Source: Syntrophobacterales bacterium (GTDB taxonomy: Bacteria; Desulfobacterota; Syntrophia; Syntrophales; UBA5619). Taken from it: a DNA stretch of 44,192 nt. The position numbers and the translations under genes are program-made. Shown piece after piece: positions 1 to 44,192 of this stretch. The first letter of the stretch is position 1; every line of letters begins with the position of its first letter. The notes under the pieces were generated by a model. That model did no database searches. It was not told the origin of the DNA and saw only the letters and a list, made by a program, of their open reading frames with translations. The stretch is taken from NCBI GenBank assembly GCA_019429105.1, contig JAHYJE010000029.1:1-44192 (forward strand). The letters are read 5' to 3'.

Positions 1-268
1 CGCCGCCGATCTGATCAACCTTCAGCAAAACCGTATCATCATCGCAATCAATCCTTACCTCCCGGACAATCTGAAAATTGCCGGATGTCTCGCCTTTCAG
101 CCAAAGGCTTTGGCGGGAACGGCTCCAGTAATGGGCCTTGCCGGTTTCCAGGGTTTTTTGCCACGCTTCACGGTTCATGTATGCAACCATCAGCACGTCG
201 CCCGTCTCATAATCCTGCACGACAGCGGGCACAAGCCCTTTCCCTTTTTCAAAATCTGGCTCAGTCAT
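1..268 (-). CDS. hisI: phosphoribosyl-AMP cyclohydrolase HisI, 3' part cut by window edge
   Basis: Translating the minus strand from an ATG at 268 gives 89 codons that run off the window start. The protein hydrolyses the purine ring of phosphoribosyl-AMP in the third step of histidine synthesis, in the cytoplasm. Visible family motifs are [20 protein letters not shown] near residue 12, [19 protein letters not shown] near residue 48 and [18 protein letters not shown] near residue 72. The last of these carries the first zinc-type cysteine and the Mg-binding aspartates. The downstream cysteines lie outside the window. A purine-rich GGGGGAAGG abuts the ATG, which is close for a ribosome site. The HisI identity is clear from motif order and spacing. 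No other his gene is visible. Confidence 0.9.
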
Positions 269-384
269 CCTTCCCCCATCTCAAAGTAATATTTCCTCTG
301 TCATTTCCATCCCGGCAAAAAAACAGTCGGCCTTTATAGTCCCTTGAATTCGCTGCGGCAAGAGTTTTTTTGAACACCCATCGC

Positions 385-2382
385 TTAGTAAAAATTTTTG
401 CCGTAGAGCTGCTTGCTTAATCCGCTCAGGTCGGCCCATTTCATTGGTCCGCCCTTATCGGCTGGAAAACCTATCCCCCAGATCATCCCTACATCGATCA
501 TCCGAACGTCATCCACTATCCGGCGTTCGAGCAGATCACTGCCGACTTGAACCATGGCTTTTAGAATGCCTTTCTGGATTTCCTCTTCGCTCCTCTTTCG
601 AGATGGACGTTTTGCAATCAACGGCAACACTTCCGGATCGACGCTGCCATCCTTTAAAAAGAAACCCTTTCCCGATTTTTTGAGACCAAGCCTTCCCGCT
701 TCCACGACACTTTTAAGAGTCTCCTGCTCAACCCCCATCCCGACAAATACCTTATAGGGGATGTCTATTCCCACTTCATCGGTAAGCCGGATCGGCCCCA
801 CCGGCATTCCAAAGCGGGTCATCGCCGTATCTATCTTCTCGATCGCGTTCCCCTCCTCGAGATACTGAAGCGCATTGGTGAGGTTGGGAAAGAGCATCGC
901 ATTGACGACAAACCCGGCGTTGTCGCGGCAGACAAGCGGCCGCTTTCTGATCATGCCGACAAAATTAAGCAGGTTGTCAATCGTCTCCCGGCTGCTATTG
1001 TCGCCTTGAATTACCTCTACCAACTGCATCATCCAGACCGGGGAAAAGAAATGGAGACCGGCAAAGCGTTCATTATGGCGGACAAAAGGCGACATGGAGT
1101 TGATCGGGATGGAAGAGGTATTGCTGGCGATAAGGCAGTCCTCACGAACCACTTCGCAAAGTTCTTCAAAAACCTGCTTTTTTACCGCGATCGCTTCGAA
1201 AACGGCCTCAACGACAATATCCACATCCTTGAAGGCGGGGACGTACTCCGAGACGGTTGTCAGACGGGACATTACTTCATCGACAGGGGCTTTGAGCCTT
1301 TTCTTCTCGGCCATCCCTGCGAGCTCCTTTCTGACGAAGGCCCTTCCCGGCTCCAGAGCCTCCGGGATGTCCTTTACCAGAACGGGAAGTTCTGTATTGC
1401 GGAGAATCTCGATGACGATTCCCCTTCCCATGGTTCCGAATCCAAGAACCGCGGCGCTCCTCAACTGCTTCGGAACAAAACCCTTAGTCATCATCGCCAT
1501 GGGTTTATCCGTCATTCCCTTCAGAAAAAAGGTATTGATGCTGCCTTTGGCCTCCTTCGATAAAACAACCTCGACAAAATTTTTGCGTTCGATCTCCAGA
1601 CCCTGTTCCAGCGGAACCTTTAACCCTTCGTGCATGGACTTCAGCGCCAGCATTGGGGCGGGAAGCTCTCGTCCCCTGGTAACCTTCAGAATGCCTTCTT
1701 TTGCCAACTGGGCTACGGCATCTATCTGGGAGAATCTCTGTTCCGGCCTTTTCAGTTCAGCCTTTCCCGCGATGATCTCCTCAAGAAAAACCCTGGCCGC
1801 CAAAAGCAAATCAGCCTCAGCAGGAATCATCCTGTCAACGATCCCCATCTCATAGGCCTTCGCCGCCGGCAGCATCGTCCCTCTCAGGATAAGCTCCATG
1901 GCCGGGTAGCCGATCAGACGGGGGAGCCGCTGGGTGCCTCCCCCTCCGGGGAAAAGACCGACGTTGATTTCCGGCAAACCAATAATCGTGTTTTTACCCT
2001 CTCTTACGATCCTCGCCTTGCAGGCAAGCGCAAATTCCAGCCCTCCTCCGAGGCAATGACCGTGAATCGCCGCGACTGAGGGAAACTTAAGCGACTCCAA
2101 ACGGGAAAATGAAGCATGAAAAAGCTCGACGGTGCGCCTTGCCTCAGCGGAGTCAGCTATTTCCGATATAAGCTTCAGATTGGCGCCGGCCAGAAAATTA
2201 TCGGGCTTTCCGGAAATGAAGACGATCCCGCGTATGCCCCGGGCGGCTTCCAGTGTGCGCATAATCTCTTCAAAACCGATGAAAGCCTCCTCCGTCCAAG
2301 TATTCATCTTCTCGCCGGCGACATCAAAGACAATCACCCCTATCCCGGAATCATCAATCTCCATATTGAAAACCTTGGCCAT
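385..2382 (-). CDS. FadJ-type enoyl-CoA hydratase / 3-hydroxyacyl-CoA dehydrogenase
   Basis: This bifunctional beta-oxidation enzyme hydrates trans-2-enoyl-CoA and then oxidises the 3-hydroxyacyl-CoA with NAD. Numbered from a GTG at 2391, the N-terminal crotonase domain (about 1-190) has the oxyanion-hole stretch HGHCLGGGLEFALA at 110-123. Glu119 and Glu141 (LPEINVGLFPGGGG) sit where the two catalytic glutamates of FadB lie. The NAD-binding fold begins with VLGFGTMGRG at 315-324, and the helical dehydrogenase C-domain follows (HFFSPVWMMQLVEVI). At about 665 residues it is slightly short for the family. I chose the ATG at 2382 because GGGGGTGG lies five bases upstream of it; the GTG at 2391 would lack spacing. 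The SDR just upstream on the same strand could oxidise related hydroxyacyl-CoAs. Confidence 0.93.
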   Translation of the reverse strand: MAKVFNMEIDDSGIGVIVFDVAGEKMNTWTEEAFIGFEEIMRTLEAARGIRGIVFISGKPDNFLAGANLKLISEIADSAEARRTVELFHASFSRLESLKFPSVAAIHGHCLGGGLEFALACKARIVREGKNTIIGLPEINVGLFPGGGGTQRLPRLIGYPAMELILRGTMLPAAKAYEMGIVDRMIPAEADLLLAARVFLEEIIAGKAELKRPEQRFSQIDAVAQLAKEGILKVTRGRELPAPMLALKSMHEGLKVPLEQGLEIERKNFVEVVLSKEAKGSINTFFLKGMTDKPMAMMTKGFVPKQLRSAAVLGFGTMGRGIVIEILRNTELPVLVKDIPEALEPGRAFVRKELAGMAEKKRLKAPVDEVMSRLTTVSEYVPAFKDVDIVVEAVFEAIAVKKQVFEELCEVVREDCLIASNTSSIPINSMSPFVRHNERFAGLHFFSPVWMMQLVEVIQGDNSSRETIDNLLNFVGMIRKRPLVCRDNAGFVVNAMLFPNLTNALQYLEEGNAIEKIDTAMTRFGMPVGPIRLTDEVGIDIPYKVFVGMGVEQETLKSVVEAGRLGLKKSGKGFFLKDGSVDPEVLPLIAKRPSRKRSEEEIQKGILKAMVQVGSDLLERRIVDDVRMIDVGMIWGIGFPADKGGPMKWADLSGLSKQLYGKNFY

Positions 2383-2457
2383 ATTGTCCACCCCCGTTGA
2401 GTAAATTGTAACTGATAACTATGCGAAACTAAACGATACTGCCTGCCTGCGTGTGCT

Positions 2458-3225
2458 TTATCTGGCCGTCATCCTTAGCGCCCCATCAAGGCGGATGCAT
2501 TCCCCGTTTAACAAGGAGTTTTCCAATATGTGGCGCACAAGTGCCGCAAACTCCGCGGGTCTGCCCAGGCGTTTCGGAAACGGGACCGTCCCGGCCAGTT
2601 CCACCCTCACGCTCTCCGGCAGGCCGGCCATCATCGGGGTATCGATCAAACCAGGCGCAATCGCCATTACGCGGATGCCGTAATCGGCGCACTCCCTTGC
2701 CACGGGAAGCGTCATCCCCACCACACCGGCCTTGGAGGCGCCATAAGCAGCCTGGCCGATCTGGCCTTCAAAAGCAGCGACAGAAGCGGTATTGACGACT
2801 ACCCCTCTTTCCCCCTCCCCATTAGGTTCGTTTTTTGCCATCTGCTCGATCGCCAGCCTTGTAATGTTGAAGGTGCCGATCAGATTGATCCGGACAACCC
2901 TGGTGAAAAAGTCAAGCGACAGGACGCCTTTTCTCGATAAGATTTTCCCCGGATCGCCAACCCCGGCGCAATTGATTGCGACATTGATAGTCCCGAAGGC
3001 CGCGACCGTTTTCTCGATCGCCGCCCGGGCGCTCTCGTCGCTTGTCACATCGGTATGAGCAAAGATAACATTAGGCCCCAGTTCCGCGGCGATTTTTTCA
3101 CCCCGTTCGGCAACGACATCAAAGATTGCAACTCTTGCCCCCTCTGCGGCAAGCATCCTGACGCACGTCTCTCCCATCCCTGAAGCCCCCCCGGTAACAA
3201 CGGCAATCAAATCCTTAATCTGCAT
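2458..3225 (-). CDS. short-chain 3-hydroxyacyl-CoA dehydrogenase (SDR)
   Basis: This 255-residue classical SDR resembles the type 2 (HSD17B10-like) 3-hydroxyacyl-CoA dehydrogenases. The cofactor motif TGGASGMG lies at 11-18, with an Asp at the end of beta-2 (IFDVV), which favours NAD. NCAG follows near residue 85, the structural Asn in RINLIGTFN, a Ser in NTASVAAFEG, and the YGASK active-site pair. The start has a strong GGGAGGAT ribosome site eight bases upstream. It lies upstream of the FadJ-type gene on the same strand with a 75-bp gap, so the two are probably cotranscribed for acyl-CoA oxidation. The exact substrate, straight-chain or branched, cannot be read from the sequence. Confidence 0.85.
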   Translation of the reverse strand: MQIKDLIAVVTGGASGMGETCVRMLAAEGARVAIFDVVAERGEKIAAELGPNVIFAHTDVTSDESARAAIEKTVAAFGTINVAINCAGVGDPGKILSRKGVLSLDFFTRVVRINLIGTFNITRLAIEQMAKNEPNGEGERGVVVNTASVAAFEGQIGQAAYGASKAGVVGMTLPVARECADYGIRVMAIAPGLIDTPMMAGLPESVRVELAGTVPFPKRLGRPAEFAALVRHILENSLLNGECIRLDGALRMTAR

Positions 3226-3339
3226 TAAATTTATCCTCCCGAGAAAAATTTTATGGAAATAATCTGTCTAGAAAATAAGGCTATCCGGAAAAGAAGTCAA
3301 CGTAAAAATAGACTCTTCAACACGCCTGCTGCCGATGGA

Positions 3340-4473
3340 TTATTTGGGTAACAAATCTATGACCATGATCTCAGGCGGCGCCAACAGACGAATGGGCGGC
3401 CCCCAGACCCCGGCGCCTCGGCTGACATGCAGCAACGATTCCTGCGAAAGCCGGTAATTGCCGGCATGGTATGGAAAAACCATGTTGGTAATTATGCTGA
3501 AGGGAAATATCTGCCCCTTGTGGGTGTGTCCTGAAAGTTGCAGTTCGAACAAACCGATCGCTTTTTTTTCAACATCTGGTCGGTGTTTGAGAAGAATCTT
3601 GAAATGGTTGCCCTCTGTACGGGAAAGGAGTTCCCGATCATCAACGATAACCTTTGTTGCCCTGACGCCTCCGGGGTCACCAACGCCGATCAGAGCAACC
3701 ACCCCGGCGATCGTTGCCGTCCGGTTGCGTAAAAAAACAAACCCGGCCTTTTCCATGAATTCGCTTGCCCGCTCAATGCCCAGGTAAAACTCATGGTTTC
3801 CCGCAACGGCGAACTTTCCCCATTTTGGCTTGATTTCGCTGAACTGACTCGCAGCCTCACCAATATATGCGCCTCGGCCGTCAACAAGATCGCCCGTAGA
3901 AACAACTAAATCCGGGGCTGCCTCCCGGATGGCGCGAATGATGCCGGAAACATTTCGAGCTTGTACCGCCCCGCCGATATGCACGTCGGAAATCTGCAAT
4001 ATTCGCATTTTGCCTATTTCCTTCGGTATCTTCTCGGAATGGATGGTCAGAAACTCGGTGCGGAGATTGCCGGCCTCGAATGACCCATAAACTGCCAGAA
4101 GCACTGCAACCACCGCAGGAATCATAAAACGCATCCCGACCGTGGGGATAAAGGCATTTATATTGCCATTGAATCTGCTCACAACTGCCAGCGCAACAAA
4201 ATTATACAGTTCAACAAAGAGCGAAACAAAGAGAAATAAAAGCAGAAAGGCCATCCAGTAGTAGCCTATTAACGCAAAAAAACGGACGAGCAAATCGCTG
4301 ACCCTTCCCTCCACGGCGCGAATAATCAGCGGGGCCAGAAAACCCGCCGCCAGAAGGAACAAAAGGATGACGAAACCGCCCCCTCCCATACGAATTGCCG
4401 CGTTAATCCTGAGAAAAAAAAGGAGGTGAAACCCTCCATAGATAAGCAGAAAAAATAGCAGAAAAAGCTTCAA
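3340..4473 (-). CDS. membrane-anchored calcineurin-like metallophosphoesterase (YkuE/YaeI type)
   Basis: The 377-residue protein has a hydrophobic N-terminal third with about four membrane helices (to roughly residue 130). A soluble metallophosphoesterase domain follows. All five metal-binding blocks are present in order: ISDVHIGG, STGDLVDG, VAGNHEFY, the later KHRPD region and SGHTHKGQIFP. The family hydrolyses phosphoesters with a dinuclear metal centre. Relatives such as YkuE act at the cell envelope, but the substrate here is unknown. The start is a TTG, because no in-frame ATG precedes the first hydrophobic helix. GGGGACG lies upstream. It appears to be a single-gene unit, separated by 114 bp from the SDR gene and divergent from larE. 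Confidence 0.85.
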   Translation of the reverse strand: MKLFLLFFLLIYGGFHLLFFLRINAAIRMGGGGFVILLFLLAAGFLAPLIIRAVEGRVSDLLVRFFALIGYYWMAFLLLFLFVSLFVELYNFVALAVVSRFNGNINAFIPTVGMRFMIPAVVAVLLAVYGSFEAGNLRTEFLTIHSEKIPKEIGKMRILQISDVHIGGAVQARNVSGIIRAIREAAPDLVVSTGDLVDGRGAYIGEAASQFSEIKPKWGKFAVAGNHEFYLGIERASEFMEKAGFVFLRNRTATIAGVVALIGVGDPGGVRATKVIVDDRELLSRTEGNHFKILLKHRPDVEKKAIGLFELQLSGHTHKGQIFPFSIITNMVFPYHAGNYRLSQESLLHVSRGAGVWGPPIRLLAPPEIMVIDLLPK

Positions 4474-4658
4474 GGCGCGTCCCCATCAAATTATTCCAGC
4501 CTGATTGACGCTCAGGCAACTGTTAAAATTCCCCGAATAAAAACAATAAACTTGAATTCTGGCTGGAAGCCTTATCATTTTTTGTTTGCAGAAACATCAT
4601 TAAAAAGCTATTTGACCCAAAACCGTTTTGTCAAAATGATGCATGGAGATTTTTAAAG

Positions 4659-5474
4659 ATGCGGAATATTAAAGAAAAGCACAGGAAACTGCGCTCTTTG
4701 CTGAAAAATACGGGAGGCTTGGTGGTCGCCTATTCCGGCGGCTGCGACAGCGCCCTGCTGGCTTATGTTGCCAAGGAGACATTGGGAAGCAGCTCTCTTT
4801 GCGTGCTTCTTTCCTCTGAGTCATATCCGCAAAGCGAAACGGATCAGGCATTGAATACCGCCGCCGCCCTGGGGTTGTCTGTAATAACCATAACGGAAAG
4901 CATCGTCGCCGACCGTGATTTTACAGCCAACACGATCGAGCGCTGCTATTTTTGCAAGAAAAGACTGTTCGCAAGATTGCTGGAGATCGGGCGTCAGCAC
5001 TCTCTTTACTTTGTCGCCGATGGGTCAAACCGGGATGACTCCGACGACTACCGTCCGGGCAAACGCGCCTCGGAGGAACTGGGCGTTATAAGCCCCCTGC
5101 GGGAGGCAGGGTTTACAAAAGACGATGTGCGGAAACTTTCCCGTCAATTGAACCTGCCGACCTGGGACAAACCGTCTTTGGCCTGCCTCGCCTCGCGAAT
5201 TCCTTATGGGACTAAAATCGACTCCGCCATTCTTCAGCGTATCGGTAAGGCTGAGCAACTTCTCAAGGAGAGGGGCTTTAATCAGGTGCGGGTTCGACAC
5301 CATGGAGATATCGCCCGCATTGAGGTGGAAACACACGAAATAAAGCGCCTTGCTGCAGATGAAAATAGATTGGATGTTGAGCGGGAATTCAAAAAATTGG
5401 GATACCTGTATGTCACGCTGGACTTGAACGGTTACAAAACGGGAAGCATGAATGCGGCTCTGAAAAGTTTATAG
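4659..5474 (+). CDS. larE: LarE-type ATP-dependent sulfur transferase
   Basis: LarE adenylates the pyridinium dicarboxylate precursor of the nickel-pincer nucleotide cofactor of lactate racemase and inserts sulfur. The PP-loop AYSGGCDSALLAY is at 24-36. Cys176 in KPSLACLASRIPYG sits at the position of the sacrificial cysteine of Lactobacillus LarE. CYFC at 96-99 adds two further cysteines. Three-cysteine LarE proteins are thought to use an iron-sulfur cluster and act catalytically, so this version may belong to that class (inference). At 271 residues its length is normal. GGAG lies 10 bases before the ATG. No larA, larB or larC is visible nearby, so its partner enzymes must lie elsewhere or the target differs. 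Confidence 0.88.
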   Translation: MRNIKEKHRKLRSLLKNTGGLVVAYSGGCDSALLAYVAKETLGSSSLCVLLSSESYPQSETDQALNTAAALGLSVITITESIVADRDFTANTIERCYFCKKRLFARLLEIGRQHSLYFVADGSNRDDSDDYRPGKRASEELGVISPLREAGFTKDDVRKLSRQLNLPTWDKPSLACLASRIPYGTKIDSAILQRIGKAEQLLKERGFNQVRVRHHGDIARIEVETHEIKRLAADENRLDVEREFKKLGYLYVTLDLNGYKTGSMNAALKSL

Positions 5475-5494
5475 GCGAAATAAAATGTGCTGAC

Positions 5495-5677
5495 TTCCGA
5501 GGCAATTGCAAAACTCCCCATTCTTGTCATTCCCGCAACGATTCTGAGCGGGAAAACGAAGTTTAATGTTCATAATCTGGTTCTAACTGCTTGAAAAAAC
5601 CATATTCCCGATAGAGACATTATGGACATTAAGCTGCGCTTTCGGGAATGACAAATGGTTTTGCAATTGGCTCTTCC
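5495..5677 (+). mobile_element. MITE copy 1 (subfamily A) with 4-bp target duplication TTCC
   Basis: The element proper is 5499-5673 (175 bp). It starts GAGGCAATTGCAAAAC and ends GTTTTGCAATTGGCTC, an inverted repeat with one mismatch. Inside, TGTCATTCCCG near the left end is answered by CGGGAATGACA near the right end, so most of the element can fold back on itself. TTCC is present on both sides (5495-5498 and 5674-5677). There is no coding capacity. It lies between larE and the MetE-like gene. Copy 4 is nearly identical. Confidence 0.88.
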
Positions 5678-5733
5678 TCATTCGAATAGAGATAAATAAC
5701 GGAAAGCCCGATCAGGGAAAGGAATATGATCTT

Positions 5734-6786
5734 ATGACACATATCTTCAACTGCATGGCAACGGCAATTGGCAGCATGCCCAATCGGGACGCCGACAGCG
5801 CCGTGGAAATGACGCTCCGCTATCTTCCCACGGCGCCGGCATGGCCCCAGCTCCCCCAGAGGGATTACCGGGAAAGAATGGATGTACAGTACTGCGAGTC
5901 GCTGCCGGGACTTGTTCTCGAAGAAGATACGCAGAAGGTTTCCTTCAACACAGCCGGCGACCTTACCGACGATCTTGAAAAATTCTTCACGCGGTTTCTG
6001 GAGAAAGACTACGAGTACTTCCGGATATCCGAGTCTTACGCCCTCGGCTTCCATGCCTTCCTGAAGGCGCTGAATACAGGCGCTGCCTCAAATGCCGCGT
6101 ATCTGAAAGGACAGATAACCGGCCCTCTCACCGCGGGAACTTCACTGAAAGATGAGAACGGCATCGACATCATTCACAATGAAACGCTTTTCGACGTCCT
6201 GGTAAAGGGGCTGACGATGAAGGCCCTCTGGCAAATCGAAAAACTAAAACCGTTTGGAAAACCGGTCATTATTTTTATGGATGAGCCCTCCATGGAATCT
6301 CTCGGCTCAGCCTTCTCGGCTGTCTCCTCTGATCTTGTCGCGGAGAAAATCAACGAAATAGCCGACGCCATTCATGAAGCGGGAGGCCTTGCCGGGATAC
6401 ACTGTTGCGGAAATGCGGACTGGTCCATGATATTCAACGCGCGAATCGACATCGTCAACTTCGACGCTTATGAATACATGGAAAAGGTCATGCTTTATCC
6501 AGCCGATATCAAGAAATTTATCGAAAGCGGCGGGGCGCTTGCCTGGGGAATTGTTCCCACCGGTTCATACACAGGTTCGGAAACGCCGGCGCTGCTTCTT
6601 TCCAAACTCGATGCCGGAATAGACTATCTTGAAAAGAGGGGCATCCCTCGTGAAATCCTTCTTTGCCAGAGTCTGCTCACCCCCGCGTGTGGAATGGGCA
6701 GCCTCAACCCTGAAAAGGCCGAAGCAATCCTGAAACTCCTAAAGCAGGTAGCGGAAAGGATGCAGCTTAAAATCACCGCACGTTAA
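5734..6786 (+). CDS. MetE-like (UROD/cobalamin-independent methionine synthase fold) methyltransferase
   Basis: The 350-residue protein has the C-terminal catalytic barrel of MetE without the N-terminal half found in the usual 750-residue enzyme. The zinc-ligand signature is visible as GIHCCGNADW (His and Cys, near residue 223) and LLTPACGMGSL (third Cys, near residue 315). FMDEPSM near residue 185 is also typical. Known short core-MetE proteins transfer methyl groups from a corrinoid protein rather than methyl-folate to homocysteine. Whether this one does so or handles another thiol is inference. It starts at an ATG preceded by AAAGGAA and ends 14 bp before the tRNA gene on the other strand. 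MITE copy 1 lies just upstream, so its promoter must be inside or beyond that element. Confidence 0.75.
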   Translation: MTHIFNCMATAIGSMPNRDADSAVEMTLRYLPTAPAWPQLPQRDYRERMDVQYCESLPGLVLEEDTQKVSFNTAGDLTDDLEKFFTRFLEKDYEYFRISESYALGFHAFLKALNTGAASNAAYLKGQITGPLTAGTSLKDENGIDIIHNETLFDVLVKGLTMKALWQIEKLKPFGKPVIIFMDEPSMESLGSAFSAVSSDLVAEKINEIADAIHEAGGLAGIHCCGNADWSMIFNARIDIVNFDAYEYMEKVMLYPADIKKFIESGGALAWGIVPTGSYTGSETPALLLSKLDAGIDYLEKRGIPREILLCQSLLTPACGMGSLNPEKAEAILKLLKQVAERMQLKITAR

Positions 6787-6800
6787 GCGAACAACGCCAC

Positions 6801-6876
6801 TGGAGCCGATGAGCGGGATCGAACCGCTGACCTGCTGATTACGAATCAGCTGCTCTACCGTCTGAGCTACATCGGC
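6801..6876 (-). tRNA. tRNA-Thr (anticodon CGT), CCA encoded
   Basis: Read on the minus strand, the 76 bases fold into a complete cloverleaf. The acceptor is GCCGATG paired with CATCGGC, the D arm GCTC/GAGC, and the anticodon arm GCTGA/TCAGC with loop TTCGTAA. The T arm is AGCGG/CCGCT with loop TTCGATC. The discriminator T is followed by a genomically encoded CCA (6801-6803). Anticodon CGT reads ACG (threonine). It is an isolated tRNA gene, convergent with the MetE-like gene. Confidence 0.97.
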
Positions 6877-7043
6877 TTTTTAAACAAGAAAGTTTATACC
6901 CTGCAACGGCAGAAGTATCTATACGAAGTGACACCTCTTGTCAATCAAAATCCACCGCCTAATGTTGCTTATTCGCCTTTTCTTTCCTTCAGAAACCACC
7001 TGCTACAGCGGGTGCTCGCCGGGGACTGCGCAGAAGAATTTAC

Positions 7044-7225
7044 TCTTGAGGCAATTGCAAAACTCTCACATTCTGTCATTCCCGCAATGATTTTAAGCGG
7101 GAAAACGAAGTTTAATGTTCATAATCTGGTTCTAACTGCTTGAAAAACCGTATTCCCGATAGAAGCATTGTGTACATTAAGCTCCGCTTTCGGGAATGAC
7201 AAATAGTTTTGCAATTGCCTCTCTT
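7044..7225 (+). mobile_element. MITE copy 2 (subfamily B) with 4-bp target duplication TCTT
   Basis: The element proper is 7048-7221 (174 bp). Its two ends, GAGGCAATTGC and GCAATTGCCTC, are perfect inverted repeats in this copy. It shares subfamily-specific bases with copies 3 and 5, such as TCTCACATTCTGTC at the left and GATAGAAGCATTG in the right half. TCTT flanks both ends (7044-7047 and 7222-7225). It sits 25 bp upstream of a strong promoter. No coding sequence is visible in 6877-7043. Confidence 0.88.
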
Positions 7226-7245
7226 GATATAATTCAAAATTCCTA

Positions 7246-7274
7246 TTGACATACAAAAGTCGTCCCCCTATACT
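7246..7274 (+). promoter_or_regulatory. strong sigma70-type promoter for the MoaD-like gene
   Basis: A perfect -35 box TTGACA at 7246-7251 is followed, after exactly 17 bases, by the -10 box TATACT at 7269-7274. The predicted start near 7281 gives a leader of about 70 bases before the MoaD-like TTG start. It lies just downstream of MITE copy 2 but outside it. Confidence 0.75.
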
Positions 7275-7349
7275 CTCGCCACACAAACGAAGCTCTTATC
7301 AATTAGCGCGGCAGGCAACACGACCGGTTTTGAGGGAGGTAGATCAGCA

Positions 7350-7634
7350 TTGAGCATAACGTTGAAACTGCCGCTAAGTTTCGCCGTCATTACGAGGGGT
7401 AAATTCTCGTTCGAGGCAGTCGGAGAGACTGACGAAGATTGTCTCAATAATCTTACAGCCCTTCTTCCCGGAATCAAGGAAGAGCTGTTCTACCCGGTTC
7501 GAGAGGGTTCGTCTGCGTTGCGTGGGAATCTGCGCCCGAATGTCAGCATAATGTTGAATGGCGCCGATGGGAGGAGTCTGAAAAGAAAGGTTCAGGAGGG
7601 CGATGTCCTCGAAATTAAGTTTGGCGCTAACTGA
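7350..7634 (+). CDS. MoaD/ThiS-like beta-grasp protein lacking the terminal Gly-Gly
   Basis: This 94-residue protein has the ubiquitin-like pattern of MoaD/ThiS sulfur carriers: an N-terminal beta hairpin (SITLKLPLSF..), an amphipathic segment and a final strand EGDVLEIKFGAN. Carriers of this family must end in Gly-Gly to be adenylated and thiolated. This one ends Gly-Ala-Asn, followed by two stops in a row. The same frame then continues with five glycine codons (7638-7652). It may be a non-conjugating relative or a carrier that lost its tail. The start is a TTG with GGGAGG about ten bases upstream; no better start exists. Function is uncertain. A role in molybdopterin or tungstopterin synthesis would be speculative. 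Confidence 0.6.
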   Translation: MSITLKLPLSFAVITRGKFSFEAVGETDEDCLNNLTALLPGIKEELFYPVREGSSALRGNLRPNVSIMLNGADGRSLKRKVQEGDVLEIKFGAN

Positions 7635-7806
7635 TGAGGCGGAGGTGGTGGCTATGTAAGCCATCACAAAGCGAACCGGTGCGGATCATTTTTTCGTATT
7701 AATTTGCAAATGTCCCCTGACAAACCAGCGACTCCCGCTTGTCCGGAAATCAAGATAAAACGCGACGGCCAGTTACAGAATATATGATCACTCGGAGAAA
7801 AGAACC

Positions 7807-8052
7807 ATGACGATAAGAATGTTTACGCTGAGCACTTGCGGCCACTGCCGGGCCGCAAAAAGATTCATGGAGGACAATGCCATTGACTTTCAGTTTATCG
7901 ATGTTGATTTGCTGACCGGCGAGCAAAGAAAAAATACGATCGAAGAATTGACCGGTTATAATCCGGCGCGCAGTTTCCCAACTATATTGCTTGGAGACAG
8001 CATCATCGTCGGTTTCAATGAAAGCAAATTGAGAGAGGCATTGGGGATATGA
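7807..8052 (+). CDS. glutaredoxin-like protein
   Basis: This 81-residue thioredoxin-fold protein has active site Cys11-Gly-His-Cys14 and the cis-proline in RSFPTILLGD, followed by the glycine-rich end GFNESKLREALG. Length matches small glutaredoxin/NrdH-type proteins. The stop overlaps the start of the next gene by four bases (ATGA), so it is translationally coupled to the ferredoxin-thioredoxin reductase subunit. This suggests that ferredoxin, rather than glutathione or NADPH, supplies its electrons. CGGAG precedes the ATG by ten bases. It is cytoplasmic, and the target disulfides are unknown. The 172 bases before it hold a GC-rich imperfect hairpin (about 7647-7672) but no recognised gene. 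Confidence 0.87.
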   Translation: MTIRMFTLSTCGHCRAAKRFMEDNAIDFQFIDVDLLTGEQRKNTIEELTGYNPARSFPTILLGDSIIVGFNESKLREALGI

Positions 8053-8378
8053 ACGCGGAACAACTTTACGAATTGCTCAAGAAGTCACAGGAACCCAAGG
8101 GTTATTTTTTAAATGCCGATAAAAAAATGGCATTGGAGCTGATCAGCGGGTTGATCGTCAACCGGGAGCGATACGGCTATGCTTCCTGTCCCTGTCGCCT
8201 GGCATCAGGAAATCGCGAGTGGGATCAGGATATTATCTGCCCATGTGTTTACAGGGAAAAGGACGTTCGGCAATACGGGCAGTGTTACTGCGCCCTTTAT
8301 CTGGCCTCCCCGTCACAAAAAGATTCGGGAGACATCGTCGTCCCGGAAAGAAGACCCCCTGAAAAAACACCTTACTGA
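8049..8378 (+). CDS. ferredoxin-thioredoxin reductase catalytic subunit
   Basis: This 109-residue protein carries the [4Fe-4S]/disulfide cysteine signature CPC (47-49), CPC (64-66) and CYC (79-81). The plant enzyme has CHC in the last motif; Tyr in place of His is common in anaerobes. The subunit passes single electrons from reduced ferredoxin to a disulfide in a thioredoxin-like partner. No variable subunit is present, as is usual outside cyanobacteria. Its ATG lies inside the end of the glutaredoxin-like gene, which makes that protein the obvious partner. A gamma-glutamyltransferase starts four bases after its stop, so all three genes may be cotranscribed. Confidence 0.9.
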   Translation: MNAEQLYELLKKSQEPKGYFLNADKKMALELISGLIVNRERYGYASCPCRLASGNREWDQDIICPCVYREKDVRQYGQCYCALYLASPSQKDSGDIVVPERRPPEKTPY

Positions 8379-8382
8379 GGAC

Positions 8383-9978
8383 ATGCTGATTAACTGGGAT
8401 TTCCCTTACCCTTCCCAAAGAATGCCGGTTTTTGCCCGCAATGTCGTTGCCACCTCGCAGCCCCTTGCGTCTCAGGCGGGCTTGCTGATGCTCTTGCGGG
8501 GCGGCAATGCCATTGATGCGGCGCTTGCTGCGGCGATCGCGCTTACCGTTCTGGAACCAACGGGCAATGGGATCGGCAGCGACGCCTTTGCGATGGTTTG
8601 GGACGGGCAAAAGCTGCATGGCCTCAACGGTTCCGGTCGCTCGCCCCGCGCTTTTTCGCCGGAACATTTCAGAGGGAAAGCCGCCATGCCGCAGCTTGGG
8701 TGGGACGCAGTCACTGTGCCTGGGGCCGTGGATGCCTGGGCTGAACTCTCCCGGAGATTCGGCGCCCTCCCCTTCTCCGATCTTTTCGAACCGGCCCTCC
8801 GCTTAGCAAGAGACGGATTTCCTGTAGCCCCGGTGACCGCGGCGCGCTGGGCAGAAGTTGCTGATCTGTATAATGATTATCCAGATTTTGTCACCACCTT
8901 TCTTCCCGGCGGCCGCGCCCCGTTTCCCGGGGAGACCTTCCATCCGCCGGGTCTGGCAGAAACCCTGGAAGAATTGGCGAAAACGGGGGGTGAATCCCTT
9001 TACCGGGGAAACCTTGCCCGAAAGATCATCTCCTGCAGCCGCAATAACGGTGGGTTGCTTGACGAAAGGGACCTTGCCGAACACCATGCGCAATGGGTCG
9101 TACCCCTTTGCCAGAACTGGAAAAACGTCGCCCTCTGCGAATTGCCGCCGAACGCCCAGGGAATGGCGGTGCTGATTGCCCTCGGCATCCTGGAGAACAC
9201 CCCCCCGGAACTCTCCGAATGCATCTTTGCCCCGGATTCCCCGGAGAGCATCCATCTGCAGGTGGAGGCAATGAAGATAGCCTTTGAGCTTGTCGAGAAA
9301 CACCTCGCCGATTCCGATTGGATGACCATCCAGCCGTCATCTCTGCTCGAACCGTCTTTTCTGAAGGAACAGGAGGGAAAAATAAGCATCGGCCAGACTC
9401 GCCCTTCCTCATCCCTCCCCCCGCGCGACGGCGGAACGGTTTACCTGACGGCAGCCGACAAAAACGGCATGATGGTCTCCTACATTCAGTCCAATTACAA
9501 GGCTTTCGGCTCCGGAATCGTCATCCCCGAAACTGGAATAAGCATGCAGGGACGAGCCGCCGGTTTCACACTCGCAGCGGGACATCCGAATCAGGTCGCC
9601 GGCGGCAAAAGACCATTTCACACCATCATCCCGGCCTTTGTCATGAAAGAGGGAAAGCCGCTCTTGAGTTTCGGCGTCATGGGCGCCCGGATGCAGCCAC
9701 AGGGCCATTTACAGATGATGATCCGGATCTTTGCGGCCGGCCAGAATCCCCAGACTGCGGCGGACGCGCCCCGCTGGTATCTGGATGAATATTCAAACCT
9801 TTTTCTCGAATCCGGGGTCAGTCCTGCGACCAGTGAAGGACTGAAAAAGCGAGGGCATAAGGTTTATTGCGATTCACCCGCCCGGCTCTTCGGCGGCGCC
9901 CAGCTTATTTACCGTCTTGAAGAATGTTACTGCGCCGCCTCCGACCCGCGCAAAGACGGTCAGGCCGTCGGTTTCTGA
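8383..9978 (+). CDS. gamma-glutamyltransferase family protein
   Basis: This 531-residue Ntn-hydrolase precursor should cleave itself before Thr352 (DGGTVYLTAADKNG), the nucleophile of the small subunit. Other family blocks are MPVFARNVVATSQPLAS at 14-30, NAIDAALAAAIALTVLEPT, NGIGSDAFAMV, PNAQGMAVL and GGKRPFHTIIPAFV. The family transfers or hydrolyses gamma-glutamyl bonds of glutathione or related peptides. No clear signal peptide is present, so it looks cytoplasmic, like YwrD-type members. The open frame extends far upstream, but that part overlaps the reductase gene. The ATG at 8383, with GAGGA just before it, fits family alignments. It ends 19 bp inside the convergent AhpD-like gene. Confidence 0.88.
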   Translation: MLINWDFPYPSQRMPVFARNVVATSQPLASQAGLLMLLRGGNAIDAALAAAIALTVLEPTGNGIGSDAFAMVWDGQKLHGLNGSGRSPRAFSPEHFRGKAAMPQLGWDAVTVPGAVDAWAELSRRFGALPFSDLFEPALRLARDGFPVAPVTAARWAEVADLYNDYPDFVTTFLPGGRAPFPGETFHPPGLAETLEELAKTGGESLYRGNLARKIISCSRNNGGLLDERDLAEHHAQWVVPLCQNWKNVALCELPPNAQGMAVLIALGILENTPPELSECIFAPDSPESIHLQVEAMKIAFELVEKHLADSDWMTIQPSSLLEPSFLKEQEGKISIGQTRPSSSLPPRDGGTVYLTAADKNGMMVSYIQSNYKAFGSGIVIPETGISMQGRAAGFTLAAGHPNQVAGGKRPFHTIIPAFVMKEGKPLLSFGVMGARMQPQGHLQMMIRIFAAGQNPQTAADAPRWYLDEYSNLFLESGVSPATSEGLKKRGHKVYCDSPARLFGGAQLIYRLEECYCAASDPRKDGQAVGF

Positions 9979-10559
9979 TTGTTCAACTCGCAGAAACCGG
10001 CTGACGGTACGGCAAGGGCACCAAGCAGGCGTGCCCAGTAATTTACCTGCGCTACGGTCGCGGCCATGATCACAATCTCGCGCTCTGAAAAATGCAGTCG
10101 TATTTCAGCCCGCAATTCTTGCGAAAAATCCGGCGGCGTCCTGGAGATGCCTTCGGCATAGCGAAGCGCGATCCGTTCCCGGCGGGAAAAACTCGCAATC
10201 ACATCCCAACCCGTCTTTTGGGAAAGCGCCTCGGCCTCTTCTTTCGTCAAACCGTGATCGGGATAATCATAGCTATTCATGTCGAGGCAAAACGGGCAGG
10301 AAATAAGCGCCGAAGCCCGGGTACGGACGATTTTGAGGAGCCTTCGCTCCATGTCCTTTGGTCCATGCGCCGTCAAAAACTCAAGAAACCCCGAGCCGAT
10401 GGCAGCCTTGGGAAACCATGCCAGCAAAAGGCCGGGCAGCATCTCTTTCCCCGTTGATTTTTTCGCTGCCCAGAGACCGATCTTCAAATACCAGGGAATG
10501 TTGGTTGGCGCTTCGATAAATGCCCCGCCGTTGCTTTTTTTCTGATCCATTGCGAACAC
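9960..10559 (-). CDS. carboxymuconolactone decarboxylase / AhpD-like protein
   Basis: This all-helical 199-residue protein has the AhpD-type redox motif Cys88-Pro-Phe-Cys91 in the context RTRASALISCPFCLDMNSYD. It also has the second-half helix SEREIVIMAATVAQVNYWARL typical of the family. Related proteins reduce peroxiredoxins, or are uncharacterised alkylhydroperoxidase-like disulfide enzymes. The start is GTG at 10559 with GAAGG four bases upstream. An ATG three codons later (10550) is an alternative with a long 12-base spacing. It overlaps the 3' end of the gamma-glutamyltransferase gene by 19 bp, tail to tail. A role in peroxide defence is likely but unproven. Confidence 0.78.
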   Translation of the reverse strand: MFAMDQKKSNGGAFIEAPTNIPWYLKIGLWAAKKSTGKEMLPGLLLAWFPKAAIGSGFLEFLTAHGPKDMERRLLKIVRTRASALISCPFCLDMNSYDYPDHGLTKEEAEALSQKTGWDVIASFSRRERIALRYAEGISRTPPDFSQELRAEIRLHFSEREIVIMAATVAQVNYWARLLGALAVPSAGFCELNNQKPTA

Positions 10560-10623
10560 CGACCTTCAAAAACAATAAGCCTTGCGTACCGGATAATTAA
10601 CCGGCGCGGCAAGACAGGGAATG

Positions 10624-11694
10624 CTACAGATATTCACCAAAACCCTCTTTTTCGAGTTTTTCTACCACTTTGCGGACATCCTGGGAGCAATCGCGGCGGC
10701 AGATAAGGAGCGCATCCTTCGTTTCGACGACGAAAATGTCCCGCACCCCGACTATGGCAACGAGTTTTTCCGGGCTGTAAACGAGGGAATCACCCGCGTC
10801 GATGCCGATGAAGCGTCCGCGCACGACGTTGCCTCTTTCATCCTTTGGGGAAACCTCCCAGAGGGCATCCCAGCTCCCGAGATCCGACCATCCGAAGTCC
10901 CCGGGGATGACAAGGACATCCTTCGCCTTTTCCATCACCCCGTAATCTATCGAAACGGAAGGCAAAGAGGGATAGACCCTCTCGACAACCCCGGCTTCGC
11001 CCTCCCCGCCGAGAACAGATTTTATCTCGATCAGTCCTTTATTGATTTCCGGTAAAAAACGGGCAATTTCGTTCAGTATTGTCGAGGCCTTCCAGATGAA
11101 CATCCCGCTGTTCCATAAGAATTCACCATTTTTCAGGAATTCTTCGGCTGTCGCAAGATCCGGTTTTTCCCGGATTGACTTAACCCGGTGAATTGGCAAA
11201 TCCCCATCCTTCGCGAAGAGCTCTCCCGCTTCGAGATATCCGTACCCGGTTGCCGGTCCAGTCGGTTTGATGCCGATCGTCAATAGCGCCTCCTGTGATG
11301 CTGCAGCTACGGCAGCCGCCTCCAGGATGCGGCGAAACTGCCCCTCAGCGGCAATCCGGTGATCGGAAGGCAGAACCAGCATCACCGCGTCCCCTGCCCT
11401 TTTTTGGATATGGAGGGCGGCAAGCCCGATGCAGGGGGCGGTATTGCGCCCGACCGGCTCGATTATAATATTTTCCGCGGGAATTTCCGGCAAAAGGCGA
11501 ATCAGCTCCACGGCATGACTTCTGCCGGTCACAATCAGCGTGCGCTCCGGGGGAACAAGGGGCCTGATCCGGTCAACCGTTTCCCTGATCAGCGACTTTT
11601 CGCTCTGGATGTCAAGGAGATGCTTGGGCATTTTCTCCCGGCTGCGGGGCCAGAAACGCGTCCCCCGGCCTCCGGCCATAATTACTGCAAACAT
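10624..11694 (-). CDS. manC: mannose-1-phosphate guanylyltransferase
   Basis: This enzyme makes GDP-mannose from mannose-1-phosphate and GTP for surface polysaccharides or glycosylation. The nucleotidyltransferase signature AGGRGTRFWPRSR is at 8-20, followed by MPKHLLDI. IIEPVGRNTAPCIGLAA, LPSDHRI, KPTGPATGYGYLEAG and NSGMFIWKA follow in the expected order. At 356 residues it ends after the transferase and beta-helix part and lacks the phosphomannose isomerase domain of the fused enzymes. AAAGGAT lies upstream of the ATG. It is an isolated gene; no other nucleotide-sugar genes are nearby. Confidence 0.93.
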   Translation of the reverse strand: MFAVIMAGGRGTRFWPRSREKMPKHLLDIQSEKSLIRETVDRIRPLVPPERTLIVTGRSHAVELIRLLPEIPAENIIIEPVGRNTAPCIGLAALHIQKRAGDAVMLVLPSDHRIAAEGQFRRILEAAAVAAASQEALLTIGIKPTGPATGYGYLEAGELFAKDGDLPIHRVKSIREKPDLATAEEFLKNGEFLWNSGMFIWKASTILNEIARFLPEINKGLIEIKSVLGGEGEAGVVERVYPSLPSVSIDYGVMEKAKDVLVIPGDFGWSDLGSWDALWEVSPKDERGNVVRGRFIGIDAGDSLVYSPEKLVAIVGVRDIFVVETKDALLICRRDCSQDVRKVVEKLEKEGFGEYL

Positions 11695-11711
11695 GTATTT
11701 TATCCTTTCTG

Positions 11712-11873
11712 TTATTGGATTGGGAGAATTTCACTCCTTGGTTTGTTCTTCCGCAACGGCATCGTTAGCAGGTGGAACAACGAAAAAAGCTCGAACGAAA
11801 AGGGAATATAGCCGAGATAACCGGCAAGCGGCATCTTGAAGACGTGTACCCATCCGACTTTTGCTTGAGACTG
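11712..11873 (-). pseudogene. C-terminal remnant of a membrane protein
   Basis: A 53-codon open stretch on the minus strand reads KVGWVHVFKMPLAGYLGYIP followed by an aromatic, leucine-rich helix and a basic tail before the stop at 11712. It has no start codon: a stop lies directly upstream at 11874-11876. It looks like the final membrane helices of a larger integral membrane protein whose front part is gone. The parent family is not recognised. It lies between the LysR gene and manC. The rest of 11695-11895 holds nothing else I recognise. Confidence 0.45.
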
Positions 11874-11895
11874 TCATGTCACGTTCCTTTTTAAA

Positions 11896-12822
11896 CTATT
11901 TCACCAAACCATCCACAAGTTTGGTCAGCGTTCGCGACCCCTTGTCTTTCTGAAGGAAGGAGACAAATGCCGCAGCCGCCGGAGACAGCGTCTTCCCCTT
12001 AAGATGGATGATGCAGATATCCATGTTAAAACTGCCTTCAGCAAGCGGGATGGCGGCAAGAGTCCCATTATTGATATCCTCCCGGACGCAGATACTGGCG
12101 ATAAAAGCATATCCCTTGCCTTTTTTTACCAGCGACTTGATAAATTCAGTACTTCCGGCCTCGATGATTGACGTGGGACTCAGACCCCTTATCTCAAATT
12201 CATGCCACATGGTAAATTTGGTGGCTGATCTGGCATCGGAAAAAATGATGGACTCGGCGGTCAGATTCTCAAGGGTGACCTTATCTTGCTTCAGCAGTTT
12301 GCTGCTCGGAGAACCGACGAGAATGAGTTCGTCCCGAGTGAAAGGCACGACGGCCACCCTTTTCGGGTAGGGAACCTTTGCCGCAATGGCCAGTTCGAAC
12401 CGATGGAGCAGGATGCCTTCCACGAGCTCCCGGGAGCTTCGCTCATCCAGGTGGATGGAAAGATGTGGATGGCGATCCTGGAAATTGGCGATGACCGAGG
12501 GCATGAGGTATTGGGAAAGTGCTTTGGTGACGCCCAGCCGCAATGAACCGCTTTTGAGATCCTTAAGCTCCTGCACCGCTTGTGTCGCTTCTGCGACGAG
12601 GCCGAAGATCTTCTCTGCATAGTCATAAAGAAGCTTGCCCATCTCCGTTGGTTGCAGTTCCTTGCCAAATCTGTCCAGCAAGATAAAGCCCATGTCCTTC
12701 TCCAACGAGCGCACCTGGATATAGACGGCAGGCTCTGTAACAAAGAGCTCTTCTGCGGCCCTGGCAAAGGTCCCTGTCTTGACAACGCAGTACAGGGCCC
12801 GCAACTGATTTAGATTCATCAT
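11896..12822 (-). CDS. LysR-type transcriptional regulator
   Basis: The 308-residue protein has the LysR winged helix-turn-helix at about 4-62 (LNQLRALYCVVKTGTFARAA, then TEPAVYIQVRSLEKDMG). A periplasmic-binding-protein-like effector domain starts at GSLRLGVTKALSQYLMPSV. The family binds DNA as a tetramer and usually controls a divergently transcribed target while repressing itself. Here the divergent target is the 13125-24083 block, 302 bp away, with two inverted repeats in between. The ligand is therefore likely to be a substrate or intermediate of that pathway (inference). The start is the first of two adjacent ATGs. Confidence 0.9.
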   Translation of the reverse strand: MMNLNQLRALYCVVKTGTFARAAEELFVTEPAVYIQVRSLEKDMGFILLDRFGKELQPTEMGKLLYDYAEKIFGLVAEATQAVQELKDLKSGSLRLGVTKALSQYLMPSVIANFQDRHPHLSIHLDERSSRELVEGILLHRFELAIAAKVPYPKRVAVVPFTRDELILVGSPSSKLLKQDKVTLENLTAESIIFSDARSATKFTMWHEFEIRGLSPTSIIEAGSTEFIKSLVKKGKGYAFIASICVREDINNGTLAAIPLAEGSFNMDICIIHLKGKTLSPAAAAFVSFLQKDKGSRTLTKLVDGLVK

Positions 12823-12839
12823 TGGGAATAGCCTGAATT

Positions 12840-12890
12840 ATACAATTTAATTTAATAAATTATAAAATTATTTGTATTGACCTGTCAATA
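12840..12890. promoter_or_regulatory. candidate LysR operator region between divergent genes
   Basis: Two overlapping inverted repeats lie in an AT-rich stretch. ATACAA (12840-12845) faces TTGTAT (12872-12877), and TATTGAC-CT-GTCAATA (12875-12890) has perfect 7-bp arms. The position, 18-68 bp before the LysR start and about 235-285 bp before the flavoprotein gene, suits an autoregulating LysR protein. The remainder of 12823-13124 shows no gene. A ribosome site AAGGAGG precedes the ATG at 13125. Confidence 0.45.
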
Positions 12891-13124
12891 TTTAAAAAGT
12901 AAAAGGCAGCCATCAGATCTGCCAAACCAGTTATTTATAATTCATCGCAGGCTCTTCAAGCTCTCTTTCCGGCGACAGCCGGGAAACATGGCGATTGAAG
13001 TCCGTGGACATTACACTTCGTTTTGCGAGGCAAGGTCGGTATGGCCAATCGAAAATCACCTGTTGACGGGTGCGTCAGCTTTTAATCGGCGAAAATTGTA
13101 ATTGAAAAGTAAGGAGGCAAGACA

Positions 13125-14765
13125 ATGAGGGAATTGGAATTTGACGGGATTATCATCGGCGCGGGTCCCAATGGACTCACTGCGGCGGGATATCTTGCCA
13201 AGGCGGGCTTGAAGGTTGCCGTTCTGGAAAGAAGATATGAAATAGGCGGCGGATTGGCGACAGAAAACCTGCTCCTTCCGGGCATGCTGGTGGACAGCCA
13301 CGCCATCTACCACATGATGTGCGAGTACGCGCCGCCCCTGAGGGACTTCGAGCTGGAAACAAGGTATGACCTGAAGTGGATCTACCCGGAACTGCAGGTT
13401 GTCATGCCCTTTCAGGACGGCACTTACCTCGCCCTGTACAGCGATCCGGAAAAATCGGCCGAGTCCATCCGCAAGTTTTCGGAAAAGGATGCCGAATCGT
13501 TCCTCAACTTCGCCAGCATTTCCGATGAAGCGATGGATGTCTTTTTGGCGCCGGCAAGCTATGTAAACCCCTTGCCGAGCCTGGAGCAGGCGGCAAAGCT
13601 GGAAAAACATCCGGCGACTCAGTGGGATGATGAGCTTACCGGCTATACGCCCCGGCAGATTGTTGATTCCTGGTTCGAGAACGACAAGGTGCGAGCGTTT
13701 TTCCTCTATCTGGCCACCATGTGGGGGCTCGATTACGACCTCGAGGGGCTGGGTTATCTGGTGCCCCTGATGATCAACCGGGGATGGCATTTCCGTTTGA
13801 GTCACATGGGTTCCCATCATGTGGCCCATCTGATGGGAAAGTACATCTCCGAAAATGGCAGCCGGGTAATCAGCGGCTGCGTCATCAAAAAGATCGTCAT
13901 CGAAAACAACGAGGCCAAAGGGGTGGAACTTGCAGACGGCACAATCATCAAGGCCAAGAAATTCGTTTGCAGCACCCTCAACCCCCATCAGACCTTCTAT
14001 GACTACGTGGGGAAGGAACATCTCGAACCGGAATTGATTACCCGGCTGGACCAGTGGAAATATTCGGACATGAGCTTCTTCACCGTCCATCTGGCGCTCA
14101 CGGAAAGACCGCACTTCAAGATTTTCGATCAGCATCCGGAACTCGAAAGCGCCCTGATCTACGTCGTGGGCTACGAAAGCGAACAGGATCTGATTGACCA
14201 CTTTGAGGCTTCCAAGCGCGGAGAACTCCACGACGGCGGCTTCAACTGCTGCTTCCCGTCCATTCACGATCCGATCCGCATGCATCGCCATGCCGACAGT
14301 TTCGTCAAGCACATCGGCCTCATTTCGCTGGAGTGCGCTCCCTACAACCTGAAAGACGGCGGCCCGCTGGCCTGGAACAGGATGAGAAGAACCTATGCGG
14401 AACGCTGCAAGGCCATTCTGGGCAGGTACGCGCCGAACATGAACCAGGATACGATCGTCTGGGATTACATCGGCACACCTTTGGACACGGAAAACAAATT
14501 CCCCGACATGAAGCAGGGCTGTTTCAAACAGGGCGCCTACCTCCCCCTGCAGATGGGCTATTTCCGACCGAACGAATTCTGCAGCCAGCATGACACGCCG
14601 ATCAAGAATCTTTACATTGGCGGGGCGTCCACCCATTCGGGCGGAATGATTACCTACGGGCCGGGCTTCAACGCCGCCGAGAAGATCGCCGAGGACCTGG
14701 GTATCAAAAAATGGTGGCCCGAACCGCGCGGCGTCAAAGAGGCCAGAGACCTCGGACTGTTTTGA
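13125..14765 (+). CDS. phytoene-desaturase/retinol-saturase-like FAD oxidoreductase, paralogue 1
   Basis: The 546-residue flavoprotein begins with a Rossmann FAD motif, IIIGAGPNGLTAAGYLAKAG (10-29), and an Arg/Gly motif, LERRYEIGGGLATE. It ends with the family signature NLYIGGASTHSGGMITYGPG before the last helix. Relatives (CrtI, retinol saturase, many uncharacterised proteins) add or remove hydrogen at carbon-carbon double bonds in hydrophobic substrates. No carotenoid gene is present, so carotenoid synthesis is unlikely. It is the first gene of a long plus-strand block, with an AAGGAGG ribosome site. A homologous gene lies two genes downstream. Substrate unknown; oxidation or reduction of a cyclic compound is a reasonable guess. 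Confidence 0.8.
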   Translation: MRELEFDGIIIGAGPNGLTAAGYLAKAGLKVAVLERRYEIGGGLATENLLLPGMLVDSHAIYHMMCEYAPPLRDFELETRYDLKWIYPELQVVMPFQDGTYLALYSDPEKSAESIRKFSEKDAESFLNFASISDEAMDVFLAPASYVNPLPSLEQAAKLEKHPATQWDDELTGYTPRQIVDSWFENDKVRAFFLYLATMWGLDYDLEGLGYLVPLMINRGWHFRLSHMGSHHVAHLMGKYISENGSRVISGCVIKKIVIENNEAKGVELADGTIIKAKKFVCSTLNPHQTFYDYVGKEHLEPELITRLDQWKYSDMSFFTVHLALTERPHFKIFDQHPELESALIYVVGYESEQDLIDHFEASKRGELHDGGFNCCFPSIHDPIRMHRHADSFVKHIGLISLECAPYNLKDGGPLAWNRMRRTYAERCKAILGRYAPNMNQDTIVWDYIGTPLDTENKFPDMKQGCFKQGAYLPLQMGYFRPNEFCSQHDTPIKNLYIGGASTHSGGMITYGPGFNAAEKIAEDLGIKKWWPEPRGVKEARDLGLF

Positions 14766-14777
14766 AAGGAGAGAGCC

Positions 14778-15185
14778 ATGTTTATAAGATCAACCGGTTT
14801 GGGGAGGACATTGCTGTCGGGAAGAATAGCGAGGATCGTGACCACCGATGTAGTTCCTTCAACCCTGGAGGCCGCCCCCAAAGGCGCCAGTGAACCAACG
14901 CGACTCCTCGTGGAGGTGGAAATAACGAATCCCGTTCATTGGACGGTGCGGGCCTTCATAGACCCGCCGGATTTGCGGGAAATGCTCGGAATAATCTTTA
15001 CAAGTCCGTCACTTATGTTGAAATGCCTGAAGTTTCTTTTCAGCAGCGGGCCAAAGCATGCTGAACCGGCGCAGGCGAAAACGCCGAGTGCGGATGTTTT
15101 ACCACCGCTTGCGGCCGCTCCGGCGAAGGCAGTTTCCGGTCCGGCGCCGATTGGCCCAAGGCCCATTCCCGCAAGGAAAAAGTGA
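14778..15185 (+). CDS. small protein of unknown family between the two flavoproteins
   Basis: The 135-residue product is not recognised. Residues 1-80 look folded (RSTGLGRTLLSGRIARIVTT, then LLVEVEITNPVHWTVRAFID). A short hydrophobic stretch follows (GIIFTSPSLMLKCLKFLFSS) and then a proline/alanine-rich, probably disordered tail ending in basic residues. AAAGGAGAG lies just before the ATG, and the gap to the flavoprotein gene is only 12 bp, which supports real translation. Its place between two paralogous flavoproteins suggests an accessory or linker subunit for them (inference). Confidence 0.65.
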   Translation: MFIRSTGLGRTLLSGRIARIVTTDVVPSTLEAAPKGASEPTRLLVEVEITNPVHWTVRAFIDPPDLREMLGIIFTSPSLMLKCLKFLFSSGPKHAEPAQAKTPSADVLPPLAAAPAKAVSGPAPIGPRPIPARKK

Positions 15186-15223
15186 TCAATCATAAATAAT
15201 TATAAAGGCACAGGGAGGTTATT

Positions 15224-16906
15224 ATGCCAGATAAAAAGTACGATGCAGTTATCGTCGGCGGCGGGCATCACGCAACCATAATCGCGTGTTACCTGCAGCG
15301 GGCCGGCCTCAAGACGGCGATGTTTGAAAGATGGCACGAGATGGGCGGCGGCGCCTGCGGCGAAGAGCTGCCGCTTCCGGGTTTTATCCAGAATGTCTGC
15401 GCCCACTTTACCAGATTTTATACAAATCCCGCCTATTCCGATTTCAATTTGCGCGATTACGGCCTGGTTTATCTGTTTCCGGAAAACAACGAGGCTTGGA
15501 TCTATCCCGACGGCAACTATATTATGGGGAAAACGATCTTTCCGGTCGTCGATCCGCTCACGGGCCGCTCTGAATTCTCGCAGGCGGCCGCCGACTACAC
15601 GATCAAGGAAATCGCCAAGATCAACCAGGACGACGCCAACACGGTCGAGCAGATCATCCAAAACTTCAAAAACAAATGGAAAAAGGCGTTCGGTCTTTAC
15701 CGTTATACGGGCCCCGGTGAATGGGGGAACGGACCAGATCCGCTGGAAGCGCTGTTTGACGATCCGAAAAGCGGCCTGGATCGCGACCTTTGCATGGGAA
15801 CAGTGGGCGAGATCGCCACGCGGATGTTCAAGAGTCCCGAGATGCAGACCTTTTACATGCGCGCCATGCAGACCTCAAACGGCCTGATGCCCTGCGATCG
15901 ACCGGGCCCTTACTGGCATGTGCATGCCCTGGGCCTCATCCTCTCGATGGATGCCGCGGCAATCGTCACCGGGGGAACGCACAGCATCACCCATGCACTC
16001 CTGCGGGCTTTCCAGCAGTACGGGGGCGAATTCTTCGTTCTCAACGAAGTAAAAAAAGTCCTTGTAGATAACAACAAGGCCTACGGAATCGAATTGAAAA
16101 ATGGCGACCGGGTGCTGGCCGACATCGTCGTGAGTGATTTGAGCGTTGAGCTCACTCTGGAGGCCGTGGGCAAGGAGTGGACACCCGATGAGCTTTGGGA
16201 AAAGGCGCAGAAGCTGAAGGTAAAACCTCCGACCTTAGAGGATACGGGCTATGAAAGAACGCAGTTGATGTGGGGAAACATTGCCCTGATGGAGGCCCCC
16301 GTTTACCCCATGAACCCGGAATTGGGCATGGTCCCCCGTTTGTACTTTGGCAAGGCCGATCCCGACTATTTTCTGAGTGGCCGCTATCAGAAGGAGCGCT
16401 GGGAGAAGGGAATCGCCGACCAGTTGTATCTCCTTGTAGCGCCGGACGTGCAGTGGGACAAGACCCGCGCCCCGGCTGGGAGATTCGCCGCCCTTGTGGA
16501 GGAATTCACCTGTCCCTGGAGAAATTTTTCGGAACGGGAATGGCTGAGAATGAAGCGGGAAATTGAAACCCGCATGGTGAAAGAGTGGGCGAAATATGCC
16601 CCCAATGTAACGATGGACAACTTCATTTCCGCCTGGATTGCCACACCGGACGACGTGGTCAACCGGAATCTCTGCATGCCCCAGGGGGGTTGGGGGGCGC
16701 TCGATGCCAACTACGAGTGTTTGGGAAGAATGAGACCCTTTCCGGAGATATCGGGATACCGCATGCCAGTCAAAAATTACTACCTCTGTTCGTCGGCGGC
16801 GCATTCCGCCCACGGGATCGGGCGCGGCAGCAGCTACAACTGCTATAAGGTAATTGCCCAGGATTTGGGGCTTAAATACCGGCCCTGGGAAGAGCGCGGT
16901 TGGTAG
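15224..16906 (+). CDS. phytoene-desaturase/retinol-saturase-like FAD oxidoreductase, paralogue 2
   Basis: The 560-residue protein is homologous along its length to the flavoprotein at 13125. It shares the FAD site (AVIVGGGHHATIIACYLQRA near residue 7), the RWHEMGGGACGEELPLPG segment and the C-terminal HSAHGIGRGSSYN helix cap. The nucleotide-binding turn is GGGHHAT rather than GAGPNGL, so its FAD contacts or redox tuning may differ. CAGGGAGG precedes the ATG. Two diverged copies in one operon suggest a heterodimer or two successive redox steps on the same substrate. Confidence 0.8.
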   Translation: MPDKKYDAVIVGGGHHATIIACYLQRAGLKTAMFERWHEMGGGACGEELPLPGFIQNVCAHFTRFYTNPAYSDFNLRDYGLVYLFPENNEAWIYPDGNYIMGKTIFPVVDPLTGRSEFSQAAADYTIKEIAKINQDDANTVEQIIQNFKNKWKKAFGLYRYTGPGEWGNGPDPLEALFDDPKSGLDRDLCMGTVGEIATRMFKSPEMQTFYMRAMQTSNGLMPCDRPGPYWHVHALGLILSMDAAAIVTGGTHSITHALLRAFQQYGGEFFVLNEVKKVLVDNNKAYGIELKNGDRVLADIVVSDLSVELTLEAVGKEWTPDELWEKAQKLKVKPPTLEDTGYERTQLMWGNIALMEAPVYPMNPELGMVPRLYFGKADPDYFLSGRYQKERWEKGIADQLYLLVAPDVQWDKTRAPAGRFAALVEEFTCPWRNFSEREWLRMKREIETRMVKEWAKYAPNVTMDNFISAWIATPDDVVNRNLCMPQGGWGALDANYECLGRMRPFPEISGYRMPVKNYYLCSSAAHSAHGIGRGSSYNCYKVIAQDLGLKYRPWEERGW

Positions 16907-16936
16907 CAGTCGGAGGACAAGAAAGAGGAAGAGAGC

Positions 16937-17815
16937 ATGAAACCGGACATCAAATGCGGGTTATGCCTTTTGGAGTGGGTTTATGAGCGGGCAATAGCCT
17001 CAAACAACAATGAAGACATCCCGCCGCTGTTCAAAAATATTGTCCATCTCCTTGCCCGCGAGATGACAGAATCAGCCAATGTGGGAGCTCTGTGCAATCA
17101 GGCGGCGGATTTGATTTATGAATTTGTTCCCCCGGAATCAGATTTCTGGAGTGCAATCAAGCGGGAAACAAATGGTTATGTCGCGGGTCTGCTGCCGCAG
17201 GCCGCAGCCTATGTAAATCAGGCGAGAACGCCGCGCGGAAAATTTCAAAGGGCCTGCTCGCTCGCCGCCACGGGAAATGTTTCACCAATGGGCGCACCGG
17301 CAGGAGGAAAAGCATTTTCTTTTCCCGAGGCGCTGGCGCTCATGACGGGCAAAGGCCCCCTCCCCGTTTTTATCGGCGATGGCTTCAAGGCCGCGACCCA
17401 GTCTAATTACGTATTCTATGTAACAGATAACGCAGGAGAAATAGGGTTTGACGCCCTTCTTGTGGCTCAGCTCAAAAATATGGGAAAAGATGTGACTGTG
17501 GTCGTCAAGGAACCGGCCTATTTCGAGGATGCGACCCCTGCAGATGCAGAATTTTTCGACCTGAACCGCACAGCCGACCGAATAGTGACAGTGAAAAAGG
17601 TTTTTGTTCCCGGAAAGGGCAAGTCGGCCGCCAACCTGGCCTTTCGCAAGAGCGATCTCGTAATTTCCAAGGGAACCGGAAATTACGAAGCCCTGCGCGG
17701 TGAAACACAAGGAAAATCGGCGTTGTTTCTTTTGAAAATCAAGTGCGCGGCGATCGCCAGGGATATGGAAATCAGTGAGGGTAAATTTGTCGTCAAACTT
17801 GACGCAAGGAGCTGA
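16937..17815 (+). CDS. DUF89 (ARMT1-like) metal-dependent phosphatase
   Basis: The 292-residue protein carries the marks of the DUF89 family: an N-terminal CGLC pair (7-10), the metal-site motif VTDNAGEIGFD near 162-172, and VISKGTGNYEAL near 245 with a following LKIKCAAIA. Family members are Mn- or Ni-dependent phosphatases that remove damaged or surplus sugar and cofactor phosphates. Within an operon that also encodes a PEP-synthase-like phosphotransferase, it could hydrolyse a phosphorylated pathway intermediate or side product (inference). The start has an AGAGGAAGAGAG ribosome site. The next gene begins four bases after the stop. Confidence 0.82.
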   Translation: MKPDIKCGLCLLEWVYERAIASNNNEDIPPLFKNIVHLLAREMTESANVGALCNQAADLIYEFVPPESDFWSAIKRETNGYVAGLLPQAAAYVNQARTPRGKFQRACSLAATGNVSPMGAPAGGKAFSFPEALALMTGKGPLPVFIGDGFKAATQSNYVFYVTDNAGEIGFDALLVAQLKNMGKDVTVVVKEPAYFEDATPADAEFFDLNRTADRIVTVKKVFVPGKGKSAANLAFRKSDLVISKGTGNYEALRGETQGKSALFLLKIKCAAIARDMEISEGKFVVKLDARS

Positions 17816-17819
17816 CAGC

Positions 17820-18581
17820 ATGCAGCAGAAAAGACTTGAGGACAAGGTTGTTATAATCACAGGAGCGGGCAAGGGGCTGGGCAAGGCCTTCGCGTTGAGG
17901 TTTGCCGACGAAGGCGCCAAACTTGTCCTCGTAACCAGAAAAGACCTTGATGGGCTCAAAAAAGCGGCTGAAGAAGCAACCGCCAGGGGCGCGGAATGCA
18001 TCTTTTTTCTGGCTGACGTTACCAAACTTGAAGAGATGCAGAAAGTAGCTGATGAAACTGTCAAGAGATTCGGCAGGATCGATGTTTTGGTCAATAATGC
18101 CGCCTACTATTTTGGCGTAGAGCGAAAGCCCTTCGATCAAATATCGCCGGAAGAGTGGGACATGATGATGGACATCAACGTCAAGGGGCCCTGGATTTGT
18201 GCCCGGACGGTGTTTCCCAGCATGAAGACGCAGGGCAAAGGCAAAATCATCAACCTTGGCTCCGAGGTATTCTTCACGGGGTCAAATGGTTTTGCCCATT
18301 ACGTCGCCTCCAAGGGCGGGGTCGTGGGACTGACCAGGGCTTTGGCCGCCGAGCTGGGACCGAACAACATTACGGTAAACGCCGTAGCGCCGGGCTTTAC
18401 TGACACAGAGGCGAGCCGCACGATCGCGGATGTGGCGAAATATGACATATCGAAAACGCCCCTCCGGCGACTCGGAAAGGCTGAAGACATTGTCGGGACG
18501 GTACTTTTTCTGGCTTCCGATGACGCCGATTTCATAACAGGGGAAATTATACTTGTGGATGGCGGAAGGGCCATGCACTAA
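17820..18581 (+). CDS. short-chain dehydrogenase/reductase (FabG-like)
   Basis: The 253-residue classical SDR has cofactor motif TGAGKGLGKA near residue 14, NNAA near 90, the catalytic Asn in MDINVKGPWI, Ser in NLGSEVFFTGS and the YVASK pair. An Arg after beta-2 (VTRKD) suggests NADP(H). The start is the ATG at 17820, with AAGGAGC ten bases before it; a longer frame from 17775 only overlaps the preceding gene. In this operon it probably interconverts a ketone or aldehyde and an alcohol made or used by the neighbouring flavoproteins or AOR. A substrate assignment is not possible from the sequence. Confidence 0.85.
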   Translation: MQQKRLEDKVVIITGAGKGLGKAFALRFADEGAKLVLVTRKDLDGLKKAAEEATARGAECIFFLADVTKLEEMQKVADETVKRFGRIDVLVNNAAYYFGVERKPFDQISPEEWDMMMDINVKGPWICARTVFPSMKTQGKGKIINLGSEVFFTGSNGFAHYVASKGGVVGLTRALAAELGPNNITVNAVAPGFTDTEASRTIADVAKYDISKTPLRRLGKAEDIVGTVLFLASDDADFITGEIILVDGGRAMH

Positions 18582-18608
18582 AGGGGTCGGGGGCAGAATT
18601 TTCTATCT

Positions 18609-18660
18609 CCGGCAATCAACAAAGTTTGGTGACAAATTTAAAGTCTGTCACCGGCAATCA
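18609..18660 (+). promoter_or_regulatory. hairpin framed by a 10-bp direct repeat, upstream of the split dikinase genes
   Basis: CCGGCAATCA occurs at 18609-18618 and again at 18651-18660. Between the copies, GGTGACA (18628-18634) pairs perfectly with TGTCACC (18646-18652). It lies in the largest gap (106 bp) of the operon, just before the AAGGAGG site of the gene at 18688. It could be a protein-binding site or a leader structure. No T-run follows, so it is not a standard terminator. Confidence 0.35.
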
Positions 18661-18687
18661 CAGCATTAATTAAGGAGGGAACTTAAG

Positions 18688-20370
18688 ATGAAGATGTATG
18701 ATTGCGTACCAGGATTGGAGTTTGATGAGAAAACCGACCTGGACCAGTCGCCGGTCTGGTTTCTGGATGGCACCCACTCGGTGCCGCCCTGGACTCCGAT
18801 GTTCGGGTGGTTATGGATCAATTTCTGCCGCCACGGGATGCAGTATGGCGCAGAAACTCTCCAGCTTCCCACCGTACACGGCTGGGACTGGCGTTTTAAA
18901 AATGGCGGCGCTTACCTTACTCTGTTATTGGTGGGCTCGGAGGAAGAAAAGAAGGCCCGGGAGGTGAAGTTCCAGCAGGCAATCCGGCCTTTTGTGGAGG
19001 ACTACGACAAGCTCTGGACCGGTTTGCTGGAAGAGCTGTTCGTTCGGTACCGAAAAATCAAGGCGGTGGACGGTGAAACAGCAACCCAGATAGAGCTCCT
19101 GGAAAATTTTGAATATGCAATCGCCACGTGCCGCAGGATGTGGGAAATTCACATGTATATGATGTACGGCACCTACATGCCCTTCGTGCTCTTTGAAAAG
19201 CTCTGCAAGCATCTGCTGAACATCGACGACACCCATCCTGATTTTCAGAAACTGATGAGCGGCTTCGACAATGAGAGTTTCCGCGTCGATCTGGCTCTGT
19301 GCGATTACGCCCAGAAATTGCGGGAAATTGGCATGGAAGCAACCCTGCAGGCGACGGCGCCCAAAGATTGGGAAGCTAAACTCCGGGAAACCGATCAAGG
19401 CCGTGAATTTGTTAAAGAATTTGTGGCATTCATTGACGCGAAGGCCGGCTGGCGAATGGAACGAATGGCAGAGATCTGTCTGCCCACGTGGGCGGAAGAT
19501 CTGCCCCAGGCCTTCGACAAGGTTGCCGTTTACCTGAAGGCGGGGGAGAAGTTCGACCTCGGCAAGAAGCGGTTGGAGCTCGAAGCGGAGCGCAAAAAAA
19601 CAGAGGCGGAGATGCTGAGCAGGGTTTCCGCCGAACAGCGGGGGTGGTTTTCCACGCTGATGAAAATTGCTCAGAACTGCAGCCGCTTCAGCGAAGAGCA
19701 CAACCATTATCTCGATCAGGAAACCCACTCCCTGCTGCGCAAGACCTGCATTGATCTGGGCAGGCGTTTTGCAGCCGCAGGAACCATTGCCGACCGCGAC
19801 GACATCTTCTTCCTCATACCCGATGAAGTTCGCAAGGCAGGGCTAAACCCGGGGCAGTTCAACCTCAAGCCTCTCGTTGAGCGGCGCCGGGCCGAATGGG
19901 ACCAGTGGAACAAGGACGGCAATCCTCCGGTAATTTTAAAGAGTGATTTCAGCATGGCGCAGGCCATGGAGGTAATGGTCAAATCGATGGATCCGATCGC
20001 CCTCAAAGTGGTCGTGGGCACCATGCCGGAGGCCCGGCCGGAACTCAAGGCCGACCTCATCGGAACATGCGGTTCCGGCGGCGTGGCCGAAGGCATTGCG
20101 AGGGTTGTCTTCAAGGAAGAGGATCTGGCAAGCATCCAGCCCGGAGACATTCTTGTTGCGGTCAGCACATCGCCGGCCTGGACCCCCATCTTCGGAATGA
20201 TCAAGGGGGTAGTGGTGGACCGGGGCGGCAGCCTCTCCCACGCCGCCATCGTGGGCAGGGAATACGGCATCCCCGTGGTCATGAACGTCTTCGAGGGAAC
20301 AACGAAGATCAAATCAGGACAGCGAATAAAAGTAGATGCCAATTTAGGGACGGTAGTAATACTTCGTTAA
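18688..20370 (+). CDS. PEP-synthase-like phosphotransferase subunit: substrate domain plus phosphohistidine domain
   Basis: The 560-residue protein ends in the PEP-utilising mobile domain: GTCGSGGVAEGIARVV near 455, then GGSLSHAAIVGREYGIPVV with the phosphorylatable His518. The first 430 residues are a helical substrate-binding part with ADRDDIFFLIPDE near 370, as seen in rifampin phosphotransferase and PEP-synthase relatives. There is no ATP-grasp domain; that part is encoded separately at 21180. This split matches phenylphosphate synthase of Thauera (protein 1 with the His, protein 2 with the ATP site), including approximate sizes. The reaction would be ATP + acceptor-OH to phosphorylated acceptor, AMP and phosphate. 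The acceptor is unknown, and no UbiD-type carboxylase for phenylphosphate is nearby. Confidence 0.8.
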   Translation: MKMYDCVPGLEFDEKTDLDQSPVWFLDGTHSVPPWTPMFGWLWINFCRHGMQYGAETLQLPTVHGWDWRFKNGGAYLTLLLVGSEEEKKAREVKFQQAIRPFVEDYDKLWTGLLEELFVRYRKIKAVDGETATQIELLENFEYAIATCRRMWEIHMYMMYGTYMPFVLFEKLCKHLLNIDDTHPDFQKLMSGFDNESFRVDLALCDYAQKLREIGMEATLQATAPKDWEAKLRETDQGREFVKEFVAFIDAKAGWRMERMAEICLPTWAEDLPQAFDKVAVYLKAGEKFDLGKKRLELEAERKKTEAEMLSRVSAEQRGWFSTLMKIAQNCSRFSEEHNHYLDQETHSLLRKTCIDLGRRFAAAGTIADRDDIFFLIPDEVRKAGLNPGQFNLKPLVERRRAEWDQWNKDGNPPVILKSDFSMAQAMEVMVKSMDPIALKVVVGTMPEARPELKADLIGTCGSGGVAEGIARVVFKEEDLASIQPGDILVAVSTSPAWTPIFGMIKGVVVDRGGSLSHAAIVGREYGIPVVMNVFEGTTKIKSGQRIKVDANLGTVVILR

Positions 20371-20388
20371 ACTCGCTTGGCAGCCGTT

Positions 20389-20426
20389 GGCATTTGGAGG
20401 CAGATTTTAATCTGTCTCCAAATGCC
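20389..20426 (+). repeat. 38-bp intercistronic inverted repeat
   Basis: The 18-base arms at 20389-20406 and 20409-20426 pair along their full length with one G-T wobble and a two-base loop. It sits between the stop of the phosphohistidine subunit gene and the GGGGAGGTG ribosome site of the next gene. The lack of a T-run argues against a terminator. A processing or RNA-stability element that sets subunit ratios is more likely. Confidence 0.6.
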
Positions 20427-20450
20427 GCTGATTTCATGGGGAGGTGATTT

Positions 20451-21107
20451 ATGTTTCTGTTTGTTCAGCAATGGGAAATCATCAAGGGCAAGGAGGATGA
20501 TTACTCGACTTTTATTTTGCGGAAACATCTGCCTGCCATGGCGAAGGTGGGTCTCAACATCATTGGCGGATTCCATGTCATTCTGGGATCCGGCCCGCGG
20601 ATCACCTCCGCGGCAATGGCCGATGATTTTTTGAGCATGCAGATGGCCTGGCAGAGAGAGGAATTTATTGAAGTAACCAAAGAGCTGAACAACTATGTTG
20701 CCAATTACAGCAATGCCGTTCTCAAGGATACGGGCCGCGTGGATATGGCCAATTACGGCCTGGCTCTCGGAACGTGGCGGTTTAACCAGTACTTCAAGCT
20801 CGTTCGAGGCACGGAAGCCGCATACACGGACTTCCTGAAGAATGAATATCTGCCGATGCTGGCAAAAGTAGGCATCCGGGTCCAGGCAGAGTGGCAGGTC
20901 ATCATCGGCAACACCCTTCGCCTGATCCTGGAAGGGCTGACCACCAATCTGGTGGAGGTTGCGCAAGCAATGATGACGGATGAGTACCGCCGGCTAAGAC
21001 GTCGTCTGCTGGCCAATTTTGCAAAAGACTACAGCAGCAGAATTCTGGCGCCGACAGGCAGAGTGGAGATGGCCTATCTACTGAGCGGAATTACAAAATC
21101 ACTGTAA
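20451..21107 (+). CDS. internally duplicated unknown protein (possible dimeric alpha-beta barrel)
   Basis: The 218-residue product is made of two related halves. KHLPAMAKVGLNIIGGFHVI in the first half matches EYLPMLAKVGIRVQAEWQVI in the second, and VLKDTGRVDMANYGL matches ILAPTGRVEMAYLL. Each half has the strand-helix-strand pattern of NIPSNAP- or Dabb-like ferredoxin-fold domains, though I cannot confirm the family. It lies between the two halves of the split phosphotransferase, where a third subunit could be expected. Phenylphosphate synthase has a third protein, but with CBS domains, which are absent here. GGGGAGGTG precedes the ATG. Confidence 0.65.
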   Translation: MFLFVQQWEIIKGKEDDYSTFILRKHLPAMAKVGLNIIGGFHVILGSGPRITSAAMADDFLSMQMAWQREEFIEVTKELNNYVANYSNAVLKDTGRVDMANYGLALGTWRFNQYFKLVRGTEAAYTDFLKNEYLPMLAKVGIRVQAEWQVIIGNTLRLILEGLTTNLVEVAQAMMTDEYRRLRRRLLANFAKDYSSRILAPTGRVEMAYLLSGITKSL

Positions 21108-21179
21108 CTTATGAATTTTTTTGTTTATCAAAATCATCTCATAAGCGCATAAGCTACTAATGCATGAGGAGACTGGAAA

Positions 21180-22205
21180 ATGGAACAGTGGCTTTACCGT
21201 TTTGAAGAACTGGGGATGGAATTCAACGACCTGGTGGGGAAAAAATGCGCCAACCTGGGCGAAATGAGCAAACTCGGCATGAGAGTGCCCTACGGTTTTG
21301 CCATCTCGGTGCAGGGATTCGAGGCCTTCATGAATCTTACGGGCCTTGCCGGCCAGATCAGGGAGCGCATCGAACCGCGCCGGGAAATCCTGAAAAAGGT
21401 GGAGGTCTGTCAGGAAGAAAGCCGCGTGGTTCAGCGCCTCATTGAATCCACTGCCATGCCGGAGTCGATGAGGAAGGAAATAGTGGATTATTACCGGGAG
21501 CTCTGCAAAAAGGTGGGCCGAGCCGATCTGCCGGTGGCGGTCCGCTCCAGCGGCATCGTCAGCATGCCCGGACAGATGGATACGTATCTCAATATCAGCG
21601 GCGATGACAATGTCATTGAATATATAAAGAAGGTCTGGAGCAGCGCCTACACGGTGCGCGCCATGATGTACCGGATCGAAAGAAATCTCCCTGTGGAGTG
21701 GGCGCCGATCGGAGTGGCGGTAATGATGCTGGTCGATGCGAAAGCGGCCGGCGTTGTCCTGACCGTATTGCCCACTACGGGCGACACCACCCAGGTGATA
21801 ATTGAGGGCAACTGGGGCCTCGGAGAGAGCGTCGTCAGCGGCGAGATCACCCCCGATTCCTTCACCCTGGAAAAAGAGAATATGCAGATCACCGGCCGTC
21901 ACGTTTGCCGCAAGCAGGGAATGGTGATTAGGGAAGCCTCCGGCACCGTTTACTCCCAGGTGCCGGAAGAATTGCAGGAAAAACCCTGCCTCAATGATGA
22001 CGAACTGCTCGCGCTCGCCGAAATCGCCCTCTCTGTCGAAAAGCATTTTGGGATGCCCCAGGATATGGAATGGGTAATTGATAAAAATCTCCCCTTTCCG
22101 GAAAACATCTTCTGGGTTCAGGCCCGGCCGGCGAAGTTTACCAAAGCCGATAAATCCAAAGATGTTGACTATATAATCAATCTGATGGTAGGAATGTTCG
22201 ACTGA
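21180..22205 (+). CDS. PEP-synthase-like ATP-grasp subunit
   Basis: The 341-residue protein is the stand-alone PEP/pyruvate-kinase-type ATP-binding domain. It shows the glycine-rich start GKKCANLGEMSKLG (20-33), LPVAVRSSGIVSMPGQMDTY near 118, VDAKAAGVVLT near 190, GNWGLGESVVSGEITPDSF near 213 and the metal-binding end DMEWVID with FWVQARP. In PEP synthase this domain splits ATP and hands the beta-phosphate to the mobile histidine domain. Here that histidine is on the product of 18688, so the two must work together, as in phenylphosphate synthase proteins 1 and 2. It is followed after 15 bp by the AOR gene. Confidence 0.87.
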   Translation: MEQWLYRFEELGMEFNDLVGKKCANLGEMSKLGMRVPYGFAISVQGFEAFMNLTGLAGQIRERIEPRREILKKVEVCQEESRVVQRLIESTAMPESMRKEIVDYYRELCKKVGRADLPVAVRSSGIVSMPGQMDTYLNISGDDNVIEYIKKVWSSAYTVRAMMYRIERNLPVEWAPIGVAVMMLVDAKAAGVVLTVLPTTGDTTQVIIEGNWGLGESVVSGEITPDSFTLEKENMQITGRHVCRKQGMVIREASGTVYSQVPEELQEKPCLNDDELLALAEIALSVEKHFGMPQDMEWVIDKNLPFPENIFWVQARPAKFTKADKSKDVDYIINLMVGMFD

Positions 22206-22220
22206 GATAAGGAATAAAAA

Positions 22221-24083
22221 ATGACCGTTTATCAAAACAGGTTTCTGAAGCTTGATCTATCAAAAAGGGAAGCCGTCGAAGCGCCGCTTGATCCGGAGGT
22301 GGTTCGCGACTTTCTGGGCGGTCGCGGTTTCGGGATAGAGTACCTCTATAGGCATCTTTCCCCCCATACGGACCCCCTCAGTCCTGACAATATCCTCCTG
22401 TTTCTGCCGGGAATTCTTGGCGGAACCAGCGCTCCCGGCTTCTCCCGCTGGATTGCGGCTGCCAGGAGCCCGCTTACCGGCGCCTATATCCGCTCGGTGT
22501 GCGGCGGGAAATTCGGCGCTGCCATCAAGACTTGCGGGTACGAATTTATTGCGATTCACGGCCGGGCCGACCGTCCAACCTATGTCCATTTGAGTAAAGA
22601 AGGGGCTGAATTCCTCGATGCCGACGGTCTGTGGGGTCTCGATACCGCTGCCACGCAGGAGCGAATCTGGGACAAATCCGGCAAAAGCAATACCCGCATT
22701 GCCTGCATTGGACCGGCAGGCGAAAACCTCGTAAAATTTGCCGCGATCATCCATGAGAAAAGGGCCGCGGCCCGCGGCGGCGTCGGCGCAGTGATGGGGT
22801 CAAAGAATTTAAAGGCCGTCGCCATCAATACCTCCGGCGGCGCTGCTCCGGCGCTCCAGGACCGGGAAACCTTCCTGAAGCTCGTGCAGGAACATAACGA
22901 AATTCTTAAAACCCATGACCGACGCAAGAAAATGACCGCCTACGGCACCACCTTTATGACGTCAAAAATGCACGCGCTTGGCATTTTTCCGGTCAGGAAC
23001 TTTCAGGAGGGCGGTCTGCCCGGAGTGGAAAAGATCGGCGCGGAGGCATTCCAAAAGCTGAAAACTGGCGACTATGGCTGCTATGCCTGCACAACTCGGT
23101 GCGGCAACATCTTCAAGGCTGCGGAAGGTCCCTACAAAGGAGCACAAAGCGAAGGGCCGGAGTACGAAACTGTCTTCTCCTTCGGTGGAGAAATCGCCAA
23201 CACCGACCCCGGGGCTATCATCGCGGCCGATGCCCTCTGTGATCGCCTGGGAATAGACACTATCAGCATGGGGGTGGTTGCCGGCTTTGTCATGGAACTC
23301 TACGAAAAAGGAATATTAAGCTCTGAGGAATTGGATGGCCTGAAACCGGAGTGGGGCGACCATAGGGCGCTCTTTCAGCTCATCGAAAAAGTGGCCAGTC
23401 GCGAAGGCATAGGCAATATCCTGGCTGAAGGAACAAGGAAAGCCGGTCAACTGATAGGAAAAGGCGCAGAATACTATGCCATGACCGCCAAAGGCCTGGA
23501 ATTGCCCGGATACGAACCGCGGGCGGCCAAGGCGCACGGCCTCGGATACGCCGTTTCGAACATTGGCGGCAGCCATATGTACGGCTATGCCCGCCAGGAA
23601 ATCTCCGGGTTCATGCAGCCCCGGGAAATAGACCGTCTTGCCGATGACGGCAAGGGAGATATCGCGGGCTGGAACCAGATAAAAAAGGCAGTGGAAGAAA
23701 CGGGCATCCTCTGCAATTTTGCCGATACCAATGTTACGCAACAGCTTATTTGCGATCTTTATGTCAGCGCTACCGGCCGGAGCGACCTGGCAGAACCCAA
23801 AAATATGGACAAATTTGGCGAGCGGATTGTCTGCCTGGAAAGATGCTTTAATGTTCGGGAGGGATTCAGCAGAAAGGACGATACGCTTCCGGATAGGATG
23901 TTCAAGGAACCCTTGAAGAATGCCGGCCCCTCAACAGGCGCGGTCATCAGAAAGATGGACAATCTCCTCGACGAGTATTATGATTTCATGGGATATGATA
24001 AAAATGGCATCCCGACCGCGGAAAAGCTGAAGGAATTAGGCCTTGCGGACTTGGCATCGGAGATGGAAAGTTTTCGCAAGTAA
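22221..24083 (+). CDS. tungsten/molybdenum aldehyde:ferredoxin oxidoreductase
   Basis: The 620-residue AOR-family enzyme interconverts aldehydes and carboxylic acids (or a related low-potential couple) with ferredoxin, using a bis-tungstopterin and a [4Fe-4S] cluster. Seen here are the early FLGGRGFG motif (31-38), pterin-site segments such as GKFGAAIKTCGYE and GGVGAVMGSKNLKAVA, and cluster cysteines 287, 290 and 294 (CYACTTRCGN), with a fourth in GILCNF near 494. ERCFNVREGF near 550 is also typical. It closes the plus-strand block, 15 bp after the ATP-grasp gene. It probably oxidises an aldehyde from the pathway or reduces an acid with low-potential electrons. AAGGA precedes the ATG. Confidence 0.93.
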   Translation: MTVYQNRFLKLDLSKREAVEAPLDPEVVRDFLGGRGFGIEYLYRHLSPHTDPLSPDNILLFLPGILGGTSAPGFSRWIAAARSPLTGAYIRSVCGGKFGAAIKTCGYEFIAIHGRADRPTYVHLSKEGAEFLDADGLWGLDTAATQERIWDKSGKSNTRIACIGPAGENLVKFAAIIHEKRAAARGGVGAVMGSKNLKAVAINTSGGAAPALQDRETFLKLVQEHNEILKTHDRRKKMTAYGTTFMTSKMHALGIFPVRNFQEGGLPGVEKIGAEAFQKLKTGDYGCYACTTRCGNIFKAAEGPYKGAQSEGPEYETVFSFGGEIANTDPGAIIAADALCDRLGIDTISMGVVAGFVMELYEKGILSSEELDGLKPEWGDHRALFQLIEKVASREGIGNILAEGTRKAGQLIGKGAEYYAMTAKGLELPGYEPRAAKAHGLGYAVSNIGGSHMYGYARQEISGFMQPREIDRLADDGKGDIAGWNQIKKAVEETGILCNFADTNVTQQLICDLYVSATGRSDLAEPKNMDKFGERIVCLERCFNVREGFSRKDDTLPDRMFKEPLKNAGPSTGAVIRKMDNLLDEYYDFMGYDKNGIPTAEKLKELGLADLASEMESFRK

Positions 24084-24096
24084 TCAATGCAGATAA

Positions 24097-24213
24097 AATC
24101 TCAGATTCATCGTCGTGGCGGGCGCTCAAGAGGCCTTCGGCGCCACGGAATTTGCCTTCGTTCTCAAAGGAAACAGCGCGGGCGATCTTGTTCGCGAAAT
24201 TATCGATAAATAA
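24097..24213 (+). pseudogene. C-terminal remnant of an unknown protein
   Basis: After the AOR stop, one frame reads FIVVAGAQEAFGATEFAFVL and then KGNSAGDLVREIIDK before the stop at 24211. That is plausible protein sequence, but a stop at 24094-24096 shuts it off upstream and no start codon is available. It looks like the tail of a deleted gene. Its stop codon is part of the target duplication of MITE copy 3. Confidence 0.4.
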
Positions 24214-24392
24214 TGAGCCAATTGCAAAACTATTTGTCATTCCCGAAAGCGGAGCTTAATGTACACAATGCTTCTATCGGGAATACGGTTTTTCAAGCAG
24301 TTAGAACCAGATTATGAACATTAAACTTCGTTTTCCCGCTTAAAATCATTGCGGGAATGACAGAATGTGAGAGTTTTGCAATTGGCTCTAAT
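24211..24392 (-). mobile_element. MITE copy 3 (subfamily B, inverted) with 4-bp target duplication TAAT
   Basis: The element proper is 24215-24388 (174 bp), in the opposite orientation to the other copies. It begins GAGCCAATTGCAAAAC and ends GTTTTGCAATTGGCTC, so its 16-bp ends are perfect inverted repeats. TAAT flanks it on both sides. It lies 39 bp before the HD-domain gene and directly after the remnant ORF. Confidence 0.88.
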
Positions 24393-24427
24393 GTATTGAA
24401 ATAATGTATAAATAGTCAGGAGTAAGG

Positions 24428-24994
24428 ATGCACGCTGATTACACCCATATTTTTAAACTTGCCCAGCCTTATTTGAATGTCCGGAGAAACGACATTCACA
24501 CCGAGATTGTTTATCGTTCGGCCTGTCGCTTGCTGGAGAGCGAACCTGGCGATCCCTCGATAATCATACCAGCGGTAATCTGCCATGATATCGGCTGGAG
24601 TCAGGTACCCGAAGAGCTGCACTTGAAGGCATTCGGGCCCAACTCTGATCCGGCGTTGACCCGTCTGCACGAGATTGCAGGGGCAAAACTCGCCCGGGAC
24701 ATTTTACTGGCAATCGCGTATGAACCCAAGAAGTCTGTAGAAATTATTGCCATCATTGAAGGTCATGACACCCGTTCTACAGCCCTTTCCGCCAGCGACA
24801 AGATCGTCAAGGATGCCGATAAGCTGTTTCGTTTTGATAAAAGCGGGATGGAAATTGACGCCAACCGTTTTCAAATAAAAATAACCAATCATGCCAATTG
24901 GCTGGAGCAGCAGATTGAAAAGTGGTTTTTCACCGAGACCGGGAAAAAGCTCGCCCAGGAAGCGCTTGCCCGGTTTAGACAGCAGAGGCATTAA
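24428..24994 (+). CDS. HD-domain phosphohydrolase
   Basis: The 188-residue protein has the HD metal site: His24 (NDIHTEIVYRSACRLL), the HD doublet in VICHDIGWSQ near 53 and the downstream Asp in IVKDADKLFRFDK near 126. EGHDTRSTA lies between. HD proteins cleave phosphoesters, often nucleotides or second messengers; the substrate here is unknown. The start has an AGGAGTAAGG ribosome site. Its upstream region is occupied by MITE copy 3, so transcription must start in the 39-bp gap, inside the element, or further upstream. It converges on the nitroreductase gene with an 8-bp gap. Confidence 0.82.
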   Translation: MHADYTHIFKLAQPYLNVRRNDIHTEIVYRSACRLLESEPGDPSIIIPAVICHDIGWSQVPEELHLKAFGPNSDPALTRLHEIAGAKLARDILLAIAYEPKKSVEIIAIIEGHDTRSTALSASDKIVKDADKLFRFDKSGMEIDANRFQIKITNHANWLEQQIEKWFFTETGKKLAQEALARFRQQRH

Positions 24995-25002
24995 AATCCG
25001 GA

Positions 25003-25656
25003 CTATTCATACCACGAACTGATCTCTGTAAGCGGCTCACGCTCCGTTTTATAGAGGTTTATAGGCGAGGTCTCGTCCGCGTAACCGAGCGCAATGGCAA
25101 GAAGTATCTCTTTTTCCTTGGGAATGCTGAGGACATCGGCAATTTCGTCGGCATAGGAGGTGACAAGCCCGATGGGACACGTCGCCAGCCCTTTTGCCTG
25201 CGCCGCCAAGAGCAGATACGCTACGCCAAGACCCACATCCAGATACCTGAGTCGGGGAAATAATTTATCCATGGTGACAATAATTGCGATGGGTGCGCCA
25301 TAAAAGGAGCAGCTCCCCTGCTCGATAAAGCTGTCAAACTCCCTCCCCAACGCTGCAATAAGTGGTTTCAACCCCCGGGATGCGCCCCGCGACCGCCTTG
25401 CATAACGCTCCGGGAGGGGGTTTGCCGTGCCGGGTCCGCAGGAAACCTTTTGTTCCTCATGCGCCTTTAAGAGCCGTCGGGTAAGACGTTCCTTCTCTTC
25501 GCCATAGGTCACGACAAACTCCCAGGGCTGAAGGTTGATGGCGGAGGGGGCAAGGCGTGCGTACGCAAGCAATTCTTCTACCTCTGCCCGGGAAACCGGT
25601 TTATCCAGAAAAACCCGGGCGCTTCTTCTTTGCTTCATGCAGGCAAGCAAATCCAT
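25003..25656 (-). CDS. nitroreductase-family FMN protein
   Basis: The 217-residue flavoprotein has the family's N-terminal FMN-phosphate arginines (MKQRRSARVFLDKPV), YARLAPSAINLQPWEFVV, the hydrophobic middle YLDVGLGVAYLLLAAQAKGL and the C-terminal GYADE segment. Such enzymes reduce nitro groups, quinones or flavins with NAD(P)H; some are specialised dehydrogenases. A longer open frame to 25713 exists, but its extra 19 residues are partly encoded inside MITE copy 4. The ATG at 25656, with AAGGATG just upstream, is the real start. The MITE end lies only 25 bp before it. Confidence 0.85.
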   Translation of the reverse strand: MDLLACMKQRRSARVFLDKPVSRAEVEELLAYARLAPSAINLQPWEFVVTYGEEKERLTRRLLKAHEEQKVSCGPGTANPLPERYARRSRGASRGLKPLIAALGREFDSFIEQGSCSFYGAPIAIIVTMDKLFPRLRYLDVGLGVAYLLLAAQAKGLATCPIGLVTSYADEIADVLSIPKEKEILLAIALGYADETSPINLYKTEREPLTEISSWYE

Positions 25657-25677
25657 ACTTTCATCCTTTTTTCGAAC

Positions 25678-25860
25678 AACCGAGGCAATTGCAAAACTCC
25701 CCATTCTTGTCATTCCCGCAACGATTCTGAGCGGGAAAACGAAGTTTAATGTTCATAATCTGGTTCTAACTGCTTGAAAAAACCATATTCCCGATAGAGA
25801 CATTGTGTACATTAAGCTCCGCTTTCGGGAATGACAAATGGTTTTGCAATTGGCTCAACC
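25678..25860 (+). mobile_element. MITE copy 4 (subfamily A) with 4-bp target duplication AACC
   Basis: The element proper is 25682-25856 (175 bp). It is almost identical to copy 1, including the TCCCCATTCTTGTC left segment and the six-A run before CCATATTCCCG. AACC is repeated at 25678-25681 and 25857-25860. It separates the nitroreductase start from the divergent gene at 25962. Confidence 0.88.
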
Positions 25861-25961
25861 GGAAAAACGTTCACCATGAACGGTTTGACCTTAATTTTAA
25901 ATCATAGTAGTACAGAAACCGGCCAAGAACAAGAGTCTTTTAAAATGCGAGGATATTCAAA

Positions 25962-26318
25962 ATGGAAAGAGCCCTGATCTGGTTTAAGTGCGCCGCCCTG
26001 CATGACCCCGTGCGGCCGGTGATGAAAAAACCGGCCCTTATCGGCTGGGAAGCCAAAAAGCGCGATGTTCAACTGGTCATCGAACGGCCCTTCCGGGGCG
26101 ATGAACTGCTCCTCCGGATGAAAGGCTGGTTCACCGCGGATGTGGAAAACGCGATCGCCATTTTCAAGCAATATGGCAGCCTCCGGGTGCTCAATGACTA
26201 CGACCTGGTTATAGAGGCAAAAAACATGGCCGAACTGGACGCTCTTTCCCGAAAATTGCAGGAAGCATTCGGCGAAGAAGTATGGGTCGAACATATCGCC
26301 AAAGAGCGGCTGGAATGA
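25962..26318 (+). CDS. conserved-looking protein of unknown function
   Basis: The 118-residue protein is not recognised. It is soluble, with alternating strands and helices (LQLVIERPFRGDELLLRM-like strands, then an amphipathic helix near 85-105: AELDALSRKLQEAFGEE). There is no signal peptide, membrane helix or metal motif. GAGGA lies eight bases before the ATG, which together with ordinary codon use supports translation. The 105 bp before it contain an imperfect palindrome (CGTTCA/TGAACG, 25868-25882) that could be an operator. It is followed by a decayed gene, so its original context may be lost. Confidence 0.6.
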   Translation: MERALIWFKCAALHDPVRPVMKKPALIGWEAKKRDVQLVIERPFRGDELLLRMKGWFTADVENAIAIFKQYGSLRVLNDYDLVIEAKNMAELDALSRKLQEAFGEEVWVEHIAKERLE

Positions 26319-26348
26319 AAAGGCTGAATCAGTCATTTCCTCCCTTGA

Positions 26349-26657
26349 GTAGTTCCGGGTAACGCAGCGGCGGGCTATTTGTTGAGCGACGATGAAACAA
26401 CCTATCCGAAATTTGACGGCAATGCCTTGGCGACAACAAACAAGTTCAACAATTTTCATGACGGAAACATAACGGCCTCAATGCCGCTCAAGCTCATGAA
26501 ATATGTAACGGTAACACCTATTGTTGCTTATGTATTTCCTCTTTCCCGCGATGCGAGAAATGAAATGAAGGGTTTCGGACTGAAGGGAACAGCGACCAAC
26601 GCCGAGCGGGACAGCTCCTTCCTTTACGGAGGGGTATCGGCGAGCTTTTCCTTCTGA
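26349..26657 (+). pseudogene. C-terminal fragment of an outer-membrane beta-barrel protein
   Basis: About 102 codons stay open from just after a stop at 26346-26348. They end in alternating polar/aromatic strands (LKLMKYVTVTPIVAYVFPLS, then SSFLYGGVSASFSF) with a terminal Phe, the pattern of the last strands of an outer-membrane barrel. No signal peptide or ribosome site is present, and the first recognisable residues (GNAAAGYLLSDDETTYPKFD) look internal. The 5' part of the gene is missing. A short intact protein starting at an internal codon cannot be excluded. Confidence 0.5.
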
Positions 26658-26701
26658 AAAGACGGCCATAAAATGATGGCAGCAAAAGGATCGGCATAAT
26701 G

Positions 26702-26752
26702 GAAAAAAACGGTCCCTCCTGCGGTTGCGGCAATACACCTCAGGAGGGACCG
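26702..26752 (-). terminator. Rho-independent terminator of rubrerythrin
   Basis: A perfect 12-bp stem (26710-26721 with 26741-26752, sequence CGGTCCCTCCTG) has a 19-base loop. On the minus strand it is followed directly by seven T residues (26703-26709). It lies 58 bp after the rubrerythrin stop. On the plus strand there is no T-run, so it acts mainly on minus-strand transcripts. Confidence 0.85.
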
Positions 26753-26809
26753 ATATAAACCCCGCTTACAAATTTTCAGCGGGTGATGTTCCCGACCACC
26801 GGATGGTGA

Positions 26810-27388
26810 TTAGTAGTTTTCAGCCAAAACCTCAAAATGGGCCTGGGGATGCTGACAAGCAGGGCAGATTTTGGGGGGCGTCTTACCCTCAAAAATATAA
26901 CCGCAATTCCGGCAGTGCCATCTCACGGCTTCCTCCTTGCGGAAGGCCTTCCCGGATTCGACATTCGCCAAGAGCTTGCGATAGCGTTCTTCGTGAAATT
27001 TTTCGACCTTTCCAATCTGTTCAAAGGAGCGGGCAACTTCCGCAAAGCCCTCTTTTTTTGCCGTTTTGGCGAAGTCGGCATAGATTGCGCTCCACTCCAT
27101 TCTTTCTCCATCGGCCGCCGCGGCGAGATTCTCTTTTGTTGTGCCTACCATTCCCGCCGGATAGGCAGCGGTAATCTCCACATCGCCGCCCTGCAGGAGC
27201 TTGAAAAATACCTTGGCGTGCTCCTTTTCATTATCAGCCGTCTCCGTAAAAAAGGCCGCTATCTGCTCGAAACCTTCCTTCTTCGCCGCGCTGCTGAAGT
27301 AGGTGTAACGGTTTCTCGCCTGCGACTCACCTGCAAATGCCGTCAGTAAATTCTTTTCCGTTTGCGATCCCTTGAATTCCTTAGCCAT
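26810..27388 (-). CDS. rbr: rubrerythrin
   Basis: The 192-residue non-haem iron protein reduces hydrogen peroxide in anaerobes. The N-terminal four-helix bundle supplies the diiron ligands in [25 protein letters not shown] and the second-half [16 protein letters not shown]. The C-terminal rubredoxin knuckles are [10 protein letters not shown] and [11 protein letters not shown]. The ATG at 27388 has a perfect AGGAGG site; the frame extends 39 codons upstream, but that part is not family-like. It seems to be its own unit, with 148 bp between it and the phosphopantetheinyl transferase gene and a strong terminator after it. Confidence 0.95.
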
Positions 27389-27536
27389 TTTATACCTCCT
27401 GATTGTTAAATGATGACAAACTGTTTTTTCTGCCGCCCGCTTGCGCCGCACCTTTTTTGGGGCTGGCAAAATCGGCTTTCTCGACCTTCTCTCATATAAG
27501 CCCATTCAGGTCAAGCCAACAAATTTTCAGTTTTGA

Positions 27537-28160
27537 CTATAATGCGGCGGGATCGAAGGCGCAAGCGACAAACCGGCCGTCATGGCTTAAGCTTATATCG
27601 GCAAAAAGACGGCTGCCTCTAAAAGCTATGAACGGGGCCCACGGCCTCCGTTCTTCTTTGGCAACGGACAAATCACCGACCGAACAGCCAATACGTCGGG
27701 AGATTTCTTCCAGCAGGACTTTTCTTGCAAAGCGGGGCGGATCGGCATTGTTGGCATCAACCTGCTCGACCCGGAAAATGATTCTGGCCAAATCATCCAC
27801 TGTTCCGGCGACAATTGCATGAACCATCTCCGCATCAATAAAGATACTTACCGGCAGTTCACCGAGGGGCGTAACAACCTTGCCTGTCAGGGGGGAATCA
27901 GCTAACTCGCCGGCGTCAGCTATAATAACAGGATATTTTTTCGGGATGGAACAGACCGTCGGAGCGCCGCGGCTTACCGCCTTGTAGGCGGCCTCTTTTG
28001 CGGCCCAGAGCGCCCAGAGAATGCTGTCCGGCCGGTCGGAGTTGGCGATTAACGATAATTCACGGGGATTGAAAACACGGCGGCAGAAACGCTTGTCGCT
28101 GCTTTTGCCGATATTGTCCGGCTCGGCCAGATCGACGATGTCATTGCCGACGGGAGGCAA
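27537..28160 (-). CDS. 4'-phosphopantetheinyl transferase
   Basis: This enzyme transfers phosphopantetheine from CoA to the serine of a carrier protein. The metal-binding motif VGNDIVDLAEPD lies at the N-terminus and WALWAAKEAAYKAVSRG near residue 55, with a Sfp/AcpS-type layout over 207 residues. ISLSHDGRFVACAF closes the protein. I chose the TTG at 28160, which has GGAGGAG seven bases upstream; the open frame's first possible TTG at 28184 lacks this. It overlaps the end of the acyltransferase gene by 20 bp. It is the last gene of the lipid operon and presumably activates the carrier protein encoded at 28897. Confidence 0.85.
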   Translation of the reverse strand: MPPVGNDIVDLAEPDNIGKSSDKRFCRRVFNPRELSLIANSDRPDSILWALWAAKEAAYKAVSRGAPTVCSIPKKYPVIIADAGELADSPLTGKVVTPLGELPVSIFIDAEMVHAIVAGTVDDLARIIFRVEQVDANNADPPRFARKVLLEEISRRIGCSVGDLSVAKEERRPWAPFIAFRGSRLFADISLSHDGRFVACAFDPAAL

Positions 28161-28887
28161 AGTACTGCTCCTCCAGCAAAGCAAGGCGTTCGACTATCTG
28201 CCGCGCGTAGTCCCTCTGCACGCGCAGCCCTCCCCCCTCACGGCGCTCGGGGACGAAGGCCTCCAGCAACATCGTGAAACGCTCTTTCTGAACCGGCATC
28301 GATCCGTAATTTTCCTGATGGTCGCCGCGCAGATAGACTATCAATACACGAGTTTCTTTCTGCTCATCAACAAGCCGACCCACGCCATAGGAAAAATTCT
28401 CCCGGTCAACCCGGCCGTGTCGTGACCTTGTCCCCTCCGGGAAGATAACCAGCCGCTGCTTCCAATTGAACACCTGAAGGCATTTATCGAGCAGTCGCTG
28501 CACCTCTTCCCGGCTCCCACCCCGGTCAACCGGGATGCATTTGAGCAGGTAACACAAAACCACAAGAAAGGTATTCTTGTAAAAGTTCTTTATTTCCGGC
28601 AAGTTCCAGGGAATTTGCCGGAAATGAAGAATATGATCGGAAAGCGATAAAAGGCCATAGGTTAACACCAGCGAATCAATCATCGTCAGGTGATTGGGGC
28701 AGACAAGCCATGGCCCCTCGTGTTCGCGAGTCAAGCTTTTGACTTGCTGGCGAACCTGCTTTAAATCGCGGATACTGTACCCTCTCAACTTGACGAAGAG
28801 AAAGCAAAGCGGCGCCGTCACGACGACGGCGATCCCGCCCAGAAATTGCTGTAAGGACAGTTTACGACGATCCGTTTTCGTTATCAT
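28141..28887 (-). CDS. PlsC-type acyltransferase
   Basis: The 248-residue acyltransferase has a membrane helix near 15-36 and the catalytic motif NHLTMIDS near 65. The second block is near 110-125 (KCIPVDRGG) and the acyl-acceptor block FPEGTRSRHGR near 150. Family members esterify acyl groups from acyl-ACP or acyl-CoA onto glycerol-phosphate backbones or other alcohols at the inner membrane. In this operon it probably attaches the specialised acyl chain to its lipid acceptor (inference). It starts nine bases after the carrier-protein gene. Confidence 0.85.
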   Translation of the reverse strand: MITKTDRRKLSLQQFLGGIAVVVTAPLCFLFVKLRGYSIRDLKQVRQQVKSLTREHEGPWLVCPNHLTMIDSLVLTYGLLSLSDHILHFRQIPWNLPEIKNFYKNTFLVVLCYLLKCIPVDRGGSREEVQRLLDKCLQVFNWKQRLVIFPEGTRSRHGRVDRENFSYGVGRLVDEQKETRVLIVYLRGDHQENYGSMPVQKERFTMLLEAFVPERREGGGLRVQRDYARQIVERLALLEEQYFASRRQ

Positions 28888-28896
28888 GACCTTAAA

Positions 28897-29145
28897 TTAG
28901 GCAGCCTTCTGATAAATAAGCTCAACCGCGTCGCCGATCGTCGTAATCCGGTCTGCGTCGTCATCCTCGATCGTGGTGCCGAAAACATCCTCGCACTTGA
29001 TGATGATATCGACCAATCGCGCCGAATTTACCTTCAAATCCTTGATGATATGAGTTTCCGGCGTTGCCTTTTCCAAGAGCGACTGATCCTTTACATATCC
29101 CTTCAAGATATCGATAACCTTCTGTGTAATCTGTTCTTTTCCCAT
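28897..29145 (-). CDS. acyl carrier protein, divergent attachment motif
   Basis: The 82-residue protein has the ACP fold: acidic helices, and Ser41 at the start of helix II in LKVNSARLVDIIIKCEDVFG. The canonical motif is DSL; here it is NSA, so the Asp and Leu next to the pantetheine serine are replaced. It should be modified by the transferase encoded two genes downstream. An excellent AAGGAGG site precedes the ATG. It lies between the KAS II-like gene and the acyltransferase gene, consistent with a carrier dedicated to this pathway rather than to housekeeping synthesis. Confidence 0.87.
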   Translation of the reverse strand: MGKEQITQKVIDILKGYVKDQSLLEKATPETHIIKDLKVNSARLVDIIIKCEDVFGTTIEDDDADRITTIGDAVELIYQKAA

Positions 29146-29183
29146 TTTTAAATCCTCCTTGAAATAATTGATTTTAAATTAGA

Positions 29184-30461
29184 CTATTCTTCCCATTTTT
29201 TGAAAATCAGACAACTGTTTACATCGCCAAAGCCGAAACCGGCCTTGATGGCAATCTTCAAATCCGGCGCATCAACGGCCGCATGCGGGATGCTGCCTTC
29301 CCAGGGGGCAATCAGGGGATGAACATCCTCGCAATTGATGGAAGGATGGATAAAGCCGTCCCGCAACTGCAGTACTACCCCGACGCATTCGATCGCGCCA
29401 GTTGCCCCCAGACAGTGCCCGATCATCGACTTTGTCGAGTTGATCATCGGAAAATTTTCCGGACCTCGGCCCAGTGCCGCCGACCAGTTCTTCACCTCTC
29501 CCGGATCGGCAGAGGTTGCCGTCAGATGGCCGTTGATCAGGTCGATCTGCTCGGAAGCAATCCCCGCGTCGGCAATCGCCCCTTTTATGCAGCGGACAAC
29601 CCCCTCCGGATTAGGGGCCGTTATGGTTCCACCGTTCCGATGGCCGCCGCAGTTCACCATTCCGCCCAGAACCTCGGCATAAATGCGCGCCCCGCGCGCC
29701 AAAGCCGCCTCCAATTCCTCCAAGAGCAAAAATGCCCCTCCCGCTCCCGGCACAAAACCGGCGGCGGTGGCGCTCATCGGGCGCGACGCCTCCTGCGGCC
29801 GATCATTAAACTTGCGGCAAATGACCTTCATCGCGTCGAATCCCGCCCAGATATACGGTGAAGCCCCCTCCGAACCTCCGGCCAGCATGCGCGTCGCCAA
29901 ACCGTTTCTGATCCGGGCAACCCCCTCGATAATCGCCTCATTGCCGGTGCTGCATGCCGAGGAGTTCGAGGTAACCTGATTTCCCAAAGCAAGCAGGCCG
30001 GCGATCCGGGCGCTCGTGGCGCTGTTCATAACCTGCTCGACAACCCGGCTTCCCATACGACGGCATTTGCCGTCGTTAACCAGCGGCACCAAAGTGCCGG
30101 CAATCGTGTCCATGCCGCCGATGCCTGATCCGGCAATGACTCCGGCATCCCAATTCACCCGGTCTTCATCAGCCGCAGGGACGCTGAAACCAGCGTCCTT
30201 CCAGGCATCGATCGCCGCGACTGCGGCAAACCCGATATTGTCGTTAATCGACATCAACTCTTCGCTGTCAAAATAACTGTCTCTGATCTTGTCAAAGCCT
30301 TCCGGCGCTCCGCCAACCTGACAGCCGAAGTTCAACTCCGCCATCCTGGGGACAAAACGGATGCCCGACCGGCCCTCCCTAAGGGCGTCGGCAAATGCGT
30401 CGAGACCGTAACCGTTTGGCGCCACCACCCCCATCCCCGTAACAACAACCCTGCGTCTCAT
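29184..30461 (-). CDS. KAS II/FabF-like ketosynthase
   Basis: The 425-residue condensing enzyme elongates acyl-ACP with malonyl-ACP. The triad is complete: Cys170 in TSNSSACSTGNEAI, His312 in INGHLTATSADPGE and His349 with Lys344 in NSTKSMIGHCLGATGAIE. The first His block is usually AHGTGT; GHLTAT is unusual. VVVTGMGVVAPNG opens the protein. I start at the ATG at 30461 because AGGAG lies eight bases upstream; a TTG seven codons earlier is also open. The 150 bp before the gene, to the FabZ-like stop, show no gene. Confidence 0.88.
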   Translation of the reverse strand: MRRRVVVTGMGVVAPNGYGLDAFADALREGRSGIRFVPRMAELNFGCQVGGAPEGFDKIRDSYFDSEELMSINDNIGFAAVAAIDAWKDAGFSVPAADEDRVNWDAGVIAGSGIGGMDTIAGTLVPLVNDGKCRRMGSRVVEQVMNSATSARIAGLLALGNQVTSNSSACSTGNEAIIEGVARIRNGLATRMLAGGSEGASPYIWAGFDAMKVICRKFNDRPQEASRPMSATAAGFVPGAGGAFLLLEELEAALARGARIYAEVLGGMVNCGGHRNGGTITAPNPEGVVRCIKGAIADAGIASEQIDLINGHLTATSADPGEVKNWSAALGRGPENFPMINSTKSMIGHCLGATGAIECVGVVLQLRDGFIHPSINCEDVHPLIAPWEGSIPHAAVDAPDLKIAIKAGFGFGDVNSCLIFKKWEE

Positions 30462-30611
30462 CAAACCCTCTCCTCGCAACATCTCTTGATCATGCAGAAC
30501 CGTGACAAAAAACGCGACTGCATGGATTTATCCTTTAGTGAAAAAGCTCCATATTTATTTGCCATCTGCATCTGCCACGGACGCAATGAAGCGCGTCCCT
30601 CCATTGACTCT

Positions 30612-31094
30612 TTATCTGGCAAACTTTTCCCGCGGCACCGCCCGGCCGGTAAGAAATCCGGAACAGATAGCCGCGCCGTCCTGCCTCGTCATGGCGCACT
30701 CAGACTTGAGCTGATTCCCGCGGAAGTATGACTTCATAGCGGAAACGATGACCGTCTCGCCGGGACGAACAACATAATTGAACTCCACCCCGTCGGCGAA
30801 GGTAAAAAGCGCTATCATATCATCCAGACCATTTTCCCCTTTTTTCTGCATCATCTGCAGATAAATGCCAAACGCGACAACCCCTGTCTGGGCCATTGTC
30901 TCAATCAGGATAACCCCGGGCGTTACCGGAAAGCCGGGGAAATGGCCCTGATAAAAATACTCATCCTCGCCAAACCGGTAAGCCCCGACAATATGCTCCT
31001 CGTCAAGTTCCCGGATTTCCGAGATAAACCGAAAAGGACGCTGTTGGGGCACCATTTCCAGAATGCGATTCCGTAATGCAGCATCAGCCTCCAT
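30612..31094 (-). CDS. FabZ-like 3-hydroxyacyl-ACP dehydratase
   Basis: The 160-residue hot-dog protein has the FabZ active site: His51 in YFYQGHFPGFPVTPG and Glu65 in VILIETMAQTG. It would remove water from 3-hydroxyacyl-ACP. The N-terminal PFRFISEIREL and the late VVRPGETVIVSAMKSYFRG strand fit the family. It starts 11 bp inside the end of the FabG-like gene, which implies coupled translation. A second dehydratase of FabA type is encoded in the same operon, so the two probably act at different chain lengths or products. Confidence 0.87.
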   Translation of the reverse strand: MEADAALRNRILEMVPQQRPFRFISEIRELDEEHIVGAYRFGEDEYFYQGHFPGFPVTPGVILIETMAQTGVVAFGIYLQMMQKKGENGLDDMIALFTFADGVEFNYVVRPGETVIVSAMKSYFRGNQLKSECAMTRQDGAAICSGFLTGRAVPREKFAR

Positions 31095-31815
31095 ACATTC
31101 CTCCGTTCACATGGATAACCGTGCCGGTTATGTAGGATGCGGAGGCTGCCAAAAACCCGACGACCTGGGCCACCTCTTCCGGTCGTCCCATCCGGCCGAG
31201 CGGAATGCCTGCCAGAATTCCCTCCCGGACTTCCTCGGGCAGGCGCTCGGTCATATCCGTATCGATGAACCCGGGGGCAACCGAATTGACCAGAATCTCT
31301 CGTCCTTTAAGTTCCCGGCAAAGCGATTTCGTCAGGGCGTCGAGCGCCGCCTTTTCCATCGCGTAGGGAATCTGACCGGCGTTCCCGGTGTGGCCGACGA
31401 CGCTTGAAATGTTAATGATCCGGCCGCTGTTGGCGCGCAGCATGTACTGGCGCAAAATGCGTTTTGTCAGGTACCAGGCGCCCCGCGCCGCTGCGCGCTG
31501 CTGGTCAAACTGCTCGATTTTCATCCGCAGCATGTCGATATCGATTGCGACCCCGGCATTGTTGACAAGAACGTCAACTCGGGCTGTTTCACTTTTCAGG
31601 CCTTCCAGCATCTGGTCAATCTGTGCGATATCGGCCAGATCGACCGGCAATAAAAATCCGTCGCCTATCCCCTCGAGCAGGCCTTCCGCCGCCTCCTTGC
31701 TGGAACGAAAGCAAATCCCCACCCGAAAGCCCCTTCCGGCGAGTTCGCGCACACAGGCGGCCCCGATTCCCTTTGCGCCCCCCGTTACAATTGCAACCTT
31801 TTTTTCGTCTGTCAT
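31084..31815 (-). CDS. FabG-like ketoacyl reductase with altered catalytic tetrad
   Basis: The 243-residue SDR has TGGAKGIGAA near residue 11, NNAG near 86, Ser138 in NISSVVGHTG and Tyr151/Lys155 in PYAMEKAAL. VNGGMYGG ends the protein. The helix that normally supplies the catalytic Asn (VNLxG) reads AAARGAW here, so that Asn appears to be Ala. The remaining triad is intact. It would reduce 3-ketoacyl-ACP with NADPH. The ATG at 31815 has a GAGGGGA site close upstream; a GTG at 31824 is an alternative. Confidence 0.83.
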   Translation of the reverse strand: MTDEKKVAIVTGGAKGIGAACVRELAGRGFRVGICFRSSKEAAEGLLEGIGDGFLLPVDLADIAQIDQMLEGLKSETARVDVLVNNAGVAIDIDMLRMKIEQFDQQRAAARGAWYLTKRILRQYMLRANSGRIINISSVVGHTGNAGQIPYAMEKAALDALTKSLCRELKGREILVNSVAPGFIDTDMTERLPEEVREGILAGIPLGRMGRPEEVAQVVGFLAASASYITGTVIHVNGGMYGG

Positions 31816-31873
31816 TCCCCTCACCTGCTATTGACTGTTCGCCGCCTGACGGCTGGCACGGATTGCATATTCG

Positions 31874-32464
31874 TTACTTCCCCAGCTTGCCGCCGACTGA
31901 ATTTGCCGAGCGGAGCGGGTAGTCCTGGTATGCTATATTTTTGAAGACACCGGAACGGGCCCCCTGCACCTCGGCGATCTCTTCCCCGTCCACAAAGATC
32001 CTCCCTTCGCCGACCGCAATTGTTGCTCCCGATTCCTTGAGATGCGTCAAACGCCTCACCTCGACCTCGTATCTAACTATGCTATTATATGGACGTATCT
32101 GGCCGCTGAAGGCAACCTCCCCGCACCCGAGCGCCCTGCCCGAGCCCAAGGCCCCGCGCCAGACGCAATAGAATCCGAGAAGCTGCCAGATGGCATCAAC
32201 CCCGAGGCATCCGGGCTGCACCGGGTCGCCCGGCATGTGACACTGAAAATACCACGCATCCAGATGAATATCCTGCTCGGCAACGATTGATCCCTTCGAA
32301 CCGTCCGCGGCAATCTCTATAATCCGGTCCAGCATCAGAAACGGCGGCGCCGGGAGACGGGCCAGAAAAGACTCCGGCGGATTGTCAACCAGCTTACCGT
32401 AGGCAAAGGCAATTATCTGCTCCTTATTAAAATTCCCGCTCTGCTGAAATTCCTCGTAGGTCAT
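31874..32464 (-). CDS. FabA-type 3-hydroxyacyl-ACP dehydratase/isomerase
   Basis: The 196-residue protein has the FabA hallmark FQCHMPGDPVQPGCLG, with His76 and Asp90 (GVDAIWQLLGFY). Asp instead of Glu separates FabA from FabZ. FabA enzymes dehydrate 3-hydroxyacyl-ACP and can isomerise the trans-2 to a cis-3 double bond, which is then kept during elongation. That suggests an unsaturated or cyclised chain. Its ATG overlaps the stop of the KAS III-like gene by four bases. A 58-bp gap separates it from the FabG-like gene. Confidence 0.9.
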   Translation of the reverse strand: MTYEEFQQSGNFNKEQIIAFAYGKLVDNPPESFLARLPAPPFLMLDRIIEIAADGSKGSIVAEQDIHLDAWYFQCHMPGDPVQPGCLGVDAIWQLLGFYCVWRGALGSGRALGCGEVAFSGQIRPYNSIVRYEVEVRRLTHLKESGATIAVGEGRIFVDGEEIAEVQGARSGVFKNIAYQDYPLRSANSVGGKLGK

Positions 32465-33459
32465 TGTTGCACCCTGTTATCATCAACTTCCAATAGCAAC
32501 TGAACCGTGGTCAGGCCCGCCCCGACGAGGCAAATTCCCACATGGTCGCCATCCTTTAATTCATCCCAGTGGGCGCTCAGTACCGCCGGCGCCCCCGCGC
32601 AGCCGGTATTCCCCAATGAATCCACGTTATACCAGTGATTTTCGTCGGCTATCTTTGCCCGCTCGCAGACGGTGCGGAGGGCCAGCATATTCGCCTGATG
32701 ACCGATAAAAAGGAAACGCCCCCCTTTTCCTTCGGTAAAATCCATGAATTTTCTGACGGAATCCGTCATGCTGCGGATGGCGAATCCCTGAACGACGTGT
32801 CCGTCCTGACGGAAATGGCCATTGACGATCATGACTTTCTCCCAAGCCGAGGTCTTCGTCATGCAATCCGATTCGATGAAGGCCAGCCTCGAAGGAACCG
32901 TTCCCGACAAAACAGCGGCCGTGGTTCCATCGCCGAAAAGAACGCAGTTGGACCGGTCGCTGAAATCCATCGCCCGGGTGATGTTCTCCGGCTGCACAAT
33001 GAGGACATAAGGTGGAAGCCGCTCCGGCGCCATTCTGTTTAAAAAATCCACGTGCATCCCGAAGCTCGTGCAAGCCGAGTTCAGATCAAAACACGCAGCT
33101 TCGATACCCAGCGTGGCGGCAATGACCGCCGCATCCGCCGGCGTCGAATAGGAAGGGGCGCAGCAGCCGGAGATAACCAACCCGATATCTTCAGGTTTTA
33201 TTCCGGCTCGTTCCAGCGCCGTTTGGGCCGCAAAAGACGCCGTCTCGGCGTTGGTGTAAAGGCTGGCTTCGTTCGCTGCCCGCGGATCCTTGTTTTTCGT
33301 CCGGGTTATATAGTCAAGGGAAAGAACCGTGCGCCGTTCCCGAATCCCTACCCGCTCCATTATCCACGCATCATCCGTTCCAATGTCGAGCTCCTCAAAA
33401 AAGCGGTTGCTCATTACGTTTTCCGGATGAAAATGGCCAATTCCGTGCAGATAAAGCAT
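32461..33459 (-). CDS. KAS III/FabH-like ketosynthase
   Basis: The 332-residue thiolase-fold enzyme has the FabH triad: Cys130 in FDLNSACTSFG, His254 in FIGHQANMLAL and Asn284 in DSLGNTGCAGAP. KAS III enzymes start chains by joining an acyl-CoA primer to malonyl-ACP; this version may use an unusual primer. The stop and start of the flanking genes overlap on both sides (TAATG with the acyl-CoA dehydrogenase gene and four bases with the FabA-like gene), so it is tightly coupled to the operon. Confidence 0.88.
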   Translation of the reverse strand: MLYLHGIGHFHPENVMSNRFFEELDIGTDDAWIMERVGIRERRTVLSLDYITRTKNKDPRAANEASLYTNAETASFAAQTALERAGIKPEDIGLVISGCCAPSYSTPADAAVIAATLGIEAACFDLNSACTSFGMHVDFLNRMAPERLPPYVLIVQPENITRAMDFSDRSNCVLFGDGTTAAVLSGTVPSRLAFIESDCMTKTSAWEKVMIVNGHFRQDGHVVQGFAIRSMTDSVRKFMDFTEGKGGRFLFIGHQANMLALRTVCERAKIADENHWYNVDSLGNTGCAGAPAVLSAHWDELKDGDHVGICLVGAGLTTVQLLLEVDDNRVQQ

Positions 33460-34658
33460 TAAATCAGCTCCCTGCCGATAATCATGTTCTGAACCTCGCG
33501 GGTGCCTTCATAAATATCGATGATCTGGGCATCCCTGAGCAGCTTGGATATCTCATACTCGGCCATGAAACCATAACCGCCGTGGAGGTGCAAACCTTCC
33601 GTGGCGCAGAAGATTGCCGCCTCGGCAGCCATGTTTTTGGCAAGCGAGGCATACATCCCCTGCTCGGACGAACCATCCTTGATCATGAACGCCGCCTTCA
33701 TCAGGGCCATATCGGCAAGCTCAACCTTTTTCCACATCGCGACGAGTGTTTCCCGGGCTACCGGCATATCGCAAATCCGCTGACCAAACTGGCGGCGCTC
33801 CTTGGTATAGGCAAGGGTCACATCCAAGGCACGCTTGGCCAGACCCACCCCGATTGCCGCCACCATCGGCCGGGCATAGTCCAGAACATCGGTTATGTAC
33901 TGAAACCCCAGACGCCGATCGCCGATTATCTGCTCATCATCGAGGATCACGTCCTCGAAGGTGACCGTCGCCGTATTGGAGAGACGCTGTCCCAGCTTGT
34001 CCTCCGGCTTCCCCGTCACGATCCTGCCTCCGCCGGGAAGCGGAATCTCGCGGGAGGAGTGGGAATCGAGCTCCGCTGTTTCCGGTTCGAGCGAAAGAGA
34101 AGGAATGACCACGCAGGCCATAAACGGAGAGGCAGGCTTCCCCACCTTGCAAAAAACGGTAAACTGCGAGGCGAAGGAGGCATTGGTGATAAAGCATTTG
34201 GCGCCATTCAGGATGTACTTCCCGTCCTTGCCCTTGCGCATGACGGTGGTCATGCTCGAGTTGTCGGAACCGGCATTCGGCTCAGTCAGACAGAATGAAG
34301 CCAGAATCGCTTCATTGGCAAAGGGGGAAAGAAATCGTTCCTGCTGCTCCTCATTGCCATGCAGGGCGATCACGATATTGGCCAGATCGTTGCACATGGT
34401 CGAAGTGGCAATGCCGCTGTCGCCATAGGAAAGCTCCCGGATAATCAACGCCGAGGCGATCGCATCCACCCCATAACCCTTGATGTCCTCCGGGATGGAA
34501 AGATTCATGACGCCGAGTTCCCACGCCTTGCGGATAATTTCAAACGGAAAGACATGCCCCTTTTCGAGATTGAGAACATGGGGTGTAATTTCCCGCGCCA
34601 CGAAACGCCGCACTGTATCGAGATACTGTTTCTGTTCTTCATTAAGATTGAAATCCAT
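33459..34658 (-). CDS. acyl-CoA dehydrogenase, first gene of the lipid operon
   Basis: The 399-residue flavoenzyme introduces a trans-2 double bond into an acyl thioester. Family marks are the FAD/substrate segment FCLTEPNAGSD, KCFITNA, LAYTKERRQFGQ, HLHGGYGFMAEYEISKLLRD and the catalytic Glu in IDIYEGTREVQN. The ATG at 34658, with AAGAGG six bases upstream, fits the family start (MDFNLNEEQKQY). A longer frame to 34697 is not needed. In an operon of ACP enzymes it may make a primer for the KAS III-like protein or desaturate an ACP-bound chain. Ordinary beta-oxidation is the alternative. Confidence 0.92.
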   Translation of the reverse strand: MDFNLNEEQKQYLDTVRRFVAREITPHVLNLEKGHVFPFEIIRKAWELGVMNLSIPEDIKGYGVDAIASALIIRELSYGDSGIATSTMCNDLANIVIALHGNEEQQERFLSPFANEAILASFCLTEPNAGSDNSSMTTVMRKGKDGKYILNGAKCFITNASFASQFTVFCKVGKPASPFMACVVIPSLSLEPETAELDSHSSREIPLPGGGRIVTGKPEDKLGQRLSNTATVTFEDVILDDEQIIGDRRLGFQYITDVLDYARPMVAAIGVGLAKRALDVTLAYTKERRQFGQRICDMPVARETLVAMWKKVELADMALMKAAFMIKDGSSEQGMYASLAKNMAAEAAIFCATEGLHLHGGYGFMAEYEISKLLRDAQIIDIYEGTREVQNMIIGRELI

Positions 34659-34740
34659 TTGAACCTCTTTCCTTAATCCGTAATTTAAGCGGCCCATGCA
34701 GAGACGCGCCTCGGCCCAGGGGCTTCGCGCGCTTTAGTGC

Positions 34741-34756
34741 ATATTGCATGCCATAT
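34741..34756. promoter_or_regulatory. near-palindromic operator candidate upstream of the lipid operon
   Basis: ATATTGCATGCCATAT is a 16-bp palindrome with one mismatched pair, centred on GCATGC, 83 bp before the acyl-CoA dehydrogenase start. It is the most regular short palindrome in the 34659-35010 gap and suits a dimeric repressor of TetR or similar type. Nothing else, and no gene, is visible in that gap before MITE copy 5. Confidence 0.3.
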
Positions 34757-35010
34757 TCAGACAAAGAACAAACTTAAATTTTACTGACTGAAACACTCTT
34801 AATATTCGTCATTTACCATTGCGAGTAAGCCTCTGCAAACTCGTAACTATTCGATGATGCATAATATTGCCCGTAACTGCGCCCATTACCCGAACGGGAC
34901 GAGCAAAGATTCAAGGATCTCTAAAGCAAGATTATGGATTTATTGGCAAGATTGTCTTCAATGATCGGAAAGGCAGGAGAAAATGAGGGAATCTTCGAAA
35001 ATATCCATAC

Positions 35011-35192
35011 CCTCGAGGCAATTGCAAAACTCTCACATTCTGTCATTCCCGCAATGATTTTTAGCGGGAAAACGAAGTTTAATGTTCATAATTTGGTTCT
35101 AACTGCTTGAAAAACCGTATTCCCGATAGAAGCATTGTGTACATTAAGCTCCGCTTTCGGGAATGACAAATAGTTTTGCAATTGGCTCCCTC
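35011..35192 (+). mobile_element. MITE copy 5 (subfamily B) with 4-bp target duplication CCTC
   Basis: The element proper is 35015-35188 (174 bp). It is nearly identical to copies 2 and 3 (left TCTCACATTCTGTC, right GATAGAAGCATTG). CCTC is present at 35011-35014 and 35189-35192. It lies between the lipid operon promoter region and the 3' end of the dockerin gene. Confidence 0.88.
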
Positions 35193-35316
35193 AATAAAAA
35201 TACCGGGATAATCAAAGGCTCTCTGAAATCATAATTCAGTTATATCGTGGCTTTATGGCTTATGGATTTCATCATGGCATCAGGATGGGAAAGCCGTGCA
35301 AAGATTTTCATAGAGA

Positions 35317-35377
35317 CTTGCCGTTCGCGGTGCGTAGAATGCGTCCGCGGCAGTGCGAAGCAATCTACGCAGGCAAG
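35317..35377. repeat. imperfect inverted repeat downstream of the dockerin gene
   Basis: CTTGCC (35317-35322) and TGCGTAGA (35331-35338) face TCTACGCA (35364-35371) and GGCAAG (35372-35377). The result is a two-part stem with an eight-base bulge on one side. It ends 10 bp from the stop of the dockerin gene but lacks a T-run on the minus strand. It could be a weak terminator or a relic of a mobile element. The rest of 35193-35386 shows nothing recognisable. Confidence 0.4.
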
Positions 35378-35386
35378 GGAGAAAAA

Positions 35387-36850
35387 CTAAGGAACGACTC
35401 TTAGCCCCGCGGCATGCTGGAGGGTACAGATTAATTCCGCTGAGTCCAGATGGCCGTCTCCGTTTACATCCGCGGCAAGCGTCATGCTTACGTCTGGATT
35501 GGAAAGTCGGGTGAGCGCCCTCAGCAGGAGGACGGAATCGGCGAGATCGACGACTCCATTGTCATTCACATCGCAGGGAATCACATAATTATTGATCTGG
35601 ATGGAAACGGTATCCGTACCCTTTGCATTGCCGGCATCCGTCACCTCCAATTGGAAGGTCAGCAGAGTACCCGCCGCCTGGACCAAAGGCGCCGTGAAGG
35701 TCGGCTTCACTGCGGCCGAATCAGAAAGCGTCACCGCCTCCCCACTAATTTGAGTCCAAAAATACACAAGACTGACATCATCCACGTCTGCCGATGCGGA
35801 GCCGTCCAGGGTCACTGCCTTTCCTTCCCTGATCGACTGGTCCGGACCAGCGTCAGCCACCGGCGAATCGTTCACCGCAGCCACGTTCACTGTCACCGTA
35901 GCGGTGTTGGAAAGGTGCCCATCTTTATCCTTCACAGTATAGGTAAAACTATCCGCACCCCAGTAGTTCAATGCGGGGGTGTAGCGAATTTTTCCGTCCG
36001 ACTGAACCACGGCGCTCCCGTGGGCGGGCAGGGTCGCCACCGCCACCGAGTCTTGAGCCAGCGTAGCGTTTCCGTCGAGATCCGTGTCGTTCGCCAAAAC
36101 ATCGATATCAATCGGACTCGGCGAATCCTCATTGATGCTGGCAGTGTCATTATTGGCAACGGGGGTGGCCATGGTCTGAAAATTGTCGATCTCGACCTCG
36201 CTTGCTCCATCCGGATAATTTATGAGCGAAAATACTACCCTGACGCGGACATCCGTTGTGGTGATGCCGCTGACGTCAACCAGCACTTGTGCCGGCAGGG
36301 TAGGAGTCCAGGTGGATCCGCTTGCGGAATCGCCCGGAACGGTCACCTTGGGAGAATAATAGACCTCCCCGGTCTGCTGATAACTGAAAATCGCGCTGGA
36401 CTCAATTGACTCTATGAGCGCCAACTTGGTCGCGGGGTCTTCCAGATAAACGACAACGGCATCCGGCGGATTTTCCTGGTTGGGCTCCAGCTTTACCTTC
36501 GTCAGCTTAAAAGACAACTTGGATGTCCCCGCCGGAATAATGATCTCCTGCGACGCTTCAGAATAAGTGCTTCCCCCTTCCGGAAGCTTGAGTACGCCCG
36601 CGTCGATGTACGCCGCGCCGCTGAGGAGCCAACCGAAATCAGTATTTGTCGGGTCGGAGATGGCAAAGTCGCCATTTTTTACAACCGAGTCCGCAGCTTG
36701 ACTTGCCGGCGGCGCCAGCATAGTCAGCAGAAACAGGCAAGCCAGAAGCACGCACCACAATCCGCAGGGCCGGGACTTCAACAATCGCCAGGCCTGTGAC
36801 CCGTTTTTCCGGTTTCGTTCTTCATTCTGCATTGACGCTGCTGCCTTCAT
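35387..36850 (-). CDS. secreted multidomain protein with C-terminal dockerin-like repeats
   Basis: The 487-residue protein has a Sec signal peptide (basic start, then WCVLLACLFLLTMLA, cleavage near ASQAAD at about 53). A carbohydrate-binding-like jelly-roll domain follows (about 55-230, NGDFAISDPTNTDFGW). Next comes a cadherin-like/VCBS-type Ig domain (NEDSPSPIDIDVLANDTD, ending FTYTVKDKDGHLSNTATVTV) and a PKD/REJ-like domain (PVADAGPDQSIREGKAVTLD). The end carries two calcium-binding loops of a type I dockerin (DVNDNGVVDLADS and DVNGDGHLDSAE). Dockerins bind cohesin domains, so this exoprotein should dock to a partner, but no cohesin is visible here. It starts 62 bp after the giant gene and is probably cotranscribed with it. 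Confidence 0.83.
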   Translation of the reverse strand: MKAAASMQNEERNRKNGSQAWRLLKSRPCGLWCVLLACLFLLTMLAPPASQAADSVVKNGDFAISDPTNTDFGWLLSGAAYIDAGVLKLPEGGSTYSEASQEIIIPAGTSKLSFKLTKVKLEPNQENPPDAVVVYLEDPATKLALIESIESSAIFSYQQTGEVYYSPKVTVPGDSASGSTWTPTLPAQVLVDVSGITTTDVRVRVVFSLINYPDGASEVEIDNFQTMATPVANNDTASINEDSPSPIDIDVLANDTDLDGNATLAQDSVAVATLPAHGSAVVQSDGKIRYTPALNYWGADSFTYTVKDKDGHLSNTATVTVNVAAVNDSPVADAGPDQSIREGKAVTLDGSASADVDDVSLVYFWTQISGEAVTLSDSAAVKPTFTAPLVQAAGTLLTFQLEVTDAGNAKGTDTVSIQINNYVIPCDVNDNGVVDLADSVLLLRALTRLSNPDVSMTLAADVNGDGHLDSAELICTLQHAAGLRVVP

Positions 36851-36912
36851 ATATCAAGACCTTGTAAATTCGGTAATACTCCCGCGTTCCGGGAAACTCT
36901 GTCCCTCCGCAC

Positions 36913-39500
36913 TCAGGCAGCTCCGGCCACGGTCATGCTCAGGTCATAGCCCGTGCTGTAGGAGAAATCCTGCGCCCCGTCAACCTTCAGGAAATAGACG
37001 CCGCTCGCCAGACCGTTCAGCGACAGGGACGCATTTCCGTTGCTGCCGATCACGCTGCGGATAACATTGCCCGAGGCATCGAGCAGGCTAAAGAGCAAAA
37101 AAGGCTCCTGTGTCCGGTAATTGATCCGCGCGATATCCGCAACTCCTGCCGGCTGCGCCAGCGTAAACCGGAAGATGTCCACATCTTCGCCGTTGTGCAG
37201 ATTCAGCCCTGTTACACTTGCGCTGCCGCCTGACAAGGAAACAATGGAAGCGGTCATGAGCGAATCGTTGCTTTCATGGGCATCGGAAGCGGGCAAAATC
37301 ACCAGCGGTGAAAGGCGGACATTGTCCGTCTCCACCGGTTCCGCAACCAGGGCGCCATCATCAACCAGCAACCCCAGATAGTAGGTGCCCGGTAAAACCC
37401 CGGAAAGATCGAGGACGCGGCTATCCGTTAACTCAGCGGCGGCGGCGAGCGCCGCAAAATTGGCCGTCGCCAGCAAGACGTCGTTCGCATCGATGATCTT
37501 GTCTGTCGAGAGATAATAGGCGCCGGTGAAGGCCGCTGACGCGGTATCGCCAATATTCTGGACCGTTGCAGTTACAGAAGCGCTGCCGTCGGCAACCAGA
37601 GCGGAATCAAGCGACAATCCTGAGGGTGTCAGGTTGGCCCCGGCAGCATCGGGCGCCGTTACTGTAAGCGCATAAGCCTGGCTTTCGCTCCCGCTTCTCT
37701 CTGCTCCGCCGTCTCTGACCAGCAGGTAATAAGCGCCGCCCGGCCGGCCATTGAGGCTGATCCGGTAATCTCCGGTCGCCGCCTTCACCCCGGCGGCAAC
37801 AAAATTCATCCGGCTGTCGTAAAGGGCTATCCCCACCATTCCCGGCGTTTCATCAAAGGTAAGCCTGATCTCGTCGCCCGCACCCCCTGTGCCGCTCAAA
37901 CCAAGCAGCACCAGATCCTGGTCGTAGAGGCTGTGCAGATTCCGGTTGTAAACCTTTGTGCCCCGGAGCACACCCAAATCAATAAAGCCGCCGGTGGCAT
38001 CTTCCGCCGCTTCGTCGGCGTCCGGGGAGCCTGCCAGCAGGACACTCGCCGAATATTCGTTATCCGCCTCGTTGAGCTCGTCCACACTGCCTGCCGCATC
38101 AACCCGGGCAGTCACGGTCACCATTCCGGCAGCGAGTTCGGAAGGAATGGCGATGGGCACTTCAACATCCATTGTCTGGCCGGCGCCGAGCACTCCCACC
38201 ACCACCGGAGCGCCGATTGTCGAAGTGGTCCCGTTGTGGGTCATCAGCACCGACACTGTAAAGGAACGGGCTGCCGTGCCGCCGTAGTTGCTCACAGTCA
38301 CCCGCGCGGTGCGCGTTTGCTCGCCGGGCAAAAGCTCATAGCCCGCACCGGCAACGAGATCAGCCACGGCCAGATTGGCCTTTGTTCTCACGGCGCTCTC
38401 GATTGCCAGCGTATAGAAAATACCTGCCTCGCCATCCGGCAGCACGGCGAGGAAATAACGGCCCGCCGGCAGATCGGCAAGGGAAAGGCGGTTGGTTCCG
38501 GCAGCGCCGTCGGCTGTTCCTTCCATAAGGAAAGAGCCGGATTCATCCAGAAGCAGCAGGCCGATAGCCCCCTCCCCCTCGGAGCGGCTGACGCTCAGGG
38601 CATCATAGGTCGTTCCGGTCTCGGCCAGTTCGAAGGAGAAGATATCGGTATCCATAAGCGATGCAAGATTGAGCCCGGCAATCTGCCGTCCCGCCACTAT
38701 CCCGCCCAAAAAAGTCGCGGTATAAATCGTATTGTTGTCCTCAAAGGCGTCAGGCGCAAGCGCGACCTCCAGAGCATAAGTCGCCGTGTTGTCAACGCGA
38801 CAGGCCTCCGCCACGTACTGCCGGCGGTCGGCGACAAATCCGAGCGTCACCGGCCCAATCGCCGAAGCGGGCAGGGCAAGGCTGAAGGTCTGCTGCCAGA
38901 CTTCGCCCGGCTGCAACGCCGGCACGAAGAAGGAGGGCAAAAGCAGCGCATCACCCGGATCGAGCAGGCGATCCCGACTCCAGAGAAGAGCCGCTTCGGC
39001 AGCCGGGCTGGCGGCGCCGCCGGCGTTCAAAACCTTCACGGTCAGGTCAATTACCTTTCCTGGCTCTATCGAAGCGGGGGAACCTTTTACCGTCATGTCG
39101 GCCACAAGCGCCGCCTGACTGCTCTCGGGGGCAGCGATCGCCAGGTTGTAGTTCACCGGCAGTGCTTCATCTCCCCAAACCGAAAGGATATAGGAACCCG
39201 CCGGGAGGTTTTCCAGCGACAGGATGCCCGTATGATCAGGCTGGTAAATCATCTCGCTCACAGCTATGCCGCTTTCATTGAGAAGCTGTGCCGAGACGTT
39301 CGGATTGGCAATCGTCGCATCGGGGAAGATGAGCTTTACGTTATCGGCGGAAGTCGCGGCATCGATTATCTGGAAACGGTAATAGTCGCGGTCGTAACGA
39401 TCCCGCAACGAAAGTCCGGGCATGGCGGAACTGCCGGTCAGCACGCCCAGATTATCGGCATCGGCCAAGCTGTTGTTGCCGATCGCCTCGTCATCGATAG
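36913..39500 (-). repeat. tandem CARDB + PPC protein-module array
   Basis: Within the giant gene, four PPC-like modules (about 36,913-37,300, 37,640-38,030, 38,385-38,760 and 39,110-39,500) alternate with three CARDB-like modules, a period of roughly 730 bp. Each PPC copy ends with a GxYxLxV strand (GSYILSVWGD, GRYFLAVLPDG, GAYYLLVRDGG, GVYFLKVDGA). The copies are well diverged at DNA level. Confidence 0.7.
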
Positions 39501-42500
39501 ACTGACCGGAACGGGTGGGGATATCGGGAGGCATAATCACAATGGATTTAAAAATATTGTCGGACTTTAAAATCTCCTTGCTATAGACCTCCTGGGTGAA
39601 GAACTCCCAGAGTTCGTAGGTTTGTGCCTTGAAGACCAGTGAAAACGGGAAGGTAATCGTGGGAAGCGAGAGTGTTTCCGTCCAGGTAAGGGCGATGCCG
39701 AGATTAGTTTCCAGGGTGGCAGTGATTCCGGCGACGCCGAAGGCAAACTTGGCTTTCCCGGAGGCGGCAAGCACACCCGTCGCGGAGAGCTTGAGCTCTT
39801 TGCTGACTGTCTTGAGGTCGCCGTTGTCAACCTTCATCCCCGTCGTACTTTCGGTTTTAAGCTGCAGCCCTATCTCGACACCCACCTCGAACTGAACCAC
39901 CGAGCCAAGCGGCGGGACATTGTAGCTCCATTTGAATGCGGGAATACTCTTCTGATAAGTGCTGGTAATCGAAATCTCGCCGACCAGCAGATTCAGATTG
40001 TTATCTACAATGAACGGCTTGGAGGTGAGCTTGATCGAATAGCTGTCCTCCGCCTTCAACTCCTCTTTGTCGCCTTTCTTTTCGAGGCTTACGCCGGGTT
40101 TACTGATGGGATAGTCTTTGTTCTGGGGGCTGGCCAGATAGTTGAGAACATTGCCCAACGCTTGATTGGAACCGGCGGACTCCCGGACTTTATCAAGGAA
40201 TTCCTGAATCGAACTTACCTTGATCTCGTATTCGGTGGCTCCGATGGCATTAAGCAACACCTGGGCCGGAATGTTCGCATGCATCACGTTGAAGCCAAAC
40301 ATGTCGAGCCAAAGGGTCGGGCCGGCATCCTGGAAGATGGGCTTTCCTTCCAAATTGAAAGCCAGGGTCAGGTGGGTGCCGTAGTTGAGGGAAATCGACT
40401 TTCCTCCCAGGATGTATGCTGCCTCGGGGATTTTCTCTTTCCAGGTGTGGATGAAGTTTACCGCCTGCACCCAATAGGCATTCAGCCGGTCGTTCCACTC
40501 GATCGTGCGAATTTCGGCGGCCTTGTCCGGATGCTTTTCAGGATTGATCCAGTCGGGCATCGCAAAGGTATGAATCAGGTAACTCCCCTGCACCGCCGTG
40601 ACATCGCCGTTTTTCACCTCGAACTTGAGCTCCGTCCCGTCGGGGACATTGCCCATATCCAGCGTGAAGCGGTAGAGATTGTCCTTTAGTTTATCGAGTT
40701 TCAGCTCCGTGTATCCGAGCCAGACCTGAACCGTTGTGCCGCTCGTTGCCAGTTCCTTCTTGAACCGGAGCTCAAACTCATTGAGCAGCTTTACTCCTCT
40801 GATATAGCGTCCAAACTCGAAGTCAAGCGGATCAACGTCGTATTTTGCCGTCAGCGCCGCCACCCTGATCTGGAAATTGGCTGTATTGTTGCCCTCATTG
40901 TGCTCGGTAAAATAATCCTCGGCATCGAGCTGAACGATGTACCAGGTCTGCTCGCGGGCCGGCAGACCGGCAATCAGGGGAAGCTCCACCGTATGCCGCC
41001 CCGGGGTAATATACTGGTCGCGGAGTATCCACGCCTTCAGCTCTTCCTTTATCGTTGAAGAAGAGTCGAGCGAAATGGAGTTTGACTTCCAGAGTTTGAT
41101 TGTCAGGGGCCGGTCGGGATTGAGTCCGGTCACCGTGTATGTCAGCCGCACGACCGGAATCTTGATTTTTCCTTCTTCAAGAAAAATAACGGAGTTGGCG
41201 ATGAAATCGGTTGGCGCCTCCGGACTCGACGCGATTCCCGAGGGCCGCGCGCCGATCAGATATTCGATTTCACCCTTGTCTAATTTCAGGTTGGGGTTGC
41301 CGGCCTTCTCCACATACGCATCAACCGTCTTGTCGATCTTCTTTCCTTCTGCCGCATAGGCCTTCTGCATCGTCTCGGCGGCATTGATCAGATCGCCAAT
41401 GTCGTAATAAAGAACCTTGTTTGTCCCCTTGCAGGTGGCAAGCAGGTAGATGTTGTAAGGATCGATCGTGATTTCATCGGGCCATGCCATGGGCATCTCC
41501 TTGGTCACGCCGATCAGCTTCGCCTTGGCCGAATCGAGCGGATCGCGGATGATCCCGATGTTTCCTCCATGATCCATCCCCTTGGACGGATCACGGGTGA
41601 AATCGGTGTCGCCATTAAAGGTGCAGTTGCCCACAACGAATGCGTATTTGTAATCTTTTGTAAAAACAAGCGATTCGATGTTATTGATGTCGAAATAGGC
41701 CTTGGCCGTCCAGGTGCTGGCGATGGTCATCTCGATCGAGGTGTTGAAGCCGGGAAACATCACATTGAGGATCGTGCCGGTGATCGTGGTTCCCAGAGTT
41801 TCCTTGGTTCTGGCGAAGGCGCGGCGGATTTCGATCGCCCGCTCCATATCCATCGCCAGATTGTGGCTCTGCTTTCCCTCTCTGAGATTGAAAACCACCA
41901 TTCCGACTGCATCGGAACCGCGCACTGCCACCGCCACTTCGTAAGGCGATTTTCCTGCCGTGACGCCGAAGGGTTTGAACCCTGCCTCTATTCGCTGGAA
42001 GGTCTTGACTCTGCCATCCTCCAGGAGACCGTAGTAGAGATAGCCGGGGTTGCGCGGATCGAATCCGAAGTCGCCGCCGTACCAGTGATCATCCACACCC
42101 GGCGTGGCAACCGCCAGATAGCGCTTGCCGGTCTTCAAATCGGCTTCCGTCACCGCAATGCCGGTCAGCCCCGTCAGACGCTCGGCGCCCCCCACCTTCA
42201 TGCTGCCCGTGTAGTAAAAAGCATCGCCCTTGGTGGTCATCGTATAGACGTAGGCCCCGGCCCGTTCGCTGATGTAGAGGATTCCAGTGTCGGGATCGAG
42301 CGCCATGAACCAGGGCTGGGAATGCCCCTCGTTGATCTTTACATGGTTGACGCCGAGGGCGATGGGGTCAGTATCGATTACCTTGAGCGTCAGCGCGTCA
42401 ATGACCGAGACAGTTCCATCGCCGCTGTTGGACACGAAAACCCGCAGTCCGTCCGGACTCACAACCACGTCCGACGGTCCCTGCCCAACCTCTATCTCAA

Positions 42501-44192
42501 GAATGGATTTGGGTCCGTTTTCCGCCTGCGGATCGATTACCGAAACCGTGTTGGAATGAACGTTGGCCACCCACACCAGATGCGGCACCTCATAGTCCGG
42601 CGTCAGCGGGAAAGCGGAAATCCACTCGAAAACCTTCACCGGATCGGCGCCCGGTTTGAATTCATAGCGCTCAACCAGATTTTCCACCCGGAGCGAAATA
42701 TGCCCCAGCGGCAGAGCCGTCGGCACATCAACCCGGATTATGTTGTTTTCGATGCTGTCAACTTTCACCGTGTATTCGAGATTGATCCGGTTCTGCGAAT
42801 AGAAAACCACATGCAGCAGATTCGCATCCTTGGTGTGGAAATCATAGGCGGTGATCGTTACCGTCGGCTTTCCCCCCTCGATGCTCAAAACTGCCGACTG
42901 GATGGAGGGGCGCTTGTCATAGATTGTCGGTTCAGCAACCTCCAGCGTCAGCGGAATTACCTGCCCTTTAGTCAGCCCGGAAAGCGGGGCATTCTTGAAG
43001 GTGGCCTTGCCATCGGGCGCCACCCGCCACAGACGGACATTCGTAGCGTCGAGGGGCAGGGGCAGTCTGTTGGCAAAAACTGAACTCGGACGGACGAAAT
43101 AGGGCTGAGTTCCCGAGATCACCTCGATTACCATGTCCGGATACATGTACTGGACTTCCAGAACGGCCAGATTTTCGTTCCCCCCGAGGAAATACGTCCC
43201 TTCGGTTATCCCTCCCGGATAGGGCGGCGAGGTGGTGTGGGCCACTTCGCCAGTAACCGTGGCCTTGTCAACCAGTTCCCAACTCTGGACATAAGTTCCG
43301 GGGGCGGTAATGAAAGAGCCCTGGCGGAACAAAAAGAGAGAAGCGCCATCGCTATAACCGGAAGCTGGGACTGTCAGCGCCGCCGGATTGGCCAGGTCGG
43401 CGCCCCCGAAATCAAGGCTGAAGCCCTGAACGAAGGCAAAGCCGCCGGGGACAACATAACCAAGGCTTTCCTGAGCCACCGTCGTGACGGTTACAATCTG
43501 GCCGGTGAGAGTATCAGGCGGTAGAGAAAGGCTGATATTATCGCTATTTTTAACAATCCCGCCCTGACTGTCGACCGCCGAGCCATTTGCCGCCACCGCG
43601 GCGATGCTGAAGGAAAGCTCCGCCCGGATGCCGGCGTTAATCACGGTGATGGTTGCCTTCTGTCCTGCCGACCCGACCGCCGTCACAAGACCATTTACAG
43701 TGACTGAGAAGACAGACTCATTGCTGCTTATATAGAAAGTCCCCGCCGTCGCGGAGCCCAAATCCAGGGCGCCTTCGGCCCCGACCGCCCCGAAGACGAT
43801 CTGCCGCGTGCCACCGGCCTCCAGCACGTAGCTGTCGGGGAAGATGTCGTAGGCCGCAGGCGCCTCCCAGACGCCGACCTGAACGGCTGCCGCCGCGTGC
43901 AGCGTATTGTTCTTGGAAACAGTGATAACCGCCGTACCGGCGCTTCTCGCCCAGACGCTCCCCGTCGCATCCACAACCGCCACAGCCGCATCCGAGGAAG
44001 ACCATTGGGCGTAACCCGGCGGGAGGCGCACGATGCCGCCGTCGGCGAAGCGGCCCCAGAGAACCAGATGCGCGGAGGCTTCAACGGGAAGCAGCAGCGT
44101 CGCGTCCTCACTGCGGAAAAGAATCTCGGTCAAGGCCGCGGTGGAGACATTGACCGTAACCGTGCCGGCTGCGGAACGAGCCGAGCCGTCAT
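36913..44192 (-). CDS. giant modular exoprotein (Big-like, beta-propeller, CARDB and PPC modules), 5' end outside window
   Basis: The frame stays open from the window edge (upstream residues read GTVTVNVSTAALTEI) for about 2425 residues to the stop. The visible front has bacterial Ig-like modules. Near 42,300-42,600 lies a YVTN/YncE-type beta-propeller (VWVANVHSNTVSVIDPQA, then VVSPDGLRVFVSNSGDGTVS). The middle part (about 39,600-42,200) is not recognised. The C-terminal quarter alternates pre-peptidase C-terminal-like (PPC) modules (DRDYYRFQI, DTDIFSFEL, DQDLVLLGL, DVDIFRFTL) with CARDB modules (NLAVADLVAGAGYELLPGEQ and two relatives). No catalytic domain or membrane anchor is seen. It is probably secreted or on the cell surface; the signal peptide lies outside the window. 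Confidence 0.85.
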   Translation of the reverse strand, partial: DGSARSAAGTVTVNVSTAALTEILFRSEDATLLLPVEASAHLVLWGRFADGGIVRLPPGYAQWSSSDAAVAVVDATGSVWARSAGTAVITVSKNNTLHAAAAVQVGVWEAPAAYDIFPDSYVLEAGGTRQIVFGAVGAEGALDLGSATAGTFYISSNESVFSVTVNGLVTAVGSAGQKATITVINAGIRAELSFSIAAVAANGSAVDSQGGIVKNSDNISLSLPPDTLTGQIVTVTTVAQESLGYVVPGGFAFVQGFSLDFGGADLANPAALTVPASGYSDGASLFLFRQGSFITAPGTYVQSWELVDKATVTGEVAHTTSPPYPGGITEGTYFLGGNENLAVLEVQYMYPDMVIEVISGTQPYFVRPSSVFANRLPLPLDATNVRLWRVAPDGKATFKNAPLSGLTKGQVIPLTLEVAEPTIYDKRPSIQSAVLSIEGGKPTVTITAYDFHTKDANLLHVVFYSQNRINLEYTVKVDSIENNIIRVDVPTALPLGHISLRVENLVERYEFKPGADPVKVFEWISAFPLTPDYEVPHLVWVANVHSNTVSVIDPQAENGPKSILEIEVGQGPSDVVVSPDGLRVFVSNSGDGTVSVIDALTLKVIDTDPIALGVNHVKINEGHSQPWFMALDPDTGILYISERAGAYVYTMTTKGDAFYYTGSMKVGGAERLTGLTGIAVTEADLKTGKRYLAVATPGVDDHWYGGDFGFDPRNPGYLYYGLLEDGRVKTFQRIEAGFKPFGVTAGKSPYEVAVAVRGSDAVGMVVFNLREGKQSHNLAMDMERAIEIRRAFARTKETLGTTITGTILNVMFPGFNTSIEMTIASTWTAKAYFDINNIESLVFTKDYKYAFVVGNCTFNGDTDFTRDPSKGMDHGGNIGIIRDPLDSAKAKLIGVTKEMPMAWPDEITIDPYNIYLLATCKGTNKVLYYDIGDLINAAETMQKAYAAEGKKIDKTVDAYVEKAGNPNLKLDKGEIEYLIGARPSGIASSPEAPTDFIANSVIFLEEGKIKIPVVRLTYTVTGLNPDRPLTIKLWKSNSISLDSSSTIKEELKAWILRDQYITPGRHTVELPLIAGLPAREQTWYIVQLDAEDYFTEHNEGNNTANFQIRVAALTAKYDVDPLDFEFGRYIRGVKLLNEFELRFKKELATSGTTVQVWLGYTELKLDKLKDNLYRFTLDMGNVPDGTELKFEVKNGDVTAVQGSYLIHTFAMPDWINPEKHPDKAAEIRTIEWNDRLNAYWVQAVNFIHTWKEKIPEAAYILGGKSISLNYGTHLTLAFNLEGKPIFQDAGPTLWLDMFGFNVMHANIPAQVLLNAIGATEYEIKVSSIQEFLDKVRESAGSNQALGNVLNYLASPQNKDYPISKPGVSLEKKGDKEELKAEDSYSIKLTSKPFIVDNNLNLLVGEISITSTYQKSIPAFKWSYNVPPLGSVVQFEVGVEIGLQLKTESTTGMKVDNGDLKTVSKELKLSATGVLAASGKAKFAFGVAGITATLETNLGIALTWTETLSLPTITFPFSLVFKAQTYELWEFFTQEVYSKEILKSDNIFKSIVIMPPDIPTRSGQSIDDEAIGNNSLADADNLGVLTGSSAMPGLSLRDRYDRDYYRFQIIDAATSADNVKLIFPDATIANPNVSAQLLNESGIAVSEMIYQPDHTGILSLENLPAGSYILSVWGDEALPVNYNLAIAAPESSQAALVADMTVKGSPASIEPGKVIDLTVKVLNAGGAASPAAEAALLWSRDRLLDPGDALLLPSFFVPALQPGEVWQQTFSLALPASAIGPVTLGFVADRRQYVAEACRVDNTATYALEVALAPDAFEDNNTIYTATFLGGIVAGRQIAGLNLASLMDTDIFSFELAETGTTYDALSVSRSEGEGAIGLLLLDESGSFLMEGTADGAAGTNRLSLADLPAGRYFLAVLPDGEAGIFYTLAIESAVRTKANLAVADLVAGAGYELLPGEQTRTARVTVSNYGGTAARSFTVSVLMTHNGTTSTIGAPVVVGVLGAGQTMDVEVPIAIPSELAAGMVTVTARVDAAGSVDELNEADNEYSASVLLAGSPDADEAAEDATGGFIDLGVLRGTKVYNRNLHSLYDQDLVLLGLSGTGGAGDEIRLTFDETPGMVGIALYDSRMNFVAAGVKAATGDYRISLNGRPGGAYYLLVRDGGAERSGSESQAYALTVTAPDAAGANLTPSGLSLDSALVADGSASVTATVQNIGDTASAAFTGAYYLSTDKIIDANDVLLATANFAALAAAAELTDSRVLDLSGVLPGTYYLGLLVDDGALVAEPVETDNVRLSPLVILPASDAHESNDSLMTASIVSLSGGSASVTGLNLHNGEDVDIFRFTLAQPAGVADIARINYRTQEPFLLFSLLDASGNVIRSVIGSNGNASLSLNGLASGVYFLKVDGAQDFSYSTGYDLSMTVAGAA

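Follow-up and report, generated by a model that had tools for sequence, protein, structure and literature searches.

Phenylphosphate synthase (PpsABC) of Thauera and Azoarcus is a split kinase, with an alpha subunit carrying the phosphohistidine and an ATP-binding beta subunit; a neighbouring gene encodes a third protein of about 24 kDa. Passages of PMC6114531 describe the 24-kDa gamma subunit of the T. aromatica enzyme as stimulating the reaction, its function being unknown, and an excerpt of PMC5946492 names PpsAB and PpcBY as the essential subunits common to the phenol operons of Syntrophorhabdus and others, which is consistent with a variable third component. Two related systems are described as pairs. 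PasAB of Desulfatiglans anilini was produced in E. coli and assayed without a third subunit (passages of PMC7500099), and HpeHI works with alpha and beta alone (passages of PMC12167813, in which HpeHI/CreHI and rifampin phosphotransferase (RPH) appear with two components only and no tandem barrel protein is described). The window (the whole stretch of DNA analysed, 44,192 nucleotides) encodes a kinase with the same alpha/beta domain logic as HpeHI/CreHI and RPH. Whereas the third protein of the Azoarcus cluster is a CBS-domain protein, the one encoded with the kinase in the window is a tandem NIPSNAP-like protein.

An internally duplicated gene between the two genes of a split kinase

The window kinase is a two-component small-molecule dikinase, in that a separate alpha protein carries the catalytic His and a beta protein the ATP-grasp domain. 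Between the two genes and on the same strand lies an ORF of 218 aa (20451–21107, +, ATG to TAA), hereafter dup, placed as a sequence-only reading of this DNA had claimed: alpha ends 80 bp upstream and beta begins 72 bp downstream. Immediately 5′ of the ORF stands GGAGGTGA. The genes of the region are as follows.

13125–14765, +, FAD1, flavoprotein whose top NCBIfam hit, CrtO, scores under the cutoff; opens the clade I gene set
14778–15185, +, u135, small conserved protein without a Pfam match, between FAD1 and FAD2
15224–16906, +, FAD2, second flavoprotein, again with CrtO as top NCBIfam hit, under the cutoff
16937–17815, +, ARMT1-like phosphatase-domain protein
17820–18581, +, short-chain dehydrogenase (SDR); start chosen, the listed ORF running from 17775
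18688–20370, +, alpha, substrate-binding and phosphohistidine (swivelling) subunit, 560 aa, His518 (PEP-utilizers mobile domain, E 1.5e-22)
20451–21107, +, dup, internally duplicated NIPSNAP/ABM-like protein, 218 aa (from the alignment of its halves, the tree, the C-half model and dN/dS)
20451–20762, +, dup N half, aa 1–104; F41/A54 at the Trp/Glu positions; G39, G40, G46, G48 and P49 kept
20772–21089, +, dup C half as modelled, aa 108–213; W148, G153, E161, R197, T202 and R204 kept
21180–22205, +, beta, ATP-grasp (PPDK_N) subunit, 341 aa (PPDK_N, E 6.5e-90)
22221–24083, +, aldehyde:ferredoxin oxidoreductase family protein
24428–24994, +, HD-domain protein, also found near several related loci

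The window alpha belongs to a short class (560 aa) set apart from the long PpsA-type class, to which it is 26–29% identical (28% to Azoarcus PpsA), the FastTree placement of the long alpha branches being unsure. Its residues 194–559 align with residues 520–866 of RPH, and His518 is invariant across nine aligned alphas. For wider comparison, 106 alpha genes of at least 480 aa were taken from dup loci, from 60 chosen dup-less alpha loci and from five plasmid regions; fractions of this set are not prevalences. A His-pattern search missed eight of the 106 (at least two of them cut short), and gave positions counted from trimmed starts, by which the window His518 is residue 523. As judged by its His position and identity figures only, Pas-alpha of D. 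anilini looks like a member of the short class: passages of PMC7500099 give His512 and 26.73% identity to Pps-alpha, much as for the window alpha against the long class. The substrate of the window kinase is probably an aromatic hydroxyl or amino compound.

The window genome encodes a second alpha-beta pair (L136 2985–6063; G000 contig C24) near UPF0261 and UbiD genes and without dup. In another genome (G412), one gene group (L049 6341–10773) holds two different alphas, one dup-linked and one divergent.

The halves of dup comprise about aa 1–104 and 105–218. They are identical at 29 of 98 positions (30%; 58/98 positives, E 6e-17), and their Smith-Waterman score of 146 lay above all of 5000 shuffles (mean 25, sd 4.5, maximum 55), which bears out the internal duplication read from the sequence alone. 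Both pairs of signatures on which that reading relied were recovered, namely LPAMAKVG (aa 27–34) with LPMLAKVG (aa 134–141), and TGRVDMANYG (aa 94–103) with TGRVEMAYLL (aa 202–211). DNA repeats within the gene are only 12–17 nt, so the duplication is old; it is also older than the spread of the family, since the best branch in a tree of the 118 halves of 59 members sorts 116 correctly as N or C. Comparison of the window gene with a 79%-identical copy in genome G046 gave dN 0.12 and dS 0.69 (ratio 0.18), showing that dup is under purifying selection.

Fold, family and conserved residues

The window dup had no match among Pfam models at E≤1 or among those of NCBIfam at E≤0.1, and a sequence search of the PDB returned as its best match a designed protein (E 0.068). 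Among its relatives, 31 of 58 matched Pfam NIPSNAP (PF07978) at E≤1, weakly (best 3e-7), and one, in L039, scored above the curated cutoff (26.5 vs 22.3), a score that the window protein does not reach. The proposed check by NIPSNAP models thus gave mostly weak matches for some relatives and none for the window protein itself.

The full-length protein, modelled by AlphaFold2 with three sequences, gave a pLDDT of 38. The C half was then used as the query with an alignment of the N and C halves of three proteins (six rows), giving a model with pLDDT 75.6 and pTM 0.67, the five models spanning 75.6 to 48.5. Its secondary structure runs beta-alpha-beta-beta-alpha-alpha-beta. A Foldseek search of the PDB matched it to LsrG (E 6.7e-5), to several NIPSNAP structures (1vqy at E 1e-4), and to ABM-type proteins and olivetolic acid cyclase (OAC), with E values from 6.7e-5 to about 1e-3. 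VIA-align gave Z scores of 10.5 for LsrG 2gff, 10.1 for NIPSNAP 1vqy and 11.1 for OAC, with 92–95 residues aligned. By this model, the C half is a predicted member of the dimeric alpha/beta-barrel superfamily (ferredoxin-like domain). Of the fused dimeric barrel that had been proposed, the domain type is thus supported by the C-half model and the weak NIPSNAP matches, and we infer that the two halves pack as one barrel. As modelled, the C half shares the fold of the NIPSNAP, ABM and LsrG dimeric barrels, and the L039 relative passes the Pfam NIPSNAP cutoff, whereas the window protein has no Pfam match at E≤1 and its halves are asymmetric. To our knowledge, few molecular roles have been assigned to NIPSNAP-type proteins, and a defined enzyme partner for one would therefore be informative.

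Whole-genome searches covered 395 genomes of one phylum, a subset of a larger group. With a profile built from six members, the family was found in 48 of them, 42 with full-length dup and six with only single-domain matches (about 100 aa), which were kept out of the 42. Together with a contig scan, which picks up close relatives only, the full-length genes gathered amount to 59 from 57 loci, counted after removal of L096 (on the contig of L006); a partial sequence of 197 aa (L075) is included in the 59 and left out of the 58-member alignment A3. No relatives were found on viral contigs, and plasmid records gave no match to the L083 dup at E≤0.01.

The full-length tree separates 52 kinase-clade genes from seven divergent paralogues. 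W109, W148, G153, E161, T202 and R204 are present in all 52 kinase-clade proteins. In their N halves the equivalent of W148 is F or Y in 52/52, and that of E161 (position 54) is V, A, I or L and never Glu. All seven divergent paralogues have Trp and Glu in both halves, including Glu at 54. These sequences suggest that an originally symmetric protein lost its symmetry along the kinase-clade line.

Genomic linkage and operon context

Alpha (E≤1e-60) was found in 39 of the 42 genomes with full-length dup, compared with 37 of the 353 without dup (Fisher OR 111, p 4e-29; the p value is nominal, the genomes being related, and at most three candidates per genome were scored). The three genomes with dup and no alpha are G156, G175 and G345. 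At the gene level, a same-strand alpha lies within 2.5 kb of 43 of the 59 dup genes, and 39 are accompanied by both alpha and beta. The sequence-only reading had made co-conservation with the phosphotransferase subunits a point on which it could fail, and these counts agree with it. As judged by its genomic setting, dup is a real and conserved partner of aryl-type dikinases.

The 16 dup genes without an adjacent alpha are the seven divergent paralogues, three genes cut by a contig end (L052, L078 and L087) and six real exceptions (L054, L061, L063, L065, L069 and L076); accordingly, 43 of the 52 kinase-clade genes have alpha within 2.5 kb, and none of the seven divergent ones does. Divergent is nevertheless not fully equal to unlinked, because L050 has two divergent paralogues that share a gene group with alpha, at distances of 2.9 and 3.6 kb; they stand in tandem (12956–14307, G435) near alpha, beta and dup genes.

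Gene order varies, from alpha-dup-beta in the window to alpha-dup-PaaK-beta (L005, L007), alpha-beta-dup (L058, L073) and dup-alpha-beta (L055, L083, L085). Distances between dup sequences correlate with those between their alphas (r 0.72 over 39 pairs, reached by none of 2000 permutations); over 36 loci the correlations are 0.72 for dup-alpha, 0.81 for alpha-beta and 0.66 for beta-dup. The dup-alpha correlation partly reflects shared genome history. Seen from the kinase, dup is absent within 2.5 kb of 67 of the 106 chosen alpha genes; at least three of those 67 (L102, L103, L161) run into a contig end where relatives carry dup. Alphas without dup include clade I members (L119, L140) and the UbiD-linked second pair of the window genome, and the alpha tree shows at least 11 changes in dup presence.

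Neighbours were counted within 10 kb of dup, many contigs being short and several non-clade-I loci shorter than 10 kb. In the 22 clade I loci we found FAD2 in 15, SDR in 17, FAD1 in 11, ARMT in 11, an ABM-family protein in 8 and UbiD in none, the window included. The ABM-family protein (106 aa; PF03992, E 1e-10 in L006, 3658–3978) lies near dup in L006, L039, L040, L042, L043, L068, L073 and L077. In the other 30 loci the counts were UbiD 10, UbiX 8, PAC_bac 8, UPF0261 12 and FAD2 3; this group includes L065 and L069, though the dup tree places both on the clade I side. Alpha and beta occur in 22/22 and 22/22 clade I loci, the alpha count being circular because these loci were chosen for having alpha, and in 21/30 and 17/30 of the others. 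Further families common to both groups are rarer (UPF0261 5/22 and 12/30, HcrA-type 6/22 and 6/30). Because in neither group does any other family accompany dup as often as alpha and beta do, and because the link to alpha holds in two kinds of operon and through altered gene order, dup probably serves the phosphorylation step.

Among the loci outside clade I, the L083 operon encodes, by Pfam, UbiD, a UbiX-type flavoprotein, PAC_bac and an AMP-dependent ligase, and L055 encodes molybdenum hydroxylase subunits; passages of PMC6114531 describe similar gene content for clusters converting phenol via 4-hydroxybenzoate to benzoyl-CoA. The clade I operons are of another kind. A conserved FAD1-u135-FAD2-ARMT-SDR set stands upstream of the kinase (window 13125–18581), and from sequence CrtO-like flavoproteins and a probable aryl kinase would here belong to one anaerobic pathway. 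Our literature search found no published account of this FAD operon, and the flavoprotein operon carrying dup points to a pathway not found in the literature searched. Membership in a benzene-activation cluster was considered and rejected, as the gene types differ from those of the ‘Magic’ cluster (PMC13101534) and the BzS1 flavoprotein cluster (PMC13416013), where the descriptions in the passages used give GlcDEF/PCMH-type flavoproteins, CoA transferases and beta-oxidation-type enzymes. Elsewhere in the window, on the strand opposite to dup, we noted by eye a putative fatty-acid or polyketide-like set (27537–34697, −; phosphopantetheinyl transferase, ketosynthases, dehydratases and acyl-CoA dehydrogenase) and an ORF of 2406 aa for a putative large, repetitive surface-type protein (36913–44133, −).

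A candidate accessory component and the alternatives

With moderate confidence, we regard dup as an accessory component (gamma-like) that is dedicated to a two-component small-molecule dikinase. In this kinase alpha holds the aryl-substrate and swivelling phosphohistidine domains and beta the ATP-grasp domain. The tandem fusion of two dimeric-alpha/beta-barrel domains would let a single chain form its own pseudo-dimeric barrel. Because only the C half keeps the Trp/Glu pair in kinase-clade members, one remaining ligand-type pocket is suggested, with the other half turned to docking. Dup would most likely dock on alpha and, through the C-half pocket, shape or shield the site of the aryl substrate as the phosphohistidine domain moves from beta to the substrate and back. 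A physical subunit, a pocket and a shielding role are what we infer. As HpeHI and PasAB, in the accounts cited above, work as two components, the expected effect of dup is stimulation or coupling, not an absolute need. Counting against a subunit are the activity of these two kinases as alpha/beta alone, the 67 of 106 alphas without dup and the six exceptions.

In such a role dup may fill the place of the CBS subunit in the Thauera/Azoarcus enzyme. In Azoarcus sp. KH32C, our one CBS locus, the order is alpha-beta-CBS-ppcBDAG, with the CBS gene after beta, and its alpha is 59% identical to the dup-linked, UbiD-type alpha of L083. The window differs from PpsABC in its short-class alpha and in having no UbiD within 10 kb of dup. 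None of the 39 dup-linked alpha genes has a CBS gene within 2.5 kb, and CBS matches lie further off in two dup loci (L068, L073) and in L108, without dup. In the window, no CBS match was found at 20451–21107 and no PpsC-like ORF of at least 80 aa at E≤1e-3; a single CBS-type match lies elsewhere in the genome (contig C1, 34% over 138 residues). The earlier suggestion that dup replaces the CBS protein is a purely positional one. The 106 alphas are a non-random sample in which some are truncated by contig ends; for 49 of them no searched accessory gene lies within 2.5 kb, so neither dup nor CBS seems needed everywhere.

More tentatively, and with more doubt than conviction, dup may be the first case of a third aryl-dikinase subunit of a new class, built as a fused and asymmetric NIPSNAP-like barrel; in sulfate reducers and syntrophs it would stand in for the CBS subunit and close the aromatic site for phosphoryl transfer. 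If so, alpha-beta kinases would be a core taking interchangeable small modules (CBS, NIPSNAP-like, receiver, AsnC-like). Literature searches on NIPSNAP with phosphotransferases in anaerobes, or with phenylphosphate, found no account. A protein of different structure encoded at a comparable place would give a second handle, and could serve as a marker for unrecognised aromatic-phosphorylating kinases in anaerobes.

Alternatively, dup may act outside the kinase, as a separate ligand-binding protein or a cofactor-free enzyme (like OAC or LsrG) for the aryl substrate or aryl-phosphate. We consider this possible and on the whole unlikely: many of the closest folds of the C half are enzymes or putative enzymes (LsrG, OAC, ABM monooxygenases), its Trp/Glu/Arg set is invariant, and some kinase-clade genes lie away from alpha (L054 beside PaaK, L063, L076), but dup accompanies alpha beside differing downstream genes, and the other common families are rarer than alpha and beta. 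We judge it improbable that dup travels in aromatic-catabolism operons as a neighbour of regulatory or stress type and takes no direct part in phosphorylation, since it co-occurs with alpha by genome and is repeatedly adjacent to it despite rearrangement, although alpha has other small neighbours within 2.5 kb, named mostly by eye (receiver-like 7, HAD-like 7 of which three are also beside dup, PNPOx-like 4, lone ABM-like 1, AsnC-like 1).

The receiver-like neighbour is a stand-alone protein of about 175 aa, by eye, in L121, L123, L124, L126, L142, L143 and L154. It occurs together with dup at none of the 106 alpha genes, and is possibly another interchangeable kinase partner. The Lrp/AsnC ligand-binding domain is also of the dimeric alpha/beta-barrel type; a 77-aa protein of this kind (L099 4569–4802) precedes the alpha-beta pair of Thermomicrobium roseum. 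In genome G248, a small protein that appears barrel-like by eye (L158 418–858) stands beside a divergent alpha.
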